Positions 1-64,000 of a stretch of 64,000 nucleotides of DNA are shown in pieces (positions within the stretch are counted from its first letter, which is position 1; every line of letters starts with the position of its first letter). The position numbers and the translations under genes are program-made. This DNA is from an uncultured Acidobacteriia bacterium. GTDB taxonomy: Bacteria; Acidobacteriota; Terriglobia; Bryobacterales; Bryobacteraceae. The stretch is from assembly GCA_903875575.1 (NCBI GenBank), contig CAIQWJ010000033.1, positions 62,001 to 126,000 of the forward strand. The letters run 5' to 3'. Below the pieces are notes generated by a model that was not told where the DNA came from, ran no database searches, and saw nothing but the letters and a program-made list of their open reading frames with translations.

Positions 1-806
1 GCGAACGTCACGAAGCTGATCTTACCGGGTGGCTTGCCGTAGATCCAGTATTCGGTTTCGAGGCCATCCTTCGTCGTCTCGCGGCCATGCTGATCCGGCG
101 CACCGCCCATAACGAGCCGAACCTGATCGCGGGTCATCCCCACGATGGGGCGTTTGTCGGCGAGCGCCTGCTGCATCTCGGGCGACAGTGTCTCGGTATA
201 GATGGTGGCCGCCGAGTGCTGATCGAAAGTCATGATCGGCTCCAGCATCTTCTTGACGGCGGCTGAATTCAGGCCCTCCATGGGCTTGCGGAATACGACC
301 ACGATGTAGGTGCCGAGCGTCGGTGAAGACGAACCCACCACGCCGCCGTTATCGATCTGGGTCTGCTGCTGGGTCTGTGTCGTGGAAGCGCCGCCCATCC
401 CGGTCTGGATGCGATCGTACCAGTGGACACCGCTGGTGATCCCGCCGTTGATATCGAAGAGCATCCGGTCGCCCTCAAAGGTGACCTTGGTGATGCGGAT
501 CTGTTCGCCCGCCCGCGCCGCCGGCCCGTAGGCTCGGAACGCCTCTTCCCAATACTTGCGGTTAAACGTGCCATCCACGAAGAATTCGAGCGGCTTCTTC
601 GAGCGCGCCAGCGGTACTTTCATCACGGCAAACTCGGAATCGAGGCCGCGCAACAGTTCGATTCGCTCGTCTTCGGTGAGCTTGTCGCTCGGCCCGAGGA
701 CGCCTGCCTGCACGGCGGTGCAGGCCAGCAGAGTCAGGATGGCGAGACAGGTTCCACCGGGTCCGGCACCAGATAAGCCGTGCCTTTGGCCACCGGCACT
801 TTCCAT
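1..806 (-). CDS. Secreted hypothetical protein, C-terminus beyond the window edge
   Basis: The reading frame is open from the left edge to an ATG at 806 and has no stop in the window, so the 3' end is missing. The N-terminus contains a hydrophobic stretch (GTCLAILTLLACTAVQAG) that reads as a signal peptide, preceded by about 18 non-hydrophobic residues. That makes the ATG at 806 somewhat unsure, but I see no better in-frame start. The mature part has a Gln/Thr-rich linker (TQTQQQTQ) and then a segment beginning VGMTRDQVRLVMGGAP, which resembles the small SmpA/BamE-type fold motif (G-M-x-x-x-x-V). I do not recognise the family. The start overlaps the end of the upstream CAAX protease gene by about 70 bases, suggesting translational coupling. 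A function cannot be given. Confidence 0.7.
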   Translation of the reverse strand, partial: MESAGGQRHGLSGAGPGGTCLAILTLLACTAVQAGVLGPSDKLTEDERIELLRGLDSEFAVMKVPLARSKKPLEFFVDGTFNRKYWEEAFRAYGPAARAGEQIRITKVTFEGDRMLFDINGGITSGVHWYDRIQTGMGGASTTQTQQQTQIDNGGVVGSSSPTLGTYIVVVFRKPMEGLNSAAVKKMLEPIMTFDQHSAATIYTETLSPEMQQALADKRPIVGMTRDQVRLVMGGAPDQHGRETTKDGLETEYWIYGKPPGKISFVTF

Positions 807-1600
807 ATGGCGGCAAGAAGCAGGACGATCACCAACGACGTGACAACGCTCGCCTCGGGTCCGTATTTTCCGCCACTCCATAAGTCTCCGGCGCTCCAGA
901 CCAGTTCATACCCGGTCACTCTTATTGTAAGACCACTCAGACCCACCCCGAGGAACGGCAAAACCGTGTTCCAGGCGAAGTGAATCCCGGCGGGTAGCCA
1001 CAGATCGCGCGACCGCAACACCGCCGCACCGAACACGATACCAAAACCGGCCGTATTGATTGTGCTGATGGTCGTAGACCCAGGATTGCCTGCGTGCATG
1101 ATACCGAACAGTGCGCCCACGCCCAGAATCGCCGCCCACCGGCCATACCCCTTCATCAGATATTGCAAGGTGAAGCCGCGAAAGACGATTTCTTCGGCCA
1201 ACGCACCGCAGAACAGCAGCACCGGCGTGAACAAAGCCCCTCGCCAGGAGACGTCGGCGTTCGCGACGTTTTGGAAGTGAGCGAACCCAAACGCGATGGC
1301 CGGGCCGACTGACAGAAGGGCCGCGACAGCGCCCAGAACCACTCCGGTCAGCAGATTACGCTTCGCACCGTCATTCCACAGGAGGCCGATGTCCGCGAGC
1401 TTGTGCGACTCGAAAATAGCTATTGCCAAAGCCGACGCAACAGCTGCCGCAACAAGCTTCGCCACCGTCAAAGCGATCATCTGGCCGCCCATCACCTGAC
1501 CCACCGGTACCAGCACCCACAGCAGCGCGCGATAGAAGAGGAAACAGGTCGCCGCACCGATCAACGGTCGCAGCGGATCGCGACTGGCTTCCCGCGGCAC
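734..1600 (-). CDS. CPBP family intramembrane metalloprotease (CAAX protease-like)
   Basis: A roughly 288-residue polytopic membrane protein. It carries the three hallmarks of the CPBP/Abi family: the EExxxR motif (AEEIVFRG, about residues 135-142), a downstream F-x-x-x-H (LFGIMHAG), and a later H-x-x-x-N (HFAWN). The glutamates and histidines form the metal and catalytic site in this family. Several hydrophobic segments flank these motifs. The start was taken as the GTG at 1600, two bases after the stop of the kinase gene, because a GGGAG sequence lies about 10 bases upstream. A longer open frame reaching 1762 lies inside the kinase gene and has no membrane-protein character. The context (kinase upstream, secreted protein downstream) does not reveal the substrate. 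In bacteria such proteins act in protein processing, bacteriocin immunity or unknown roles. Confidence 0.88.
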   Translation of the reverse strand: MPREASRDPLRPLIGAATCFLFYRALLWVLVPVGQVMGGQMIALTVAKLVAAAVASALAIAIFESHKLADIGLLWNDGAKRNLLTGVVLGAVAALLSVGPAIAFGFAHFQNVANADVSWRGALFTPVLLFCGALAEEIVFRGFTLQYLMKGYGRWAAILGVGALFGIMHAGNPGSTTISTINTAGFGIVFGAAVLRSRDLWLPAGIHFAWNTVLPFLGVGLSGLTIRVTGYELVWSAGDLWSGGKYGPEASVVTSLVIVLLLAAIWKVPVAKGTAYLVPDPVEPVSPS

Positions 1601-1602
1601 TC

Positions 1603-2622
1603 TTAACGCGCTCCCGTGACTTTCACCCGGACACCGACCGGGGCCACTTCGGCATCCAGAATCTGAACACCGGTTCCGGCGGCCTGCAACGCCGCAGTGA
1701 CTTTCGCCTTCTTGCCAGGCGGCACCAGGAACACCACGCAACCGCCGCCGCCCGCACCGCACACTTTCGCGCCCGTACTGCCCGCGCGCCGCGCGACGGC
1801 GACCAGGTCATCGATTTGGGTGGTGGTGATGCCCGGGATGTTCTTCCGACGGTAGCTCCACTCCTCGCGCATCAAACTGCCGACGGTGTCCCAGTCGTGT
1901 TTCTCCAGCGCGTGCCGCATCAGGTTGGCGATAGCAGCGATCTTGTCGAAGTTGCGATGGATGGCGGTGTTGCCGTCGATATGGCCCTTCATTACTTCCC
2001 AGTTGTTGATGCCGGAATTGCGCGGCGCGCCGGTATATACGAGTACGAAGCGTTCATTCAATTCGTTCGCCGAGACAGGGAGAGCTTTGCGGACGATGCC
2101 CGCCGGGGTCAGTTCGATCGCCGAGATGCCGCCGTACATGGCCGGATAGTAATCCTGAGCGCCGGTGGGCACGCGGATGACCTGGGCCTCCACGTTTTGA
2201 GCGACCTCGCGAATCTTCTCCAGGCTGAAGCCGCGTCCGGTGAGGCGGTTGAGCGCCGTGGAGGTGGCGATCATCAGCGCCGAGGAACCGGAGATGCCTG
2301 CTCCCGCGGGGGCTTCCGAAAGAGACTCCATGGTGAAGCCGGTTTCCGGCGCGAAGTAGCGCGTCAGGAGCGCCAAAACCGGCAACTTGTACCGTTTGGC
2401 GGCGGTCAGTTCCGCGAGGGAGGCGAACTTTTCTGCGAGGCCGAGATCCTTCGAACGCAGGATGATTGAGGGGTCCGCATGGGTCTCGATATCGCAGTAA
2501 GTGTAACGATTCACAGCGAAGTTGACCGTAACCGGAGACTCGTGAAAAAGGTAGAGGGGCCAGATATCGAGCGTTGCGCCGGCGAGGTCCACGCGGCAGG
2601 GCGCTTTAGATGCTATATGCAT
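1603..2622 (-). CDS. GHMP-family sugar/metabolite kinase
   Basis: A 339-residue kinase of the GHMP superfamily. The N-terminus (MHIASKAPCRVDLAGATLDI) has the conserved A-P-x-R-x-D/E-x-x-G entry strand. The glycine/serine ATP loop PAGAGISGSSA lies at about residues 105-115, and the C-terminal motif KVCGAGGGGCVVFL matches motif 3. Within the superfamily it looks closest to the D-glycero-D-manno-heptose 7-phosphate kinase and fucokinase-like branch, which phosphorylates sugars for nucleotide-sugar synthesis, but no other heptose genes are nearby. Length is normal for the family. It is likely co-transcribed with the CAAX protease two bases downstream. It is divergent from the membrane protein starting at 2670, so its promoter must lie in the roughly 45 bases between them. 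The exact substrate is undetermined. Confidence 0.85.
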   Translation of the reverse strand: MHIASKAPCRVDLAGATLDIWPLYLFHESPVTVNFAVNRYTYCDIETHADPSIILRSKDLGLAEKFASLAELTAAKRYKLPVLALLTRYFAPETGFTMESLSEAPAGAGISGSSALMIATSTALNRLTGRGFSLEKIREVAQNVEAQVIRVPTGAQDYYPAMYGGISAIELTPAGIVRKALPVSANELNERFVLVYTGAPRNSGINNWEVMKGHIDGNTAIHRNFDKIAAIANLMRHALEKHDWDTVGSLMREEWSYRRKNIPGITTTQIDDLVAVARRAGSTGAKVCGAGGGGCVVFLVPPGKKAKVTAALQAAGTGVQILDAEVAPVGVRVKVTGAR

Positions 2623-2669
2623 GGGCTAGGGGAAACATAGCACGGCGCGCTCATTCGCCTGCCCCCACT

Positions 2670-4106
2670 ATGCTGGAACAAGTGAGTCCAAGCCGAACCG
2701 CCCTGATCCGAAGACTGCTGCCGTGCCTTTTGGGGGTGATTGCCGTGCTTTACGGGTTCGCGTGGTTTGCGCCCGCGATCGGCCTGACCTACAGCGAAGG
2801 AGCGGCACTGGCGACCGCCGTTTACCACACCGGCGACCTGATTCCGCCGCTATTCCCTGCCCTGTTGGCACCGTTCGCGATGATCTCCCGGCAGTCGCAG
2901 TGGCTCAAACTGCTGCCGCTCGGCTGCACCGTGCTTTGGCTGCTGCTCACCAAGCGACTGCTGTCGAGAATGGGGGCGTCGTCCAAGTGCGCGATGGTTC
3001 TCATCGTGATGACCGCCGCATCGCCGACCGTTCTTTATCTGGCTACTGGACTGTATCCGGAACCTCTGTTTGCGGTACTGGTGACGGCCTCGCTGCTGGC
3101 GCTGATCGACGAAAAGGCACTGTTGGCCGGCTTGTTTGCGGGGCTCGCTACGATTACGGTGACGGCCGGGATGACGCTCATTCTGGCCGGACTGGTGACG
3201 CTGGTGGCGAACCGTCGGCTGCGGGGCGCGGCGGTGTTTACGGGTGTTTCGATGGCGTTTGCCGCGCCATGGCTGGGCTGGTGCATGGCGAATGGCGGCG
3301 TGCCCGCTGCGCATCTCCATCTCAGCGACCTTGGGGCGGTGTTCGCCCAAAACGTGATGATGCTGGCTGCGAGTCCGTTCATGTTGCTCTCCGGATACCC
3401 CAGCCTGTACCCTGGACTGCTGACGGCGGTGGCGTTGTTGATCGTCATCGTGCGACGGCGGCAGTTTGTGCCGGATCTGTTTATCGGGCTCTACTGTTTT
3501 GCACTGGTGTGGCGGACGGAACAGCCGATGCATGCGTTTGCGCCCATCCTGCCGACGTTTCTCTGGCTACTGTGGCGGGTGGCGCGTTCGGGCCGGTTCG
3601 CGACGGTCACGAAGGTCACGGCGGCGTTGTTGCTACTGCCGGCGTTGTGGTTTGGGGTGGCGCGGTTGACGACGGTGCGCACGCTGGGTGCTGTGACACG
3701 GGACTCGATGATTCTGCCGGCACCGTTGCCCAATGACTGGCATGAGATGGAGAAGCTGTTTGCGTTCATTCAGGGCAACACGCCCCCGGACGCGGTGCTG
3801 CTGGCTGATCTGGATCCCGTGTTCCGGCTCAACACCGGGCGCACGACGGTCCGCGGGTTTGTGCCAGACAACTACCGGAGCGTTTACGCGCCACCCAGCG
3901 CGCTGGTGACGACGAATCAGTTGCGCGACACGATTGCGCGCGAGCACGTGGGCTGGGTGGCTCTGACGCCGGATCGGGATCTGCCGGAGGCGGCGTCGTT
4001 TCACAAGGCCGTGGCCGCTATGGAGCGGGGCGGACTGCTGGAGCCGGTGAGTGTGCCGGGTGTGGCCCGGGAGTATCGGCTGCTGCACGTGGCGGGCGCG
4101 AAGTAG
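2670..4106 (+). CDS. Polytopic membrane protein, glycosyltransferase-39-like
   Basis: A 478-residue protein with about ten hydrophobic segments in the N-terminal 330 residues and a soluble C-terminal domain, an architecture like ArnT/PMT (GT39/GT83) membrane glycosyltransferases. I do not see an unambiguous catalytic DE or DD pair in the first periplasmic loop (the loop reads YSEGAALATAVYHTGDLIPP), so the assignment is by architecture only. The ATG at 2670 was chosen because the preceding 20 in-frame residues are basic and polar and lie in the promoter space shared with the divergent kinase. The 3' end faces smc, and a strong hairpin terminator lies between them. It may process lipid-linked sugars, but that is inference. 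Confidence 0.7.
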   Translation: MLEQVSPSRTALIRRLLPCLLGVIAVLYGFAWFAPAIGLTYSEGAALATAVYHTGDLIPPLFPALLAPFAMISRQSQWLKLLPLGCTVLWLLLTKRLLSRMGASSKCAMVLIVMTAASPTVLYLATGLYPEPLFAVLVTASLLALIDEKALLAGLFAGLATITVTAGMTLILAGLVTLVANRRLRGAAVFTGVSMAFAAPWLGWCMANGGVPAAHLHLSDLGAVFAQNVMMLAASPFMLLSGYPSLYPGLLTAVALLIVIVRRRQFVPDLFIGLYCFALVWRTEQPMHAFAPILPTFLWLLWRVARSGRFATVTKVTAALLLLPALWFGVARLTTVRTLGAVTRDSMILPAPLPNDWHEMEKLFAFIQGNTPPDAVLLADLDPVFRLNTGRTTVRGFVPDNYRSVYAPPSALVTTNQLRDTIAREHVGWVALTPDRDLPEAASFHKAVAAMERGGLLEPVSVPGVAREYRLLHVAGAK

Positions 4107-4174
4107 ATGTTCGGTTTTCAAAGAACAGGTGGCCGGAGCCCTTCGCAGGGACGGCCAAAAGGCAAAGAGCAATG

Positions 4175-4205
4175 AAAAAGGCAGGCCGAGTGGCCTGCCT
4201 TTTTC
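4175..4205. terminator. Bidirectional intrinsic terminator
   Basis: A 9-bp perfect GC-rich stem (AGGCAGGCC at 4179-4187 pairing with GGCCTGCCT at 4192-4200, loop GAGT) has an A-run on its left and a T-run on its right. It therefore ends transcription in both directions. It sits between the convergent membrane-protein gene and smc. Confidence 0.9.
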
Positions 4206-4258
4206 TGTTGGTGGAACTGAGTTGGCGTTGCGCTTAGGCTGCTCCTTCGGCGCGTCGT

Positions 4259-7200
4259 TTATGCGGCGGCTCCTTCGGCTCCGCGGTGCTGGAATTTCAC
4301 GCTGACTAACTTCGAGACGCCGGCTTCCTGCATTGTGACGCCGTACATCGCCTGGGCGGATTCCATCGTTTTCTTGGAGTGGGTGATGATCACGAACTGC
4401 GTGTCCACCGACATCTCGACGAGGAGGCGCATCAGGCGGCCGATGTTTGCTTCGTCGAGCGGGGCGTCGACTTCGTCCAGCACGCAGAAGGGGCTCGGCT
4501 GGTACTTGAAGATGGCCATCAGCAGCGCGAGGGCCGTCAGGGCCTTCTCGCCGCCCGAAAGCAGGAGCACGTTCTGAAGCTTCTTGCCGGGAGGCGAAGC
4601 AATCATGTCGATGCCGCTTTCGTTGATGTTCTCTTCGTCGGTCAGGCGCATTTCGCCGGCACCACCGCCAAACAGCGTCTGGAAGCACTGGCGGAAATTC
4701 TCGTTGATGACCTTGAAGGCCTCGGTGAATTTCGCCTTCGAGATTTCGTCGATTTCCTTGATCGCCGTTTCGGTATCGCGGATGGAATCGAGCAGGTCCT
4801 GCCGCTGCGAGGTGAGGAATTCCTGACGCAGGGAGGCTTCCTGGAACTCTTCGTAAGCCGTCGGATTGACCGCGCCCAGACTTTCGATCTTGCGGCGGGT
4901 TTCCTGATAGAGGGCTTCAGTGGCCTGAAGGACTTCCGGAGTGCAATCTTCCGGGGCTTCGAGTTCGGCGACGGGAACGTTCAGTTCCTTCTGGCTGGTT
5001 TCATCGAGGAACTGGAGCTCGGACTGCTTGCGGGTGAGCTCCACTTCGATCTCGCCGCGGTTGGTGTGGGCGGTTTCGATGCGGGCGCGCAACACGCGGA
5101 GCGACTCATCGACCGAGGCGAGGCTGGCACGATGCTGGACTTCCTGCTCGGCCAGTTCCATCACGGTGCGTTCGCCGATGGCGATCTGCTCGGTCAGAGC
5201 GGTGAGCTTCTGATCGAGTTCGATGTTTTCGGCAAGGATGCGGGAGCGGTTTTCGCCCCAGCGCTGGACATCTTCGCCCAGCGTCTTGCGGCGGCCTGAC
5301 ATCTGCTGGAACTGCTGTTCGAGACGGGCCAGCGCGGCGCGTTCGCCACGGTGACGTTCTTCCACACCAGCGAGATTGGCGCGCTGGACGGCATGCTCTT
5401 CGCTGGCTTTCTGGGCTTCGAGCTGGGCAGCGTCAAGTTGCTCACGGAGGGCTTCCATGGCGAGTTCGCGTTCGGCGCGCTCTGCCTCTTTCTGTTCGGC
5501 CAGCGTGAGATTGCGGGTGCGCGATTCGACGGCGCGCTCTTCTTCGCGCTTCAGACGGTCCAGTTCCAGACGCGCCACGGAGACGCGGGAGTTGGAGCGA
5601 TGAATCTCTTCGGCGGTGCGGCGGAGATCGTGATCGAGAGAGACTGCTTCCTTTTCACGCGCCTGTTGCAACTGACGAAGGCGTTCGAGTTCGGCGGAGA
5701 GGGCGGCCATCTCGCGCTCGAGATTTTCGAGCTCGGCGGTGCGGGCGATGAGTGCCTTTTCGCGGGCCGCGAACTTCTCGGCGTAGTCGCGCAGTTCGCG
5801 CTTGAGGACGAGAGGACCGCTGGACTGCTTGCGGCCACCGGTGAGGGTGCGGCCGTGATAGGACTCGCCGTTTTCGAGGAGGAAGTAAGCGTCGGGATGG
5901 GCGTCCGCCATGGTGCGGGCCTGATCGCGATCATTGGCAAGGTAGCACTGGGCGAGGCGCGGGAGGTTCTGCGTCTGGCCGGTGAGGCCATTGGTGAAGT
6001 TGACAAAGTTGGCGAGCCGGGGCAGTTCGACGACAGCGGTACGCTGCGCGCCTACGGCATCGACAGCCTGCTCCACCATGAAGGTGGCGCGGCCCTTGAG
6101 TTCGCTGCGGAGGAGGCCCATGCTGCGTTCGGCTTCATTCCAATCGCGGACGACGACGTATTCGAGTTCGTCATGGAGGAATTCTTCGGCGGCGCGTTCC
6201 CAGGCGGGATCGACCTCAATGAAATCGGCCAGAACACCTTCCGGCTTGAAGTTGCCGGCCTGCCCTTTTTCGAGAGCGGCGAGCAGTGTTTTGGTGGATT
6301 CGGTGGTGTAGGTGTGGTGCGAGAGAACGTTTTCGAGCGACTCGCGCTGGGCGCGGAGGCGCGAGCATTCGGTGCGCAGAACATCGAGCTGGACACGGAG
6401 TTCCGCGGCTTCGGCGCGGCGTTCGGCGAGTTCCTGTTCGGCACCCTTGCGATCGGTGGTGACGGTCTGGATCTCCATCTGGCGCTGGGCGACGTTTTCG
6501 GAAAGCTGGAGCTTGATGGCGTCGAGACGCTGGATTTCAGCGGCGGCAGCTTCTTCGTCCTTCTGGAGACGGGTGCGTTCGCGCTCCATGCCGGCGAGGT
6601 AAGTATCGGCCTGGGCGACCTGATTGCGAATGCCGGAGGCTTCACCGAGGAGGCGGAGGATCTGGTTGCGCGCCGCATCGATATTCTGCTGGGCGGCGCG
6701 GATGCGGGCCTGGAGTTCGTCGCGGGAGCGGTTTTTATCCATCAGGCTGGCGCGAAGAGTGTGGATTTCCTCTTCAAGACCGGCGACGACGGTGACGAGA
6801 GCGGTGCGCTCTTCGGCGTTCTGCGCGATGTGGGCTTCGAGATTGGTGGTTTCCTGCTCGGCACCACCCATGCGCTGTTCGATGGAAGCGGCTTCGCGGA
6901 CCTGCGATTCGAGACGACCGCGGGTTTTGGCGGAATCGACATTCATGGCCGCAAGCTGGCGGCGGAATTCGGTGAGCTGGGCTTCGAGAGCGTAGAAGAC
7001 TTCCTGCGTCTTCTGGCGACCGGTGTCCTGATCGGCCGCCTCGGCGGTGGCGTCACGGAGTTCGGAGGAGGCGGCTTCGAGAGCTGCGGCGGCGCGTTCG
7101 GCCTCGACTTTCAAGGTGACGTAGCGGCCGGCGAGAACGGTGCGGAGCTGGCCTTCGAGTTCACCCTTGAGTTCCTGATAGCGCTTGGTCTTGCCGGCCT

Positions 7201-8035
7201 GGCGCTTGAGGGAATTGGCCTGGCGGGTGACTTCTTCGAGGATATCGAAAACGCGGGCGAGATTCTGGCGGGCGCTTTCGAGCTTGGCTTCCGCGAGTCG
7301 ACGGCGCGATTTGTACTTGGTGATGCCGGCTGCTTCTTCGATGACGGCGCGGCGATCATACGGGCGGGAGGAGAGGATCTGGCCGATGCGACCCTGTTCG
7401 ATGATGGCGTAGCTTTCCGGTCCAAGGCCACTGCCCATGAAGATGTCCTGAATGTCGCGAAGGCGCGCGAGGCGGCCATCGATCAGGTATTCGCTTTCGC
7501 CGGAGCGGAAGAGGCGGCGGGTGATGGTGATTTCGCCCTGTTTGGCGTTGGGGCCGGGATGCTGGATGACGTGGGCGGCGTTGATTTCCTGGACTTTGGC
7601 GTCATCGGCTGGCATGCCGGATTCCGGAGCCGCTTCGCCTTCGGCGGTGACGGTTTCGGCTGCAACGGCTGCGCCTTCGGCTGCCATTCCGGCACCTTCG
7701 GTGACCGGGACGGGCTGTTCGGTTTTCGGCTGGTTAGCCTGGTCAATCAGGGGGAGCTGTTTGGCTTCCGGGTTGACGAGGACCATGGTGACGGAGGCCA
7801 TGCCGAGGGGCTTGCGGGATTTGGTGCCAGCGAAGATGACATCTTCCATGCGGGCTCCGCGAAGTGACTTCGCGGATTGTTCGCCGAGGACCCAACTGAT
7901 GGCGTCGCTCAGATTCGATTTGCCGCAGCCGTTGGGGCCGACTACGGCCGCAATTCCGCCCCCGTTAAATTTGAGTTCCGTACGGTCGCAAAAGGACTTA
8001 AAGCCCTGGAGTTCGACCTTTTTCAGCTTCAGCAC
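4259..8035 (-). CDS. smc: Chromosome segregation protein SMC
   Basis: A 1258-residue SMC ATPase that, as a dimer with ScpA and ScpB, compacts and segregates the chromosome. Walker A (GPNGCGKSN) lies at residues 33-41 and is followed by the R-loop region. Long heptad coiled coils flank a hinge of roughly residues 590-740. The C-terminal head has the ABC signature LLSGGEKAL and the Walker B FCVLDEVDAPLD. The protein is longer than usual (about 1180) mainly because of a roughly 65-residue Ala/Glu/Pro-rich insert at about residues 97-162. It lies in the N-terminal head between the strand ending VLVNPE and the ITITRRLFRSGESEYLI strand. The start has the typical MLKLKKVELQGFKSF beginning. scpA and scpB are not in the window. 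The gene stands alone between a terminator and a long upstream intergenic region. Confidence 0.97.
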   Translation of the reverse strand: MLKLKKVELQGFKSFCDRTELKFNGGGIAAVVGPNGCGKSNLSDAISWVLGEQSAKSLRGARMEDVIFAGTKSRKPLGMASVTMVLVNPEAKQLPLIDQANQPKTEQPVPVTEGAGMAAEGAAVAAETVTAEGEAAPESGMPADDAKVQEINAAHVIQHPGPNAKQGEITITRRLFRSGESEYLIDGRLARLRDIQDIFMGSGLGPESYAIIEQGRIGQILSSRPYDRRAVIEEAAGITKYKSRRRLAEAKLESARQNLARVFDILEEVTRQANSLKRQAGKTKRYQELKGELEGQLRTVLAGRYVTLKVEAERAAAALEAASSELRDATAEAADQDTGRQKTQEVFYALEAQLTEFRRQLAAMNVDSAKTRGRLESQVREAASIEQRMGGAEQETTNLEAHIAQNAEERTALVTVVAGLEEEIHTLRASLMDKNRSRDELQARIRAAQQNIDAARNQILRLLGEASGIRNQVAQADTYLAGMERERTRLQKDEEAAAAEIQRLDAIKLQLSENVAQRQMEIQTVTTDRKGAEQELAERRAEAAELRVQLDVLRTECSRLRAQRESLENVLSHHTYTTESTKTLLAALEKGQAGNFKPEGVLADFIEVDPAWERAAEEFLHDELEYVVVRDWNEAERSMGLLRSELKGRATFMVEQAVDAVGAQRTAVVELPRLANFVNFTNGLTGQTQNLPRLAQCYLANDRDQARTMADAHPDAYFLLENGESYHGRTLTGGRKQSSGPLVLKRELRDYAEKFAAREKALIARTAELENLEREMAALSAELERLRQLQQAREKEAVSLDHDLRRTAEEIHRSNSRVSVARLELDRLKREEERAVESRTRNLTLAEQKEAERAERELAMEALREQLDAAQLEAQKASEEHAVQRANLAGVEERHRGERAALARLEQQFQQMSGRRKTLGEDVQRWGENRSRILAENIELDQKLTALTEQIAIGERTVMELAEQEVQHRASLASVDESLRVLRARIETAHTNRGEIEVELTRKQSELQFLDETSQKELNVPVAELEAPEDCTPEVLQATEALYQETRRKIESLGAVNPTAYEEFQEASLRQEFLTSQRQDLLDSIRDTETAIKEIDEISKAKFTEAFKVINENFRQCFQTLFGGGAGEMRLTDEENINESGIDMIASPPGKKLQNVLLLSGGEKALTALALLMAIFKYQPSPFCVLDEVDAPLDEANIGRLMRLLVEMSVDTQFVIITHSKKTMESAQAMYGVTMQEAGVSKLVSVKFQHRGAEGAAA

Positions 8036-8587
8036 GTGATACCTCTCCTATACAACAGACGCTCGGGGGAGCGAATCCATACTAACCGGGTTTCGGACAA
8101 AAGTAAAGTAGCAAGGACACAGCATACAGGGATATTGACAGGATCTCCACAAGATGTTGTGGTGCTGTGGGAAAAGGGAATCCCCGGGTTCCGGGTGGTT
8201 TTGGACCTGCGGCCCGGGTATTTCTCGGGTTTTCCCGGGTTTTGGCGGGTTGTCCCCGGGTTGTCAAATTTCGTTAAGTGCTTTATTTTCAATATCGGCT
8301 CGGGATCTAGTTGCAAAAACATGTTTTTTGGGGAAAAAGGCAGTTGGGGGTGTCTGGCGGGTGGGGGAACGGCGGCGGGATGGAGTGTGCTTTTCATGAC
8401 TCGGTTTTATTATCAGGGAGGAAAACCGGGACGGGGAGAGTGGGTGTTGATTCTATTGGGGATAAAGGTGAAAATCGTTGTGACCGGAAAACCTTTTGCC
8501 ACAGATGAACACGGATCGGCTGGTAAGGCCTCATATTTCATTGGTTTCGGGTGGAGGCGCTGGTCGTTTGACGAGATGCACGCGTTG
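8036..8587. other. Intergenic region upstream of smc and vapB with a CGGGT repeat cluster
   Basis: About 550 bases with no convincing gene. Short open frames here lack coding character. Between about 8183 and 8263 there are seven copies of CGGGT, four of them within the palindrome CCCGGG and most followed by T-runs. The G/T bias on the plus strand is strong. The region must contain the smc promoter, transcribed leftward, but I could not single out clear -35/-10 boxes. Confidence 0.5.
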
Positions 8588-8603
8588 ATGCATACTCATG
8601 CAT
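8588..8603. promoter_or_regulatory. Paired ATGCAT palindromes at the vapB start (candidate operator)
   Basis: ATGCAT occurs at 8588-8593 and again at 8598-8603, so the 16-base block is itself a near-perfect inverted repeat overlapping the first codons of the antitoxin. VapB-type antitoxins commonly autoregulate by binding inverted repeats at this position. The operator role is inferred. Confidence 0.4.
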
Positions 8604-8795
8604 ATGCGGACTACGATGATTCTGGACGAAAGTCTGCTGGAGCGTGCCGAGGAACTGACGGGTATCCATGAGAAGACGGCTCTGGTCCGGGCCGGGCTGC
8701 AGGCACTGATTGCGCGTGAGGCCGGCAAACGTCTTGCGGCGCTGGGTGGCTCAGAGCCGGAGCTCAATGAGATTCCGCGGCGACGACCTGCCTGA
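8598..8795 (+). CDS. vapB: VapB-type antitoxin
   Basis: A 65-residue protein beginning MHMRTTMILDESLLERAEEL, typical of ribbon-helix-helix antitoxins of the VapB/DUF2191 type. The N-terminal strand RTTMILDE is the DNA-contacting beta strand, followed by two helices and a basic, Pro-containing tail that would wrap the toxin. It would neutralise the adjacent PIN-domain toxin and repress the operon. The stop overlaps the toxin start as TGATG, so translation is coupled. An ATG at 8604 (MRTTM) is an equally plausible start. No good ribosome binding site is visible for either, so leaderless translation is possible. Confidence 0.88.
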   Translation: MHMRTTMILDESLLERAEELTGIHEKTALVRAGLQALIAREAGKRLAALGGSEPELNEIPRRRPA

Positions 8796-9148
8796 TGGTG
8801 CTCGCCGACACGTCGATCTGGATTGAGCACTTGCGTCACGGCGAACCAAGACTGGCGAGCCATTTGTCGAAAAGCCTCGTTGTGATGCACCCTTTCGTTG
8901 CGGGTGAACTGGCGTGCGGCAACCTGAAGAACCGGGCAGCGATCCTTGCCGATCTGAACGACATGCCTCAGTCGAAGCTGGCGACGAACGCAGAAGTTCT
9001 TCGTTTGCTGGAGGACCGCCGATTGTGGGGTCGGGGATTGGGGTGGATTGATGCCCACGTACTCGCGTCAGCGCTTCTTTCGAACTGCGGTTTTTGGACG
9101 CTGGACGTGCGGCTTGGGAAGGCCGCGACGGAACTGGGACTGAGATGA
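8795..9148 (+). CDS. vapC: VapC-type PIN-domain ribonuclease toxin
   Basis: A 117-residue PIN-domain endoribonuclease with the complete acidic metal-binding quartet: D5 (MVLADTSIWIEHL), E38 (AGELACG), D86 (GWIDAHVLAS) and D104 (FWTLDVRL). VapC toxins cleave initiator tRNA or rRNA when freed from their antitoxin; the target of this copy is unknown. The IWIEHLR and GELACGNL motifs match the common soil-bacterial VapC subgroup. It overlaps the antitoxin stop codon. All active-site residues are present, so the module looks functional. Confidence 0.93.
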   Translation: MVLADTSIWIEHLRHGEPRLASHLSKSLVVMHPFVAGELACGNLKNRAAILADLNDMPQSKLATNAEVLRLLEDRRLWGRGLGWIDAHVLASALLSNCGFWTLDVRLGKAATELGLR

Positions 9149-9226
9149 GTTGCGCGACTTGTGAACGGAAGAACCTTAAGCCGGTAGATGATCAACACGA
9201 ATCGGCGCGTGTTTTTGCACGGCCAT

Positions 9227-9267
9227 GCAGGCACTGCGTCGCAGGCACTGCGTCGCAGGCACTACGC
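9227..9267. repeat. Short tandem repeat, 14-bp unit
   Basis: The unit GCAGGCACTGCGTC is present twice perfectly (9227-9240 and 9241-9254), followed by a partial third copy that diverges at ACTACG. It lies between the VapBC and HigBA modules. It is likely slipped-strand expansion in non-coding DNA; no function is apparent. Confidence 0.8.
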
Positions 9268-9304
9268 TTGACATAACACGGCACGCGTCATAGACTGAGG
9301 TTCG

Positions 9305-9580
9305 ATCCGATCATTTAAGTGCAAGGATACTTCGGCACTCTTTCAGGATCATCCGGTGCGTCGATTTGGCTCCATCGAGCGAAGAGCCCGTCGAAAGCTG
9401 CATTATCTCCATCAGGCCAGGCGATTGGAGGATCTCCGCGTTCCGCCGGGCAACCAACTGGAAGCACCCAGAGGTGATCGCGCAGGAACGCACAGTATTC
9501 GGGTGAACGAACAATGGCGGGTGTGCTTTGTCTGGAGTGAAGGCGACGCACACGATGTCGAGATTGTCGATTATCACTAA
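9305..9580 (+). CDS. higB: HigB/RelE-family toxin with a non-canonical start
   Basis: A roughly 91-residue protein matching the full length of HigB-type ribosome-dependent mRNA interferases. It begins IRSFKCKDTSALFQ and continues with LEDLRVPPGNQLEAPRGDRAG, then SIRVNEQWRVCFVWSEGD and the family-typical end VEIVDYH. The only regular start in frame is a GTG at 9356, which would delete about 17 conserved N-terminal residues. Homology supports initiation at the ATC codon at 9305 (a GAGG lies 4 bases upstream) or loss of the original ATG. It is followed 13 bases later by its antitoxin, the usual toxin-first HigBA order. The start is the uncertain part, not the family. Confidence 0.8.
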   Translation: MRSFKCKDTSALFQDHPVRRFGSIERRARRKLHYLHQARRLEDLRVPPGNQLEAPRGDRAGTHSIRVNEQWRVCFVWSEGDAHDVEIVDYH

Positions 9581-9593
9581 AGGGAGAACGACT

Positions 9594-9899
9594 ATGAGTT
9601 CGCAAGCATTGCTCGATCCAATCCATCCGGGAGAGATTCTCCTGGAGGACTTTATGAAACCACTGGGGATCAGCATCAACCAACTGGCACGCGACCTTGA
9701 TGTTCCGCCGAATCGCGTCAGCATGATCGTAAACGGGGCCCGTTCGATCACGGCGGATACGGCGCTTCGACTGGGAACCTACTTTGGGGTTTCACCGGAA
9801 ACCTGGCTGGGGCTACAGGTGGAATACGACATTCGGCGGACGCGGCAGCGGGACGGGGAAGAGATTGCACGGCGGGTGCGGGTGCGGCCAGCGGCGTGA
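9594..9899 (+). CDS. higA: HigA-type antitoxin, XRE helix-turn-helix
   Basis: A 101-residue protein starting MSSQALLDPIHPGEILLEDF, the classic HigA opening. A helix-turn-helix follows at about residues 25-60 (SINQLARDLDVPPNRVSMIV, then TADTALRLGTYFGVSPETWL). It binds and inhibits the HigB toxin encoded just upstream and represses the operon. The ATG at 9594 is preceded by AAAGGGAGAACGACT, a good ribosome binding site, and lies 13 bases after the toxin stop. The C-terminus is Arg-rich. Confidence 0.94.
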   Translation: MSSQALLDPIHPGEILLEDFMKPLGISINQLARDLDVPPNRVSMIVNGARSITADTALRLGTYFGVSPETWLGLQVEYDIRRTRQRDGEEIARRVRVRPAA

Positions 9900-10095
9900 C
9901 CGCGGTTCTGGCTGCGGCCTGCATTCGGAATGCTGAGTGCGAGGGGTAGACTGGAAGCGTTTGAACTATGTTGGGTCCCGCAGTGTTGCTCGCTTTTGGT
10001 GGCTGGTGGTTTAGTTGTTATACCGTCAGGCACCATACTTCCCAGGGAAAATCCTGACAGCGTGGGCAGCAGACCAATACCAGAGGAGAACAATC

Positions 10096-10230
10096 ATGCC
10101 GGATCCAAACAAGATCGAAAAAGACATTGAGCTGGCGGACGAGACCGAGACGTCGGTTGAAGATGGCACCCTCAGCGCGACAGAACTGGACGAGATCTCC
10201 GGGGCTGGCCATAACTGGGGTGGTGGCTAA
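10096..10230 (+). CDS. Putative double-glycine-type leader peptide / RiPP precursor
   Basis: A 44-residue acidic peptide starting MPDPNKIEKDIELADE, preceded by the strong ribosome binding site GAGGAGAACAATC. The second half reads LSATELDEISGAGHNWGGG. The L-x-x-x-E-L-x-x-I-S-G-(A/G) pattern is that of double-glycine leaders cleaved by peptidase-containing ABC exporters, leaving a very short Gly/His/Asn/Trp core (HNWGGG if cleavage is after GAG or GA). The gene is followed by a hairpin and then, 92 bases on, by a glycosyltransferase on the same strand. I see no PCAT exporter in the window. The coding call rests on the ribosome binding site, the leader-like motif and the acidic composition, so a function as a modified peptide remains an inference. 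Confidence 0.65.
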   Translation: MPDPNKIEKDIELADETETSVEDGTLSATELDEISGAGHNWGGG

Positions 10231-10262
10231 AACCCGCGCTGACCTTTAAGCCCGGCGAACCT

Positions 10263-10290
10263 GCGCGGGGAACCCTCGTGGTCCCCGCGC
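10263..10290 (+). terminator. GC-rich hairpin between precursor peptide and glycosyltransferase
   Basis: GCGCGGGGA at 10263-10271 pairs perfectly with TCCCCGCGC at 10282-10290 around a 10-base loop. No T-run follows, so it is more likely an attenuating or 3'-end stabilising hairpin than a complete terminator. Such elements often set a high precursor-to-enzyme ratio in peptide operons. Confidence 0.6.
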
Positions 10291-10322
10291 GCGCCATGAG
10301 CCTAAGGAGAAATTGCTGACTC

Positions 10323-11162
10323 ATGGTCTGGGAGAAGCGGATTCGAAAAACTCTCTACACGCTGGACATCGACAACTATCAACCTGCAATCAAGGCGTTG
10401 ACTTTCCCCCTGATGCAGGCCTATGCGCAAAAGATTGGTGCCGATTTTTTTCCCATCACGGAGCGTAAGTTTCCGGGATGGCCCATCGTCTACGAAAAGC
10501 TCCAGATTTACCAGTTGGGACGTGGCAGCGAAGGTCTGCCGGCCCCCGACTGGAACATCTTCTTCGATGCCGATGCGTTGATTTCCCCCGAGATGTTCGA
10601 CATTACCTGCCACCTGGATAAGTCCACCGTCTGCTTTGCGGCAAAAGACATGGCCGGGATCAGATGGAAGTACGATCAATACTTCCGTCGCGACGCGAGG
10701 CACATTGGAACGTGTGGTTGGTTCGCGTGTGCTTCCGATTGGTGTCTGGATCTGTGGCACCCGCTGGAAGACATGACCTTGCAGGAAGCCCTTGGGAACA
10801 TAGCCCCGACAATGTTCGAGCGAAAATGCGGAATGTTTGGCGAGGAACATTTCGTGGACGATTACACACTCTCGAGGAACATAGCCCGTTATGGCCTTCG
10901 TCACACAACAGCCATCGATGTCTGCGGCAACCTCGGGATCAGGGGACCGCAGGGGCAACCAGCCAACCCGTTCTTTTTTCACCTTTATGGCATTTCCGAA
11001 GAGGAGAAGCTGAACCGGATGCTCAACCACTTGTCCCGCCCACGCCTTGTGGACGGCAAACCGGTCCCCCTAAGCAAGGGTTGGTGCATCATGAGCGCAG
11101 ATGAAGTTCGGGACTTCAGGAAAAAGTGGGGCTTGCGAGCCGCTGAACCGGACCCCTGCTGA
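10323..11162 (+). CDS. Putative glycosyltransferase (GT-A type, DxD motif)
   Basis: A 279-residue protein with a nucleotide-sugar-dependent GT-A fold signature. An early segment reads PGWPIVYEKLQIYQLG, resembling the lysine/donor region of galactosyltransferase-like enzymes. It is followed by WNIFFDADALI, where D82-A-D84 is the likely metal-binding DxD, and later by the acceptor-side motif MFGEEHFVDDYTLSRNI. No signal peptide or membrane segment is seen, so it is probably cytosolic. AAGGAGA is 14 bases upstream of the ATG, a slightly long spacing. The gene lies directly downstream of the 44-residue leader-like peptide, so the peptide could be its substrate; alternatively it makes an unrelated glycan. 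It is convergent with the TonB-dependent receptor. Confidence 0.72.
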   Translation: MVWEKRIRKTLYTLDIDNYQPAIKALTFPLMQAYAQKIGADFFPITERKFPGWPIVYEKLQIYQLGRGSEGLPAPDWNIFFDADALISPEMFDITCHLDKSTVCFAAKDMAGIRWKYDQYFRRDARHIGTCGWFACASDWCLDLWHPLEDMTLQEALGNIAPTMFERKCGMFGEEHFVDDYTLSRNIARYGLRHTTAIDVCGNLGIRGPQGQPANPFFFHLYGISEEEKLNRMLNHLSRPRLVDGKPVPLSKGWCIMSADEVRDFRKKWGLRAAEPDPC

Positions 11163-11210
11163 ACTACTTCTTTTTCCTTAAAATGTCACCAGGAGAGTCA
11201 CGGTTGGGTC

Positions 11211-11265
11211 AAAAGAAAAAAGGCGTTCGTTTCAGCTGCAAACTGATGCAGATGGAACGAACGCC
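11211..11265 (-). terminator. Intrinsic terminator of the TonB-dependent receptor gene
   Basis: GGCGTTCGTT (11222-11231) pairs with AACGAACGCC (11256-11265). On the minus strand the stem is followed by a T-rich tract (complement of AAAAGAAAAAA at 11212-11221). It lies 28 bases past the receptor stop codon. Confidence 0.85.
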
Positions 11266-11292
11266 CCGGGAACAAAGACCGCTATTGCGGGA

Positions 11293-14200
11293 TCAGAACA
11301 CCAGCTTGAGTGCAATCTGGAGCTGGCGAGCGGGGAACGTTGCGTTGAAGACGCCGAAACCGCTGCCGTTGGCGTTGGTACTGCTGACTGTGGCGAAGTT
11401 GGTCTTGTTCAGCAGATTGAACGCTTCGGCACGCAACTGGAGGTAACGGCCTTCGGTGATCGTGAAATTCTTGTGGAGGCCGAAGTCGGTGCTGAAGAGC
11501 GCGGGAGTCCTGACGTTGTTTCGCGGCGTGTTGCCAAAAGGCTGAGTATAGTTGGGCACGGCGAAAGCGGCAGGATTGAGATAGTTGATCGGATTGCCGC
11601 CGGTGAGGTAGAGAGACTGGCCGGCGACGAGATCCGGTCTGGCCGAAACCAGGCCGCTGACCTGCTGCTGGGAACTGGCGGAGTAGCCCACATCGATCGG
11701 CAGCCCGGAGGTCATGGTGTTGATCATGTTAAGCGACCAGCCGCCAGCGACGAAGTCGAGCGCCTTGTTATCAATATTGAAGGTTTTGCCGTGACCAACG
11801 GGCAGGTCGTAGAGCGCAGAGAAAGTATCGTTGAGCGGCTGGTTATAGCTTGACAGACCGCGTTCGAGGCCTCGATTGTAGTAGTTAATGCGCGAGTTAT
11901 CGCCGTTGTAGTTTTCGAGGTGGCCGGGGGCGTTGTCGATCGCCTTCGACCAGGTGAAGGAGTTGAGGAGATACAAGCCGTGGGAATTTCTCTTTTCCAC
12001 TTTGGCCTGAAGGCCTTCATAACTGCCGAAGCCGCCGGCGAAGGCAACTTCAATATCGGTGAAGCCCTGAATCGGACGACGCGCCAGGAGACTGAGGTTC
12101 TGGCCCTGAAGATTAGGAGTGGCCTGGTTGGCATCGGAAAGAATGTTCAGCGCGGCGCTGTGGTTGCCCACATAGGCGACGTCCAGCAGCAGATCCTTCG
12201 CGAGTTCCTGCTGGATGGTCAGGTGCCAGCTCTGGACGTAACCGTTTCGGTTATCACTGGGTATGTAACGGACCTGTGAGATCAGGGTGGAGAAATTCGA
12301 AGGATCGATAATGCCACTCGGGAAGCCCTGCGCGAGAGAGCGGAAACAGGTTCCGGCGGCGGCGGCGGCGCTGGCGCACAACCCCAGGGTCGGAGCCTGG
12401 TTGATGGAGGAGTTGATGATATTCGGACCGTTGTAGGCGAGCAGGTTTTCGCCGCCGGCGCGGTTGAAGAGCACGTAGCTGATGCCGTAGGCAGAACGGA
12501 TTACCGTTTTGGGTGCCAGTTGATATGCCAGGCCGATACGCGGGGCCCAATCGTTATGATCCGGATGAACCAGAGCGCGGTTATAGAGACTGCCGTCTGA
12601 GGCGAAGATCAGTTTTTTGGTGGCCGGATCGAAATTGGCGAGTTTGTTATCGGCGGTGTATTGCGGGGTGGCGAATTCATAACGCAGACCCAGGTTGAGG
12701 GAGAGTCTGGAGTTGACTTTGAAATCGTCCTGAACGTAGCCGAAGTACATCTGCTGCCGGTAGTGAGCCACCGGGTTGTTGTTGAGCGTGTAGTTGCTGG
12801 GCGCGCCGTAGAGGAAGTCGGCGAGGCCGTAAACGTCTTTCGCCGTGCTGCTGAGGCTGTTCACGCAGGAAGGCGAGGTCGCATAGCACGGGTTGCTGAA
12901 GTAGCCGGTGAAGGAGAGCTGACCGTACTTGGGATTGAAGTCGCTCACGTCGGTCTGGATGTTCTGGAATTCCACGCCCGCTTTCAAAGTGTGATGGCCG
13001 AAGATCCGGGTGTAGTTCAGTTTGGGATCAAAGACGAGCGGGTACTGGTATTGCGGATTACTGCCCTGGCGGCCCAGTTGCGAGAAGCTGCCAACGGATG
13101 AGCTGATCAGGCCGCCGGCGAAGGATGGATCCAATGGCTGATTGGGAATCGTGAAGCCAGCGGTCGGAGCGCCTACGGTAGCAGGCAGCTTGCCGTTGTG
13201 GCTGTAGTTGCCGCCGAAGCGGAATTCGAGGACGGAGGCGGGATCGATAGTCCAGGTGAAGCCGCCGACGCCTTCATAGGTCTGGATGTAGACATTGCCG
13301 TTGGCGTTGCCGCCTGACGGGCCGGGGATGGCGGGCGGGCTGAAGATCCGGGTGTTCAGCTGGCTATAGCGCGCAAAGGCAGTGATCTTCGAATTGACGT
13401 AATAGTCGGAGCGGATATCGCCCTTGTCGTTATAGATTGTGTCGGAAGGGGAGGACTGGTAGTTATTGGAGAGACCCGCGAGATTCGGCGTGGGCAGGTA
13501 AGTCAGCGAGTTCGAGAGCGGACCGACCTCAGAAGCCGGGATGATGCCGTTGGGAGCCGGGTTACCGGTGAAAGGATTGACGATGGGCAGGCCATAGGCG
13601 CTGAAATCGCCATGATCCATCGCAACAGTGGGGACAGAAGCAAACTGAAGCGGATGATAGACGCGGCGGAAGCCTTCGTAGTCACCAAAGACGAATAGTT
13701 TGTTTTTGCGTATTGGCCCGCCCGCCGCGGCACCGAATTGATTCTGATTGAAGGGGAGCGTGCCGTTGAGGGGCTTGAAGAAGCCCACCGCGTTTATCAC
13801 GGTGTTGCGGTTGTATTCCCAGAGTGAGCCCCGCAGCTGGTTGGTGCCGCTCTTAATGGTGACATTAATCACCGCGCCGGCCGCATGGTCGTACTCAGCG
13901 CTGTAGTTGTTGGTTTCGACTTTGAACTGCTGGATGGCGTCAGGGCTCGGCTGCATGACCTGATTCGAAAAGCCCTGATTGCTGGTTCCGTAGGCATTGT
14001 TGTCAACGCCATCGAGCATGAAGTTATTCAGTTCACTGCGCTGGCCGTTGACGTTGTAAGAGGCGTCGCGGCTGGAATCCGAGCCGTTTTCGAGAAGCGA
14101 CTTTGCCGTGCCCGGGACAAGAAGCGTGAGATCGGCGTAGGCGCGGCCGTTGAGCGGAAGTTCAGCAATTTCGCGGGCATTGACGACCTGGCCGCGGGAG

Positions 14201-14604
14201 CTGTTGTCGGTTTCGAGAATGCCGGCGGCATCGCTGACGGTGACCGATTCGGAAGTGGCACCGATCTCCAGCCTGATATTGACGCGCTGACGGGAATCGA
14301 CTGCCAGATCGAAAGGCGCGGTGTCCGCAGTTTTGAAACCGTTCATGTCCACATGAACTTTGTAGGCAGCGAGGCGCTGATTGACAAACAGGTAGTTACC
14401 GGCAGAATCTGTTGTGCCTTTGATGTCGACACCGGTACGGACGTTGATGAGAGTAACCGTGGCCCCGGGAACAGGCAGACTGGAAGGATCGGTCACAGTG
14501 CCGAGAACGGTGGCCGATTCGAACTGCGCAGGGGCCACGAGAGCGGATGCGGCAAACAGTATGGCGAGCGTGAAGACACGTCGGGCTTGATTGGTTAGAA
14601 GCAT
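11293..14604 (-). CDS. Oar-like TonB-dependent receptor with carboxypeptidase-regulatory domain
   Basis: A 1103-residue outer-membrane protein. A signal peptide (residues 1-26, ending LVAPAQ) is followed by a carboxypeptidase-regulatory/CNA-like beta-sandwich at about residues 30-115 (VLGTVTDPSSLPVPGATVTL). A plug domain follows (ELPLNGRAYADLTLLVPG, then the NNFMLDGVDNNAYG motif), and then a long 22-stranded-barrel-like region ending in the aromatic terminal strand QIALKLVF. This architecture is greatly expanded in Acidobacteriota and is thought to import plant-polymer oligomers or other large solutes using TonB energy. No substrate-specific partner lies beside it. It has its own downstream terminator. 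The 157-base gap upstream, before the phosphoesterase gene on the same strand, should hold its promoter. Confidence 0.93.
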   Translation of the reverse strand: MLLTNQARRVFTLAILFAASALVAPAQFESATVLGTVTDPSSLPVPGATVTLINVRTGVDIKGTTDSAGNYLFVNQRLAAYKVHVDMNGFKTADTAPFDLAVDSRQRVNIRLEIGATSESVTVSDAAGILETDNSSRGQVVNAREIAELPLNGRAYADLTLLVPGTAKSLLENGSDSSRDASYNVNGQRSELNNFMLDGVDNNAYGTSNQGFSNQVMQPSPDAIQQFKVETNNYSAEYDHAAGAVINVTIKSGTNQLRGSLWEYNRNTVINAVGFFKPLNGTLPFNQNQFGAAAGGPIRKNKLFVFGDYEGFRRVYHPLQFASVPTVAMDHGDFSAYGLPIVNPFTGNPAPNGIIPASEVGPLSNSLTYLPTPNLAGLSNNYQSSPSDTIYNDKGDIRSDYYVNSKITAFARYSQLNTRIFSPPAIPGPSGGNANGNVYIQTYEGVGGFTWTIDPASVLEFRFGGNYSHNGKLPATVGAPTAGFTIPNQPLDPSFAGGLISSSVGSFSQLGRQGSNPQYQYPLVFDPKLNYTRIFGHHTLKAGVEFQNIQTDVSDFNPKYGQLSFTGYFSNPCYATSPSCVNSLSSTAKDVYGLADFLYGAPSNYTLNNNPVAHYRQQMYFGYVQDDFKVNSRLSLNLGLRYEFATPQYTADNKLANFDPATKKLIFASDGSLYNRALVHPDHNDWAPRIGLAYQLAPKTVIRSAYGISYVLFNRAGGENLLAYNGPNIINSSINQAPTLGLCASAAAAAGTCFRSLAQGFPSGIIDPSNFSTLISQVRYIPSDNRNGYVQSWHLTIQQELAKDLLLDVAYVGNHSAALNILSDANQATPNLQGQNLSLLARRPIQGFTDIEVAFAGGFGSYEGLQAKVEKRNSHGLYLLNSFTWSKAIDNAPGHLENYNGDNSRINYYNRGLERGLSSYNQPLNDTFSALYDLPVGHGKTFNIDNKALDFVAGGWSLNMINTMTSGLPIDVGYSASSQQQVSGLVSARPDLVAGQSLYLTGGNPINYLNPAAFAVPNYTQPFGNTPRNNVRTPALFSTDFGLHKNFTITEGRYLQLRAEAFNLLNKTNFATVSSTNANGSGFGVFNATFPARQLQIALKLVF

Positions 14605-14761
14605 AGTTTTGTAAGTAGCGATGTTTATTCAGAATCCCAGGTTTAAGTTTCAGGGTGATGCCAGAACCAAGACAAGACAGCAACTGAGTGTTTGAAGTGT
14701 CCCGGACGGCGGACCTATCACAATCGACGGAGATTGAGCTTACGAGGTTAAGATTTGTCCC

Positions 14762-15691
14762 TTATGCGGCCCGGTACGGTTGACTGAAATGGGTGTTCCA
14801 GTCGACAAGGTTCAGGTTCAGCAGGTCGTGGCTGACGGTTTTTGCATCGGCTTCCACAATGAGATAAGCATTTGGGTCATAACGGGTCGCCCCCATGACG
14901 AGGTGCTGCGGACCGAAGGAACGGCCAAACTCAAACCAGCGGTGCCAGTGGCCGGAGACGACACGCTGGATGGTGTTGCGATGTTTCTTAATCAGCGTAT
15001 GCACTCCGTAATCCTTCACTTCAGCCGGCGCAACGATAGTCAGGGGGTAGTGAATGAAGACGAAAGAGGGTTTGGCCTGCTGGAGTTCGGCTTCAAACCA
15101 ATTCAGCTGTTCTTCGCCGAGCGAGCCGACTGAGGCGTCGAATCTGGCATGGCCCGGGGTCCAGGTGTTGCCGAGGAAGTTATTCAGGTGGATGAATTTC
15201 CAGCCGCGGTGTTCGACGGAATAATACGGCTGGAGACCAAACTTGCGGCGGAAGAGTTCGTGCGAGTTTTCGCGCGAAACCCGTTTGATGTCGTAGTCGT
15301 GATTGCCAAAGCCGGGGTGGAACGGCATGTGGAAGCCGTCGGTGAGGGCTTTGGCCTGGTCGACGCGCGTCTCGTTCGTGAAGTAGAAGTCGATATCGGC
15401 GGAAGGATAGTTGTGGAAGTAGTCGCCAACCAGAAACACCTTTTCCATGCGGGGCTGGAGCGAGTTGATCAGGTCACGGGCCGCAGTGAGGCGCTCCGTG
15501 GTTTTGAAGATCGATTCGGTATCTTCCGGGCTGCCTTCCGGGCCGACATAGAACTTATCGATGATGTGTGTATCGGCGATGATGGCGAAGTAGAACTTCG
15601 ACGGATCGGGAGCTGCGAGGGCAAAGGGGCGGATGGCGAGCGATGCCGCACCTGCCCCGGCGATGCGAAAGAATTGTTTTCGATCCAGCAT
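14762..15691 (-). CDS. Tat-exported calcineurin-like metallophosphoesterase
   Basis: A 309-residue protein. The N-terminus MLDRKQFFRIAGAGAASLAI is a Tat-like signal with the motif in the form RKQFF. The mature part has the full dimetal phosphoesterase signature set: D-x-H (IIADTHI, D40 and H42), GD (LVGDYFHN), GNHD (GFGNHDYD), a later H (FIHYPLT) and GHWH (VVSGHWHRW). It would hydrolyse a phosphomonoester or diester in the periplasm; the substrate cannot be read from sequence. It is a stand-alone gene, on the same strand as the TonB receptor, with divergent neighbours to the right. Confidence 0.9.
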   Translation of the reverse strand: MLDRKQFFRIAGAGAASLAIRPFALAAPDPSKFYFAIIADTHIIDKFYVGPEGSPEDTESIFKTTERLTAARDLINSLQPRMEKVFLVGDYFHNYPSADIDFYFTNETRVDQAKALTDGFHMPFHPGFGNHDYDIKRVSRENSHELFRRKFGLQPYYSVEHRGWKFIHLNNFLGNTWTPGHARFDASVGSLGEEQLNWFEAELQQAKPSFVFIHYPLTIVAPAEVKDYGVHTLIKKHRNTIQRVVSGHWHRWFEFGRSFGPQHLVMGATRYDPNAYLIVEADAKTVSHDLLNLNLVDWNTHFSQPYRAA

Positions 15692-16058
15692 GAAGCACCA
15701 GTTTAGGAGGCTCGTGTGTCACGGGAATGAATATCCGGCTTCAGCAGTATTTCTGCGGGATCCTGCCGCGGGCGGCGTCAGCGTTGATTCGCTTCACAAT
15801 TGGGGATGCTAATACAAGAACACTAACCGATCCCGGTTTGATACGACGGCAACTTATGGCTGGAATGAATCACCATCGATGCCATAGGTTTCTGAGGTAC
15901 CTCCCGATCGTGGACACATTTCGAAATTTTGCGGTTTGCCCGCCGCCTGAGCCAGGAATGGTTTTCCAGAAAACTCAGGCACCTGGCGGATTGTTGTCAA
16001 CCAGCGGAGGCCAGGGCTAGTTTGCCCGTGCCGGAGTGCCTTTGATAGTATCTCCGTC
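15692..16058. other. Divergent intergenic region
   Basis: About 367 bases between the divergently transcribed phosphoesterase and subunit-3 genes. I find no convincing gene; the one open frame across it has no family character. It contains the short palindrome GAGGTACCTC near 15894-15903 and presumably both promoters, which I could not pinpoint. Confidence 0.5.
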
Positions 16059-16748
16059 ATGAAACGTCGTCGCTTTATGCAGGCGCTGGCCACCGCCCCG
16101 GCAGTTCCCGCCCTCATTGCGCAGCAACCCGCTGCGCAAACCGCACCGGTCGGGACTGGCACCGGATGGGCAGGCGGCGCATCCGGTGCGGGGCGTGGCG
16201 GGCGCGGAGGCGGCGGCGCAGGCGGCCCCGCGCTGATCGACGTAACCCCGCCCGATCAGGTGGCCGAGACGCGCGCAAAATTCTTCACCGCGGCGCAGTT
16301 TGCGACGCTCACAAAGCTGGCCGAGACTCTCATGCCGCCAATGCGCGGTAACCCGGGTGCCCTCGATTGCCGCACGCCCGAGTTTCTGGATTTTCTGCTG
16401 AGCGAGTCGCCTGCCGAGCGGAAGCTGCTGTATCGCAACGGCCTCGACTTGCTGAACGCGCATGCGACCGCTCTATACGCAAAATCTTTCGACAAGCTGG
16501 ACGCCAAACAAGCGGACGCCATCATCCGGCCCCTGCTGACGGCGGTACCGTGGACTCACGATCCGCCGAAGGATCCGGGCAAGCATTTCCTTGCCGCAGT
16601 GCACGAAGATATCCGAACGGCCACACGCAACTCTCCCGAGTGGGCGGCGAGTGGCGGTGGTGGCCGGGGCGGGCGCGGCGGCGCTGGCGCGGGGGGAGCG
16701 GCCGGACAACTTGTCTGGCTCCCGATCGATCCGGTCTATAAGAGCTGA
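16059..16748 (+). CDS. Gluconate 2-dehydrogenase subunit 3-like protein (Tat-exported)
   Basis: A 229-residue protein. The N-terminus MKRRRFMQALATAPAVPALI is a Tat-type signal. The central domain (about residues 65-200) contains FFTAAQFATLTKLAETLMP, LDCRTPEFLDFLLSES and LDAKQADAIIRPL, matching the small subunit (subunit 3) of membrane-bound gluconate/GMC-type dehydrogenases. In these complexes the small subunit escorts the folded flavoprotein through Tat export. Two Gly/Arg-rich low-complexity tracts flank the domain (about residues 38-58 and near the C-terminus), similar in composition to tracts in other proteins of this window. The gene lies 31 bases upstream of the GMC catalytic subunit, which supports a two-subunit enzyme. 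Confidence 0.85.
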   Translation: MKRRRFMQALATAPAVPALIAQQPAAQTAPVGTGTGWAGGASGAGRGGRGGGGAGGPALIDVTPPDQVAETRAKFFTAAQFATLTKLAETLMPPMRGNPGALDCRTPEFLDFLLSESPAERKLLYRNGLDLLNAHATALYAKSFDKLDAKQADAIIRPLLTAVPWTHDPPKDPGKHFLAAVHEDIRTATRNSPEWAASGGGGRGGRGGAGAGGAAGQLVWLPIDPVYKS

Positions 16749-16779
16749 TCGCGATCACCGACCGAGAACAGGGTAAACA

Positions 16780-18357
16780 ATGGCCATCAAAGAGTTCGAT
16801 GTACTGATCGTAGGTTCCGGCCACTCCGGGGGTATGGCGGCAAGGGTACTGACGCAGAAGGGTATTTCCTGCCTGATGCTCAACGCCGGCCCTGAAGCCG
16901 ACTTCGTGCACGACCGCGTCACGAGGCCCACCCATGAAATGCCGTATCGCGGCTTCGGCAAGCCCGGCCGTCTTTCCCATGTTGTCCAGGCTACGGAAGC
17001 GAATGCCGAGCAATGGGTGGATGAGAAGGAAGTGCCCTACTCGCACGATCCCGATTCGCCTTACAACTGGGTGCGCGTGCGGTTGCTGGGCGGCAGGAGT
17101 CTGTTCTGGGCGCGCCAGTCCTTCCGGCTGAGCGATTTTGAATTTAATTCGGCCGAAATCGATGGCGGGGGAGAAAGCTGGCCCATCCGACTGGCGGATC
17201 TGGCACCCTACTACTCGCAGGTGGAGCAGATTTTCCGCGTTAGCGGACGCAAGGAAGGTCTGCCGCAGTTCCCTGATGGCGATTTCGTTGTGGAGGCCAA
17301 CATGAATGCCTCCAGCGGGGTCATGCAGAAGATTACGGCATTGGCCAGGCCGCGGGGTATTCCGCTGTCCACAATGAGATCGTCGCTGGGCCAGAACGGG
17401 CTGGCCAGTTCGATCAATCTGCTGTTGCCGGATGCGATGGCGACGGGCAAGCTGCAGATCGTATCGAATGCGATTGTCCGCGAAATCACCACCGATAAGA
17501 AGACGGGCCTGGCCAACGGCGCACACTTCGTGGACCGGCATTCCCGGCGCGAGATGCATGTCAAAGCCCGAGTGGTTGTGGTGGCGGCGGGCACGCTGGA
17601 AAGTACGCGACTGCTGCTCAATTCCGATATCGCGAATTCGAGTGGGGTGATGGGGCACTACCTGCATGATCAGATTTACGGGGTCCGTGTGCTGGCCTCG
17701 GTGCCCGAAGCACGCGATGGCAAAGCTCCGCAAGGCCTCATGGGCGGCAGCGTGTTCATCCCGCGTTTCCGCAACCTCACAAAGGAAGACAAGCGCGGCT
17801 GGATCAAGGGCTACTGCATGATGATCAACGGCAGCGGCAGCCCCGCGCCCAACGATTTCCCGGAGTATGGCGAGGAGTTACAGAAGAAGCTCGATCACTA
17901 CCAGGGCTCGTGCGTTTCCGCCAGCATTTATGGAGAGCGGGTTCCGCGTTTTGAGAACCATGTCCGGATCAATCACCTGGTGAAGGACGACTGGGGCATC
18001 CCGACGCTCCACGTTTCCGTTCACGATACGGAGAACGAACGGAGGCAGGCAAAGGACGCGGCCGATACCGCGGAAGAGTTATTCAAAGCCGCCGGCTGGG
18101 ACATCATTACCAAGACGGATAAATACTATCCGCCCGGGTACAGCATTCACGAGGTGGGCACGTGCCGAATGGGCAATAACCCGAAGACGAGTGTGTTGAA
18201 CAGGTTTAATCAAAGCCACGACATCAAAAATCTTTTTGTTGTGGATGGCGCTTGCTTCGTAACCTGCGGCTGGCAGAATCCGACGATGACGATCAGCGCG
18301 CTCTCCATGCGCGCCAGCGAGCATCTGGCGGAGTTGATGAAAGCCGGCGAAGTTTAG
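16780..18357 (+). CDS. GMC-family FAD-dependent oxidoreductase (catalytic subunit)
   Basis: A 525-residue flavoenzyme. The N-terminal Rossmann motif reads FDVLIVGSGHSGGMAARVL (GxGxxG at residues 12-17), and LGGRSLFWARQSFRLSDFEF matches the GMC FAD-covering region. The C-terminal half has IHEVGTCRMG and the end motif LFVVDGACFVTCGWQNPTMT, carrying the catalytic His/Asn pair of the GMC_oxred_C domain. It has no signal of its own and would be exported with the Tat-signal-bearing subunit encoded just upstream. It likely oxidises a sugar or alcohol in the periplasm and passes electrons to a cytochrome or quinone. No cytochrome subunit is encoded adjacent. Confidence 0.92.
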   Translation: MAIKEFDVLIVGSGHSGGMAARVLTQKGISCLMLNAGPEADFVHDRVTRPTHEMPYRGFGKPGRLSHVVQATEANAEQWVDEKEVPYSHDPDSPYNWVRVRLLGGRSLFWARQSFRLSDFEFNSAEIDGGGESWPIRLADLAPYYSQVEQIFRVSGRKEGLPQFPDGDFVVEANMNASSGVMQKITALARPRGIPLSTMRSSLGQNGLASSINLLLPDAMATGKLQIVSNAIVREITTDKKTGLANGAHFVDRHSRREMHVKARVVVVAAGTLESTRLLLNSDIANSSGVMGHYLHDQIYGVRVLASVPEARDGKAPQGLMGGSVFIPRFRNLTKEDKRGWIKGYCMMINGSGSPAPNDFPEYGEELQKKLDHYQGSCVSASIYGERVPRFENHVRINHLVKDDWGIPTLHVSVHDTENERRQAKDAADTAEELFKAAGWDIITKTDKYYPPGYSIHEVGTCRMGNNPKTSVLNRFNQSHDIKNLFVVDGACFVTCGWQNPTMTISALSMRASEHLAELMKAGEV

Positions 18358-18454
18358 AGCGGGGGGCGGGCGGCAGCCAGTGGGACGGCGAAGGCCGGTG
18401 AGAGACAGTTGGAAACCTGCCCCACAACCACCGGTGGGGGTTACGCTGGGGTAG

Positions 18455-19156
18455 ATGTTTACCCTTCGGTTTTTCGGTGCGCTGATACTGTCTGTTGCCG
18501 GACTGGCGGCACAGAGCTTCGAAACGGCGTCTATCCAGCGCTCGTCCCAGGCCGCGGGAACTGACGCGCTGCCACCCCAGCAGGATCCGACGCGGATCCA
18601 CTACACTGGCGTCAGTCTGAAACCGGTGCTTGCGCTGGCGTACGGTGTGACTCCGCAGCAGATCACGGGCCCCAAATGGCTCGGCGAAGAACGATTCGAC
18701 ATTGTGGCCACGCTGCCGGCGGGAGCAACTTCGCAGCAGATCCCGGTCCTGTTGCAGCATCTTCTCGCCGACCGGTTCGGGATGAGCGTCCGTGAGGAGA
18801 ACAAGATCACGGCATTTTCGGCGCTAGTTCCGGCTAAGGGAGGCGTGAAAATGAAGGACGTTGCGAAGCCCGAGATCAGCGCCACGCTGGATCTGAACAG
18901 CGAGAATATCCAACTGCGGAGCTACACGATGCCCGCGTTTGCGGCGTTCCTCTCGACTGCCATGGGTCAAACCGTCGTCGACGAAACGGGCGTCAGCGGA
19001 AGCTATGACATCACGTTGTACATCTCGATGGCGGATATCAAAACCGGCCGTATCCGAATTGCCATTCAGCAGCTCGGCCTTCAGTTCGAGAACCGCAAGG
19101 GCGCGGTGAAATCACTCGTTGTGGGGAAGGCGAATCGGATTCCGACGGGAAATTAG
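18455..19156 (+). CDS. TIGR03435 family protein
   Basis: A 233-residue secreted protein with a signal peptide (MFTLRFFGALILSVAGLAAQ). The conserved body includes FETASI near the N-terminus, LKPVLALAYGVTPQQITGP, WLGEERFDIVATLP, LLADRFGMSVREE, and the end LGLQFENRKGAVKSLVVGKA. This is the acidobacterial TIGR03435 family, found in many copies in Solibacter-like genomes. Its function is not known. A perfect palindrome CCACCGGTGG lies at 18428-18437, 17 bases before the ATG. Copies are often scattered as lone genes, as here. Confidence 0.93.
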   Translation: MFTLRFFGALILSVAGLAAQSFETASIQRSSQAAGTDALPPQQDPTRIHYTGVSLKPVLALAYGVTPQQITGPKWLGEERFDIVATLPAGATSQQIPVLLQHLLADRFGMSVREENKITAFSALVPAKGGVKMKDVAKPEISATLDLNSENIQLRSYTMPAFAAFLSTAMGQTVVDETGVSGSYDITLYISMADIKTGRIRIAIQQLGLQFENRKGAVKSLVVGKANRIPTGN

Positions 19157-19192
19157 GGCCGGAAGGTTATTCCGCACCGGGTACGGCAGGAT

Positions 19193-20446
19193 TCAGGCCG
19201 GCTTAATTTCAATGAGTTCGGCCGGGACATCGGGTTCAATCGCTTTCTTTAGCGCCCGGCGACGCAGGAAAATCAGCAAGCCGGCGGAGGCCAGCAGGCC
19301 GGCGAACCCGTCCACCAGGAACAGGCCGCGTATGCCGAAGAGCCGGTAGCCCTGCCCGTCGGCCCAGGTCATGTAGACGATAGCCCCGTTGGTCGCGGCC
19401 GCGAAAAGTCCCAGTTGCGTTGCGGCGGTGGGATTCCCGATGCCTGCCAGTTCAAGGATGAGAGCCGAAAAGGCCGCATAGCAGATTCCGGCGATTCCGT
19501 TGTACGTCATAACGCCGGCGATGAATACCGTTTCCGTATGCGGCAGCCACGCCAGACAGATCGAACAGAGTCCCGCCAGGGCTCCGCCACTCAGGTAGAG
19601 GATCTTCCTGTCGACGCGGTCCGCAAGATACCCTCCCAGCAAGGCACCGATGGCACTGGACAGCGCAGCGCCCGCTCCGGTGGCCCAGATCACGCGGTCC
19701 GGGTGCGCTGCGAAATCCTTTCCCAGGCCGGCAAACAGATTGGTAGCTGCAACGCTGGCAGCGGGCAGCAGGAAAAGCAGAAACCCGGTCAGAACATTCG
19801 GTTGCCGGGAAGTCCGGACAACGCTGCGGAAGGTGCCGCCGAAGATCTCCGTCAGTTTCAGCGTGGGCATCTGAGGGCGCGGAAACCAAAGCAGGACCAG
19901 AGATGAAACCAGGACGAGCACGGCCATCAGAATAGCCACGGTCTGAATTGCCATGGACCGGACGAGCGACATCACGAGCATTGAGCCTGCGGCGCCGCCT
20001 CCGAGATTCGCGGCGGTCTGCCAGCCACCCACTTTTCCGCGTCTTTCGTCGGGCACGAATTCGGTCGACCATCCGCCGACCGCGTTGTTCTGCAGCACGA
20101 CACAAAGCGTCGCAAAAAACAAGAGGGCAGTGAAGAGAGGCAGCCGGGCGGGAGACAGCAGATAGAGGGCCGCGCCAAGACTAACCGCTGTAGCGATCGC
20201 CAGCGCGAACGCATAGAAGCGGCGGGTGAAGCCAACGTCCACAATCGGCGTGAGAAGGAAACTAAAGAAGGTTGGCGACATGGCGGTCGCGCTGACGGCA
20301 GCGATCTGATCGACACTGACGCCGGCCTTGCTGAGAAGGAACGGCATCGCGGTCATACTGAAGCCCACAACGAAGCCGAACGTCAGGGTACCCATCCCGA
20401 TGACGAAATCGGGCGGAATGGGGCGGCTCTCGGCGAAGTCTTCCAT
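19193..20446 (-). CDS. MFS transporter, AmpG/PAT-like
   Basis: A 417-residue membrane protein with about 12 hydrophobic segments. It has the MFS motif-A-like loop DRVDRKILYLSGG between helices 8 and 9 and the first-half motif PIVDVGFTRRFYAFAL. The early segments (FVVGFSMTAMPFLLSKAGVS, then FFSFLLTPIVDVGFTRRFY) and VPDERRGKVGGWQTAANLG resemble the PAT subfamily, whose members include AmpG muropeptide and acetyl-CoA transporters. No beta-lactamase or peptidoglycan recycling gene is nearby, so the substrate is not assigned. It is convergent with the TIGR03435 gene. About 100 bases separate it from the next minus-strand gene. Confidence 0.88.
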   Translation of the reverse strand: MEDFAESRPIPPDFVIGMGTLTFGFVVGFSMTAMPFLLSKAGVSVDQIAAVSATAMSPTFFSFLLTPIVDVGFTRRFYAFALAIATAVSLGAALYLLSPARLPLFTALLFFATLCVVLQNNAVGGWSTEFVPDERRGKVGGWQTAANLGGGAAGSMLVMSLVRSMAIQTVAILMAVLVLVSSLVLLWFPRPQMPTLKLTEIFGGTFRSVVRTSRQPNVLTGFLLFLLPAASVAATNLFAGLGKDFAAHPDRVIWATGAGAALSSAIGALLGGYLADRVDRKILYLSGGALAGLCSICLAWLPHTETVFIAGVMTYNGIAGICYAAFSALILELAGIGNPTAATQLGLFAAATNGAIVYMTWADGQGYRLFGIRGLFLVDGFAGLLASAGLLIFLRRRALKKAIEPDVPAELIEIKPA

Positions 20447-20550
20447 GCCTTCGTGTCAGTATTGCACGGAACGCGAGACCGGGGACCTCGTCGAACCGGA
20501 AGTATTGCAGTCTCACCGATGGACGCTCCGGGGTGAATTGCGACGCACTA

Positions 20551-21558
20551 CTACGCCAGCCACTTCCTGCAGAGTTCGACGCACTTCTTCATCTCACCGA
20601 CGAGGGTTGAGCCTGCGGGGGTCGTCACACCTTCCCATTCGATGTTGGCGGGGAAGGAGTACCGGTTCTTTTTCATCAGCAGCAGGATTTCCTGGAGAGG
20701 GGTATCGCCCGTCCCCCAGGGCACGGTGCCACCGTGGTTCTTTTTGCGGTCTTTCAGGTGCAGGCTGGTGATCCTGTCGTGATGCTTTTCGATGAATGCC
20801 ACAGCGTCGTAGTTGGCGGCGGTGAAGTGGCCCACGTCGAGATTGATGCAGTTGTAATTTCCGGCAGCCATCAGGGTGTCGTAGCTTTCGAGCGTCGCCG
20901 TTTGATTCGGGTCGCTGGTCTGGTCGTGGCCGTGATAGCCGATCTTCATTCTGTGCTTCTCCGCGAGGGTGGCGATCCGCCTGGCCATGGTGAGAGTGGT
21001 GCTGGTGTTGAGGGCTTTGACACCCATCCCCGTGGCCATCGAGATCTGGTACTCGATATCTCTGTCTGTCATCGCGTCGTTCATCTCGCCGGAGAGTACG
21101 GTGACTTTGATACCGGCGTCATTCAACTTCCTGCGGACGGGTGCCCATGTGGCCGGAGTAGTGGAGGCGCGCCAGGCTGCAATTCGGGCCTGCGCCTCAG
21201 CCCTCGCGGCTTGCTGTTCGGGTGACATCGGCGCACGGACGGCTCCGACTGTCGCGCCGGAAGCGCCCGCGGGAACGGCACCCCGCGCCAATGTCGCGCC
21301 GCCGAAGCGCGCGGAAATGTCAGGTATGCCGGCGAGAGCTTCGCAGTGATCTAACGTGAGTTCCAGCTCACCGAGGCCCAGGTCGAGCATGGACTGGATG
21401 ACGATTGCCGGTTCGGGTTTGCTGATCGGGTTAAAGCTGTAACTGATGGCACCGAGTTGCACGCCGCCAAACTTCGAATTAAGCTTTGCGCCAAACGCCG
21501 CGGATAAAGTTGCGGAGGCGAGCGCCAGTTTTCCGACTTCTCTTCTGGTGTAAAACAT
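20551..21558 (-). CDS. Secreted sugar phosphate isomerase/epimerase-like protein (xylose isomerase-like TIM barrel)
   Basis: A 335-residue protein with a Tat-like N-terminus (MFYTRREVGKLALASATLSA). It continues with an AP endonuclease 2-type TIM barrel: LGAISYSFN at the first strand, LGLGELELTLDHCEAL, then MKIGYHGHDQTSDPN, NCINLDVGHFTAAN and ITSLHLKDRKKNHGG. The Glu, His and Asp residues in these strands form the usual divalent-metal site. The family includes hydroxypyruvate isomerase, inosose dehydratase and tagatose epimerase, but exported versions are common in Acidobacteriota and Planctomycetes and are mostly uncharacterised. A low-complexity Ala/Gly stretch sits around residues 95-120. 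It stands alone between the MFS transporter and a 650-base intergenic region. Confidence 0.88.
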   Translation of the reverse strand: MFYTRREVGKLALASATLSAAFGAKLNSKFGGVQLGAISYSFNPISKPEPAIVIQSMLDLGLGELELTLDHCEALAGIPDISARFGGATLARGAVPAGASGATVGAVRAPMSPEQQAARAEAQARIAAWRASTTPATWAPVRRKLNDAGIKVTVLSGEMNDAMTDRDIEYQISMATGMGVKALNTSTTLTMARRIATLAEKHRMKIGYHGHDQTSDPNQTATLESYDTLMAAGNYNCINLDVGHFTAANYDAVAFIEKHHDRITSLHLKDRKKNHGGTVPWGTGDTPLQEILLLMKKNRYSFPANIEWEGVTTPAGSTLVGEMKKCVELCRKWLA

Positions 21559-22213
21559 GCTGATTCCTCTCAGTGGGTTATTGGGCTCATCTCAATAGTT
21601 GTTCCGTCGGCCAGTATATTTCGTCCGGGGCCGTTACCCGCGACACCGAACTGCGGGGATGGTATGGGGCGCGCCTGACGCGCTGTAAATATTCGACCTT
21701 CATCAGCGGCGGGATTCGACGATAACGGCACGGGCAACGAGGTCATGCAGGCCCTGGGCAAGGGTCGGGTGTGCGACATGAAAACGACAGATTGCTGGAA
21801 ATGCAGGCCAAGCAACGAAATCCGAGCGTAAGCCCTGCGCCAGAACTGCACGGCGATGATTCGGTCCCGGTGGAGCGCGAAAGGATGACCATCCTTAGGT
21901 CTCAAGGTTTGCTCCATCGCGGTCGCGGCTTCCATCTCACCACGAACGCTCTGGCCTGAACTTCCTGCGCTCCACTTTTATGTCGCGCACCCGCATGGGT
22001 CCGCGTGAGAGTTGCTGTCAATTCGCCGTGTGCGTCGATTGCACACCTCACACGATGGAATCGAGGATGTCCACCTGCGCCCTTTCCACCTGCGCCCACA
22101 GAAAAAGACGACCAGGCGGAAACTCACTCCGCCGGAGCGATGTAACGCACTCTTCCTTGCCGCCGTGGCTCAGAACTGACTGGTTCGCCTTTTGGGCAGT
22201 TTGGTGTATTGTA
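21559..22213. other. Long intergenic region without a supported gene
   Basis: About 655 bases. Open frames on both strands here are short, lack ribosome binding sites and match no family I know. Visible structure is minor: a directly repeated CCACCTGCGCCC near 22069-22095 and a GCGCGCCTGACGCGC near 21669-21683. It should contain promoters for the divergent isomerase-like and sulfatase genes. It could also be a decayed gene. Confidence 0.5.
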
Positions 22214-23785
22214 ATGAGAGCTATGGAACCGATATCCCGCCGAGGCATGCTGGGGCTTCCGATTTTTGCAGAGACGCTGGTCCAACTGGCGTCGGGTGCG
22301 ACGACCGCGAAACCGAGGCCGAACATTCTGTTTATCATGACTGACGACCACACGACTCAGGCGATGAGTTGCTATGGCAGCCGGATCAATCAGACTCCGA
22401 ATCTGGACCGCATCGCGCACGAGGGGGTCCGGATGGACCGGGTGTTCTGTACGAATTCGATCTGCACGCCAAGCCGGGCGACGATTCTGACGGGCAAGTA
22501 CAGCCATCTGAATGGGGTGCCGGTGTTTAACAGGTTCGATGGCTCACAGCCGACGGTAGCGAAGATGCTGCAGAGCGCTGGTTATTACACGGCGATGGTT
22601 GGCAAGTGGCATCTGGGGAGCGATCCCACCGGTTTTGATTACTGGAACATTCTGCCCGGACAGGGCGTTTACATCGATCCGACGTTCTATGACAAAGCCG
22701 GATCTCAGGTGTACAAGGGCTATGTCACGGACATCATCGGAGACATCACGATCGAGACGCTGAAGAACCGTCCGAAAGATAAGCCGTTCTTCATGATGTC
22801 GCACCACAAGGCACCGCACCGGGAGTGGACGCCCGATGAGAAGCACCGGAAGCAGTTCGAGGGGAAACATATTCCGGAACCTGTGACACTGCGGGATGAT
22901 TACGCGGGGAGGACAGATGCGCTGCATGAACAACAGCAGTCGGTCTTCCGGGATCTGACACGGATGGATCTCAAGCTGACTCCGCCACCGGGGCTTTCCG
23001 CCGCGGACCGTAACAAATGGCTGGCCGTGAAGCCGACCGAGGTGGAGATCGAGGTGAACGGCCAGCGGAAGGTGCTCACCGGGAAGGAACTGGAGGACTG
23101 GAAGTACCAGCGCTACATGCAGGATTATCTGGCCTGCGTCCAGAGCGTAGACGATAACGTGGGGCGGGTGCTGGACTGGCTGGATGCGAACGGACTGAGA
23201 GACAACACGATCGTCATTTACACAAGCGATCAGGGGTTTTTTCTGGGCGAGCACGGGTTATTCGACAAGCGTTTTATGTATGAAGAGTCGCTGCGGATGC
23301 CGTTTGTGGCAAGATGGCCGAACGTGATCCGGGCGGGAACCACGGCTCGGGCGATCGGGATCAACTGCGATTTCGCGCCGACGTTTCTGGATGCGGCGGG
23401 GCTGCCTACGCCCCCGGACATGCAGGGGCGGAGTTTCGTGCCGGTGTGGAAGGGGCATGTGCCGGCGGACTGGCGTCATGCCATGTATTACCGCTACTAT
23501 CACGATCCGGGCGATCACAATACGAGGGCGCATTACGGGATCCGGACGGAGTCGCGCAAGCTGATCTACTTCTGGAAGAAAGATCAGTGGGAGTGCTACG
23601 ACCTGAAGAAAGATCCGCTGGAGATGCACAATATCTACAACGATCCGTCACAACAGAAAGTTGTAGCGGCGCTGAAACAGCAACTGCTGGCACTGAAGAT
23701 GCAGATGAAGGACGACGATCAGTTTGCGAATGAGCAGCCGAAGGAGTCGTCGTATGTGCAGGCTCCGCCGCCGAAGAAGATGTAG
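22214..23785 (+). CDS. Sulfatase (formylglycine-dependent arylsulfatase family)
   Basis: A roughly 523-residue type I sulfatase. After a Tat/Sec-like leader (MEPISRRGMLGLPIFAETLV) comes PNILFIMTDDHTTQAMSCYG with the metal-binding Asp pair. The activation motif CTPSRATILTGK follows at about residue 84, in which the Cys becomes formylglycine. Further motifs are MVGKWHLG, FFMMSHHKAPHREW and TSDQGFFLGEHGLFDKR. The C-terminal DUF4976-like part ends the protein. It removes sulfate esters from an external substrate, probably a polysaccharide. Start: ATG 22214 or ATG 22223 (MEPIS); neither has a good ribosome binding site, and upstream in-frame codons look non-coding. No anaerobic maturase is adjacent. 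Confidence 0.94.
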   Translation: MRAMEPISRRGMLGLPIFAETLVQLASGATTAKPRPNILFIMTDDHTTQAMSCYGSRINQTPNLDRIAHEGVRMDRVFCTNSICTPSRATILTGKYSHLNGVPVFNRFDGSQPTVAKMLQSAGYYTAMVGKWHLGSDPTGFDYWNILPGQGVYIDPTFYDKAGSQVYKGYVTDIIGDITIETLKNRPKDKPFFMMSHHKAPHREWTPDEKHRKQFEGKHIPEPVTLRDDYAGRTDALHEQQQSVFRDLTRMDLKLTPPPGLSAADRNKWLAVKPTEVEIEVNGQRKVLTGKELEDWKYQRYMQDYLACVQSVDDNVGRVLDWLDANGLRDNTIVIYTSDQGFFLGEHGLFDKRFMYEESLRMPFVARWPNVIRAGTTARAIGINCDFAPTFLDAAGLPTPPDMQGRSFVPVWKGHVPADWRHAMYYRYYHDPGDHNTRAHYGIRTESRKLIYFWKKDQWECYDLKKDPLEMHNIYNDPSQQKVVAALKQQLLALKMQMKDDDQFANEQPKESSYVQAPPPKKM

Positions 23786-23795
23786 GCGGGCGCGC

Positions 23796-23815
23796 GGCGG
23801 CTGCGTAAAGCCGCC
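23796..23815. terminator. Hairpin between convergent sulfatase and LysR genes
   Basis: GGCGGCT (23796-23802) pairs with AGCCGCC (23809-23815) around the loop GCGTAA. It lies just after the sulfatase stop and 30 bases before the end of the convergent regulator gene. There is no T-run on either side, so termination may be weak. Confidence 0.5.
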
Positions 23816-23844
23816 AAAGTCCGGCTGCAGAACAGGCACATTCG

Positions 23845-24744
23845 TCAGCGTCTCCTGGTCGCGTGGGCGATCAGTGTTTTCACCAGCAGGTTGGGGAAGG
23901 TGCGGCTGGGTGTGATGGCGTAAAAGCGCTCCTTGACAGACGGAAAGCGGTACCGCTCAACCAGCACGCCGGAACGCAGTTCATCCTGAACCACGACCTT
24001 AGGCACCAGAGCTACTGCCCGGAGACGCAGGGCGAGGACACGCAACATTGCCATGTCATCGACCTCCGCGGCTATGACGGGGCGAATCCCCGCCTGGTCC
24101 AGAATCAGATCAAAGGACGCGCGCACTTCGCTCTCGAGACTGGGGAGCAGAACCGGAGTCTTTCGCAGATCTTCCGGGAAGCGGAACCGGGTCTGGCCAG
24201 CGACGGGGCGACCGACCAGACTAATCTCCTGCTCGGCCAGTAGATGACTGTGATGTCCCGTATCGGAATCGCGTCGCATGGCCTGATTGGAGAGGACAAC
24301 ATCCACCTCGTGGTTGCGGAGTTGCGCGATAAGATCGCGAACCGCGCCGGACCGCAGAACGAGCTGAACGTCGCGACTGCTGCGGAGCGGCTTGAGAAAC
24401 TCCCACTGAAAGTTGCGGGAGAGGGTTGCGACGGTTCCTATGCGCAGAACCTGACGCGCACGCGGAGACTGGTGCCGAAGGGTATCAACCAGTTCATCGC
24501 CGGCGCTGAAGATAGAATCCGCGTACTGAAGCGCCAGCTTTCCGGCTTCGGTCAACTGGAGTTTTCGATTCCTGCGGGTAAAAAGGGGATGGCCGAGATT
24601 CTCTTCCAGGTGGCGGAGCTGAATACTCAAAGCTGACTGGGCAACATTCAGGCGAGCGGCGGCCTTTGTCAAGCCGCCTTCGTGGGCGATGGCCCGGAAA
24701 TAGCGTAAGTGGTGATAGTTGAGAACAGCGCTTACGGGATTCAT
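23845..24744 (-). CDS. LysR-family transcriptional regulator
   Basis: A 299-residue regulator. The N-terminal winged helix-turn-helix (residues about 8-67: NYHHLRYFRAIAHEGGLTKA, AARLNVAQSALSIQLRHLEE, LGHPLFTRRNRKLQLTEAG) is close to the NhaR-like branch. A LysR substrate-binding domain follows from about residue 95. It is divergent from the dabB-dabA-cysD-purEK-ppc series across a 74-base AT-rich region, the usual arrangement for a LysR activator controlling the opposite operon. In autotrophs, LysR proteins (CbbR/CcmR) control carbon-concentrating genes, so a bicarbonate- or metabolite-responsive role is plausible here. The effector is not known. The start ATG is directly abutted by a palindrome, suggesting autorepression. 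Confidence 0.93.
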   Translation of the reverse strand: MNPVSAVLNYHHLRYFRAIAHEGGLTKAAARLNVAQSALSIQLRHLEENLGHPLFTRRNRKLQLTEAGKLALQYADSIFSAGDELVDTLRHQSPRARQVLRIGTVATLSRNFQWEFLKPLRSSRDVQLVLRSGAVRDLIAQLRNHEVDVVLSNQAMRRDSDTGHHSHLLAEQEISLVGRPVAGQTRFRFPEDLRKTPVLLPSLESEVRASFDLILDQAGIRPVIAAEVDDMAMLRVLALRLRAVALVPKVVVQDELRSGVLVERYRFPSVKERFYAITPSRTFPNLLVKTLIAHATRRR

Positions 24745-24786
24745 CTATTTAATAGAACCTTAGCATATATATCTTCTATTTGAAGA
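24744..24786. promoter_or_regulatory. Two AT-rich palindromes in the LysR/dabB divergent promoter
   Basis: TCTATTTAATAGA (24744-24756) and TCTTCTATTTGAAGA (24772-24786) are both dyad-symmetric and share the core TCTATTT. They lie 28 bases apart start-to-start, between the LysR start at 24744 and the dabB start at 24819. They stand out as AT-rich in a GC-rich genome. LysR operators are typically paired dyads with a T-N11-A core, so these are strong candidates for the recognition and activation sites. Confidence 0.6.
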
Positions 24787-24818
24787 ATGCCTGCAACCGT
24801 TGCTAGTCTGAGTGCAGG

Positions 24819-26210
24819 ATGGATAAGACAGTCAGGAACAACGAGCGGGCCGCTGCGGCAGGAGAGATCTTTTCGCTTTTTTGCCTGGCGGCCGCGCTGG
24901 CCGCGACTCCCTTCCTGGACGGGCTGACCAACGTGCTGCTTATTCTGAGCACCCTTGTGTTCGTCGTAATCTGCCGGTACTCGCGGCGGTACCTCGCAGG
25001 CGACCCGGGACAGGCCCGATTCACCCTGTGGCTGTGCTGCACAGGCAGTTGCGTATTCTCCCTGATTCTGGCGCAAAATCTTCTGTTCTTCGCCTTTGCA
25101 TGGCTGGCCACGAGCCTCAGCCTTCATCAACTCCTGCAGTTTTATCCGGAGCGACCCGGAGCACTACTCGCGGCGCGGAAGAAGTTTCTGATCAGCAGAC
25201 TGGGCGACTGCGCACTGGCGGGCGCACTGGTTTTGACGTATCGGGTATTTGGCACATGGGACTTCCGGAATCTGTTCGCGGCCGCCGAATCGATCCGCGC
25301 CGGGGAAGAGATCCCTTCAACAGTGAGCCTGGTTGCCTGTCTGCTTGTTTTTGCCGCGATGCTGAAATCCGCCCAATTCCCCTTCCACAGCTGGCTGCCG
25401 GACACTATGGAGACCCCAACTCCGGTTTCGGCCCTGATGCACGCGGGCATTATTAACGCGGGTGGGATTCTGGTGATCCGCCTGAGTCCCATTGTTTCGC
25501 TTTCTCCTCTGGCGCTTACATCACTGGCGGTGATTGGAACCATCACCGCACTTTTGGGATCTGTGGTGGCACTCACCCAAGCAAGCGTGAAGCGATGCCT
25601 GGCCTTCTCAACGGTGGCCCAGATGGGGTTCATGATGCTGGAATGCGGACTGGGCGCATTTCATCTGGCGCTCCTCCATCTGGTTGCACACTCGCTTTAC
25701 AAGGCTTACTCTTTCCTGTCTTCCGGCAGCGTGGTGGCAACAGAGGTACCGTGCGCACGGCGGGCACCCGGAGTGATTGCTCTGATTGCCGGATTGGTGC
25801 CTGCACTGCTGGCCTGGCTAATGAGCTTCAGACAATTCGATCAGCCGGTCCTCAGCGGCATCTTCTTTCTCGCTCTGGCACAAATGCTTTGGGGATCGAC
25901 ACGAAGATGGCACGCGGTTCATGGAGTGCTGGCCGGTGCCGGGCTTACAGCGATTTCCTTCGGGCTGGAAACCGCCGCTTCGGCCGTGGTGACACCGGTT
26001 TACATACCCCATAACCGAATGCTCTCAGCCGCCATACTGATGCTCTTTTTGCTGACCGCATTACTACAGAGCCAGTTGCCCCGCATTCAGCAGACAGGTG
26101 CTGCCCGCAGCTTCTACATTCATGCCCGAAATGGCTTTTACCTCAATACGCTGGCGAACCGCCTGACGATGGCGCTATGGCCGGTGCAGCACACCGAGAG
26201 GAGTCTCTGA
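24819..26210 (+). CDS. dabB: DabB-like membrane subunit (NuoL/MrpA-type), inorganic carbon transport
   Basis: A 463-residue membrane protein of the proton-conducting membrane transporter family (NADH dehydrogenase subunit 5-like). It contains the family core: KFLISRLGDCALAGALVLTY, LLVFAAMLKSAQFPFHSWLP, DTMETPTPVSALMHAGIINA and TQASVKRCLAFSTVAQMGFM. These include the buried Lys residues of the proton channel and the conserved HAGIINAGG loop. No other respiratory complex I genes are present. Its partner is the DUF2309 protein encoded directly downstream with overlapping TGATG codons. That pair is the DAB system, in which DabB conducts cations and drives DabA to convert CO2 to bicarbonate vectorially. 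The start is ATG 24819 with only a weak ribosome binding site (GCAGG). Confidence 0.92.
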   Translation: MDKTVRNNERAAAAGEIFSLFCLAAALAATPFLDGLTNVLLILSTLVFVVICRYSRRYLAGDPGQARFTLWLCCTGSCVFSLILAQNLLFFAFAWLATSLSLHQLLQFYPERPGALLAARKKFLISRLGDCALAGALVLTYRVFGTWDFRNLFAAAESIRAGEEIPSTVSLVACLLVFAAMLKSAQFPFHSWLPDTMETPTPVSALMHAGIINAGGILVIRLSPIVSLSPLALTSLAVIGTITALLGSVVALTQASVKRCLAFSTVAQMGFMMLECGLGAFHLALLHLVAHSLYKAYSFLSSGSVVATEVPCARRAPGVIALIAGLVPALLAWLMSFRQFDQPVLSGIFFLALAQMLWGSTRRWHAVHGVLAGAGLTAISFGLETAASAVVTPVYIPHNRMLSAAILMLFLLTALLQSQLPRIQQTGAARSFYIHARNGFYLNTLANRLTMALWPVQHTERSL

Positions 26211-28456
26211 TGCCTGTCCGGTCTTTGCCCCGGCTTTCCACCCCAATGCTGACCAGTTCAATTGAAAACGCCTGCAAACGGATTCCACCACTGTGGCCGT
26301 TACAGAACTTTGTTGCTGTCAATCCGTTTCTCGGATTGACGGACCGGACATTCGCCGAGGCGGCTCGCCTGATCGACGCGGTTGGGCACGGTCCGATGCT
26401 GATGGCGGCCGATTATTACAGGAACAAATGCCGGGCGGGGTTGATCAGCGAAGAGCAGGTGGCGGTCGCGTACAGGGAGTGCACGGGCCTTCCGGCGCCA
26501 GAGAACGCCGTATCGTGGCTGGAGGCGGAACTGGATCAGACTGAGGAGTCCGCGAGGATCCTAACGGTCGCGGACCGGATCGACCGCGCACGGGGGACGA
26601 ATTGGGCAGGGTTCGTGACTGACGAGATTTCGAAGTGGTGTTCCTCTTACTTCGATCGTGCACAAAGCCGGTGGACAATGCCCCGGCGGGACGAATCGCT
26701 CTATCGGGCGTGGAAGCATGCAGCTTCAATCGATCTGAACCCGGAAGTGTATGGCCTGCGCGGTTTCCGGTCGCTGGTGCGCGCCCTTCCGGACGGCGAG
26801 GAGGATGCGATCACACAGCTGTTGTTTCTGCTGAACGTACCCGGTGACGAGGCGGAGGACTTCCTGCACCGACAGTTGATGAGCATCTTCGGCTGGAGTG
26901 CGTGGTGCGTCTACCGGGAACGCCAGACGGCAGGAGAGAACCTGACGCGCCAATTGCTGGCGATTCGATTGGCCTATGATGCCGCGCTGCCTGCAATGGG
27001 CGACGGATACGACGCCAGCCGGAAAAGTTTCGCACCTTCCTCTTTCACCGCGGCGAAGTATATCGCTCAACTGGCGGCCGAGGGGACTTATCGTTTGACT
27101 CTGGCGGCCAGACTTGCCGCGGTCACAGCCGGGGAACAGAGCGCCCACAGAAAGCAACTGCAGGCCGTGTTCTGCATTGATGTCCGTTCAGAGGGATACC
27201 GGAGAGCGCTCGAGGCGCAGGCCGAGGGAATCGAAACCATTGGATTCGCCGGCTTCTTCGGCATGGCCCTGGAATATCAGGACTCGGCGCGTTGCCCGGT
27301 GCTGATCCCGCCACGCTACCCGGTGACGAGCGAGAAGGAAAACTCAGAACTGAACACGCTCTCCGAGGCATGGAGCAACATGCGCGGCTCAGCCTCAGGC
27401 TGTTTTTCTTCCGTGGAAGCTGGTGGACTCTGGTATGGGCTTGCGATGGCAAAGCGCGCGCTGGGCTGGCCGGACAAAGTGGTCGCCAACTCAGCGCTGC
27501 AATGGCAGATTCCGCTGGAGTCGCGGGTACAACTGGTGGCCGATGCTCTGCGGAACATGAGCGTGGACCCGAGGACGCTGGCGCCCATCGTTCTGATTTG
27601 CGGACACGGCAGCAGTTCGTTAAACAACCCGTACGGATCGAGCCTGGATTGTGGCGCGTGCGGCGGCCACAAGGGCGACGTGAACGCCCGGTTCGCGGCG
27701 GCGCTGATGAATGACCCGGAGGTTCGAGAAGAGCTGATGCTCAGGGACATCGTCATTCCCAACGACACCGTCTTCGTCGCCGGGCTTCATGTGACAACGA
27801 CGAACGAGGTGGCGCTCTATGACACCGACCTGCTGACGTCCGGGCAGTGCGAAGAATTGCAGGGCTGGCTGCGCGGAGCGACGGAGATGCTCGGGGACGA
27901 GGGTGTAAGACGCAGCAGGGACTGGTCGGAAGTGCGGCCGGAATGGGGGCTGGCAGGTAATGCGGCATTTGTTGCGGCCCGGCGGTCCAGAACACGGTCA
28001 TTGGACCTTGGGGGTCGCGCGTTTCTGCATGACTATGACGCCGCAGCGGACGCTGACAACTCTGTACTGAGTCTGATTCTGACCGCTCCCGTAGTGGTGG
28101 CCAGCTGGATCAACCTGCAGTACTACGGGTCCACGGTCAACAACGAATTGTTCGGCAGCGGCAATAAGGTACTGCATAACGTGGTGGGGACGTTTGGAAT
28201 ATGGGAGGGGAATGCCGGCGATCTGAGGACCGGACTACCGATGCAATCTCTGCATGACGGCGGGAAATGGGTGCACGAGCCTCTACGTCTACAGGTCTTT
28301 GTGGAGGCACCGGGGGCGCGAATCGACCAGGTGCTGGAGGCACACCCGCAAGTAAGGGAACTGGTGGAGAACGAGTGGATCAATCTGATTTCGATGGAAG
28401 AGGGAGCGTTTTACGAACGCAAGCGAGAGGGGCGCTGGCGGAGGCTGCCGGCATGA
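26210..28456 (+). CDS. dabA: DabA, DUF2309 zinc protein of the DAB inorganic carbon accumulation complex
   Basis: A 748-residue protein of the DUF2309/UPF0753 family, the carbonic-anhydrase-like subunit of the DAB complex. The expected zinc ligands are visible: Cys and Asp in AVFCIDVRSEGYRRALE, and His and Cys in LICGHGSSSLNNPYGSSLDC. The N-terminal signature PLWPLQNFVAVNPFLG is intact, as is the C-terminal RLQVFVEAPGARIDQVLEAH. The start at 26210 has GAGAGGAGTCTCTG upstream and overlaps the dabB stop. Length is slightly below the usual 800 or more residues. Together with DabB it would raise cytosolic bicarbonate using the ion gradient. In heterotrophs such pairs support bicarbonate-dependent biosynthesis at ambient CO2, which fits the purK and ppc genes downstream. 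Confidence 0.95.
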   Translation: MPVRSLPRLSTPMLTSSIENACKRIPPLWPLQNFVAVNPFLGLTDRTFAEAARLIDAVGHGPMLMAADYYRNKCRAGLISEEQVAVAYRECTGLPAPENAVSWLEAELDQTEESARILTVADRIDRARGTNWAGFVTDEISKWCSSYFDRAQSRWTMPRRDESLYRAWKHAASIDLNPEVYGLRGFRSLVRALPDGEEDAITQLLFLLNVPGDEAEDFLHRQLMSIFGWSAWCVYRERQTAGENLTRQLLAIRLAYDAALPAMGDGYDASRKSFAPSSFTAAKYIAQLAAEGTYRLTLAARLAAVTAGEQSAHRKQLQAVFCIDVRSEGYRRALEAQAEGIETIGFAGFFGMALEYQDSARCPVLIPPRYPVTSEKENSELNTLSEAWSNMRGSASGCFSSVEAGGLWYGLAMAKRALGWPDKVVANSALQWQIPLESRVQLVADALRNMSVDPRTLAPIVLICGHGSSSLNNPYGSSLDCGACGGHKGDVNARFAAALMNDPEVREELMLRDIVIPNDTVFVAGLHVTTTNEVALYDTDLLTSGQCEELQGWLRGATEMLGDEGVRRSRDWSEVRPEWGLAGNAAFVAARRSRTRSLDLGGRAFLHDYDAAADADNSVLSLILTAPVVVASWINLQYYGSTVNNELFGSGNKVLHNVVGTFGIWEGNAGDLRTGLPMQSLHDGGKWVHEPLRLQVFVEAPGARIDQVLEAHPQVRELVENEWINLISMEEGAFYERKREGRWRRLPA

Positions 28457-29346
28457 CGACACACCTTGCAACGCTTGAAGCCGAGAGCATCTTCGTTCTG
28501 CGCGAAGTCGCGGCGGAGTTCGAGCGGCCGGCTCTGCTGTTCTCCGGCGGAAAAGACTCTATCGTCATCAGTCATCTGGCACGGAAGGCCTTCTGGCCGG
28601 GATCGATTCCGTTCCCCCTGATGCACATCGATACAGGGCACAATTTTCCGGAAACTCTGGAATATCGCGACCGTTGGGTGGAAAAGATCGGTGCCAAATT
28701 GATCGTGCGAAGCGTTGAGGACTCGATTCGGCAGGGCAGGGTAACTGAACAGACCGGCCCTGACGCCAGCCGCAACGCACTCCAGAGCGTGACTTTGCTG
28801 GATGCCATCCGTGAGTTCCAATTTGACTGCGCGATTGGTGGTGCCCGCCGCGATGAAGAGAAGGCGCGGGCCAAAGAGCGCTTTTTCTCCCTGCGCGATG
28901 CGCTGGGCCAATGGGACCCAAGAAATCAGCGTCCCGAATTGTGGTCACTCTACAACGGGCGCAGGAATCCCGGTGAGCATTTTCGCGTTTTCCCGATCAG
29001 CAACTGGACTGAACTGGATGTGTGGCAGTACATGAGACAGGAAAGGCTGGAACTGCCGAACCTCTACTTCACGCATGAACGGGAGTGCGTCGAACGTGAC
29101 GGAACCTTGCTCGCGAGGTCCGAGTACATCAGCCTGAAGCAGGGGGAGCGCTACGACAAGCGCCGCATTCGTTTCCGCACGATTGGCGATATGACCTGCA
29201 CAGGCGCCGTGGTTTCGGAAGCGTCGAGTATAGACGCGATTGTTGCGGAACTGGAGCCCAGCAGAATCAGTGAGCGCGGGGGACGAGCTGACGACAGGGT
29301 GTCGGCCGCGGCGATGGAAGATCGCAAGCGAGAGGGGTACTTCTGA
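28453..29346 (+). CDS. cysD: Sulfate adenylyltransferase subunit 2 (CysD)
   Basis: A 297-residue protein matching CysD along its whole length. It has the PP-loop [20 protein letters not shown], then [65 protein letters not shown], and the C-terminal end [10 protein letters not shown]...RKREGYF. CysD with the GTPase CysN forms ATP sulfurylase, making adenosine phosphosulfate from ATP and sulfate. Its ATG overlaps the dabA stop (ATGA) and its stop overlaps the purE start, so it is translated as part of the carbon operon. No cysN or cysC is adjacent. A cysN elsewhere would be needed, or this copy has another nucleotide-transfer role. Confidence 0.93.
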
Positions 29347-29846
29347 TGTCGATGGATCGGACAGATGTGAGGCCGCTTGTGGGTGTGATCATGGGCAGCA
29401 AGTCGGACTGGAGTACGATGCGACATACCGCCGAGATTCTGCAAAGTTTCGGCATACCGCACGAATGCCGCGTTGTCTCCGCGCATCGTACACCGTCGTG
29501 GATGGTGGAGTACGCGGGTACCGCGGCCGCACGCGGGCTGGAAGTGATCATCGCCGGGGCGGGAGGAGCTGCTCATTTGCCCGGCATGGTGGCGGCCAAT
29601 ACCGTTATTCCGGTGATCGGAGTGCCTGTGGAAAGCCAGAGTCTGCGCGGCATGGATTCGCTGCTCTCCATTGTGCAGATGCCGGGCGGAGTACCCGTTG
29701 GTACGGTTTCCATCGGCAACCCGGGAGCGAAGAACGCGGCATATCTGGCGATCGCCATTCTGGGTAACTGCCGTCCGGAACTCCGGGAAGCTTTGCTTCG
29801 GTTTCGCGCAGAGCAGGCTGAGAAGGTGATGGAGGAAACGCTGTGA
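29346..29846 (+). CDS. purE: N5-carboxyaminoimidazole ribonucleotide mutase PurE
   Basis: A 166-residue class I PurE. It has the opening [38 protein letters not shown] with the catalytic His, [39 protein letters not shown] and [16 protein letters not shown]. It converts N5-CAIR, made by PurK from AIR, ATP and bicarbonate, to CAIR in purine synthesis. The start overlaps the cysD stop as TGATG; the second ATG six bases on (MDRTD) is an alternative. It overlaps purK at its end, so the two are coupled in the usual purEK order. Confidence 0.97.
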
Positions 29847-30988
29847 AACCGATTCTGCCGGGTGCTGCAATCGGCGTTTTAGGCAGCGGTCAACTGGGCC
29901 GCATGTTTGCGATCGCGGCGCGTCAGATGGGATACCGGGTTCACACCTTTTCGCCGGACTCTGACACTCCGGCGGGTCTTGTCTCTGATCTTGAGGTGAA
30001 CGCTTCCTGGGAGGACACTAAGGCGCTGAAAGCGTTTGCCAGTGACGTAGCGGCGGTTACCTTCGAATTTGAGAACGTGCCCTTTGGGGTGACCACCGCC
30101 CTGGAGGCGCTGCTTCCGGTACGGCCTTCGGGTACCGTGCTCCACATCGCGCAAAACCGCATTCGCGAGAAAGCTTTTCTGGCGCAGGCCGGGTTACCGG
30201 TTGTTCCGCACAAAGCGGTCCGCAGGCTGGAGGAATTGCGGACAGCACTTCAGGAGATCGGTTATCCCGCGATTCTGAAGACGGCGGAATCAGGTTACGA
30301 CGGCAAAGGGCAGATCGCAATTCACTCCGCTTTGCAGGCGGAAGCGGCGTGGAACGCGATAGGTGGGCGAGACGCGGTGCTGGAAGCATTTATCGACTTT
30401 GAGTGCGAGTTATCTGTGGTTGCGGCACGCGGGGAGGATGGATCATTCGCTCACTATGGACTGCTTGAGAACCACCACAAGAACCATATACTGCAGACAA
30501 CCACAGCGCCGGCGCGGGTGCCGGACCAGATCGCGGTGGAAGCTGTGGAGGTCACGAGAGCCGTACTGGAAGGACTCGGCGCGATCGGAGTCATTTGCGT
30601 GGAATTTTTCCTGACACGGGGCGGCAGACTGCTGATCAACGAGATTGCCCCTCGCCCGCATAACTCGGGTCACTTCACTCTGGACGCCTGCGTCACCAGC
30701 CAGTTCGAACAACAGCTTCGCGCGGTGTGCGGTCTCCCGCTGGGTTCGACCAGGCAGTTTCAGGCCGCGGCGATGACAAATCTGCTGGGCGACCTTTGGG
30801 CGCGCGGGGAACCTGACTGGGGCGCGGCATGCGGCCGGCATGAGGTGAAGCTGCATTTGTACGGGAAACGGGAAGCAAGACCCGGCCGCAAGATGGGACA
30901 TATGACGGCGCTGGGCGGCGATGCGGATTCCGCACTGAAAGCGGTCACCGATGCCATGCTGGTCCTGGGTCGACCGGAGAAGGGATAG
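29843..30988 (+). CDS. purK: N5-carboxyaminoimidazole ribonucleotide synthase PurK
   Basis: A 381-residue ATP-grasp enzyme. It has [20 protein letters not shown] at the N-terminus, [18 protein letters not shown], the ATP-grasp lid region [30 protein letters not shown], and [20 protein letters not shown] with the metal-binding acidic and Asn residues. It carboxylates AIR using ATP and bicarbonate, so it is a direct consumer of the bicarbonate that DabAB would supply. The GTG start at 29843 overlaps the purE stop. It ends five bases before the next small gene. Confidence 0.97.
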
Positions 30989-30993
30989 AACGC

Positions 30994-31383
30994 ATGCCGG
31001 CCGTGCTCCTGATTCGTAAGCGGAGCGATCTGCTTTCCGCAGTCACGGAGGTCAATACTCTTCTGGAAATCCGTCGCCGCCATGGCGTGCCGTGTGAGGT
31101 TGACGAGGTGCGGGCGATTTGCTTCGGGAGCGAGTTTAGCGCGGGCCAGACATGGTGGCCTGCGAACTGCGACGGATATGATGGGCCCGGGTTTTGTGTT
31201 TGGGCATCCGCTTCACTCGGGGGGATCTGGGCGCTTTGCTGGACGGAAGGACCCAGGCTGAGCCAGGCTGCGGGCAGTCCGCAGAGCATCCGGTGTCAGT
31301 TCGACAATGCCCGCGGGATTGTCTTGCCCGATCCGGCGGCAGCGACGAGCTCCGGTGAATATTTCTGTGGAGAAAACGAATGA
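30994..31383 (+). CDS. Hypothetical protein in the bicarbonate operon
   Basis: A 129-residue protein that I do not recognise. It begins MPAVLLIRKRSDLLSAVTEV and has no signal peptide or membrane segment. It contains several Cys residues and many Trp/Gly residues in its middle (TWWPANCDGYDGPGFCVWAS, then GGIWALCWTEG), suggesting a small compact domain, possibly metal-binding. It starts six bases after the purK stop and ends 64 bases before ppc, so it is embedded between two bicarbonate-consuming enzymes. Its tail (SSGEYFCGENE) is acidic. No function is assigned; the context suggests an accessory or regulatory role in the operon. Confidence 0.7.
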   Translation: MPAVLLIRKRSDLLSAVTEVNTLLEIRRRHGVPCEVDEVRAICFGSEFSAGQTWWPANCDGYDGPGFCVWASASLGGIWALCWTEGPRLSQAAGSPQSIRCQFDNARGIVLPDPAAATSSGEYFCGENE

Positions 31384-31447
31384 TCAGTAAGGACCGGTTG
31401 TGCAAAACCTGCGCCACGTCTCCCGCGCGGCGAAAGGAAACAGCAAA

Positions 31448-34222
31448 ATGACTCAGGCTACGCAGAGCGGGGCGGAAGCGTCCTCAAAGCCACTTTGGTC
31501 CGCGCCAAGTCAACAGGAACGCCTTGCCGAGTTAACCGCCGGCACCGACGACAGCCGCAAGGAGCTGCCTCTAAAACGTGATATACGTTCCCTGGGAATT
31601 TTGCTGGGCAAGGTGCTGGTTGAGCAAGGCGGCCTGCCGCTCTTTGAAACTGTGGAGACATTGCGAAGGCAACTCATCGAACATCGCGAAAGTGGCGGTG
31701 GGCTGATCGAGGAAGCGAAAGCCATTGTTGCGTCGCTTGATACCGAAACCGCAAACCGTGTCACCAAGGCGTTCTCCATTTACTTTGAGCTCAGCAATCT
31801 TGCTGAGACGAATCATCGAAAGCGCCGGCGGCGGGCGGCTCAGCTGCACGCCGAACGTAAACCGCTTCCGGGCACGTTTCACGGAACTCTGTTGCGGCTC
31901 AAAACCCTGGGCGTCTCCGCGGAGACGGCGTTCGAGGCCCTCGGCCATATTTCGGTGGAGCCTGTATTCACGGCACATCCCACGGAATTCGCGCGCCGTG
32001 CGGTACTTGCAAAGCGTGCATTGATTGCCCGGCATTTGGAGGCGCTCGATGAGCTGCCGCTATCCGACGCCACCGCCGCTCGCTGCCAGGAAGCTATTCT
32101 CGCGGAAATAACGGGTCTTTGGCAAACCGACGAAATTCGAAACGAGCGCCCGACGGTGTCCGATGAGATCCGCTTCGGCCTGGAGTATTATCCGCTATCC
32201 CTTTTTGAGACACTGCCCAACGTATACGAGGAGATCGCCCACTCTTTTCGCGGCGTGTACGGAATTGAACCGGAACTGTCACGCCTGCCGGTCTGCCTGC
32301 GATTTGGCTCGTGGATCGGCGGCGATCGCGACGGCAATCCGTTTGCAACCGCCGCACGTACGCGTGAGGCGCTCACGCTGGCGCGACAGACCGTGCTCGA
32401 TCACTATCTGGCGACTATCCGCACCCTGATTCGACGCTTGCGCGTGTCGGTTCGCCAGGTTCCCGCTTCGGCCAGTCTCAAAGAACGTCTCGACGACTAC
32501 GAGCGCTCCATGGCCGGACGGCCAGACGGACTCCAGCGGACATCCAGCACGGAATGCTACCGGCGCTTTCTTCTGTTCCTATCGGCGCGCGTGCAGTCCA
32601 TACGCGACGACTCAGGGGCCTCCACCGCGTACCAGTCGCCGGCCGAACTGGAGCACGATTTGAAGCTGATTCGCGAGAGTCTCATTCAGAACGGCGGCGC
32701 GAGACTGGCAGCTGCGATGGTGGAACCGCTTCTGTTGAACGTGCGGCATTTCGGTTTCCAGCTACATACGCTGGACGTCCGGCAGCACCGGAACGTGCAT
32801 GCCGGCGCACTGGCTGAAATCCGCGAGAAGAGTTCGGGGACCACCGCGACCCTGGCTGAGGAATTAGCGGGCGCGTCGCATGAATTGCTGGATACAATGC
32901 GCTCCATCGCGGAGCAGAAGGCTCTGCGTGGCGGCAACGTGATTCGAGCTCACATCATCAGCGGAACGGAAACCGGGGAGGACATTTTCGACGTCATCCG
33001 CATCGCCACTCTGGCGGGAGTCCGTATCGCAGGTTCCGGCGAGGATCCGGGCCTGATGCCGGTGCCTCTGTTTGAATCGATTGATGCGCTCAAGCGCGCG
33101 CCCGCAATCATGCGGAGGGTCTGGTCGGATCCACAATATGCGGAACTGGTCAAGTCCTGGAACGGTTGGCAAGAGATCATGCTGGGCTATTCCGACTCCA
33201 ATAAAGACGGGGGCATGCTGACCAGCACCTGGGAGTTGTATAAAGCCCATCGCGCTTTGCACGACGTCGCCCGCGAATACGGCGTCAAACTGCGCCTGTT
33301 CCACGGGCGCGGCGGGACAGTGGGGAGGGGTGGTGGCCCCACGCACCGCGCGATCCTGGCGCAGCCTTCGGGCGATTTCTCCGGCAGTATCAGGATTACC
33401 GAGCAAGGTGAGGTGCTCAACTGGAAATACTCCGACCCGGTACTCGCCGAGTGGAACCTCGAAGTGATGATCGCGGCCAGTCTGGAGGCATATCTGCGCC
33501 CCTATTCCGAATCGCCTCCGGAGGAAGACATCATCATTCAGTGCATGGAGGTTATGTCCGCCGACGCTTTTCTTTACTACCGGCGCAGCATCGCCGAAGA
33601 TCCTGAAGTGCTGCGTTATTTTGAGGAAGCGACTCCCGTCAACGAGTTGGAACACGCCCACATCGGATCACGGCCGAGCCGACGTGGCGGCAGCCGCAGA
33701 GTGGAAGATATGAGGGCGATCCCGTGGGTTTTTGGGTGGATGCAAAGCCGCCACGCGGTTCCGGCGTGGTTCGGGGTTGGCCATGCAATCGAGCGCTTCA
33801 TGAATCGCGGCAACGCGGAGCTGGAGTTGCTGCAGCGAATGCTGAAGCAGTTTCCCCTATTTGCGGAGTTGGTCAGCAACGTGGAATTGGCCATGGCCAA
33901 AGCAGACATGTCGATTGCCAAACTGCATGCGTCACTCGTCAGCGATGAGCGGGTCCGAGATCGCGTGTACGCGATGCTGCTGGAAGAATTCGAACGCACC
34001 AGGGGTGTCATATTTTTGCTGAAGGGCACCTCGGCACTCGTCGAGCGCAATCCCGTTCTGGCTCGGTCCATTCAGCTGCGCAACCCGTACGTGGATCCGC
34101 TCAGCCTGATTCAGGTGGAACTGCTCCGCCGGAAGCGTGCCGGAAACGTCGATGAAAAGATTAACCGCGCCCTCGCTTCAACCATGAGCGGCCTCGCAGC
34201 CGGGCTGCACAATACAGGATAA
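31448..34222 (+). CDS. ppc: Phosphoenolpyruvate carboxylase
   Basis: A 924-residue PEP carboxylase, of normal length. Catalytic motifs present are FTAHPTEFARRAVLAKRALI with the essential His, FGSWIGGDRDGNPF, LGYSDSNKDGGMLTSTWELY, and the glycine loop FHGRGGTVGRGGGPTHRAIL. It fixes bicarbonate onto PEP to give oxaloacetate, the main anaplerotic reaction. The ATG at 31448 was preferred over a GTG at 31400 because AAAGGAAACAGCAAA precedes it and it gives a polar N-terminal extension rather than a basic one. It is the last gene of the divergent series beginning with dabB. No clear terminator follows. Confidence 0.97.
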   Translation: MTQATQSGAEASSKPLWSAPSQQERLAELTAGTDDSRKELPLKRDIRSLGILLGKVLVEQGGLPLFETVETLRRQLIEHRESGGGLIEEAKAIVASLDTETANRVTKAFSIYFELSNLAETNHRKRRRRAAQLHAERKPLPGTFHGTLLRLKTLGVSAETAFEALGHISVEPVFTAHPTEFARRAVLAKRALIARHLEALDELPLSDATAARCQEAILAEITGLWQTDEIRNERPTVSDEIRFGLEYYPLSLFETLPNVYEEIAHSFRGVYGIEPELSRLPVCLRFGSWIGGDRDGNPFATAARTREALTLARQTVLDHYLATIRTLIRRLRVSVRQVPASASLKERLDDYERSMAGRPDGLQRTSSTECYRRFLLFLSARVQSIRDDSGASTAYQSPAELEHDLKLIRESLIQNGGARLAAAMVEPLLLNVRHFGFQLHTLDVRQHRNVHAGALAEIREKSSGTTATLAEELAGASHELLDTMRSIAEQKALRGGNVIRAHIISGTETGEDIFDVIRIATLAGVRIAGSGEDPGLMPVPLFESIDALKRAPAIMRRVWSDPQYAELVKSWNGWQEIMLGYSDSNKDGGMLTSTWELYKAHRALHDVAREYGVKLRLFHGRGGTVGRGGGPTHRAILAQPSGDFSGSIRITEQGEVLNWKYSDPVLAEWNLEVMIAASLEAYLRPYSESPPEEDIIIQCMEVMSADAFLYYRRSIAEDPEVLRYFEEATPVNELEHAHIGSRPSRRGGSRRVEDMRAIPWVFGWMQSRHAVPAWFGVGHAIERFMNRGNAELELLQRMLKQFPLFAELVSNVELAMAKADMSIAKLHASLVSDERVRDRVYAMLLEEFERTRGVIFLLKGTSALVERNPVLARSIQLRNPYVDPLSLIQVELLRRKRAGNVDEKINRALASTMSGLAAGLHNTG

Positions 34223-34505
34223 AACGTTTCCTGGATGATTCCCGTTTTGCCGGCACACTTCCGAGGTTCAGCTTTTTCACGGCCACCCGTCACGCGCGCG
34301 CTATACTCCGGTAGGATGAAAATCCGTCCTGACCAGTGCGTACAAATTCGGCTTTAAGCTGCCCGGAATCCGAAGTAAATCTAAAAGGACCGAAACCCGT
34401 CCGGCCTCATGAATGGCCGGAGAGTTCTGAACACCGTATGCGTGGCCGGACCCTGATGCCACGATCCGGACATCCAGCGTGAGTTTCACTAACGGAAGAT
34501 TCCCG
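34223..34505. other. Intergenic leader with hairpins upstream of a GT2 gene
   Basis: About 280 bases. A perfect stem CCGGCC (34401-34406) / GGCCGG (34415-34420) with loop TCATGAAT is visible, preceded by a weaker GGAT...ATCC stem near 34316-34333. There is no T-run, so it is not a clear terminator for ppc. It may be a structured 5' leader of the glycosyltransferase mRNA; I recognise no riboswitch family. Confidence 0.35.
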
Positions 34506-35297
34506 ATGAAGGCAATGGATGGAAAACTGCGCAACGAGCAACCGTCCGCGGAGGTGGGAGTGGCACGAGCCCCCGATTTACCCGGCACCACTGGTTTTCA
34601 GGCCGCTGCCGGCGTAGCGTCCACCGAGGCCGTGCAACCGCTGGTCTCCGTCATCACTCCGGTTTTCAATATGGCCCGGACGCTACAGCGGGCATTTGAT
34701 TCAGTTCAGGCACAGAACGGCCGCTGGGAGTACATCGTGGTCGACGACGGCAGCACGGACGAGACTCCGCGTGTCATGGAAGACATCGCGCGAGATCCGA
34801 GGGTCGTGGCCATTCGCACCACGAACCGCGGAATTGGCGCGGCACTGAATACCGCGCTCGATCTGGCCAGTGGCGATTTCGTGGCATTTCTGGACGCGGA
34901 TGACGAGCATCTGCCTGACCACCTAAGTTCCCACCTCAGCGTTATGGCGAGAAACCCTGATGTGGATATTCTTTGGGGCGGACTGGAAGTGGTGGCCGAT
35001 TCGCCCGACGATGTTCTCGTCCCCAATATCGAGGAAGGTTTCGGCTTCATCTCGATTCACGAGTGCGTCACACAGGGAACGATGTTTGTGCGTCGCCGGG
35101 TTTTTGAGACCGTCCGGTTCGCAGAAGATCGGGCATACTGCCACGACTATGATTTTTTTCGTACTGCCCGAAGCCGCTTCAACGTGCTGCGACTGCATGA
35201 GCCCACTTACCGGTATTACAGGAACACGTCAGCAAGCGTTGTCGACCGGTTGAAGGCGAACTGGCCCAGCGAGCGGCAGGAAACGCGATTGGCATAG
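34506..35297 (+). CDS. Glycosyltransferase family 2 protein
   Basis: A 263-residue GT2 enzyme with the standard motifs. These are PLVSVITPVFNMARTLQRAF, the nucleotide-binding YIVVDDGSTDETPRVM, NRGIGAALNTALDLASGDFV, the metal-binding FLDADDEHLPD, and an acceptor-side segment RAYCHDYDFFRTARS. There is no membrane segment, so it is cytosolic. The ATG at 34506 is chosen for its GGAAGATTCCCG ribosome binding site; a GTG at 34479 would add nine residues. The first 45 residues before the GT2 fold look disordered. Donor and acceptor cannot be read from sequence, and neighbours do not form a polysaccharide cluster. Confidence 0.9.
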   Translation: MKAMDGKLRNEQPSAEVGVARAPDLPGTTGFQAAAGVASTEAVQPLVSVITPVFNMARTLQRAFDSVQAQNGRWEYIVVDDGSTDETPRVMEDIARDPRVVAIRTTNRGIGAALNTALDLASGDFVAFLDADDEHLPDHLSSHLSVMARNPDVDILWGGLEVVADSPDDVLVPNIEEGFGFISIHECVTQGTMFVRRRVFETVRFAEDRAYCHDYDFFRTARSRFNVLRLHEPTYRYYRNTSASVVDRLKANWPSERQETRLA

Positions 35298-35398
35298 AGC
35301 GGCCCCTGGGGGCCAGGCGAACTGGCTCGCGAGGGCGCAGCGTTTACCGAAAGTGGCTTTGGGGGATACTTTCAAGAAGCACCAGCCTGGAGCAAGCC

Positions 35399-36997
35399 AT
35401 GAACCACCTATATGAGCACGTCCGCGAATCCTTTGAATGGAAGATTCCCGAGCGTTTCAATATCGGCGTGGACATCTGCGATCGCTGGGCGTTGCGCGAA
35501 CCGGACCGTACAGCGATCATCGAAGCCACCGGCGATCGGGTGGAAAAGACGAGCTACGGCGAACTGATGCGGCGGTCGAACCGGCTGGCAAATTTCCTGA
35601 GTGCGACGGGGGTCGGGCGTGGCGACCGGGTTGCGATACTGACTTCGCAACGCGTGGAGACGGTGATCGCCCATGTTGCATCGTACAAGGCAGGGGCCAT
35701 TGCGGTGCCGCTTTTCTGTCTTTTCGGGCCGGACGCGCTGTTGCATCGACTGAACGACAGCGGCTGCCGTATCGCGCTGACCGATGCCGCGGGGCTCGAC
35801 AGGCTCACGGGCATTCGCGAACAGCTACCTCAACTGGAGGGTGTGTTCTCGTTCGACGATACGGTCACGCGGGACCTCATTGCAGGTTTCGACGAGTGGC
35901 ATGAAGCAGTTGACACCCGGGCGGACGATCCCGCGCTCATCATCTATACGTCCGGCACAACGGGCGCTTCGAAAGGGGCGCTGCATGCCCATCGGGTGCT
36001 GCTGGGGCATTTACCGGGCGTGGAGATGTCACACGGCGGCTTTCCGCTGGAGGGTGACTGCATCTGGACGCCCGCGGACTGGTCGTGGATCGGAGGACTG
36101 CTCGATGTCGTGTTCCCTGCCCTGCATCATGGTGTGCCGGTGGTGGCACATCGGTTTGCGAAGTTTGAGGCCGCGGCGGCAATTGAGCTGATGGAGCGAT
36201 GCGGCGTGCGGAATGCTTTTCTGCCGCCGACCGCGCTGAAGATGCTGCGGCACGAAGAGCGACCGAGGGAACGGTGGAAGCTGACGCTGCGTTCCATTGC
36301 GAGCGGTGGTGAAGCGCTGGGCGAGGAACTGCTCGGATGGGGGCGCGAGGAATTGGGCGTGGAGATCAATGAGTTTTATGGGCAGACGGAGTGCAATATG
36401 GTGCTGTCGTCATGCGATGCCTGGTTTCCGTCGAAGCCGGGCGCGATCGGGAAGGCAGTGCCGGGGCATGAGGTTGCGATTGTGGATGAAGGGGGGCGAG
36501 TGCTGCCGCCCGACGTAGAGGGGGACATTGCCATCCGCGAGCCGGACCCGGTGATGTTTCTTGGTTACTGGAACAACGCGGAGGCGACGGCGGGGAAGTA
36601 CTGTCAGGGATGGCTTGTCACAGGGGACCGGGGAACGATGGACGAAGAGGGTTACGTTCATTTCGTGGGCCGGCTGGACGACGTGATTACGAGCGCCGGG
36701 TATCGGATTGGGCCGGGGGAGATTGAGGACTGTTTGCTGAAGCATCCAGCGGTCGCGTTGGCCGGCGTGGTGGGGGTGCCGGATGCGTTGCGGACCGAGG
36801 TGGTTACGGCATTTGTGGTGCTGCGCGCGGGTTTCGAAGCGGGGGACGGCCTGGTGGCCGAACTCCAGGGCCGGGTGCGCGAGCGATTGGGCGCACATCA
36901 GTATCCGCGGCGCATCGTCTTTGCGGCGCGGTTGCCCATGACGATTACCGGCAAGATTCTGCGGCGGGAGCTGCGGGCGATCGCTGCGGCAGAGTAA
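35399..36997 (+). CDS. AMP-dependent acyl-CoA synthetase
   Basis: A 532-residue ANL-superfamily enzyme that activates a carboxylic acid to its acyl-CoA through an acyl-AMP. The P-loop ALIIYTSGTTGASKGALHAH is at about residues 180-199, followed by EFYGQTECNMVLSS. Further motifs are WLVTGDRGTMDEEGYVHFVG, the hinge region RLDDVITSAGYRIGPGEIED, and the C-terminal catalytic Lys in LPMTITGKILRREL. The motif WTPADWSWIGGL is characteristic of the medium-chain/acetyl-like acyl-CoA synthetase branch. The exact acid is unknown. It is a stand-alone gene, with GGAGC about 10 bases before the ATG. Confidence 0.93.
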   Translation: MNHLYEHVRESFEWKIPERFNIGVDICDRWALREPDRTAIIEATGDRVEKTSYGELMRRSNRLANFLSATGVGRGDRVAILTSQRVETVIAHVASYKAGAIAVPLFCLFGPDALLHRLNDSGCRIALTDAAGLDRLTGIREQLPQLEGVFSFDDTVTRDLIAGFDEWHEAVDTRADDPALIIYTSGTTGASKGALHAHRVLLGHLPGVEMSHGGFPLEGDCIWTPADWSWIGGLLDVVFPALHHGVPVVAHRFAKFEAAAAIELMERCGVRNAFLPPTALKMLRHEERPRERWKLTLRSIASGGEALGEELLGWGREELGVEINEFYGQTECNMVLSSCDAWFPSKPGAIGKAVPGHEVAIVDEGGRVLPPDVEGDIAIREPDPVMFLGYWNNAEATAGKYCQGWLVTGDRGTMDEEGYVHFVGRLDDVITSAGYRIGPGEIEDCLLKHPAVALAGVVGVPDALRTEVVTAFVVLRAGFEAGDGLVAELQGRVRERLGAHQYPRRIVFAARLPMTITGKILRRELRAIAAAE

Positions 36998-37026
36998 CCC
37001 AGTTGGTGCGGCGTTTCGGCGACGGG

Positions 37027-37533
37027 CTACTTTGAATCGAGGTCCGGTTTCATGGTGGCCAGATCGACAGGTACGGAAACGTGTTCATGGCTGATAAGCC
37101 ACTGGCCGTTGATTTTTTTGTAGCCGTCCGTGACACGCACGGTCACTTCTGTCTTTTTGCCTGCCTGGTCGGTGAACGCAGTGCGTTGCACGTTGTGCCC
37201 GTAAGCGACGTCGCCGCCGACGGTGATTTCGAGATCACTGAGGGTCAAATCCCAGGGACCTGGGAAGGCAGTCAGATAACCTTCCCAATCCTTTTTGTAG
37301 CCATCGGCCCCGATTATCTGGCGGGGCGGGGCGACGTCGAATACGAGGAGGCTTTGATCGGGCACGTAATTCGCCATGATGGCGGTGATGTCCCTGGCCT
37401 TGAAAGCAGCGGTGAAACGTGCTTCGAGGGCTTTGATGGCTGCTTCATCTGCGGCCCGGGTATCAGGGGCAGCGGTGGTGCAACCCGCGCAGACGACTAC
37501 GAGAGCGACGATAAAAACCTGTGTGAACTTCAT
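37027..37533 (-). CDS. Lipoprotein with SnoaL/DUF4440-like domain
   Basis: A 168-residue protein. It starts MKFTQVFIVALVVVCAGCTT, a lipobox (VCAGC) with the Cys at residue 18, so it is a probable lipoprotein. The rest is an NTF2-like fold: EAAIKALEARFTAAFKARDI, IMANYVPDQSLLVFDVAPP, and RVTDGYKKINGQWLISHEHV. SnoaL/DUF4440 domains are found in isomerases, hydrolases and ligand-binding proteins, so a specific activity cannot be given. It is convergent with the acyl-CoA synthetase and divergent from the PQQ-type propeller gene. Confidence 0.87.
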   Translation of the reverse strand: MKFTQVFIVALVVVCAGCTTAAPDTRAADEAAIKALEARFTAAFKARDITAIMANYVPDQSLLVFDVAPPRQIIGADGYKKDWEGYLTAFPGPWDLTLSDLEITVGGDVAYGHNVQRTAFTDQAGKKTEVTVRVTDGYKKINGQWLISHEHVSVPVDLATMKPDLDSK

Positions 37534-37683
37534 AACGGGCCTCCCCGGACGAGTTGTACGGCTCAGGAGATGTTAGCACGAAAAGCCCCGCCGGAAGGGT
37601 CCGGCCATGCCTTTACAAATATTAACGCTGTTTTGTGCCCCTTAGCACGTATGCTGTAACGAGACTGTAACAGGAGCGGGGAA

Positions 37684-39465
37684 ATGCGAAAAACAATTGT
37701 AAAGCTTGCTTACGCAAGCATGGCGGCAGCGTGCGTGGAATTGGCACTGGCGGCGAATGGCGCTCCTGCCAGCCACGTCTCGGGCGCGTTTGCCCGGGAG
37801 TTGGGAACGCCCCACTTTGCAGTAGTTCCGATCATCATCAACACCGGCGCAGCGCTGTTTCCCACGATTATGGCGTTTCTGGCGAACATTGCGGCGGTGG
37901 CTTTCAATCCCCGTGCATTGAGTCAGTTTCTGCGGACTCGCTGGCGTTTGGTTTCCGCGGTGACGGCGTCGCTGGCAGTGGTGTTTTTTGTTGGGGTGCC
38001 TTTGTTGCGACCGGCACCTCTGTCACGAAACGGGGCGAAGGGGGCAACGGCGCCGGCACAGATCGATTGGGCGAAAGTTGCCACGGATTTGATTGCGCAG
38101 GAGAAACTGCATCGAACCGGGGACGCGCCGGTCTTGATGGCGGCTGCGAGCGCACCCGGCGAGGTTGTTGCGGCCCCGCCCAGCGACGCCTCACCAGCCA
38201 GTCCGGCCAGCACGCCGACCAATACGGCGCTGGTGAATACCCCGGTCGCTGCGGCGCCGAACTCTCCGCAAGCTTCCAGCGGTGGGGGAGCGTCACCCGC
38301 CGGGCTGACGCCGCTTTGGAGCTTTCAGCCGGAGGACGGACTTTTTCTGGGGTCGCCGGCGATTGTGGGGAAGCGAATCTACGTCTCGGCCAATCAGACG
38401 GATCTGGGCGGTTATACCGGGCTGCTGGCGAGTCTTGATTACGACACCGGCAAACCAATCTGGCAGGTGACGGAAATGAACGGCAGTCCATTACCGCCGT
38501 TTTTCAGTTCACCGGCGGTGACGGCGGATGGCAAGTATCTGGTGATTGGGCAGGGCCTGCACCAGGACCGCAACAGTTCGCTGCTTTGTTTTGAAACCGC
38601 GACCGGGAAGCTGCATTGGGCTGTGAAGACGACACTGCATATTGAATCGTCGCCTGTCATTCAGGGCGATATGGCTGTGGTGGGGGCGGGTGCGATTGAG
38701 GGCAATGACGGTAAGGCCGTAGGCGATCCCGGCTTCGTGTTCGCGGTGCGAATTTCAGATGGGAAACAACTCTGGAAGCAGGCGGTGAACGATCCGGAAA
38801 GTTCTCCGGCGATTGATTCGGGGGGGATTGTCTACATTGGCAGCGGCTTCAACGGTCAGGCTGTGGTGGCGCTGCGGAGTGGCACCGATGAAGAATTGGC
38901 GGCGCAGAAGCTGAGCAGGATTGTGTGGCGGACGCCGCTGGCGTATCCGATTACCGCGCCCGTGACTCTGGCCGGCGAATTGGTGATTGTAGGCGGCGGG
39001 AATGGCGATATGGTCCATTCCGATAAGAACCCGCAGGGGTTGGTGGTGGCGCTGAATCGCAAGACGGGACAGATTGTGTGGCAGACGAAGTTTGAAGATT
39101 CCGTTCTGGGGCGCATTGCGGTGCGCGACAACATGATGATCTGCCCGCTGCGCACGGGAGAAGTGGCGGCGCTGGCGGTGGCAGACGGTCATTTGCTGTG
39201 GCGGTCCCGCGTGAGCGGAACAGCACCGCTGCTGGTGGGCGGCGCGCTCACGAAGGATCGCGCTTATGTGGTGAGCAATGACGGCTACCTGGCGGCGTTC
39301 GCGACGGCTACCGGGAAGCTGCTTGAGAAGGTTTATCTGAACGATCAGAAGAAAGCGGGCACGGGCCTGTCGCTTTCATCGCCGCAGGTTTCCGGCAACC
39401 GGATCATCGTGGGCAGCGAGACCGGCGGGTTGCGGGCGCTGGTGGGCACGGAGGGTGCGAAATGA
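37684..39465 (+). CDS. Membrane-anchored PQQ-type beta-propeller protein
   Basis: A 593-residue protein with hydrophobic segments at about residues 7-24, 45-74 and 89-108, then an Ala/Pro-rich linker to about 210. From about 215 to the end is a propeller of PQQ-enzyme/BamB-like repeats: LLASLDYDTGKPIWQV, LLCFETATGKLHWAVKT, FAVRISDGKQLWKQAV, VALNRKTGQIVWQTKF and ALAVADGHLLWRSRV. The repeat form A-x-D-x-x-T-G-K-x-x-W is clear. There is no obvious dehydrogenase active site, so it is likely a scaffold or sensor. The stop overlaps the start of the next gene (ATGA). It is the first gene of a six-gene locus. The ribosome binding site is AGGAGCGGGGAA. A direct repeat CTGTAAC-N4-CTGTAAC sits about 20 bases upstream of the start. 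Confidence 0.88.
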   Translation: MRKTIVKLAYASMAAACVELALAANGAPASHVSGAFARELGTPHFAVVPIIINTGAALFPTIMAFLANIAAVAFNPRALSQFLRTRWRLVSAVTASLAVVFFVGVPLLRPAPLSRNGAKGATAPAQIDWAKVATDLIAQEKLHRTGDAPVLMAAASAPGEVVAAPPSDASPASPASTPTNTALVNTPVAAAPNSPQASSGGGASPAGLTPLWSFQPEDGLFLGSPAIVGKRIYVSANQTDLGGYTGLLASLDYDTGKPIWQVTEMNGSPLPPFFSSPAVTADGKYLVIGQGLHQDRNSSLLCFETATGKLHWAVKTTLHIESSPVIQGDMAVVGAGAIEGNDGKAVGDPGFVFAVRISDGKQLWKQAVNDPESSPAIDSGGIVYIGSGFNGQAVVALRSGTDEELAAQKLSRIVWRTPLAYPITAPVTLAGELVIVGGGNGDMVHSDKNPQGLVVALNRKTGQIVWQTKFEDSVLGRIAVRDNMMICPLRTGEVAALAVADGHLLWRSRVSGTAPLLVGGALTKDRAYVVSNDGYLAAFATATGKLLEKVYLNDQKKAGTGLSLSSPQVSGNRIIVGSETGGLRALVGTEGAK

Positions 39466-42400
39466 TGGCGTCCAGAAGATACACGCGGGCGCTGATCGAT
39501 TGCCGTGACACCGCGCTGGTGGGCGGCAAGGGTGCCAGCCTGGGGAAGCTGATCCGCGCGGGGTTTCAGGTGCCCGGCGGGTTTGTTGTCAACACTCATG
39601 CGTATCGTTTGGCCTACACGCCGCATCCGGAGCCGGGAAATACGGCGGAAGTTCCGGCGGAGGTGGCAGAAGAGATTCGCTACCGCTATGAGGAGATGGG
39701 GCGGGGTCCGGTGGCGGTGCGATCTTCAGCCACGGCGGAAGATTTGGCGGCGGCATCGATGGCCGGGCAGTGCGAAACGTTTCTGGATATCAGTGGCGAC
39801 GAGGCGCTGATCGAAGCGGTAAAGAAGTGCTGGGCCAGTCTACATACGGAGCGGATACACGCTTATTTGGGCGAGCATGGAATCGACCAGACTGTGGTCG
39901 CAATGGCAGTGGTGGTGCAGCGTCTGGTGCCGGCGGATGTAGCCGGGGTTCTGTTTACTGCGGACCCGAGCGGCGGCGGCCGGAAGGAGATGCTGATCGA
40001 CGCCAATTGGGGCCTGGGCGAGACGGTGGTGGGCGGCCATGTGCAGCCCGATGTGTTGCGGCTGGATGCGGCGACGGGTCGCGTGCTCACGGCGTCGATT
40101 GCGGATAAGACGGTTTATATTTCGGCGGGAAGCGCTGGAGAGAGGCCGGTTGAAGAAGCGCGGAGACGGCAGGCCTGCCTGAACAGCCGGGATGTTCACA
40201 GCCTCTGGCAACTCGGCAAGCAGGTAGAGGAATACTTCACGACGCCGCAGGATATCGAGTGGGCGATCTACGACGGCAAGCTGCATTTGCTGCAGGCGCG
40301 GCCGATCACGACGCAGCGGGAAATTGAAGCGCGGCAGGAAGTGATGAGCCTCACGCGCGAGCACTTGCGAAAAGAGATTGCGGCGGAGCGCGGGCCGTGG
40401 GCGCTGCACAATCTGGCGGAGACGCTGCCGCATCCGACGACGCTGACGTGGAGCGTCATTCAGCCGTTCATGTCGGGTTCCGGCGGGTTCGGCGGGATGT
40501 ACCGGAAGGCCGGATTTGAGCCTTCGGCAGCGATTGACCGGGAAGGTTTCCTGGAGCTGATTGCTGGCCGGGTCTACATGGATGTGACGCGGTCACCGCA
40601 AATGTTTTGCGAGAATTTCCCGTTCGCTTACGATTTGCAGCAACTGGTGAGCGATCCGGAGGCATCGCAGAAGCCGCCTTCGGTGCCATGCGGGTCGTTT
40701 TCGACGCGGATGAAGGCCGCGGGACTGCTGGGGAGGGCGGCGGGCACGATTCGAAAGCTTTCAGAAAGCGCCGATTCGGATTTTCGCGGCAAGATTGTTC
40801 CGGAGATCAAGGCATGGGTTGCCCGGTCGAGCGCGCAGGACCTTAGCGCGCTTTCGACGGAAGAAGTAATCGCGCTCTGGGTGGAGCGCGAGAAGCAGGT
40901 GCTGGACGTATTTGGTCCGGAAACCCTGATGCCGAGTCTGATTTGCGGCATGGTGTGGGCGGACCTGGAGACATTTCTGCACGAGAATTTCTGGGACGAG
41001 CACGCCGACAGTTTGTTGCGTCTCATCGCAGCGGGCGGGAATGCGGACCCCACGGTTGTAGCGAACGCAGAATTATATGAGGTAGCGCACGGCAAGAGGA
41101 GCCTGGAGGCGTGGCTGACAGCGCACGGGCATCGGGGGCCGGGGGAATTCGATCTGGGGTCTCCGAGGTGGCGCGAGCAACCCGACCAGCTTCGGGATAT
41201 GGCGGCACGGCTTGCCACGGGCGAGCCTCCGATGGAACGTTTCCAGCACGGCACGGATGCCGCGGCGACGCAGGCCGCGAAACTGCGAAGTCAGCTTTCG
41301 GGTGCGGCGGCGGCGGAATTCGACCGGTTGCTGGAACTGGTGCATCGCTTCATGCCTTTCCGCGAGGAAGGGAAAGATTACCTGATGCTGGCTTACGACC
41401 AGGTGCGCGAGCTGGCTCTGGAGCTGGGACGGCGGCTGGATGTGGGCGATGGCGTTTTTCACCTGACGCGGGACGAGATTTTCGACGCGCTGCGGGTGGG
41501 ATTTGCACCGCATCATTTGATTGAGCAGCGGCAGTTCACGTATCGGGCGGAGATTCGGCTCTCGTTGCCGCGGGTGATCGACGCCGCTGCGATTGAGCGA
41601 CTGGGCGAACCGGCTGAAGTTGAGATGAAGGCCGGGGCGTACGGAGCGCTGTCAATTTCCGCAGGGCGCGCGTCGGGGCCGGCGAGAGTGCTGCATGAGG
41701 CAACCGAGGCGGGAGATTTTGGCACGGGCTACATTCTGGTATGCCCGAGCACAGACCCCGCGTGGACGCCGTTGTTCGTCAATGCGGTGGGACTGGTGCT
41801 GGAGTGCGGCGGAGCGCTTTCGCATGGTGCCGTGGTGGCGCGCGAGATGGGTCTGCCAGCCGTGGTGCTTTCCGATGCCACGCGGATTTTTCGGAATGGC
41901 GAACAGATCGAGATTGATGGCAACAACGGTTGGGTGGGACGCGCGCGGCCGGATTCCGGCGGCCACGCGGCCGAAGCAGAGGTGGCAGATCCTTCGGATA
42001 CACGAATTCCGCGAGCGCTGATTCCGCCGCCCTCCGGAGCGAAGGATCGGCGGGCCGCTTCCTGGCGTAACGCTGCGCTCGGAATCTGGCTGGTCTATTT
42101 GCTGGGTTTCTTCCTGCTGCCGAAGGGCGGGCTGCAGGAGCCTTCGCTGGCGATCATGGATTTCCTTTTCTGGCCGCTGGTGGTGGCGTTTGGCAAGCCT
42201 GCGACGGTGGCATTCGTGGCATTGGCCGTTGCCACAGTGACGCTGCTGGTGCAGAAGTTCACGACGGACAACCGTCAACTGGTGGAAGCGAAACGACGGG
42301 CTGCGGCGTTGACAGAGGAGGCCAAAACTTTGCCAGCGGAATCTCCGCGGCGCAGGGCCATGACGGAACTGGCGGCTTCGGTGAACAGTCGACTGCTGAT

Positions 42401-43127
42401 GGCGCGTCTGGTGCCGATCTGCCTGCTGCTGGGGCCGCTGATGATGCCGTTTGTGTGGTTCAAAGACCGCATCGATCCAACAGTGCCAGGTGCGGTTGCC
42501 GGGTCGCCAGTGCAGATTGTGGCGACGGTAGATGGCGAATGGGGGCAGCCGGTTCGCATCGAGCTTCCGGCCGGAATGGCGCTCGATGAGACAACTGCCG
42601 CCGTTCGCTCGCTGCCGCCGATTCGCAGAACCCTGGAGCATTTGCTGACGCTGTATCGTGAGCCACAGAGTAATCCGGGTGGGCCGTGGGAGTTACAGGT
42701 GGCTCCGGATGTGGCAAGAATGCAGACGGCCAGTAACCTCAAGAGCTACCTGGATGCAGGACTGCCGCCGCAGGGCATGACGTGGACGCTTCGGCCAGCC
42801 GCGGGCACCGCCGGGCGATTTCCGGTGAGTGTGGTGACGGATGGGCATCCGCCGGTTGGCATCAACGTGGTGCTGGGGAACCAGTATCCGCCAGCGCCGC
42901 TCGCCGCGGCGGGCGGCGCGGGATCGCCGCTGAAAGAAGTGCGGGTTGTGTATCCAGGTTCTGCAACGAAGCCGGTTTTCTGGCAACCGCTGGCTGCGTT
43001 GGGCACGGATAGCGAGGTGGCGCTGGTGCGGTGGCTGGCGAGTATGGATATCGGCTGGCTGTGGCTGTATCTGATCGTTTATATGCCGGTGCTGTTTGGT
43101 CTGCAGATTCTCCTGAAGGTGGCGTGA
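39462..43127 (+). CDS. PEP-synthase-like phosphotransferase fused to a DUF106/EMC3-like membrane domain
   Basis: A 1221-residue multidomain protein. Residues 1 to about 290 are a pyruvate phosphate dikinase/PEP synthase ATP-binding domain: LVGGKGASLGKLIRAGFQVP, PVAVRSSATAEDLAAASMAG, EYFTTPQDIEWAIYDGKLHL and QARPIT. A middle region follows. At about 770-850 is the swivelling phosphohistidine domain, LECGGALSHGAVVAREMGLP, with His788. The PEP/pyruvate-binding TIM barrel of true PEP synthase is not evident, as in rifampin phosphotransferase-type enzymes. From about 865 the protein has an added membrane part: helices near 870-890 and 898-930, then FTTDNRQLVEAKRRAAALTE, then helices near 975-1000, resembling the DUF106/EMC3-TMCO1 (YidC-like) fold. 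A soluble domain and a C-terminal helix (about 1199-1221) complete it. This fusion is unusual; the substrate is unknown. Confidence 0.85.
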   Translation: MMASRRYTRALIDCRDTALVGGKGASLGKLIRAGFQVPGGFVVNTHAYRLAYTPHPEPGNTAEVPAEVAEEIRYRYEEMGRGPVAVRSSATAEDLAAASMAGQCETFLDISGDEALIEAVKKCWASLHTERIHAYLGEHGIDQTVVAMAVVVQRLVPADVAGVLFTADPSGGGRKEMLIDANWGLGETVVGGHVQPDVLRLDAATGRVLTASIADKTVYISAGSAGERPVEEARRRQACLNSRDVHSLWQLGKQVEEYFTTPQDIEWAIYDGKLHLLQARPITTQREIEARQEVMSLTREHLRKEIAAERGPWALHNLAETLPHPTTLTWSVIQPFMSGSGGFGGMYRKAGFEPSAAIDREGFLELIAGRVYMDVTRSPQMFCENFPFAYDLQQLVSDPEASQKPPSVPCGSFSTRMKAAGLLGRAAGTIRKLSESADSDFRGKIVPEIKAWVARSSAQDLSALSTEEVIALWVEREKQVLDVFGPETLMPSLICGMVWADLETFLHENFWDEHADSLLRLIAAGGNADPTVVANAELYEVAHGKRSLEAWLTAHGHRGPGEFDLGSPRWREQPDQLRDMAARLATGEPPMERFQHGTDAAATQAAKLRSQLSGAAAAEFDRLLELVHRFMPFREEGKDYLMLAYDQVRELALELGRRLDVGDGVFHLTRDEIFDALRVGFAPHHLIEQRQFTYRAEIRLSLPRVIDAAAIERLGEPAEVEMKAGAYGALSISAGRASGPARVLHEATEAGDFGTGYILVCPSTDPAWTPLFVNAVGLVLECGGALSHGAVVAREMGLPAVVLSDATRIFRNGEQIEIDGNNGWVGRARPDSGGHAAEAEVADPSDTRIPRALIPPPSGAKDRRAASWRNAALGIWLVYLLGFFLLPKGGLQEPSLAIMDFLFWPLVVAFGKPATVAFVALAVATVTLLVQKFTTDNRQLVEAKRRAAALTEEAKTLPAESPRRRAMTELAASVNSRLLMARLVPICLLLGPLMMPFVWFKDRIDPTVPGAVAGSPVQIVATVDGEWGQPVRIELPAGMALDETTAAVRSLPPIRRTLEHLLTLYREPQSNPGGPWELQVAPDVARMQTASNLKSYLDAGLPPQGMTWTLRPAAGTAGRFPVSVVTDGHPPVGINVVLGNQYPPAPLAAAGGAGSPLKEVRVVYPGSATKPVFWQPLAALGTDSEVALVRWLASMDIGWLWLYLIVYMPVLFGLQILLKVA

Positions 43128-43131
43128 CGTT

Positions 43132-43872
43132 ATGAACACAAAAAACAAACAACTACTGGCAGGACTTGCCGCGGTGGCGGCACTTTCGATAGGGCTGGCA
43201 TCGCAGCGCGCCTCAGGACAACCGCCCGGGCTCGCGGGTAACGCCGGGGGGGCGAATGCCGCGATTGAGGCAATCAAACCGCTGATCAAGGCGACGGATG
43301 CCGAATGGCACGTCATCGGACCGAAGCTGCAGGCGGTGGTCACGGCGCGGCAGGCTGCCGTGACTTACACGGCAGCCGGGGGCAGAGGCGGATTCGGCGG
43401 CGGGGGATTTCCCGGCTTCGACGGCGCTGATAGTTTTGCCGGGCCGGTGGCGGACACGCAGGGGTTTGGCGGCCGGGGCGGTTCGGGCGGGCGCGGTGGA
43501 TTCGACCCTGCCGCTTTCTTTGGTGGCCGAGGAGGTTCGGGCGGACGCGGCGGCTTCGATCCGGCCAATTTTCCCGGTGGCCGCGGAGGTTTTGGCGGTC
43601 CTGGCGGTGCGAGCGGACGCGGTGGATTTGGAGGTGGCATGCCCATGGATTTCGGCACCAACAACAATGCCGTAGGTACGGCACTGGCGGAACTCAAGAC
43701 GGCGCTGGCTGATGCCTCCACTTCGCCGGAACAGGTCAAAGCGAAACTGGCTGCGGTTCGCAGCGCGCGGCAGAAGGCGATCAACGATCTGGCTGTGGCG
43801 CAAAAAAGCCTGCTGCCGCTGCTGACCGCAAGTCAGGAAGCCACGCTGGTGAGTTTGGGTTATCTCGATTAG
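43132..43872 (+). CDS. Secreted Gly-rich protein, Spy/LTXXQ-like ends (copy 1)
   Basis: A 246-residue protein with a signal peptide (ending near QRASGQ). The N-terminal helical segment is IKPLIKATDAEWHVIGPKLQ. A Gly/Phe/Arg-rich middle (about residues 80-185) contains an internal duplication of GGRGGSGGRGGFDPA. The C-terminal helical segment ends LLPLLTASQEATLVSLGYLD. The two helical ends together resemble periplasmic Spy/CpxP-type chaperone hairpins, which carry an LTxxQ motif, with a disordered glycine tract inserted; this is an inference. It starts four bases after the PEP-synthase-like fusion gene. It is paralogous to the protein encoded at 45987. Confidence 0.78.
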   Translation: MNTKNKQLLAGLAAVAALSIGLASQRASGQPPGLAGNAGGANAAIEAIKPLIKATDAEWHVIGPKLQAVVTARQAAVTYTAAGGRGGFGGGGFPGFDGADSFAGPVADTQGFGGRGGSGGRGGFDPAAFFGGRGGSGGRGGFDPANFPGGRGGFGGPGGASGRGGFGGGMPMDFGTNNNAVGTALAELKTALADASTSPEQVKAKLAAVRSARQKAINDLAVAQKSLLPLLTASQEATLVSLGYLD

Positions 43873-43930
43873 TCGCTCCCTTGCGGGCGCGGCTCTTTAG
43901 GTATTGATTGGAAACGGGGAACTTTTAACA

Positions 43931-45949
43931 ATGGTCCACTTCAAGAATCTGAAATTTCGACGCCTGTTTTCGGGTGTTGCGCTTACCGGTCTTTGCCTGG
44001 TTCTGGCGAGCCAGATGCAGGCCTACATCGACCTTGCTCCGACGCTGAGCAAGATCATTGGCGATGCGCAGAAGATTGCCGTAGTGGAGGTGACTGGGTT
44101 CGACGAAGCTACCCATGCCCTCACGCTGAAGGAAGTCCGGAGCCTGAAGGGCGCGGCGGGCCAGACGGCGATTCGTCACGATGTGGGATCGTCGGACGGC
44201 AATGTCGTGCCACCCGCGATCGTCCAGTGGGCGGAAGCGGGCGCGAGGGGAGTGCTGTTCTCATCGCGCACGACCGGGCTGCTTTGTTTTGGCGACGGCT
44301 GGTATCAGGTGAAGTCTTCCAATGGTGAGTGGAAGCTGGGAGTGGATCGTTCCGATCTCTCGCTGGCCTATTACGGCTCCATTTCGCGACTGGCGGACGG
44401 GGTTGCGACGATGCTGAGCGGTGGCGATGCGATTCTGACGATGATTCAGCACGGTGCCGACGACAGCGCGAGTTTCGATCTGGCGCTGAACCGCATGAAT
44501 CTTCCGGGCGTCATCCGGGTGCAGCGTATTCGCGCGAATATGACCATGCCCGCCACGGTCATGGCAGTATCGGCCAATCCCGTGTATGTGATCGGACCCG
44601 GCCGTGTGGGAGAAGAGGAATTGCCCGGGCTTTTGCAGCGCCTGTCCTCAACGGATGCCAGTGTGCGGGCGGAAACCGCAGGTGATCTGCTGCAACTCGG
44701 GCGCAAGGCGGCGTCCGCCGAAGGCCCGTTAGTGAAACTACTGAGCGATCCCGCTGTGCGCGTGCGTATTTCGGCCGCGGCCGCGCTGCTTCGTATCACC
44801 GGCAAGAATGACGCGGCGGTGAAGGCGCTCGGCCTGGGCCTGACGGATGGCGATGCGTCGGTTCGACGCGCTTCGGCTGAAGCGGTTGGCCTGGCAGGCG
44901 CAGGCGCGGGTCCGCTGGTGAGCAACCTTGCCGCGGTGCTCAAGGATCAGAATGTTCAGGTGCGACGCGCCGCCATTCGGGCAGTGGCCACACTCGGCCC
45001 GCTGGCGTCGGCGGCGGCCGGTGCGGTGGTCCCGCTGCTGAACGATGCGGGGCTGATGGTGGAAGCAGCGGATGCGCTGGGGAGAATCGGGACGGCGGCG
45101 CGACCGGTTCCCGCGCGGCTGATCGCCATGCTTGGCACGGAGCAGCCGATGGCGGTGCGGATGGCGGCGGTGCGCGCGATGTCGCAAATTGGCGGACCGG
45201 AGGCCAGGCCTGCGGTCGATTTCATTATCAAGGCGATGCCGGACGCGGCTGAGATCGACTCTTACAACATGTATATTTACCTGTCTCTGCTGGGGCCGAC
45301 TGCCAAAGACGCCATTCCGACACTGGAGAGTTCGAAACTCATGAACCCGGTTTTGCCGGCGGCGACGTTGTGGGCAATCAAGGCCGACAGTCTTCCGTGG
45401 CAGGCGACGGGCGGGGGTGTGGGTGGCTTCGGCGGGTTTGGTGGATTTGGCGGACCGGGCGGCCCGGGTGGGCCGGGGGCACCCGCTGTGACTGGTGGGG
45501 CGGCCGCCGCCGGTGGACCTGGTGGACCTGGCGGCCCCGGATTTGGTGGACCTGGCGGACCCGGTGGCCCGGGTGGATTTGGGGGCGGAGACATGGGCTT
45601 CGATCTGTTTTCCACCATGTATGTCGCCTACTTCCGGGAGTTGGGGGAACGTCTGCGCCCTGTGGCATTGATGCTCCTCAAGCAGATTCAGGATGGCACC
45701 GACACCAGCGCGCCGGCATGGGGCTACAAGTTGCTCACGTGTGCCCCCGCCGACACCAACGCCCAGCTCTCGGCCGCACTTGCTTCGAGCGATCTGGCAA
45801 CGCGGGAGCGCGCGGCGGTCGCGTTCGGTTACATGGGTGCGGCAGCCGCTCCGGCGCGAGCGACGCTTCAGGCGGCGCTCGACAAGGCCTCCACGGAACC
45901 GGAGAAGCGTCTGATCGAATGGGCACTACGCGAAACCGCGATAGACTAG
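43931..45949 (+). CDS. Secreted HEAT-repeat protein (copy 1)
   Basis: A 672-residue protein with a signal peptide (LTGLCLVLASQMQAY). An N-terminal domain of about 200 residues follows (IDLAPTLSKIIGDAQKIAVV, LLCFGDGWYQVKSSNGEWKL). Residues about 235-440 are at least five HEAT/PBS-type helical repeats (for example SVRRASAEAVGLAGAGAGPL, VRRAAIRAVATLGPLASAAA, VRMAAVRAMSQIGGPEARPA). Next come a Gly/Pro-rich spacer (about 508-565) and a conserved C-terminal domain starting FSTMYVAYFRELGERLRPVA. HEAT arrays are binding scaffolds. The start is taken at ATG 43931 with GGGGA upstream. It pairs with the Gly-rich gene before it, and the pair is repeated downstream. Confidence 0.85.
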   Translation: MVHFKNLKFRRLFSGVALTGLCLVLASQMQAYIDLAPTLSKIIGDAQKIAVVEVTGFDEATHALTLKEVRSLKGAAGQTAIRHDVGSSDGNVVPPAIVQWAEAGARGVLFSSRTTGLLCFGDGWYQVKSSNGEWKLGVDRSDLSLAYYGSISRLADGVATMLSGGDAILTMIQHGADDSASFDLALNRMNLPGVIRVQRIRANMTMPATVMAVSANPVYVIGPGRVGEEELPGLLQRLSSTDASVRAETAGDLLQLGRKAASAEGPLVKLLSDPAVRVRISAAAALLRITGKNDAAVKALGLGLTDGDASVRRASAEAVGLAGAGAGPLVSNLAAVLKDQNVQVRRAAIRAVATLGPLASAAAGAVVPLLNDAGLMVEAADALGRIGTAARPVPARLIAMLGTEQPMAVRMAAVRAMSQIGGPEARPAVDFIIKAMPDAAEIDSYNMYIYLSLLGPTAKDAIPTLESSKLMNPVLPAATLWAIKADSLPWQATGGGVGGFGGFGGFGGPGGPGGPGAPAVTGGAAAAGGPGGPGGPGFGGPGGPGGPGGFGGGDMGFDLFSTMYVAYFRELGERLRPVALMLLKQIQDGTDTSAPAWGYKLLTCAPADTNAQLSAALASSDLATRERAAVAFGYMGAAAAPARATLQAALDKASTEPEKRLIEWALRETAID

Positions 45950-45986
45950 AGCGATTTTCACGATCGTAAAAAGGAACGGCAACCGG

Positions 45987-46688
45987 ATGCACTCAAGAAG
46001 ATATTTGATTTCAGGAATTTCCTCGGTCTTTTTTGGGGCACTTGCCCTGACTGCACAACCGGCACCGCAGGCCGCAACCGGCGGCAGCGCTCCGGCGGCG
46101 AGTGCCACGGCACCAAGCGTACAGTCCCTGATGAAGGCGACCGATGAGGAGTGGAAGATCATCGGCCCGAAACTGCAGGCGGTGACGACGGCGCGGCAGG
46201 CTGCGATCTCGTATACGGCGAGCGCTGGTGGCCGTGGCGGGTTTGGCGGAGGGCCTGGCTTTGGCACGGACAGCTTTGAAGGGCCAGGGAATGGAATGGG
46301 TGGAGGCCGCGGCGGTGGCGGTGGCGGTCGTGGCGGTGGCTTTGGTGGGCCGGGTGGACCGGGCGGTGGTTTCGGCGGTCCAGGCGGACCGGGAGGCCCG
46401 GGCAATCAGGGCGGCGGTGGCCGCGGCGGGGGTGGTGGCGGACGTGGCGGCGGGCCGGGTGGACCTGGCGGCGGCGGTAACAATGCGGTGAGCACCGCGC
46501 TCGCGGAACTCACGACGGCGATCGCGGACACGACCAGCACCCCGGAGCAAATCAAAACGAAAGTGGGAGCTGTGCGGACGGCACGCCAGAAGGCAGTGTC
46601 CTATCTTGCCACGGCGCAGAAGGCGTTGCTGCCGCTGCTGACGGCCGATCAGGAGGCTCTGCTGGTGAGCCTGGGTTATATCGATTAA
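45987..46688 (+). CDS. Secreted Gly-rich protein, Spy/LTXXQ-like ends (copy 2)
   Basis: A 233-residue paralogue of the protein at 43132. It has a signal peptide (ISGISSVFFGALALTAQ), VQSLMKATDEEWKIIGPKLQ matching copy 1 closely, a Gly-rich centre (about residues 75-170) dominated by GGP and GRGG units, and the end LLPLLTADQEALLVSLGYID. The glycine tract differs in unit composition from copy 1 while the helical ends are conserved, so the ends are under selection and the tract is not sequence-constrained. The ribosome binding site is AAAGGAACGGCAACCGG. Confidence 0.78.
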   Translation: MHSRRYLISGISSVFFGALALTAQPAPQAATGGSAPAASATAPSVQSLMKATDEEWKIIGPKLQAVTTARQAAISYTASAGGRGGFGGGPGFGTDSFEGPGNGMGGGRGGGGGGRGGGFGGPGGPGGGFGGPGGPGGPGNQGGGGRGGGGGGRGGGPGGPGGGGNNAVSTALAELTTAIADTTSTPEQIKTKVGAVRTARQKAVSYLATAQKALLPLLTADQEALLVSLGYID

Positions 46689-46720
46689 TCGAAGAGCGGA
46701 CGAACCGGAGAAACCAGAAT

Positions 46721-48613
46721 ATGACGCACGCAAGACATCGCAATTCCAGAGGCCGGTTTTCCCGCCTTGCTCTCATCTGCCTGTGCCTGGGACTGGTCAG
46801 CCAGATGCAGGCCTACATCGATCTGGCACCGACCATCAGCAAGATTATCGGCGATTCGCAGAAGATCTCCCTGGTGGAGGTGGTCAGTTTGAATGAGACC
46901 ACGCATGTCCTGACGCTGAAGGAAGTCAAGACGCTGAAGGGCGCGGCCACGCCGGATCCGATTTTGCACAGCGTCGCGTCGCCGGAAGGCAATCTCATTC
47001 CGCCGGCTATTGTGCAGTGGGCCGACGTTGGCGCGCGGGGCGTGCTGTTTGCGTCGCGCACGACCGCGCTGCTTTGTTTCGGCGATGGCTGGTATCAGGC
47101 CAAGTCGTCCGGCGGGGAATGGAAGCTGGGCGTGGATCGCTCCGATCTTCCACTGGCTTATTACGGTTCAGTCACACGGCTGGCGGATGGAATCGCGACC
47201 ATGCTGAAGGGCGGCGACGCGATTATTACGACCGTGCAGCATGGCGCGGATGACACGGCGGCGAGCTTCGATCTCGCTTTCAACCGGATGAATCTTCCGA
47301 ACGTGATTCGCATTCAGCGCATCCGCGCGAATATGGCGATGCCGGGAACGGTGATGGCGGTGTCGGTGAATCCGGCTTACGTGGTTGGACTGGGTTTGGT
47401 GGGCGAAGACGAACTGTCGGCACTGGTGCAGCGGCTGGCATCACCGGATGCAGCGGTTCGCACGGAAGCAGCGGAGGATATTCAGCATCTTGGTCGCAAG
47501 GCGCGTTCCGCAGAGGGTGCGTTGGTGAAGCTGTTGAGCGATCCCGCAGAGCGCGTGCGCATTGCAGCGGCTTCCACGCTGCTGCGCGTGGCTGGCAGTA
47601 ACAGCGAGGCGGTCAAAGTACTCTCGGGCGGTTTGACGAGTACAGATGCGGCGGTACGTCGCGCAGCTGCCGATGCTGTGGGCAGAGCAGGCACGGGCGG
47701 GGCTGCGCTGGTGGCGAACCTTGCGACCGCGCTCAAGGATCAAAATGTGCAGACGCGCCGCGCGGCGGTTCGGGCAGTCGCTACGCTGGGGCCTGTGGCT
47801 TCGGGTGCAGCGAGTGCACTGGTGCCGCTGCTGAAAGATCCGGCACTCATGATTGAAGCGGCGGACGCGCTGGGGCGGATCGGGCCTGCGGCGCGGCCGG
47901 TTCCGGCTGGTCTGGTTGCGATGCTGGCCGCCGATCAGCCGATGGCCGTGCATTTGGCCGCAGTGCGAGCGATGGCGCAGATTGGAGGACCGGAAGCGCA
48001 TCCGGCCGTGGAGTTCCTGATTAAGGCACTGCCCTCGATGGATGAGATTGGCGAGTACAATGCGGAGATTTTTCTCTCCATGCTGGGGCCGGTGGCGACC
48101 GATGCCATCCAGGCTTCGCAGAGCACCAAGCTCACTCACCCTGTGTTGCCGAGTGCGACGCTGTGGGCGATCAAGGCGGAAGGGCTTCCCTGGCAGACGG
48201 CGGGAGCCGGAGGGCGTGGCGGATTCGGCGGCGGGTTTGGCGGCGGTGGCGGAGGCATGGGTCTGGATCTGGTTTCCACCATGTATGTCGCTTACTTCCG
48301 GGAGTTGGGGGAACGGCTGCGGCCCGTGGCGATGATGCTGTTGAAGCAGATTCAGGATGGCACGGACAAGAGCACGCCGGATTGGGGTTACAAGTTGCTG
48401 GCTTGCGCTCCGGCGGAGTCGGTGGCGCAACTGACAAAGGCGATCGCTTCGGATGATCTGGCAACTCGTGAGCACGCGACGGTGCTGTTGGGTTATATGG
48501 GCCCGGCTGGGTATCCGGCGCAGGCGAAATTGCAGGTGGCGCGGGATAAGGCACCGACGGAGCGGGAGAAGCGGCTGGTGGAATGGGCTTTGCGGGAGAG
48601 CGAGGCGGAGTAG
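46721..48613 (+). CDS. Secreted HEAT-repeat protein (copy 2)
   Basis: A 630-residue paralogue of the protein at 43931, co-linear along its whole length. The signal peptide is followed by AYIDLAPTISKIIGDSQKIS, then the N-terminal domain with LLCFGDGWYQAKSSGGEWKL. HEAT repeats lie at about residues 230-430, then a shorter Gly-rich spacer (GGRGGFGGGFGGGGGG) and the C-terminal domain STMYVAYFRELGERLRPVAM. The two copies differ most in the spacer. The start is preceded by CCGGAGAAACCAGAAT. It is the last gene of the six-gene locus. The opposite-strand gene after it ends about 75 bases downstream. Confidence 0.85.
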   Translation: MTHARHRNSRGRFSRLALICLCLGLVSQMQAYIDLAPTISKIIGDSQKISLVEVVSLNETTHVLTLKEVKTLKGAATPDPILHSVASPEGNLIPPAIVQWADVGARGVLFASRTTALLCFGDGWYQAKSSGGEWKLGVDRSDLPLAYYGSVTRLADGIATMLKGGDAIITTVQHGADDTAASFDLAFNRMNLPNVIRIQRIRANMAMPGTVMAVSVNPAYVVGLGLVGEDELSALVQRLASPDAAVRTEAAEDIQHLGRKARSAEGALVKLLSDPAERVRIAAASTLLRVAGSNSEAVKVLSGGLTSTDAAVRRAAADAVGRAGTGGAALVANLATALKDQNVQTRRAAVRAVATLGPVASGAASALVPLLKDPALMIEAADALGRIGPAARPVPAGLVAMLAADQPMAVHLAAVRAMAQIGGPEAHPAVEFLIKALPSMDEIGEYNAEIFLSMLGPVATDAIQASQSTKLTHPVLPSATLWAIKAEGLPWQTAGAGGRGGFGGGFGGGGGGMGLDLVSTMYVAYFRELGERLRPVAMMLLKQIQDGTDKSTPDWGYKLLACAPAESVAQLTKAIASDDLATREHATVLLGYMGPAGYPAQAKLQVARDKAPTEREKRLVEWALRESEAE

Positions 48614-48686
48614 AGCAGTTCCCCATGGAGCCAGGCCGAGCCCCGGCGATAGGGTTTGCAGAAAAGGCTGTGAGGTACACGCTCTT

Positions 48687-49127
48687 TCATTTCTGCGCTG
48701 GGTTACGCTCGGGTTTCGCAGGTGTGCATGCAGGAGCCCGTGCCTCGAGGAAATGACGCGCCTCGTCCGGAAGCTTGGATGACTTCCAAATCTCATCTTG
48801 TATCCGTTTGATTGTCGGCGATGTTATCAGGGCGCATGCCATTGCGTCCCACACGTCGCCGGTCCACGGATTTACGGCGAAATACCGCATTGAAACTATC
48901 CCCTTCGACGGGACGAGCACTTCCGCCTGGAGGGTGATGAAATCGGGGGCCCAATAGTAATCCCACGGATCCACGGGAATTTTGCTACCTCCGCTGTCCT
49001 CACCAAGACTGGCCAGAGCATCCCGAACCAACTCTCCAGCTGTCACCTTGCTGATCACAGGATCAAGTGCAACGAGCCCGGGACTGGCCACGAGCAGCAG
49101 GATTATGAGTGATATGACCCTGGTCAT
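48687..49127 (-). CDS. Secreted hypothetical protein
   Basis: A 146-residue protein with a signal peptide (MTRVISLIILLLVASPGLVA). I do not recognise the mature part, which contains WDYYWAPDFITLQAEVLVPS and AVNPWTGDVWDAMACALITS, aromatic-rich with one central Cys and a short charged tail. It is convergent with the HEAT-repeat gene and divergent from the molybdoenzyme genes. About 295 bases upstream hold no further gene that I can see. Confidence 0.65.
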   Translation of the reverse strand: MTRVISLIILLLVASPGLVALDPVISKVTAGELVRDALASLGEDSGGSKIPVDPWDYYWAPDFITLQAEVLVPSKGIVSMRYFAVNPWTGDVWDAMACALITSPTIKRIQDEIWKSSKLPDEARHFLEARAPACTPAKPERNPAQK

Positions 49128-49422
49128 TGATTTTAAGTCTCCAGTCTAAAGTGTAAGGGAAGTCTCCGGTCTCCCGGTGCCCCATACAGCGCGAATTGCT
49201 CAAAACCCGTAGCCGTATCCGGGAAACTGAGTTGGATTAGAAACGTTTTCGCGGCGGCGCGGGCGCTCTGCTACACACCCGCGCGTGCCTGAGAAACCGC
49301 GAAACGGCCGGATGTAAATCTCCGTCCGATCTTTGTGATAATCTCATGTAGTCTGGCAGTTGCGGCAATGCGACGTCGCCACACGAGGGGCACGACCCCA
49401 GCTGGACCTTCTGGAGATCATT

Positions 49423-49905
<483 letters not shown>

Positions 49906-49914
49906 AGGAGACCC

Positions 49915-52170
49915 ATGATGAAACGCACGGAGAATCAAATGACACTCGAACGCCGTTCTTTTCTGAAAGTCAGTCTGCTGGCCGGTGGTGGCGTGATGTT
50001 CGGCCTCGCCACGGAACAGGCGGCCGAAGCTCAGGGTCGCGGTGGCGCGCCTCAGGCTCCGCCCTCGCCGAAGGACTTCATCCGCGTGGCCGCGGACGGA
50101 ACCGTCACCATCATCGCGAAGAATCCGGAAGTCGGCCAGGGCATCAAGACGATGCTGCCCATGCTGATTGCCGAGGAACTCGATGTGGACTGGAAGCACG
50201 TCAAGATTGAACAGGCCGATTTCAACTCGGCGAAGTACAGCGGCCAGAGCGCCGGTGGCAGCACGGGGACTCCGACCAACTGGGACCCCATGCGCCAGGT
50301 GGGCGCGGCCGCGCGTGCGATGTTCGTGACCGCCGCAGCACAGACGTGGGGCGTTGCAGAAAAGGATTGCACCACAGCTTCGGGTCGCGTGATGTGCAAC
50401 GGCAAGTCTCTCGGCTATGGCGAACTGGCGGCTAAGGTGGCTAGTCTGCCGGCTCCCGCGTTTGCCGATCTGAAGATGAAGGATCCGGCCAACTACAAAA
50501 TCATCGGCAAGACGCAAAAGGGCGTCGACGTGGCCGATATCCTCACGGGCAAGCCGGTTTTCACGATCGACGTGAAACTGCCGGGCATGCAGTACGCGGT
50601 GTTCCAGCGCTGCCCTGTTTTGGGTGGCAAGGTGGGCAGCGCCAATCTGGACGAGATTAAGAAGATGCCGGGCATTAAGAATGCTTTCGTGGTGGACCGC
50701 CCCGATCTGACAGCAGTGAGCGGCAGGCCTGGCGATCTGGTCAGCGGCGTCGTGATCCTGGGTGAAACCTGGTGGCATGCGCAGAAGGCGCGGCAGGCGT
50801 TGAAGGTGACCTGGAACGAAGGTCCCAACGCGACCGGCAGCAGCACGGCTTTTGCGCAGAAGGCGCTGGAACTGAGCAAGCAGGCACCAATGTCGACCAG
50901 CCGTAAGGACGGCGATTACGACACGGCGATCAAGGGCGCGGCGAAGGTAGTGGAAGCGGCGTACGACTATCCGTTCATTTCACACGCGCCGCTGGAGCCG
51001 CAGACGGCGACGGCCAGCTTTAAGGATGGCAAGATCGAAATCTGGTCTGACAGCCAGCAGCCCGCCGGCGGTAAGAGCGGCGTTGCGCAGACGCTGGGAC
51101 TGCAACCGGACGACATCACGCTGCATATGACACGCGGCGGCGGCGGCTTCGGGCGGCGGCTGACGAACGACTACATGGTGGAAGCGGCGTGGATCGCGAA
51201 ACAGGTGCCGGGCATTCCGGTGAAGCTGTTGTGGTCGCGCGAAGACGACATGCAGCATGATTACTACCGTCCGGCCGGCTTCCAGTATCTGAAGGCGGGC
51301 GTGGATGCTTCGGGCAAGATCGTGGCATGGCGCAATCACTTTGTGGGTTACGCAGAAGGCGCTACGCCGGTCACCGGTACGATTGGCGCGACCGAGTTCC
51401 CGCAGAAGTTTGTTCCGAATTACGAGTTGCACGTTTCCACGATTCCGCTGGGGCTGCGGACTGGTGCGTTGCGCGCGCCTGGCAGCAATGCCATCGCGTT
51501 CGTGATTCACTCGTTCCTGGATGAACTGGCGCATGCAGCCGGGAAGGATCCGGTCCAGTTCCGTCTGGATCTGCTGGCCTCCGAGCAGCCGGCCGCACCG
51601 GCTCCGGCTGGTGGTCGCGGTGGTGGCGGTTTCGGCGGCGGGTTCAATGCCGACCGCGCGAAGGGTGTGCTGCAAATGGTGGCCGAGAAATCGGGCTGGG
51701 GCAAGACGACGCTGCCGAAGGGTACCGGTATGGGCGTAGCGTTCCATTTCAGCCATCAGGGTTACTTCGCCGAAGTGGTGCAGGCGAAGGTGGATGCGGC
51801 GAAGAAAGTCACAGTGCAGAAGGTTTGGGTGGCGGCGGACGTCGGCAGCCAGATCATCAATCCGGGCGCGGCGGAGAACATCTGCCAGGGCGGCATTATC
51901 GATGGGCTGAGCGAAGCGATGTCGCAGAAGATCACCATCGAGAAGGGCCGCGTGGAACAGACGAATTTCCACCAGCATGGGATGATGCGGATGTCGCAGG
52001 CACCGCCGGTGATTGAGATCCACTTCCTGACAAGCAACAACCGTCCGACTGGTCTGGGCGAGCCGTCGCTGCCGCCGATTGTACCGGCGCTGGCGAATGC
52101 CATTTTCGCGGCAACGGGCGAGCGCCTCCGCTCCATGCCTTTTGCCGATCACGGCTATAGCTGGGCATAG
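49915..52170 (+). CDS. Molybdopterin-binding catalytic subunit of a xanthine dehydrogenase-family enzyme (IorB-like)
   Basis: A 751-residue protein with a twin-arginine signal (LERRSFLKVSLLAGGG), showing that the complex is exported folded. Family motifs include NPEVGQGIKTMLPMLIAEEL, GGGGFGRRLTNDYMVEAAWI, RAPGSNAIAFVIHSFLDELA and GLGEPSLPPIVPALANAI, where the last carries the catalytic Glu. A short Ala/Pro/Gly-rich insert (PAPAGGRGGGGFGGGFNAD) interrupts the region near residue 565. It belongs to the IorB/aldehyde oxidase-like group, which hydroxylates aldehydes or N-heterocycles with water as oxygen source; the substrate is unknown. The stop overlaps the next GTG start (TAGTG). Confidence 0.94.
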   Translation: MMKRTENQMTLERRSFLKVSLLAGGGVMFGLATEQAAEAQGRGGAPQAPPSPKDFIRVAADGTVTIIAKNPEVGQGIKTMLPMLIAEELDVDWKHVKIEQADFNSAKYSGQSAGGSTGTPTNWDPMRQVGAAARAMFVTAAAQTWGVAEKDCTTASGRVMCNGKSLGYGELAAKVASLPAPAFADLKMKDPANYKIIGKTQKGVDVADILTGKPVFTIDVKLPGMQYAVFQRCPVLGGKVGSANLDEIKKMPGIKNAFVVDRPDLTAVSGRPGDLVSGVVILGETWWHAQKARQALKVTWNEGPNATGSSTAFAQKALELSKQAPMSTSRKDGDYDTAIKGAAKVVEAAYDYPFISHAPLEPQTATASFKDGKIEIWSDSQQPAGGKSGVAQTLGLQPDDITLHMTRGGGGFGRRLTNDYMVEAAWIAKQVPGIPVKLLWSREDDMQHDYYRPAGFQYLKAGVDASGKIVAWRNHFVGYAEGATPVTGTIGATEFPQKFVPNYELHVSTIPLGLRTGALRAPGSNAIAFVIHSFLDELAHAAGKDPVQFRLDLLASEQPAAPAPAGGRGGGGFGGGFNADRAKGVLQMVAEKSGWGKTTLPKGTGMGVAFHFSHQGYFAEVVQAKVDAAKKVTVQKVWVAADVGSQIINPGAAENICQGGIIDGLSEAMSQKITIEKGRVEQTNFHQHGMMRMSQAPPVIEIHFLTSNNRPTGLGEPSLPPIVPALANAIFAATGERLRSMPFADHGYSWA

Positions 52171-52934
52171 TGTTTCGCGTGCGGGGCAGGCAGTGGCTGC
52201 CTGCCCTCTATCTCTCGCTTGGTGCTCTATGCCTGTGCGGCCAGGCAGTGGGCGCGCAGGATGACCGGAGTGTGAAGTCTCCGGACGGACAGGTGGAGTT
52301 TCGCCTGTTCACTGCGTTGCCGGAAGGCGCTATTCTCAACTGCCTGGCGTATCAGGTGTTGTGGAAAGGGAAGCCTGTTCTGGATACGTCGTATCTGGGG
52401 TTGCACCTCCTCTATCAGGAGCCGATGCTTGCGGACAATCTGGGGCTGAGCGCGGATAAGCCGATCCACGAAGCAAATTACAACGGGTTGTGGGCGGATT
52501 ATCTGCAGACCAGTACGACGGGGCGGCGGATTCAGTTTGAGGTGCGGGTGTGGAATGACGGGGTGGCGTTCCGATACATCGTGCCGAGGTCGGCGTTGTT
52601 GTTCGACCTGCTGATTCTGGACGATATTTCGCAGTTTCGGTTTCCGGCGGCGACGGGGAAGTTGCCGGAGAGCGCTGCGCTCCCCTATATAAGGGAGATG
52701 TCTGGCGCGGGCTGGCTGGGGATCTACAGCCAGGATGTGACTGGTTATCCGAAGGCAGGACTGGTGCGATTCGATGAGCGCACGATGGTGAGTCATTTGC
52801 CAGGTGGAGTGCCGGAGGAGAAGGCAGCATTCCAGACGCAAACGCCGTGGACCGGACCGTGGCACATTGTGGTGCTGGGGGCAGATCGGGAGAAACTGGG
52901 GCAGTCGGAGATGTTACGGGCGCTGTCGCGGTAA
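52170..52934 (+). CDS. GH97 N-terminal domain protein without the catalytic domain
   Basis: A 254-residue secreted protein (signal LPALYLSLGALCLCGQAVGA). It carries the beta-supersandwich N-terminal domain of glycoside hydrolase family 97: VKSPDGQVEFRLFTALPEGA, YQVLWKGKPVLDTSYLGLHL, RIQFEVRVWNDGVAFRYIVP, TPWTGPWHIVVLGADREKLG. GH97 enzymes continue with a (beta/alpha)8 catalytic barrel of about 350 residues, which is absent here; the frame ends at TAA 52932-52934. It could be a truncated gene or a stand-alone binding domain. The GTG start overlaps the molybdoenzyme stop, so it is translationally coupled, which argues for retention. Confidence 0.82.
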   Translation: MFRVRGRQWLPALYLSLGALCLCGQAVGAQDDRSVKSPDGQVEFRLFTALPEGAILNCLAYQVLWKGKPVLDTSYLGLHLLYQEPMLADNLGLSADKPIHEANYNGLWADYLQTSTTGRRIQFEVRVWNDGVAFRYIVPRSALLFDLLILDDISQFRFPAATGKLPESAALPYIREMSGAGWLGIYSQDVTGYPKAGLVRFDERTMVSHLPGGVPEEKAAFQTQTPWTGPWHIVVLGADREKLGQSEMLRALSR

Positions 52935-53089
52935 GCCGAATCAGGGCAGGGCCTGAGGGTGCGTCTGAGTACGGACACTGCCGCCACGGGCACCGAATTG
53001 ATTTTTCTTTTACCCCGGAAACTGTTATTATCTTCAAATAGTGCAAGGTTGCGCTGGCACAGAAACCGCACTTACGGAGGAGTCCTATC

Positions 53090-54490
53090 ATGAAGTTCCT
53101 TTCTGGTGGTGTGCATGGGCGGACGCGATTCGCCCAGCTGGCGGGTTTTGTTCTTTTTGTACTTCCGGGACTGACGTTCGCGCAGTCTCTTCCCGTCATG
53201 CAGGATGCATGGGTATCCTCTGGTGCCCCGGCCTCAAATTTTGGGGGCACGGTCTCGATGAACGTAGTGGGTGGAGCGTCGACTGGAAATGCCCTGGTAC
53301 AGTTCGACCTCTCCGCAGTGCCGTCAGGAACGCTCAGCAAGGCGACGCTTGTCGTGTTCGTCAATAAGGTGACTGCGGCGGGCACTATCAATGTTTCGAC
53401 CGCCAATGGCGCATGGACAGAAACCGGCGTCAACTATGGGAATTCCCCGACTGTTCTTGCCGCGATTGCCAGCGGAGTGAGTGTTTCCTCCGCGGGAACG
53501 TATCTGACTTTTGATGCGACGACGGCCGTGCAGGGCTGGCTGGCTTCACCGGGCACGAATAACGGCTTCATCATTACTCCCCTCAGCGCGGGAGTCAACA
53601 TTTCGCTCGATACCAAGGAAAGTTCCACGACGAGCCATCCGGCGGAACTGCTGATCACGATGTCAAACTCGGGAACGCCCGGCGTGACGGGTCCGACCGG
53701 GGCGACGGGCGCCACCGGGGCCGCGGGTTCAGCATCGGCTACGGGTGCAACTGGCGCAACGGGAGCCACAGGCGTTACTGGTGCTACAGGCGTTACTGGT
53801 GCCACGGGCGCGGCAGGTTCGGCGTCGGCTACAGGTGCTACCGGGGCAACAGGTGCTCCGGGCGCGACAGGTGCAACCGGAGCCACTGGAGCGGGTACGA
53901 CAGGTGCCACGGGCGCGACAGGTAATAACGGCACAGCCGGCGCAACCGGCGCTACGGGTGCCACAGGCGCTACCGGAGCAGGGACTACGGGAGCGACCGG
54001 CGCTACGGGCAGCACGGGTGCCACAGGCGCGACTGGCGCCACGGGCGTAGGTCTCACCGGGCCTACGGGTCCGACGGGTTCTGGCGGTTCTGTCGCGGCA
54101 GGCAGCGTTGCCCAGATGTTCAGCGCGCAGCTTCCTGTCGTTAGTGCTGCCAGTTACGGGACTTCGATCCTCGGCGGCGGTGCAGGGGTTTCCCCGGTTA
54201 CCCAGATCGCCCTCGAAACTCCGGTGGCTGCCGCATGTACTCTGCAAAAACTCTACGTCAAAGTGACGGGCGGCGTGGCAACTAATTTCGTCATAACTTT
54301 GTCGAAGAATGGCAGCGCCACTGGTGTCACATGTTCCGGCAGCACGACGGCAACTGCGAACTCAGTTGCCAGCTGTACCGACATAACGCATACTGTGCCT
54401 GTGGTCGCGGGGGACTCGGTTGGCTATCTGGTCACCAACAGCGCAGCCACGAACCAGATCATTCCTCATGCAGCGATTTACTGCCAGTAG
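53090..54490 (+). CDS. Collagen-like surface protein with DNRLRE domain
   Basis: A 466-residue secreted protein. The signal peptide ends LTFAQS. Residues about 35-195 form a DNRLRE-type domain ([50 protein letters not shown]). Residues about 200-333 are Gly-x-Thr collagen-like triplets ([13 protein letters not shown] and variants). The C-terminal globular domain, about 130 residues, has paired Cys and resembles BclA/exosporium-type trimer caps. It probably forms a triple-helical stalk on the cell surface. Proline is rare and Thr occupies the Y position, as in many bacterial collagens where Thr may be glycosylated. The ribosome binding site is ACGGAGGAGTCCTATC. It heads the run of tail-collar genes. 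Confidence 0.88.
53686..54090 (+). repeat. Collagen-like coding repeat (9-bp GGN-GCN-ACN units)
   Basis: Short in-frame direct repeats encoding G-A-T and G-V-T triplets, interrupted by two SASATG segments and by GNNGTAG and GAGTT units. It is a coding minisatellite with variable third positions, not a CRISPR array. Confidence 0.9.
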
Positions 54491-54574
54491 GATAAGCGAA
54501 GGCGCGGATCAGTTTGCAAAAGTAACCAGGTCCCTTCGCAGGTAAATATGAGAGCTGAAAGGAGTCTCAAATAA

Positions 54575-55105
54575 ATGGACACTGACGTATATTTGGGCTG
54601 TATTTGCATGTTTGCGGGTAGTTTTGCCCCCAGAGGTTTCCATGTGTGCGACGGCTCGTTGATTCCGATCAGCCAGAATACGGCGTTGTTTTCCATCATT
54701 GGCACTTTTTACGGCGGCAATGGAACGTCCAACTTTGCGCTGCCTGACCTGCGGAGCCGAGTCCCGGTGGGTGCAGGCACAGGTGCTGGATTGAGCCAGT
54801 TGGTGATCGGAGAAGCGACTGGCGCGACGGCAGCGACGCTCTTGACCGCCAACCTGCCCGCTCATTCTCACACTGCGACATGCGATAACGCCGGTGCCAC
54901 AACGGGTAATCCGGTTGGAACCTTTCCGGGCCATAATACTAACCTGGCTCCCGCGGAGGCCTATTACGAGACCACCGCGAACGGCGCAATGAATGCCGCC
55001 GCCGTAGTGCCTACAGGCAATTCCGCGCCGCTGAGTGTTCAGAACCCGGTGCTGGGCATCTACTATGTCATCGCGACGCAGGGAGTTTTCCCGGCCCGTA
55101 ACTGA
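54575..55105 (+). CDS. Phage tail collar domain (MdpB-like) protein, copy 1
   Basis: A 176-residue protein. It has the collar-domain signature CICMFAGSFAPRGFHVCDGS, LIPISQNTALFSIIGTFYGG, and NFALPDLRSRVPVGAGTGAG. A middle region LTANLPAHSHTATCDNAG and an end LGIYYVIATQGVFPARN follow. Such microcystin-dependent-protein-like genes occur in chromosomal triplets and are related to the collar/foot region of short tail fibres, but no other phage genes are present. The leader AAAGGAGTCTCAAATAA before the ATG is nearly identical to that of copy 2. Confidence 0.9.
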   Translation: MDTDVYLGCICMFAGSFAPRGFHVCDGSLIPISQNTALFSIIGTFYGGNGTSNFALPDLRSRVPVGAGTGAGLSQLVIGEATGATAATLLTANLPAHSHTATCDNAGATTGNPVGTFPGHNTNLAPAEAYYETTANGAMNAAAVVPTGNSAPLSVQNPVLGIYYVIATQGVFPARN

Positions 55106-55296
55106 TCTTTCCCGCACCAGGCCATCAGCAATGAAAACGAACAGACAAGAAAGTATTGAAGACGCCCCTGGCCGGGGAACCCATCCCGCATATGGCGATT
55201 TATTGGCAGTCCGGCGCACGTATCTGCGAAACACAGTGGAATCGGGGAGCGCTTCCTCTGGCGAGTATCACAATCTAATAAAGGAGTCTTAAATCA

Positions 55297-55824
55297 ATGG
55301 CCTCTAGTCCGTATCTTGGCGCTATTTTCATGTTCGCCGGCAATTTCGCCCCCAAAGGCTATCTGCTGTGTGCCGGCCAATTGCTGTCGATCCAACAGAA
55401 CCAGGCCTTGTTTTCGCTTCTTGGGACGTTCTACGGCGGTAATGGAGTCGAGACTTTCGCGCTTCCAGACCTTCGGGGTCGTGTGCCGACCGGTGTGGGT
55501 CAGGGGCCCGGCCTGAACCCTGTGGTAATCGGGCAGAGTTTCGGTACACAAACCGTTACTCTGAACAGCAGCCATCTGCCCACACATACCCATTCCCTGA
55601 GATGCAACATCTCAGGCGCTTCGTCGCCCGACCCGACCGGCCATTTTCCGGGCAATGCAGGACTGGCTCCGGCGGACGCTTATTACTCGGGTTCGGCAGG
55701 TAACACGATGAGCGGCGCGATGCTTTTAAGCAGTGGCGGCGGAACACCCCTGAACGTACAGAATCCCCTGGTCGGCATTAACTATATCATTTGCACTGCG
55801 GGCGTCTTCCCCAGTCGTAATTAG
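55297..55824 (+). CDS. Phage tail collar domain (MdpB-like) protein, copy 2
   Basis: A 175-residue paralogue: GAIFMFAGNFAPKGYLLCAG, LLSIQQNQALFSLLGTFYGG, FALPDLRGRVPTGVGQGPGL, LPTHTHSLRCNISGASSPDP, ending NYIICTAGVFPSRN. The His pair in the HTHS segment is the conserved metal-binding-like motif of collar domains. It is preceded by the leader AAAGGAGTCTTAAATCA, shared with copy 1. The 190 bases between copies 1 and 2 hold only a dubious 53-codon frame. Confidence 0.92.
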   Translation: MASSPYLGAIFMFAGNFAPKGYLLCAGQLLSIQQNQALFSLLGTFYGGNGVETFALPDLRGRVPTGVGQGPGLNPVVIGQSFGTQTVTLNSSHLPTHTHSLRCNISGASSPDPTGHFPGNAGLAPADAYYSGSAGNTMSGAMLLSSGGGTPLNVQNPLVGINYIICTAGVFPSRN

Positions 55825-55882
55825 TCTTTTGGGGTACCAGGAAGCCTGCGATGAAGAATAACCTTCGGAGAGAATACTGATC

Positions 55883-56416
55883 ATGTCGAGCCAGCCAATC
55901 ATCGCTACAATTTCCGCGTTTGCGGGCAGCTTCATTCCAGTCAACTATATTGCCTGCGACGGACGGCTGCTGAGTATCGCCGACTACCAGGTGTTGTACA
56001 CCATAATCGGGACTACATTCGGTGGGGACGGGGTTCAGACTTTCGCCGTGCCCAATCTTCAAGGGCGGTCGCCAGTGGGAGCGGGCACCGGCCCGAGCCT
56101 GAGCACCATTGTGCTCGGCCAGATGTCAGGCGCTGAAAGCGCTACACTGAACTCCAGCACAATGCCCCCCCACACGCATACGGTGGCCTGCGATGCGACC
56201 GGTGCCTCATCACCCAATCCGAGTGGCAACTACTTCGGCAACGCCGGGGCGGCTCCCGCCGCGGCTTACTATTCCCCCACGGGAGGTTCCCTTATGAATG
56301 CGGGCGTGGTCGCGACAACAGGGCAAGCCAGCCCGGCAGGTTTCAGTATCAGGAACCCTTGTCTCGCAGTGACTTATATCATTTGTGCGTTTGGGATTTT
56401 TCCCAGCCAAAACTGA
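55883..56416 (+). CDS. Phage tail collar domain (MdpB-like) protein, copy 3
   Basis: A 177-residue paralogue: ISAFAGSFIPVNYIACDGRL, YTIIGTTFGGDGVQTFAVPN, LQGRSPVGAGTGPSLSTIVL, PPHTHTVACDATGASSPNPS, ending TYIICAFGIFPSQN. It is more diverged in its first third than copies 1 and 2, and its leader lacks their shared sequence. Triplets of unequal paralogues suggest a hetero-oligomeric structure, which is an inference. Confidence 0.9.
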   Translation: MSSQPIIATISAFAGSFIPVNYIACDGRLLSIADYQVLYTIIGTTFGGDGVQTFAVPNLQGRSPVGAGTGPSLSTIVLGQMSGAESATLNSSTMPPHTHTVACDATGASSPNPSGNYFGNAGAAPAAAYYSPTGGSLMNAGVVATTGQASPAGFSIRNPCLAVTYIICAFGIFPSQN

Positions 56417-56475
56417 CGTTACGGTTACCGGCCCAAACGGCTTCTCCCGAACAGAGCTGTCACTCTCGCTGACTT

Positions 56476-56943
56476 ATGTACAGTTTTCACCGCATATTCT
56501 GCGCCACTCCCTTTGAACTCGACGCTGAGTGGCGTGTATTCCATGACACGCTGTCAGAATTCAACGAGGCTGCTTCCATGCCGAGGGGCATTCTGCTGGT
56601 CCCGGTGTCGCTGGCGAATATGACGGATAAGCGACCGATGCAGGCGCTCATTGATGAGAACATTCGCGACTGCCGTTACTATCTCCTGGTCCACACGGGC
56701 CGCTGGGGGCCGAACGAACGAAATTTTCAGTACGATTATCATTACGCGATGGATTGCCTGGCCAATCCATCGCTGCCGATGGCAGAAGTGGTAACGCTTT
56801 ATCGCGCGCCGGTCAAATACATCCCGGTGGAGCCCGTATCTCCCGACATGCCTGTGCCGAATGCGGAATTTTCTTCCCCGGCGGAATTCCGCCAGCTTCT
56901 TTGGGACCTGTTCACGCGATGGCTGGCGAGCTTCCCCGCGTGA
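56476..56943 (+). CDS. Hypothetical protein of the tail-collar cluster
   Basis: A 155-residue protein without signal peptide. It begins MYSFHRIFCATPFELDAEWR and has DENIRDCRYYLLVHTGRWGP in the middle. The opening I-F-C-A-T-P-F-E-L-D-A-E-W resembles the start of DUF4062/TIR-like nucleotide-binding folds, but I cannot assign it. The end overlaps the next gene by 25 bases, so the two are translationally coupled. It is conserved in position after the three collar genes. No function is claimed. Confidence 0.68.
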   Translation: MYSFHRIFCATPFELDAEWRVFHDTLSEFNEAASMPRGILLVPVSLANMTDKRPMQALIDENIRDCRYYLLVHTGRWGPNERNFQYDYHYAMDCLANPSLPMAEVVTLYRAPVKYIPVEPVSPDMPVPNAEFSSPAEFRQLLWDLFTRWLASFPA

Positions 56944-57401
56944 CGCCCGAGGCTCGGGTGGCGACGGCCCAGGATGAGCCCTTCCTCGCAAGTCTCATCG
57001 CTGCCACGGTGGCGGAGGAACTGGGCGCGGCGGCCTGGCCGGAACAGTTGCGGAGTCAGTTGCTCGGCATGCAGGTTCAGTTGCGTCGGCAGGCGGCGGG
57101 GATTACAGAACCAATGGGAAGCGAAATTCTGATGTGGAAGGACGCACCGGTGGGCTGGCGGCTGATCGTCGTTCTGCCGAACCTCCTGAAGCTGGTGGAA
57201 ATCATGGTAGCCCCGGGCGAACGCGGAAAAGGCATTGGCTCAGCTGCCATTCTTCAGGTAGTGGACCGCGCCCGTTCGATGGGTTTGCCTGTAGTGCTGA
57301 ACGTCAACCGCACGAACACGCGGGCCATTGCGCTTTACGAGCGGCTGGGATTTGCGGTGCTGGAAACGAACGAAGTGCAACACACGATGTTGTGCCGCTA
57401 G
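56919..57401 (+). CDS. GNAT family N-acetyltransferase
   Basis: A 160-residue acetyltransferase. The acetyl-CoA binding motif A is KLVEIMVAPGERGKGIGSAA (R/Q-x-x-G-x-G/A pattern in ERGKGIG), and motif B is LNVNRTNTRAIALYERLGFA. The start ATG 56919 lies inside the preceding gene; longer in-frame extensions upstream lie within that gene and do not look coding. The substrate is unknown. Its position between a collar-cluster protein and a hydroxylase-sulfotransferase fusion suggests modification of a peptide, protein or small molecule made by this island. Confidence 0.9.
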   Translation: MAGELPRVTPEARVATAQDEPFLASLIAATVAEELGAAAWPEQLRSQLLGMQVQLRRQAAGITEPMGSEILMWKDAPVGWRLIVVLPNLLKLVEIMVAPGERGKGIGSAAILQVVDRARSMGLPVVLNVNRTNTRAIALYERLGFAVLETNEVQHTMLCR

Positions 57402-57448
57402 CGCGGGGGACACAGCCCAATGCGATACAACAATGATGGACTCGTAAC

Positions 57449-59134
57449 GTGACCCTCGGCCTGCGTCTGCCCTTTAAATTCGACCCGCAGCTTCTGTTAA
57501 CGGACCTGGCGCGGGTCCTCCCTGAAGAATGGGTTCCGCATTACAACGAGAGAGATTATGGCGGCGAATGGACGGGCGTAGCGCTTCGCTCGTCCTCCGG
57601 CCGCTCTTCGGACCTCATCGCAAAGCCAGCGAATGCCGGTGCCGGCTTTGGCGATACGGACGTTCTGGCGAGGTGCCCGTACCTTCGGGAAGTGCTGGCC
57701 GCGTTTCCCTGTACTTTGAAAGCGGTCCGGCTGCTGAGTCTGGCCCCGGGCTCCTGGATACGGGAGCATACGGACCACGAACTGGGTTTCGAACACGGCG
57801 AGGTCCGCATCCATGTTCCCATCCAGACCGGCGATTCGGTGGAGTTCTACGTTTGCGGCGAGCGGTTGCGGCTTGATGCCGGCGGCTGCTACTACGTGAA
57901 CGTGGACCTGCCGCATCGGGTGAACAACCGGGGGGTGTTGCCCCGTGTACATCTGGTGATTGATGCGGCTGTGGACGATTGGGTCCGGGTCCTTTTCGCA
58001 GAGCGGTCGCGTCCCATTGAACGCTCCGCCCTGCCGCCGGGCAACCTTGAAGAGTTCCGCCGATTTGTCATGGGTGACGAAGCGGTTCGGAGCGAACTGG
58101 TCGGCATGGAGGACCGCCGGGCGCTGGTGGCGCGGGTAGTCGCTCTCGGTAACGAGCGGGGTTTCAACCTTCACGAGGGCGATGTGGATGCGGGCTTCCG
58201 TGCCGATCCACTGCGTCTAAAGGAGGTTCCGTCCATGATCGGTCCCGGAGCAACGTGGATGCCCGTGAAGGCGCGTTATCCGGAAGCCGACTGGCTCTAT
58301 ACGGGCGGAAACCCGTTCACAGCGCCTTTCTATGAAGACTCAGTCCGTCGCGCTCAGATGAAGCCGTTCGCAGCTCTGTTTCGTGTCACCGCCCCGCTGC
58401 CTCCTATCGGCAACGCAGTCCCGCCCAAAGGCCTGATCTTTCACATCTCGCGCTGTGGATCTACCCTGGTTTCGCAGATGTTGGCGGCAGTGCCGCGGCT
58501 GCGAGTTGCTTCGGAGCCGGCTTCGTTTGACGAAGTCCTGCGTTCTGAGCTTAGTGACGATCTGAAGATCGACGGTCTCCGCCGAATCGCCTACGCATTG
58601 GGGGACGTGATCAAGCTGGATGCATGGCATATTCATCAGTTCCTCCTGATTCGTGCCGCCTTCCCGGAAACCCCATGGATTTTCGTGTGGCGCGATCCTG
58701 TGGAAGTGCTGGTTTCCCATCTGCGAATGCCGGGGATGCAGACGGTTCCGGGAGTGATCGACCCTGGCATGATGGGCCTGAACCCCAACAACATCACGCA
58801 GCTGACCAGGGCCGGATGGTGCGCCAGCGTGATTGGAAGTTTCTGTCGGCGTGGGCTTAGCGTTCGGGACGAGCCCAAAGGCATGTTTATCGATTACCGC
58901 CAGTTACCGGAGGCGGCGATCGGCCGGCTTGCAGAGCACTTTGGTCTGGGAGCGAGTCCGGAAGAATTGGAACTGATGCGGCGTGCAGGCATGCGGGACG
59001 CCAAGAATCCGGCGTCGGAGTTTTCACCGGATACCGCGAAGAAGCAGCAGGAAGCCGAACAGCTCACGGCAGAACCGGCCATCGACGAATTACGGGACCT
59101 GGGCCGGCAACTGTGCGTTTTGTCGCCAAAATAG
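57449..59134 (+). CDS. Fusion: aspartyl/asparaginyl beta-hydroxylase, Nif11-like domain, sulfotransferase
   Basis: A 561-residue protein starting at GTG 57449. Residues about 1-180 are an Asp/Asn beta-hydroxylase (2-oxoglutarate/Fe) domain: LAPGSWIREHTDHELGF with H107 and D109, and the distal His156 in VDLPHRVNNRG. Residues about 198-252 (LEEFRRFVMGDEAVRSELVG, then ARVVALGNERGFNLHEGDVD) match the Nif11 leader-type domain, normally found at the N-terminus of peptide precursors. Residues about 325-555 are a sulfotransferase with the PAPS-binding loop FHISRCGSTLVSQML and a 3'-phosphate segment WIFVWRDPVEVLVSHLRMPG. The combination suggests oxidation and sulfation of one substrate, with the Nif11 part perhaps for docking. 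Confidence 0.85.
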   Translation: MTLGLRLPFKFDPQLLLTDLARVLPEEWVPHYNERDYGGEWTGVALRSSSGRSSDLIAKPANAGAGFGDTDVLARCPYLREVLAAFPCTLKAVRLLSLAPGSWIREHTDHELGFEHGEVRIHVPIQTGDSVEFYVCGERLRLDAGGCYYVNVDLPHRVNNRGVLPRVHLVIDAAVDDWVRVLFAERSRPIERSALPPGNLEEFRRFVMGDEAVRSELVGMEDRRALVARVVALGNERGFNLHEGDVDAGFRADPLRLKEVPSMIGPGATWMPVKARYPEADWLYTGGNPFTAPFYEDSVRRAQMKPFAALFRVTAPLPPIGNAVPPKGLIFHISRCGSTLVSQMLAAVPRLRVASEPASFDEVLRSELSDDLKIDGLRRIAYALGDVIKLDAWHIHQFLLIRAAFPETPWIFVWRDPVEVLVSHLRMPGMQTVPGVIDPGMMGLNPNNITQLTRAGWCASVIGSFCRRGLSVRDEPKGMFIDYRQLPEAAIGRLAEHFGLGASPEELELMRRAGMRDAKNPASEFSPDTAKKQQEAEQLTAEPAIDELRDLGRQLCVLSPK

Positions 59135-59169
59135 TTTGAATTGGCGCGGTTTCGTACCCCAGATCCGGT

Positions 59170-59175
59170 TATAAT
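59170..59175 (+). promoter_or_regulatory. Candidate -10 box (TATAAT) upstream of the DUF1501 gene
   Basis: A perfect TATAAT within CCAGATCCGGTTATAATCTG, 80 bases before the ATG at 59256. The -35 position has only a weak match. The surrounding CCAGAT/ATCTGG is also an inverted repeat. Confidence 0.35.
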
Positions 59176-59255
59176 CTGGAGATAAGGAAGTACGTCCCCG
59201 GTCAATAGCGGGGGGGCAGTCTAACGCCCAGGCTTCTTTCTATCGGAGGCAATGC

Positions 59256-60416
59256 ATGTCCAGTGAACGAAACATCCTGACGCGCCGGTCGTTGATGGCT
59301 ACGGCCCTGGCGGCTGCGGCGGGTACGGCGCTTGAAGCTGCCCAGGCTCCAGAAGTTGCTGCAGGTACAGCTCAATCGAAGGCCCCGACCGGGGTGGCCG
59401 GCAAGACGCCGCGGACGCTGGTGTGCTTTTATTTGATCGGCGGCAGCGATGGCAACAGTCTGGTTGCTCCGCTGGAGCCCACTCAGTATGCCGCGTATTC
59501 CAGGGCCCGAGGCGAATTGGGGCTCAGATCTTCGGCGCTGTTGCCGATTCGCGACCGGAGTACGGGAGCCAGCTACGGTCTGGACCCTCGGTTGCCGGAA
59601 CTGCAGACTTATTTCGATGCCGGCTCAGCGGCGCTGGTGGCGAATGTGGGCACGCCGGAGCGCCCTTCGGAGGCGCAACGCTACGGATCGATCGCCTTTC
59701 TCAGCGATGGCTACATGACAACCGACTGGGCGGCAAAAAAAGTCAGCCTGCTGCCCAACAGCAACCTGGCTTTCACCTTCGATCGCGGCGTCAGCCTGAT
59801 GCCTCTGAGCAAGACGGAGTTCCAGGGAGAACGGCGTAAGAATCCCGCCCTGATGGAAAAGGTCGCGAGTGCCACATTCCGCACCGCGTTTCCCGATACG
59901 ATTGCGGGAAGGCAGGCGCGGGTTGTCGCGGGTGTTCTCCGTGCCGGAAATGTGTCGGGTGCCAGTGGCGGACAGGTTATCGTCTGTCCGCTGGGCGGCT
60001 TTGGCCCCTCTTCGGTCCAGATGATGGAGCAGGCACCGTTGCTGCGTCAGCTCAGCGCCGGCATGGCCGCACTCTATGAGGCCACGGTCGAGATGGGTAT
60101 TTCCGATCAGATCACCATCTATACGGACTCCGAGTACGGCCGCTCGCTTCGTCCGAACGGTAATCATACTGCGGCTCCTGGCTGGGGCAATCATCAGTTC
60201 GTGCTGGGGGGAGCGGTTCGCGGCGGTCAGGTTTACGGCAAGTATCCCGACATGCTGAAGGGGCCTTTTGAGGCCGATGGCGCGTTGATTCCGACTACAG
60301 CGGAATCGCAATATCAGGCGACGCTGGCCGGATGGCTGGGGCTTGCCCCCGTGGAGTTACAGTCGCTGTTGCCGGATCTGGACGGGAAGCCCCGGCTGGG
60401 ATTTCTTCCGGCGTAG
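59256..60416 (+). CDS. DUF1501-family Tat-exported protein
   Basis: A 386-residue protein. It has a twin-arginine-like signal (NILTRRSLMATALAAAAGTA), then the DUF1501 core: RTLVCFYLIGGSDGNSLVAP, EAQRYGSIAFLSDGYMTTDW, a later TIYTDSEYGRSLRPNGNHTA, and APGWGNHQFVLGGAVRGGQV. The SEYGR-x-x-x-x-N and HG/NHQ motifs resemble the alkaline phosphatase-like fold, but activity is not established for this family. The ribosome binding site is ATCGGAGGCAATGC. It is convergent with the dioxygenase fusion gene, ending three bases from it. DUF1501 proteins often accompany DUF1800 partners; none is seen here. Confidence 0.9.
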   Translation: MSSERNILTRRSLMATALAAAAGTALEAAQAPEVAAGTAQSKAPTGVAGKTPRTLVCFYLIGGSDGNSLVAPLEPTQYAAYSRARGELGLRSSALLPIRDRSTGASYGLDPRLPELQTYFDAGSAALVANVGTPERPSEAQRYGSIAFLSDGYMTTDWAAKKVSLLPNSNLAFTFDRGVSLMPLSKTEFQGERRKNPALMEKVASATFRTAFPDTIAGRQARVVAGVLRAGNVSGASGGQVIVCPLGGFGPSSVQMMEQAPLLRQLSAGMAALYEATVEMGISDQITIYTDSEYGRSLRPNGNHTAAPGWGNHQFVLGGAVRGGQVYGKYPDMLKGPFEADGALIPTTAESQYQATLAGWLGLAPVELQSLLPDLDGKPRLGFLPA

Positions 60417-60419
60417 GCT

Positions 60420-61808
60420 TCATAGCCATTCTGTACGGTATTCCCAGCGACTCGGCCGCATAAAAATGTACTGCGCGAAGCGGGGAACTGTGGCGCTGTT
60501 GGGGCTGCTTCCGTGTGGCAGGGCATGGTGCCAGATCACAAGATCGCCTGCCCGTCCGGTAATCGGAATCGCCTCTTTCGAAAAGTCCTGCTGCCGTGGG
60601 TCCACGCCGTCTGGCAGGCTCCCCAGCCACTGGTCGATCTTTTTGTGGAAGCCGGGCACACAGCTGAACGCCCCCTGATTTGCGGCGGTGTCGGTGAGGT
60701 ACAGAATCCCCTGGACACCAAACGGAATCGGACGCGCGAGACTTACGTCCCAGTGCAAATGGGGACCGGGAAACCGCCAGCCCGCTCTTTCCGGTGGATT
60801 GAAGCCAGCCTGGTCCACAGTGGCCCACAGATCTTCCCTGTCCCAAAGCTGCGCAAAGGCCCTGTGAATACGCGCGGAATGGCGATTGGCGGTTACCGCG
60901 GGATCGTGAAACAGGGGAATCCAGATGCTGTGCCCCTGCGGGCCTCCGTACCACGTGTCCGGATGCTCCAGGTCCGCACCGGTAAAGCCGCAGATCGCCC
61001 GCACCGTTGCGGCACAGGCTTCCGGAGAGATCGCTTCGTGCCGGACCACATAGCCATTTTCATCCCAGAAGGCCAGATCCTCGGGACTGAGGGCGGGTTC
61101 CGCGGCCGGGTTGGCGGGTTCGCCGGCTATGCCGTGATCCGAGAGGGCGAGATTCAGACGGGCTATTCTTTCGGCGTCGATAGTCCCGCCGTTCTGCCTC
61201 ACGATCCACTGTTCGAAATCGGCGAAAGAAGGCTTCTGTTGCAGCAGAAAGTCGTAGGTCTCTCGCAACCCAAGCCCCAGGCCGCAAAGCAGGGTGTTGG
61301 TGGCGACCCAGTCGACATCTTCGCGCCTCGACCAGAATTCCCGCAAACGCCGCACACCCAGTTCGTCCCGAAGCCATGACGTCATCGCGGGATAGGTGGC
61401 CGCCGTGGTCAGGCCGAGCCATTCCAGCATGGGGACACCCAGAAAGCGACCGGCAGCGAAATTATCAAGCAGTGCCTGCGATTCGCCCTTATAACCGGCG
61501 TCATGGAACACAATGGCAGGATCCAGTCCAAGGTGCTGCGCCGCCGCCCAGGACCAACCGATCGCCGCCATCTCGAAGGCACCACTGTCGCCTGCAGTTC
61601 CCTGCAGGTCGACACGTTCGCCGGGCCGCAGCACCGCCAGGTGTCCGGCTTCATGCAGGAGATCTCCCGGGTACAGCAATTTGCTCTCATCGATGACAAT
61701 CGTGCCACGGTCGAGAGTGATTCCCGGAACGAACGTTTGCTCCGTGATCTGCGCATGACGGACAGGGACTCCTATGGATTCCAGAAATGCTGTGATTTTA
61801 CGCAACAT
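60420..61808 (-). CDS. Fusion of HExxH metallopeptidase-like domain and phytanoyl-CoA dioxygenase domain
   Basis: A 462-residue protein. Residues 1 to about 200 contain the zinc motif in LLYPGDLLHEAGHLAVL (HEAGH at 52-56), resembling small cytosolic Zn-metalloproteases, with a downstream helical part. Residues about 238-455 are a phytanoyl-CoA dioxygenase (PhyH) domain: LSPEDLAFWDENGYVVRHEA, the Fe-binding HxD in GPHLHWDVS (H352, D354), the distal His432 in ALPHGSSPN, and Arg443 for 2-oxoglutarate. I do not know a described enzyme with this pair of domains. It is co-directional with the TPR-type gene that ends five bases upstream, so it is likely in the same operon. The substrate is unknown. 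Confidence 0.83.
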   Translation of the reverse strand: MLRKITAFLESIGVPVRHAQITEQTFVPGITLDRGTIVIDESKLLYPGDLLHEAGHLAVLRPGERVDLQGTAGDSGAFEMAAIGWSWAAAQHLGLDPAIVFHDAGYKGESQALLDNFAAGRFLGVPMLEWLGLTTAATYPAMTSWLRDELGVRRLREFWSRREDVDWVATNTLLCGLGLGLRETYDFLLQQKPSFADFEQWIVRQNGGTIDAERIARLNLALSDHGIAGEPANPAAEPALSPEDLAFWDENGYVVRHEAISPEACAATVRAICGFTGADLEHPDTWYGGPQGHSIWIPLFHDPAVTANRHSARIHRAFAQLWDREDLWATVDQAGFNPPERAGWRFPGPHLHWDVSLARPIPFGVQGILYLTDTAANQGAFSCVPGFHKKIDQWLGSLPDGVDPRQQDFSKEAIPITGRAGDLVIWHHALPHGSSPNSATVPRFAQYIFMRPSRWEYRTEWL

Positions 61809-61813
61809 TCGCT

Positions 61814-63466
61814 CTAACGTGAGGCCATCGCCTTCGCCAGTTGCACCGCATGCACCAGTTCCGGACGTTTGCCTGGCGCACCTTTTGTCTGCCCGGCCGC
61901 CGCCTTGTAGAATCCGCGCGCTTCGGTCATGATCCCCGCCTGCTCCGCAGCTTTGCCCGCACTCAGCAAGCCATTCAGCCGGTTCGGACTCAGCTTGAGC
62001 GCGACCTGATACTCCGCGAGCGCTTCTTTTGGCTTGTTCTCCAGCACCAACAGATCGCCCAGCATCTCGCGCGCCGGAATGTCCACCTCACCCTGCCCCA
62101 GCTTGTCCTGCTGGTCGGCTGCTTTACGCATGGACGCCACGGCGGCGGCCGGATCATTCCCGGTGAACGCCTTCCAGGCCACCAGTTCGTCACGAATGAT
62201 TTCCATGCCGGGGATGAAGAACTGGAACTCCTCGTCCTTCTTCACAGCCTCCATCGACTGCTCGAACTTCGCCAGTGCCGCAGCCGCCATTTTGGCATCG
62301 CGCAGATGGCCAGCCGCCACACCCTGAGCCCAGTAGATATCAAAAGCTTCCTGCGGCTTCGAGCCTGGATCGGGCGCAAGCGTTGCAATTGCCTTCCACT
62401 GGTGCATCTCCATGGCGAAGACAGCGCGGAGCTCGTTATCGAAGTAGTTCCCGAGATCCTTCATGTCGTCCATGCCGGGCATCCACTTCATCATGTCGCC
62501 GACGGACTTCATCTTCGCCGTCAGCGCCCTCGCCTTCTCGTCTTCTCCGGTCTGGAGCCAGGCGTAGATGAGAAATTCATCGGCATGCATCTGATGCGCC
62601 GCGCCGGGTTGACCGGAGGCGTGCGCTTTCTCCGAAGCAGCGACAGAAGCGAGGTTCGAAGCGATATCTTCCTGCCACATACCCAGGCGGGCGAAGATAT
62701 GCCCGGGCATATGCAGGGCGTGCGCGGATGACGGCGCGATCTTCGCATAGACACGGGCCGCCGCCAGGCCTTCGGTGGCCAGCGCCGGCGTATCGCAGGT
62801 GTGAATGATGTAGTGCGCCAGACCGGGGTGTTCGGGGTGATCTGTAAACAGCGGCATCAGGATCTTCAGCGCTGCGTGCTCGTGCGTCAGAGACGTATCG
62901 GTGGGTGCCACCGAGGCGATCATCGCGAGGGCATCAAGGGCTGCACCTTCCACATCGTTGGGATACTTCGAATGCAGCGCGTCCATTTTGGCTGTGTAAG
63001 CGTCGGCGCGCTGCTGATATTTTGCATCCGGTGGATCGAAGAACGCGCTGAGAGCGCCGATGTAGGCCTGTTCGCGCGCGGTAATGTTGAGCGATCCGCC
63101 AGCCAGCGCGCGCGCCTTCGCCATGTGCTGAGCGCCGAGCTTGATGGCGGCCTCATCGGGCGGTCCCCATAACTCGTGGTACTGCGACATTGCGACGCCC
63201 CAGTGCGCCATGGCGCAGGCGGGATCGTCTTTGGAGATCGCTTCAAACTGCTGCTGCGCTTCCGTATACCCAAACGAGTGGAGCAGGGCGACGCCGCGTT
63301 CGATTGCCGCCTGTGATCGCGCGGCGCAGGTGGTTGGGAAGGATACCGTGCCGAGTTTCTCACCCGCTTCAGGACCATGCTGGTGGTCCATGCCCGCCAT
63401 CGACTGAGCATACGCGCTGCAAGCCAAAACCATGCCGCAAACAGGAATAAAAATGAAGGACCGCAT
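61814..63466 (-). CDS. Secreted tetratricopeptide-type repeat protein
   Basis: A 550-residue secreted protein. The ATG at 63466 gives the signal peptide MRSFIFIPVCGMVLACSAYA; an upstream in-frame GTG at 63508 would only add basic residues. The mature part has helical repeats: ALLHSFGYTEAQQQFEAISK, DPACAMAHWGVAMSQYHELW, HALHMPGHIFARLGMWQEDI, LLVLENKPKEALAEYQVALK. The conserved HYIIHTCD and MPGHIFARLG segments are common in acidobacterial and proteobacterial homologues of unknown role. It is followed five bases later by the metalloprotease-dioxygenase fusion. It is divergent from the isomerase-like gene at the right edge. Confidence 0.87.
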   Translation of the reverse strand: MRSFIFIPVCGMVLACSAYAQSMAGMDHQHGPEAGEKLGTVSFPTTCAARSQAAIERGVALLHSFGYTEAQQQFEAISKDDPACAMAHWGVAMSQYHELWGPPDEAAIKLGAQHMAKARALAGGSLNITAREQAYIGALSAFFDPPDAKYQQRADAYTAKMDALHSKYPNDVEGAALDALAMIASVAPTDTSLTHEHAALKILMPLFTDHPEHPGLAHYIIHTCDTPALATEGLAAARVYAKIAPSSAHALHMPGHIFARLGMWQEDIASNLASVAASEKAHASGQPGAAHQMHADEFLIYAWLQTGEDEKARALTAKMKSVGDMMKWMPGMDDMKDLGNYFDNELRAVFAMEMHQWKAIATLAPDPGSKPQEAFDIYWAQGVAAGHLRDAKMAAAALAKFEQSMEAVKKDEEFQFFIPGMEIIRDELVAWKAFTGNDPAAAVASMRKAADQQDKLGQGEVDIPAREMLGDLLVLENKPKEALAEYQVALKLSPNRLNGLLSAGKAAEQAGIMTEARGFYKAAAGQTKGAPGKRPELVHAVQLAKAMASR

Positions 63467-63548
63467 TGCGTCATGATACGACAATCGGGCTCTCACCCGC
63501 GCGGTCACGGCAGTGCGGATAGACTCATTTGTGAAGGAGAAATGCCGA

Positions 63549-64000
63549 ATGAATCGCCGTCAGTTTATCCAGGGCGCCACGGGTGCCATCGCAATCGGAG
63601 CAGCGGCCGCTTTGCCCGAACCGGCGTCGGCCAACCCCATGGGACTCACACTCGGAATTCAGCTCTATACGGTGGGCAGCGACCTGGATAAGGATGCGTC
63701 GGCTACTGTTCACACTCTGGCGCAGATCGGCTACAAAGAAGTCGAAACGGCGGGTTTCGGTTCCGCCAAAACCGCCGCCGGGCTGCGGAAGATTCTGGAC
63801 GCCAACGGGTTGAAGTGCCCGAGTGCGCACCTGACGTTCGATCTGAAGAATCTCAATGCGGCTTTCGACGACGCGCACGCGCTCGGATGTTCTTATGCGA
63901 CGGCGTCGGTACCGCGCATGCTCATCATGGGCCTGCCTGCGATCACCGGCTCTATGTCGGAGGCAGAACGGAACGCAGTGATTGGCAAGATCATGGCCGC
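63549..64000 (+). CDS. Tat-exported sugar phosphate isomerase/epimerase-like protein, truncated by the window edge
   Basis: The open frame runs off the right end; 150 residues are visible. The N-terminus MNRRQFIQGATGAIAIGAAA is a twin-arginine signal, followed by the TIM-barrel start LTLGIQLYTVGSDLDKDASA, IGYKEVETAGFGSAKTAAGL and CPSAHLTFDLKNLNAAFDDA. It is the same superfamily as the gene at 20551. AAGGAGAAATGCCGA is the ribosome binding site, which fixes the ATG at 63549. Confidence 0.9.
   Translation, partial: MNRRQFIQGATGAIAIGAAAALPEPASANPMGLTLGIQLYTVGSDLDKDASATVHTLAQIGYKEVETAGFGSAKTAAGLRKILDANGLKCPSAHLTFDLKNLNAAFDDAHALGCSYATASVPRMLIMGLPAITGSMSEAERNAVIGKIMA

Follow-up and report, generated by a model that had tools for sequence, protein, structure and literature searches.

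Fusion gene and neighbouring genes

The window analysed here, a stretch of 64,000 nucleotides from a soil bacterium, contains at 39462..43127 a gene for a protein of 1221 amino acids in which a dikinase of the rifampin phosphotransferase (RPH) type is followed by a DUF106/EMC3-like membrane module. This gene and all features described below lie on the plus strand. The earlier note had placed an open reading frame at these positions, and the frame is present there and intact. The gene directly upstream (37684..39465) encodes a PQQ-type beta-propeller protein of 593 amino acids (PQQ_2, E=2.2e-44) with two N-terminal hydrophobic helices in the hydropathy profile; the two genes overlap by 4 nt where its stop meets the start of the fusion gene. 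The propeller domain is predicted to face the periplasm. An identity with EMC1 was considered for this protein and is not supported, as Beta-prop_EMC1_N scores 32.6 bits, under its cut-off of 34, and PQQ_2 fits far better at 152.3 bits. Of the window-type fused loci whose contig extends far enough, 10 of 10 have a propeller gene preceding the fusion.

Downstream lies a gene for a small Gly-rich protein (43132..43872), which is a probable member of the operon and is also found in three related genomes (G362, G499 and G495). It is followed by a HEAT-repeat protein (43904..45949; HEAT_2, E=3.1e-19) that is probably secreted, judging its N-terminus by eye, a second Gly-rich protein similar to the first (45987..46688) and a second copy of the HEAT-repeat protein (46721..48613). 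The N-terminal domain of the first HEAT-repeat copy is shared with an FG-GAP protein of the Planctomycetota loci (hhalign 94.8%, E=5.3e-8, with a maximum of 3.0% for ten column-shuffled control alignments).

The earlier note had itself named the false joining of two genes during sequencing or assembly as the finding that would undo its proposal, and counterparts of the two halves do stand apart as separate genes in other genomes. Independent genomes of two phyla, however, carry the junction unbroken. Among Bryobacteraceae, G495 has the full 1221-residue open reading frame at 80% identity to the window protein; G499 has the junction on a contig that stops within the enzyme half; and G362 has it with a frame break near residue 525, distant from the junction. 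In Planctomycetota, fusion frames of 1175-1246 amino acids are found at six loci (L039, L055 and L057-L060), and another of 1106 amino acids (L056) is truncated by the start of its contig. An artificial joining is refuted by these independent genomes and has a negligible probability. A single-sequence search across the phylum matched the window alone (1 of 297), and a search within the order gave matches in 7 of 257, three of them weak (G303, G371 and G308; E 7e-4 to 4e-3). A plasmid collection contained no homologue at E<=0.1. A literature search found neither a description of this system nor experiments on these proteins.

The dikinase half

Residues 1-827 comprise three domains. The ATP-grasp (PPDK_N) domain occupies residues 1-300 (39462..40361; PF01326, E=3.3e-78) and carries K23, R87, T106 and E266. 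The helical acceptor-binding domain of the RPH type follows at residues 301-730 (40362..41651) with the motif R634-E635-x-x-K638. The phosphohistidine swivel domain (PF00391) at residues 731-827 (41652..41942) carries the catalytic His788 (41823-41825) within GGALSHG, and a linker of approximately 30 residues separates it from the first membrane helix, TM0. The ATP-binding and phosphohistidine domains that the earlier note had described are thus both present, and its impression that a PEP-binding barrel is missing holds, PF01326 and PF00391 being the only Pfam families in the whole protein. Its description of the enzyme as PEP-synthase-like needs correction, since the succession of ATP-grasp, acceptor domain and His swivel without a barrel is the layout of rifampin phosphotransferase. 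The identity of a PEP synthase was rejected on this ground and on the TIGR01418 score (318.1 bits against a cut-off of 739.75).

A structure look-up of the AlphaFold model against 988 chains gave RPH-Lm (5hv1) as the top match (Z 33.5, 716 residues, span 1..808). In a separate alignment, RPH-Lm covers 63-288 and 541-825. The list from the full-length structure look-up is taken up by matches to the enzyme half and is silent on an Oxa1 fold either way. Eight of the eight RPH active-site residues compared are kept: Lys22, Arg117, Thr136, Glu297, Arg666, Glu667, Lys670 and His825 of RPH-Lm correspond to K23, R87, T106, E266, R634, E635, K638 and H788 of the window protein, a mapping taken from the RPH-Lm alignment with Gln336/Gln337 of RPH-Lm left out. 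With the residue roles described for RPH-Lm in the available text of PMC4844700, where the Glu297Ala variant is still active, the catalytic residues of both half-reactions (K23, R87, T106, R634, E635, K638 and H788) are kept. Across 27 rows of the family, H788, R634 and E635 are each conserved in 27 and K638 in 25.

The RPH-like layout extends over the whole dikinase half, and the protein might accordingly be read as a membrane-anchored enzyme inactivating rifamycin. This is very improbable, as the NCBIfam model of rifamycin-inactivating phosphotransferases (NF041857) gives 401.9 bits against a curated cut-off of 999, and drug inactivation has no evident use for an operon that conserves propeller and EMC3-like genes. 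The fusion enzyme has the domain order and catalytic residues of RPH-Lm (5hv1, 5fbs); unlike RPH-Lm, it has a membrane module on the same chain or in a neighbouring gene, usually together with a propeller. It also differs from HpeHI, a two-component dikinase described as using phenolics as substrates (PMC12167813, in the part available).

The membrane half

The C-terminal half begins with an extra helix, TM0 (residues 860-885, 42039..42116), that is not found in unfused homologues. The amphipathic helix EH1 and core helix TM1 follow (residues 892-934, 42135..42263), then a charged cytosolic helical hairpin, H2/H3 (residues 937-988, 42270..42425), core helix TM2 (residues 990-1004, 42429..42473), an Ig-like beta domain in the TM2-TM3 loop that is predicted to be periplasmic (residues 1011-1165, 42492..42956) and core helix TM3 (residues 1198-1218, 43053..43115). 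The AlphaFold model (pLDDT 86.0) shows the core elements from EH1 to TM3 in this sequence, and hydropathy and charges likewise give three core helices with the hairpin between the first two. The four hydrophobic helices and the charged segment between the second and third of them were already recognised in the earlier note, and the extra soluble domain that it reported can now be described as an Ig-like insert. W999 and R1003, at the end of TM2, are two of the three invariant columns in an alignment of 18 rows (A7). In a hydropathy and charge scan, positive charges lie before TM0 and after TM1, which would place the enzyme and the hairpin inside and the Ig domain outside; TM0 would hold the dikinase in the cytosol. 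The crude hydropathy scan also marks three segments within the soluble enzyme half.

By sequence, residues 849-1221 fall within the Oxa1 superfamily, in its DUF106/EMC3/TMCO1 branch, as the earlier note had suspected. A profile of 12 fusion C-termini searched against the PDB has the archaeal DUF106 protein MJ0480 (5c8j) as its sole significant match (E=5.1e-8; the next is 1.8), and the match improves to E=7.7e-14 when the profile is extended with unfused homologues. An independent profile from 18 homologues of a second class (class 2, described below) finds MJ0480 at E=1e-9. One unfused homologue (L063) scores 32.7 bits with PF01956, over the cut-off of 27.1; 7 of the 15 members of alignment A5 match this family at E<=1, and 7 of the 18 class-2 members do so at E<=0.1 (best 2.7e-4). 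In hhalign comparisons the membrane half aligns with unfused class-1 homologues at 98.6% and with class 2 at 99.1%, the latter covering core and insert. The membership of the window's own module is drawn from these family profiles; its sequence alone stays under significance, as Pfam is silent on it at E up to 5, and in the PDB it finds MJ0480 at E=1.5.

In a look-up of the C-terminal model against 985 chains, the top match was 7tut_8 from the multipass translocon (model 60..373, with 143 aligned at Z 7.9) and 6w6l_6 from the TMCO1 translocon ranked 13 (Z 6.4), values to be read with the fact that Z below 8 is common for unmatched models; both chains were taken as TMCO1 from entry title and length. 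The row after 7tut_8 is an unrelated designed peptide (Z 6.9). A Foldseek search of the C-terminal model against the PDB gave nothing at E<0.001, which speaks neither for nor against an Oxa1 fold.

The module shares with MJ0480, EMC3 and TMCO1 the order of amphipathic helix, TM1, cytosolic hairpin, TM2 and TM3. Unlike these proteins, it is bacterial, stands beside a genomic YidC and has an Ig-like domain between TM2 and TM3, the extra TM0 and an enzyme on the same chain. In the available text of PMC8887752 and PMC8675477, DUF106 is described as archaeal and EMC3 and TMCO1 as eukaryotic, and the one paper found to name PF01956 equates its non-archaeal members with EMC3 and TMCO1. YidC belongs to the same superfamily by descent (PMC8675477, in the part available); unlike YidC, the model of the module shows TM2 and TM3 with no additional TM pair in between. 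A YidC paralogue was considered and rejected, as PF02096 is silent at E<=5 and the PDB profile searches (E<=10) give MJ0480 and no YidC entry. The host genome also encodes a separate YidC (PF02096, E=3.4e-57).

Recurrence of the pair and possible function

Among 41 Planctomycetota genomes with matches, fusions occur in 8, and another 18 encode the halves in adjoining genes; these loci are mostly accompanied by a gene for a membrane-anchored PQQ-propeller. In a further search, gene neighbours were examined in 20 of the 47 matched genomes besides that of the window. A dikinase gene adjoins on the same strand in 18 of the 18 class-1 unfused genomes, a count that is partly circular because the classes were at first named from their neighbourhood. 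All unfused loci were therefore scored with sequence profiles of both classes, and 52 of the 52 sort as named, 33 of them absent from profile building. Class 2 is thus a second bacterial EMC3-like class distinguishable by sequence. Its loci have no dikinase nearby; phosphodiesterase genes (PF01663) precede the EMC3-like gene in 34 of the 34 examined, so the enzyme is not required by every EMC3-like member. Two divergent fusions (L121 and L122) and a cut one (L126) fit either class poorly (21-39 bits), and two weak matches, L067 (G890) and L077 (G590), were discarded as six profiles give nothing there at E<0.01. In a tree that omits partial or broken rows (L031, L032, L061, L063, L065 and L122), the fused and unfused states changed at least twice, which may represent two fusions or one fusion and one split.

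Sequence and predicted structure together make it nearly certain that a single chain combines a catalytically complete RPH-type dikinase with a DUF106/EMC3-type Oxa1-superfamily core bearing an Ig-like domain in its TM2-TM3 loop. As the halves are adjacent genes elsewhere and were fused, or split again, more than once, they very probably cooperate at the inner membrane with the periplasm-facing propeller. The explanation as a whole, in which the linked dikinase and core cooperate and phosphate is passed to a membrane client, is rather likely. A tentative mechanism can be outlined. ATP would charge His788 with release of AMP and Pi, and the swivel domain would bring the phosphate to the R634/E635/K638 site. 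There it would pass to a hydroxyl of an acceptor held where the EMC3-like groove opens to the cytosol. Part of this acceptor could then be shifted by the groove into the membrane or through it, and the Ig domain and propeller would receive it there. Most likely, the acceptor is a client associated with the membrane; a polypeptide is a plausible candidate, short of a probable one, and a lipid or glycan carrier is only slightly less so. Without such a client, the membrane half would be an anchor only.

The arrangement resembles the ER membrane complex, with its EMC3 core and EMC1 propellers, in that an EMC3-like core gene stands beside a gene for a membrane-anchored propeller predicted to face outward. 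It differs in including a dikinase and in a propeller nearer to PQQ_2/BamB than to EMC1. Some bacteria might, as a speculative reading, run an EMC-like machine of their own beside YidC. An Oxa1 core of the archaeal/eukaryotic type would carry the Ig domain in the periplasm and have the PQQ propeller as its platform, and an ATP dikinase within the same polypeptide would drive or gate it through phosphoryl transfer; the sister class would couple its core to phosphodiesterases. If so, this would be, to our knowledge, the first Oxa1-superfamily module covalently joined to an ATP-consuming enzyme. Oxa1-type insertases are not known to require ATP, and a core joined to a dikinase therefore offers a direct handle. 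If phosphoryl transfer alters the action of the core, this small and testable system could connect chemistry with membrane insertion or with the movement of lipids, and RPH-type dikinases would gain a role beyond the phosphorylation of drugs and aromatic compounds. The DUF106/EMC3/TMCO1 branch is in any case present in operons of two bacterial phyla and, in the window's genome, beside YidC.

It is unlikely that the EMC3-like part has lost transport and serves as an anchor, tethering a cytosolic RPH-type kinase that a periplasmic propeller sensor regulates via the Ig domain. In favour of an anchor, the characterised RPH-type enzymes covered by the available text of PMC4844700 and PMC12167813 use soluble small molecules, the Ig insert and propeller partner could sense a ligand, and the TM3 consensus, judged by eye, keeps few polar residues. 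An anchor needs just one helix, however, whereas the unfused genes of two phyla keep the entire three-helix core and hairpin, and class 2 has the same core with no dikinase nearby.

Lipid-linked phosphate chemistry is similarly doubtful. Here the dikinase would phosphorylate, on the inside, a lipid alcohol or a glycan linked to a lipid, and the headgroup would cross by way of the EMC3-like groove; in class 2, periplasmic phosphodiesterases would act on the opposite side and a similar module would return the product. No RPH-type enzyme is known to us to use a lipid substrate, which counts against this proposal, and among ten window genes scanned within or near the operon none is evidently related to lipid phosphates. 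In its favour, each of the two bacterial classes of EMC3-like proteins is associated with phosphoryl-transfer enzymes, although this parallel may be coincidence. Lipid scrambling by insertases has been reported (PMC10491306, in the part available), and each of the four class-2 phosphodiesterase proteins checked has an N-terminal hydrophobic segment.

Recurrence of the fused gene

The fused open reading frame (39462-43127, + strand) encodes a protein of 1221 aa. Its ATG shares four bases with the stop of the preceding gene (37684-39465), and a small gene begins four bases past its own stop. Pfam identifies PPDK_N at residues 62-294 (E=3.3e-78) and a phosphohistidine domain at 755-823 (E=8.4e-20); residues 849-1221 of the window's protein have no Pfam match. 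The C-terminal half is strongly matched in 4 of the 257 genomes of the order (G000, G495, G499 and G362), and three further order-level matches are weaker (E 7e-4 to 4e-3). G495, a genome of the same genus as the window's, carries an intact 1221-aa fusion with 80% identity to that of the window; in G499 the fusion is truncated at a contig end with the junction retained, and in G362 the frame breaks near residue 525, distant from the junction. Two peptide patterns scanned against genome contigs gave four confirmed loci: three appear to lie in genomes already named above, and one is in Planctomycetota (L039), where the entire fusion follows the same upstream gene as in the window. A search with profile A3 matched 11 of 343 Planctomycetota genomes, and the window-type fusion was read in six of these, one being truncated by the contig start (L056). 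The earlier note had weighed a novel architecture against a sequencing or assembly join; the intact copy, the retained junctions and the recurrence in Planctomycetota establish that the dikinase-EMC3-like fusion is real.

The two halves of the protein

In a single-sequence search of the PDB, the membrane half has one match at E<=10, the archaeal DUF106 protein MJ0480 (5c8j; E=1.5). Profiles make this relationship firm: MJ0480 is found at E=5.1e-8 with 12 fusion C-termini (next match 1.8) and at E=7.7e-14 when three unfused homologues are added (next match 1.5), the latter alignment covering TM1, hairpin and TM2 in order and, in a second and weaker stretch, TM3. Among the unfused homologues, the one in L063 scores 32.7 bits to PF01956, above the 27.1 cut-off, and those in L064 (22.3 bits) and L065 (25.5) fall below it. 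The AlphaFold model of residues 849-1221 (pLDDT 86.0, pTM 0.71) predicts TM0, an amphipathic helix, TM1, hairpin, TM2, a beta domain and TM3. The DUF106/EMC3-like domain proposed from the sequence is thus upheld by family profile, by the Pfam score of an unfused homologue and by predicted helix order. Translocon structures are suggestive only: out of 985 chains the top match is 7tut_8 of the multipass translocon (143 residues, model 60..373) at Z 7.9, where values below 8 are common, an unrelated designed peptide is second (Z 6.9), and 6w6l_6 of the TMCO1 translocon ranks 13 at Z 6.4, again in the common range below 8.

The beta domain resembles domains from many extracellular proteins, matches that may be read as Ig-like or FN3-like; at its position the class-2 profile described below matches filamin (E=0.002). 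It is inserted in the TM2-TM3 loop, one of two hypervariable places in the Oxa1 superfamily according to PMC8675477, the one open-licence paper found to name PF01956. Unfused homologues start at the amphipathic helix and have no TM0, a helix that the fusion would need for its enzyme to stay inside; the charge pattern agrees, in a crude hydropathy and charge scan that also flags three segments of the enzyme half. When 199 Planctomycetota were searched with PF01956, 6 had a match at E<=0.001, two of them over the cut-off; among 14 control genomes it matches only three archaea. Since it reaches few bacterial proteins, bacterial EMC3-like proteins may have been overlooked. Among open-licence papers, none was found on phosphoenolpyruvate synthase with EMC3, on the Oxa1 superfamily with Planctomycetes or on EMC3 with planctomycetes. 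The window's genome encodes its own YidC.

For the enzyme half, the top phmmer match in the PDB is rifampin phosphotransferase RPH-Lm (5fbs, E=2e-83), with alignment over residues 63-288 and 541-825. The predicted model of residues 22-1221 (pLDDT 82.8, pTM 0.66) likewise ranks RPH-Lm 5hv1 first among 988 chains, with Z 33.5 over 716 residues (span 1..808) and an rmsd of 19.6 that would reflect domain movement; PEP synthase 2ols (Z 26.7, 253 residues) covers model 1..262 only. The PEP-synthase-like phosphotransferase first suggested keeps its PPDK_N and phosphohistidine domains in Pfam, and its best structural match is RPH-Lm rather than PEP synthase. The RPH family profile gives 401.9 bits, under its cut-off of 999. 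Counterparts of conserved residues have been probed by mutation in RPH-Lm, as PMC4844700 describes. Mapped by alignment, these are K23, R87, T106 and E266 on the ATP side, the carrier H788, and R634, E635 and K638 on the acceptor side. Across 27 rows of the family, 11 of them fused and 16 unfused, H788, R634, E635 and E266 are kept in all and K638 in 25; counting rows with a letter at the position, R87 is kept in 25/25, K23 in 24/24 and T106 in 24/25. The enzyme half is thus a competent-looking dikinase of RPH layout.

Gene neighbourhoods and two classes of EMC3-like proteins

Profile A7 matched 41 of 392 Planctomycetota genomes, whose loci were first sorted by neighbouring genes. Six carry the window-type fusion, two a divergent fusion with the propeller gene downstream (L121, 3964-7512; L122, 2712-4727), and one locus is cut by a contig end (L126). 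In 18, unfused dikinase and EMC3-like genes adjoin on the same strand with domain-to-domain gaps of 7-129 nt, the dikinase coming first in 17 and second in L107. The remaining 14 belong to class 2, with no dikinase nearby. Wherever the contig extends far enough, the PQQ-type propeller gene lies upstream of the window-type fusion, in 10 of 10 loci (window, L030, L031, L039, L055, L057-L060 and L062), L032 and L056 being excluded as their contigs end too soon. Of the 18 unfused loci, 12 also have it upstream in the same orientation; contigs end too soon to show it in L065, L110, L112 and L114, the propeller of L064 is truncated at the contig start (profile E=3e-4, PQQ_2 9.7e-26), and that of L063 lies downstream on the opposite strand. 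Cytosolic phosphoryl transfer is probably coupled to the EMC3-like core and a periplasmic propeller. As client of that core, a membrane-associated polypeptide would be favoured by a small margin over a lipid or glycan carrier; a core serving only as anchor would come third.

An FG-GAP protein is encoded close by in L039, L055, L057, L058, L060 and L074-L076, was not seen at L059, and shares an N-terminal domain with the HEAT protein near the system in Bryobacteraceae loci (hhalign 94.8% at E=5.3e-8, where each of ten column-shuffled controls gave <=3.0%, best E 0.015). Glycine-rich and HEAT-repeat genes are doubled in tandem at 43132-48613 of the window; G362, G499 and G495 each show one pair. 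At L060 (2937-6919, - strand), the fusion is separated from the FG-GAP gene by two large genes, of 803 and 524 aa, that have no Pfam match at E<=0.001. Phosphoenolpyruvate carboxylase (31400-34222; PF00311, E=4.2e-271) is encoded about 3.5 kb upstream of the window's propeller gene, with no sign of belonging to the fusion operon.

Class-2 loci comprise those of the 14 Planctomycetota genomes (L117-L120, L123-L125, L127-L133) and 20 from Acidobacteriota (L155-L174); the latter were taken from the 47 genomes, the window's not counted, that a search of 287 had matched. The proteins have 251-303 aa in Planctomycetota, with one ORF read as 337. Their genes lie downstream, on the same strand, of at least one type I phosphodiesterase gene (PF01663) in 34/34 loci and of at least two in 31; the contigs of L124 and L161 stop before a second could be seen, and L170 has its second on the other strand. 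A third PDE-like gene lies further upstream in 12 of the 34. Built independently of the fusions, the class-2 profile finds MJ0480 at E=1e-9; its alignment with the module of the fusions (99.1%, E=6.6e-19) takes in both core and insert. The own-class profile outscores the other in 52/52 unfused loci, 33 of them unseen in training, and the classes are distinct by sequence as well as by neighbours. The membrane halves of L121 and L122 fit both profiles poorly.

Fusion history and divergent dikinases

When 31 dikinases were placed in a tree (11 fused, 16 unfused and 4 as outgroup), 10 fusions of the window type grouped together (100/99), and the fused L121 grouped with unfused dikinases (100/97). 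The tree requires no fewer than two switches between the fused and unfused states, which could be two fusions, or a fusion and a split. Within it, the window and G495 are nested among Planctomycetota fusions, a position suggestive of transfer into Acidobacteriota. In alignment A9, the motif RSGA..SMPGMMDT occurs in the ATP-grasp domain of L121 and of the five unfused dikinases shown there (L064, L074, L075, L076 and L113), and these five also have an insert in that domain; window-type fusions have neither. The motif resembles that of pyruvate phosphate dikinase, with one letter varying. A second dikinase in the window's genome (L003, contig C49, - strand) is encoded by two overlapping ORFs, one of 279 aa with the ATP-grasp domain (641-1480) and one of 569 aa with the swivel domain (1477-3186), a layout like that of two-component HpeHI.
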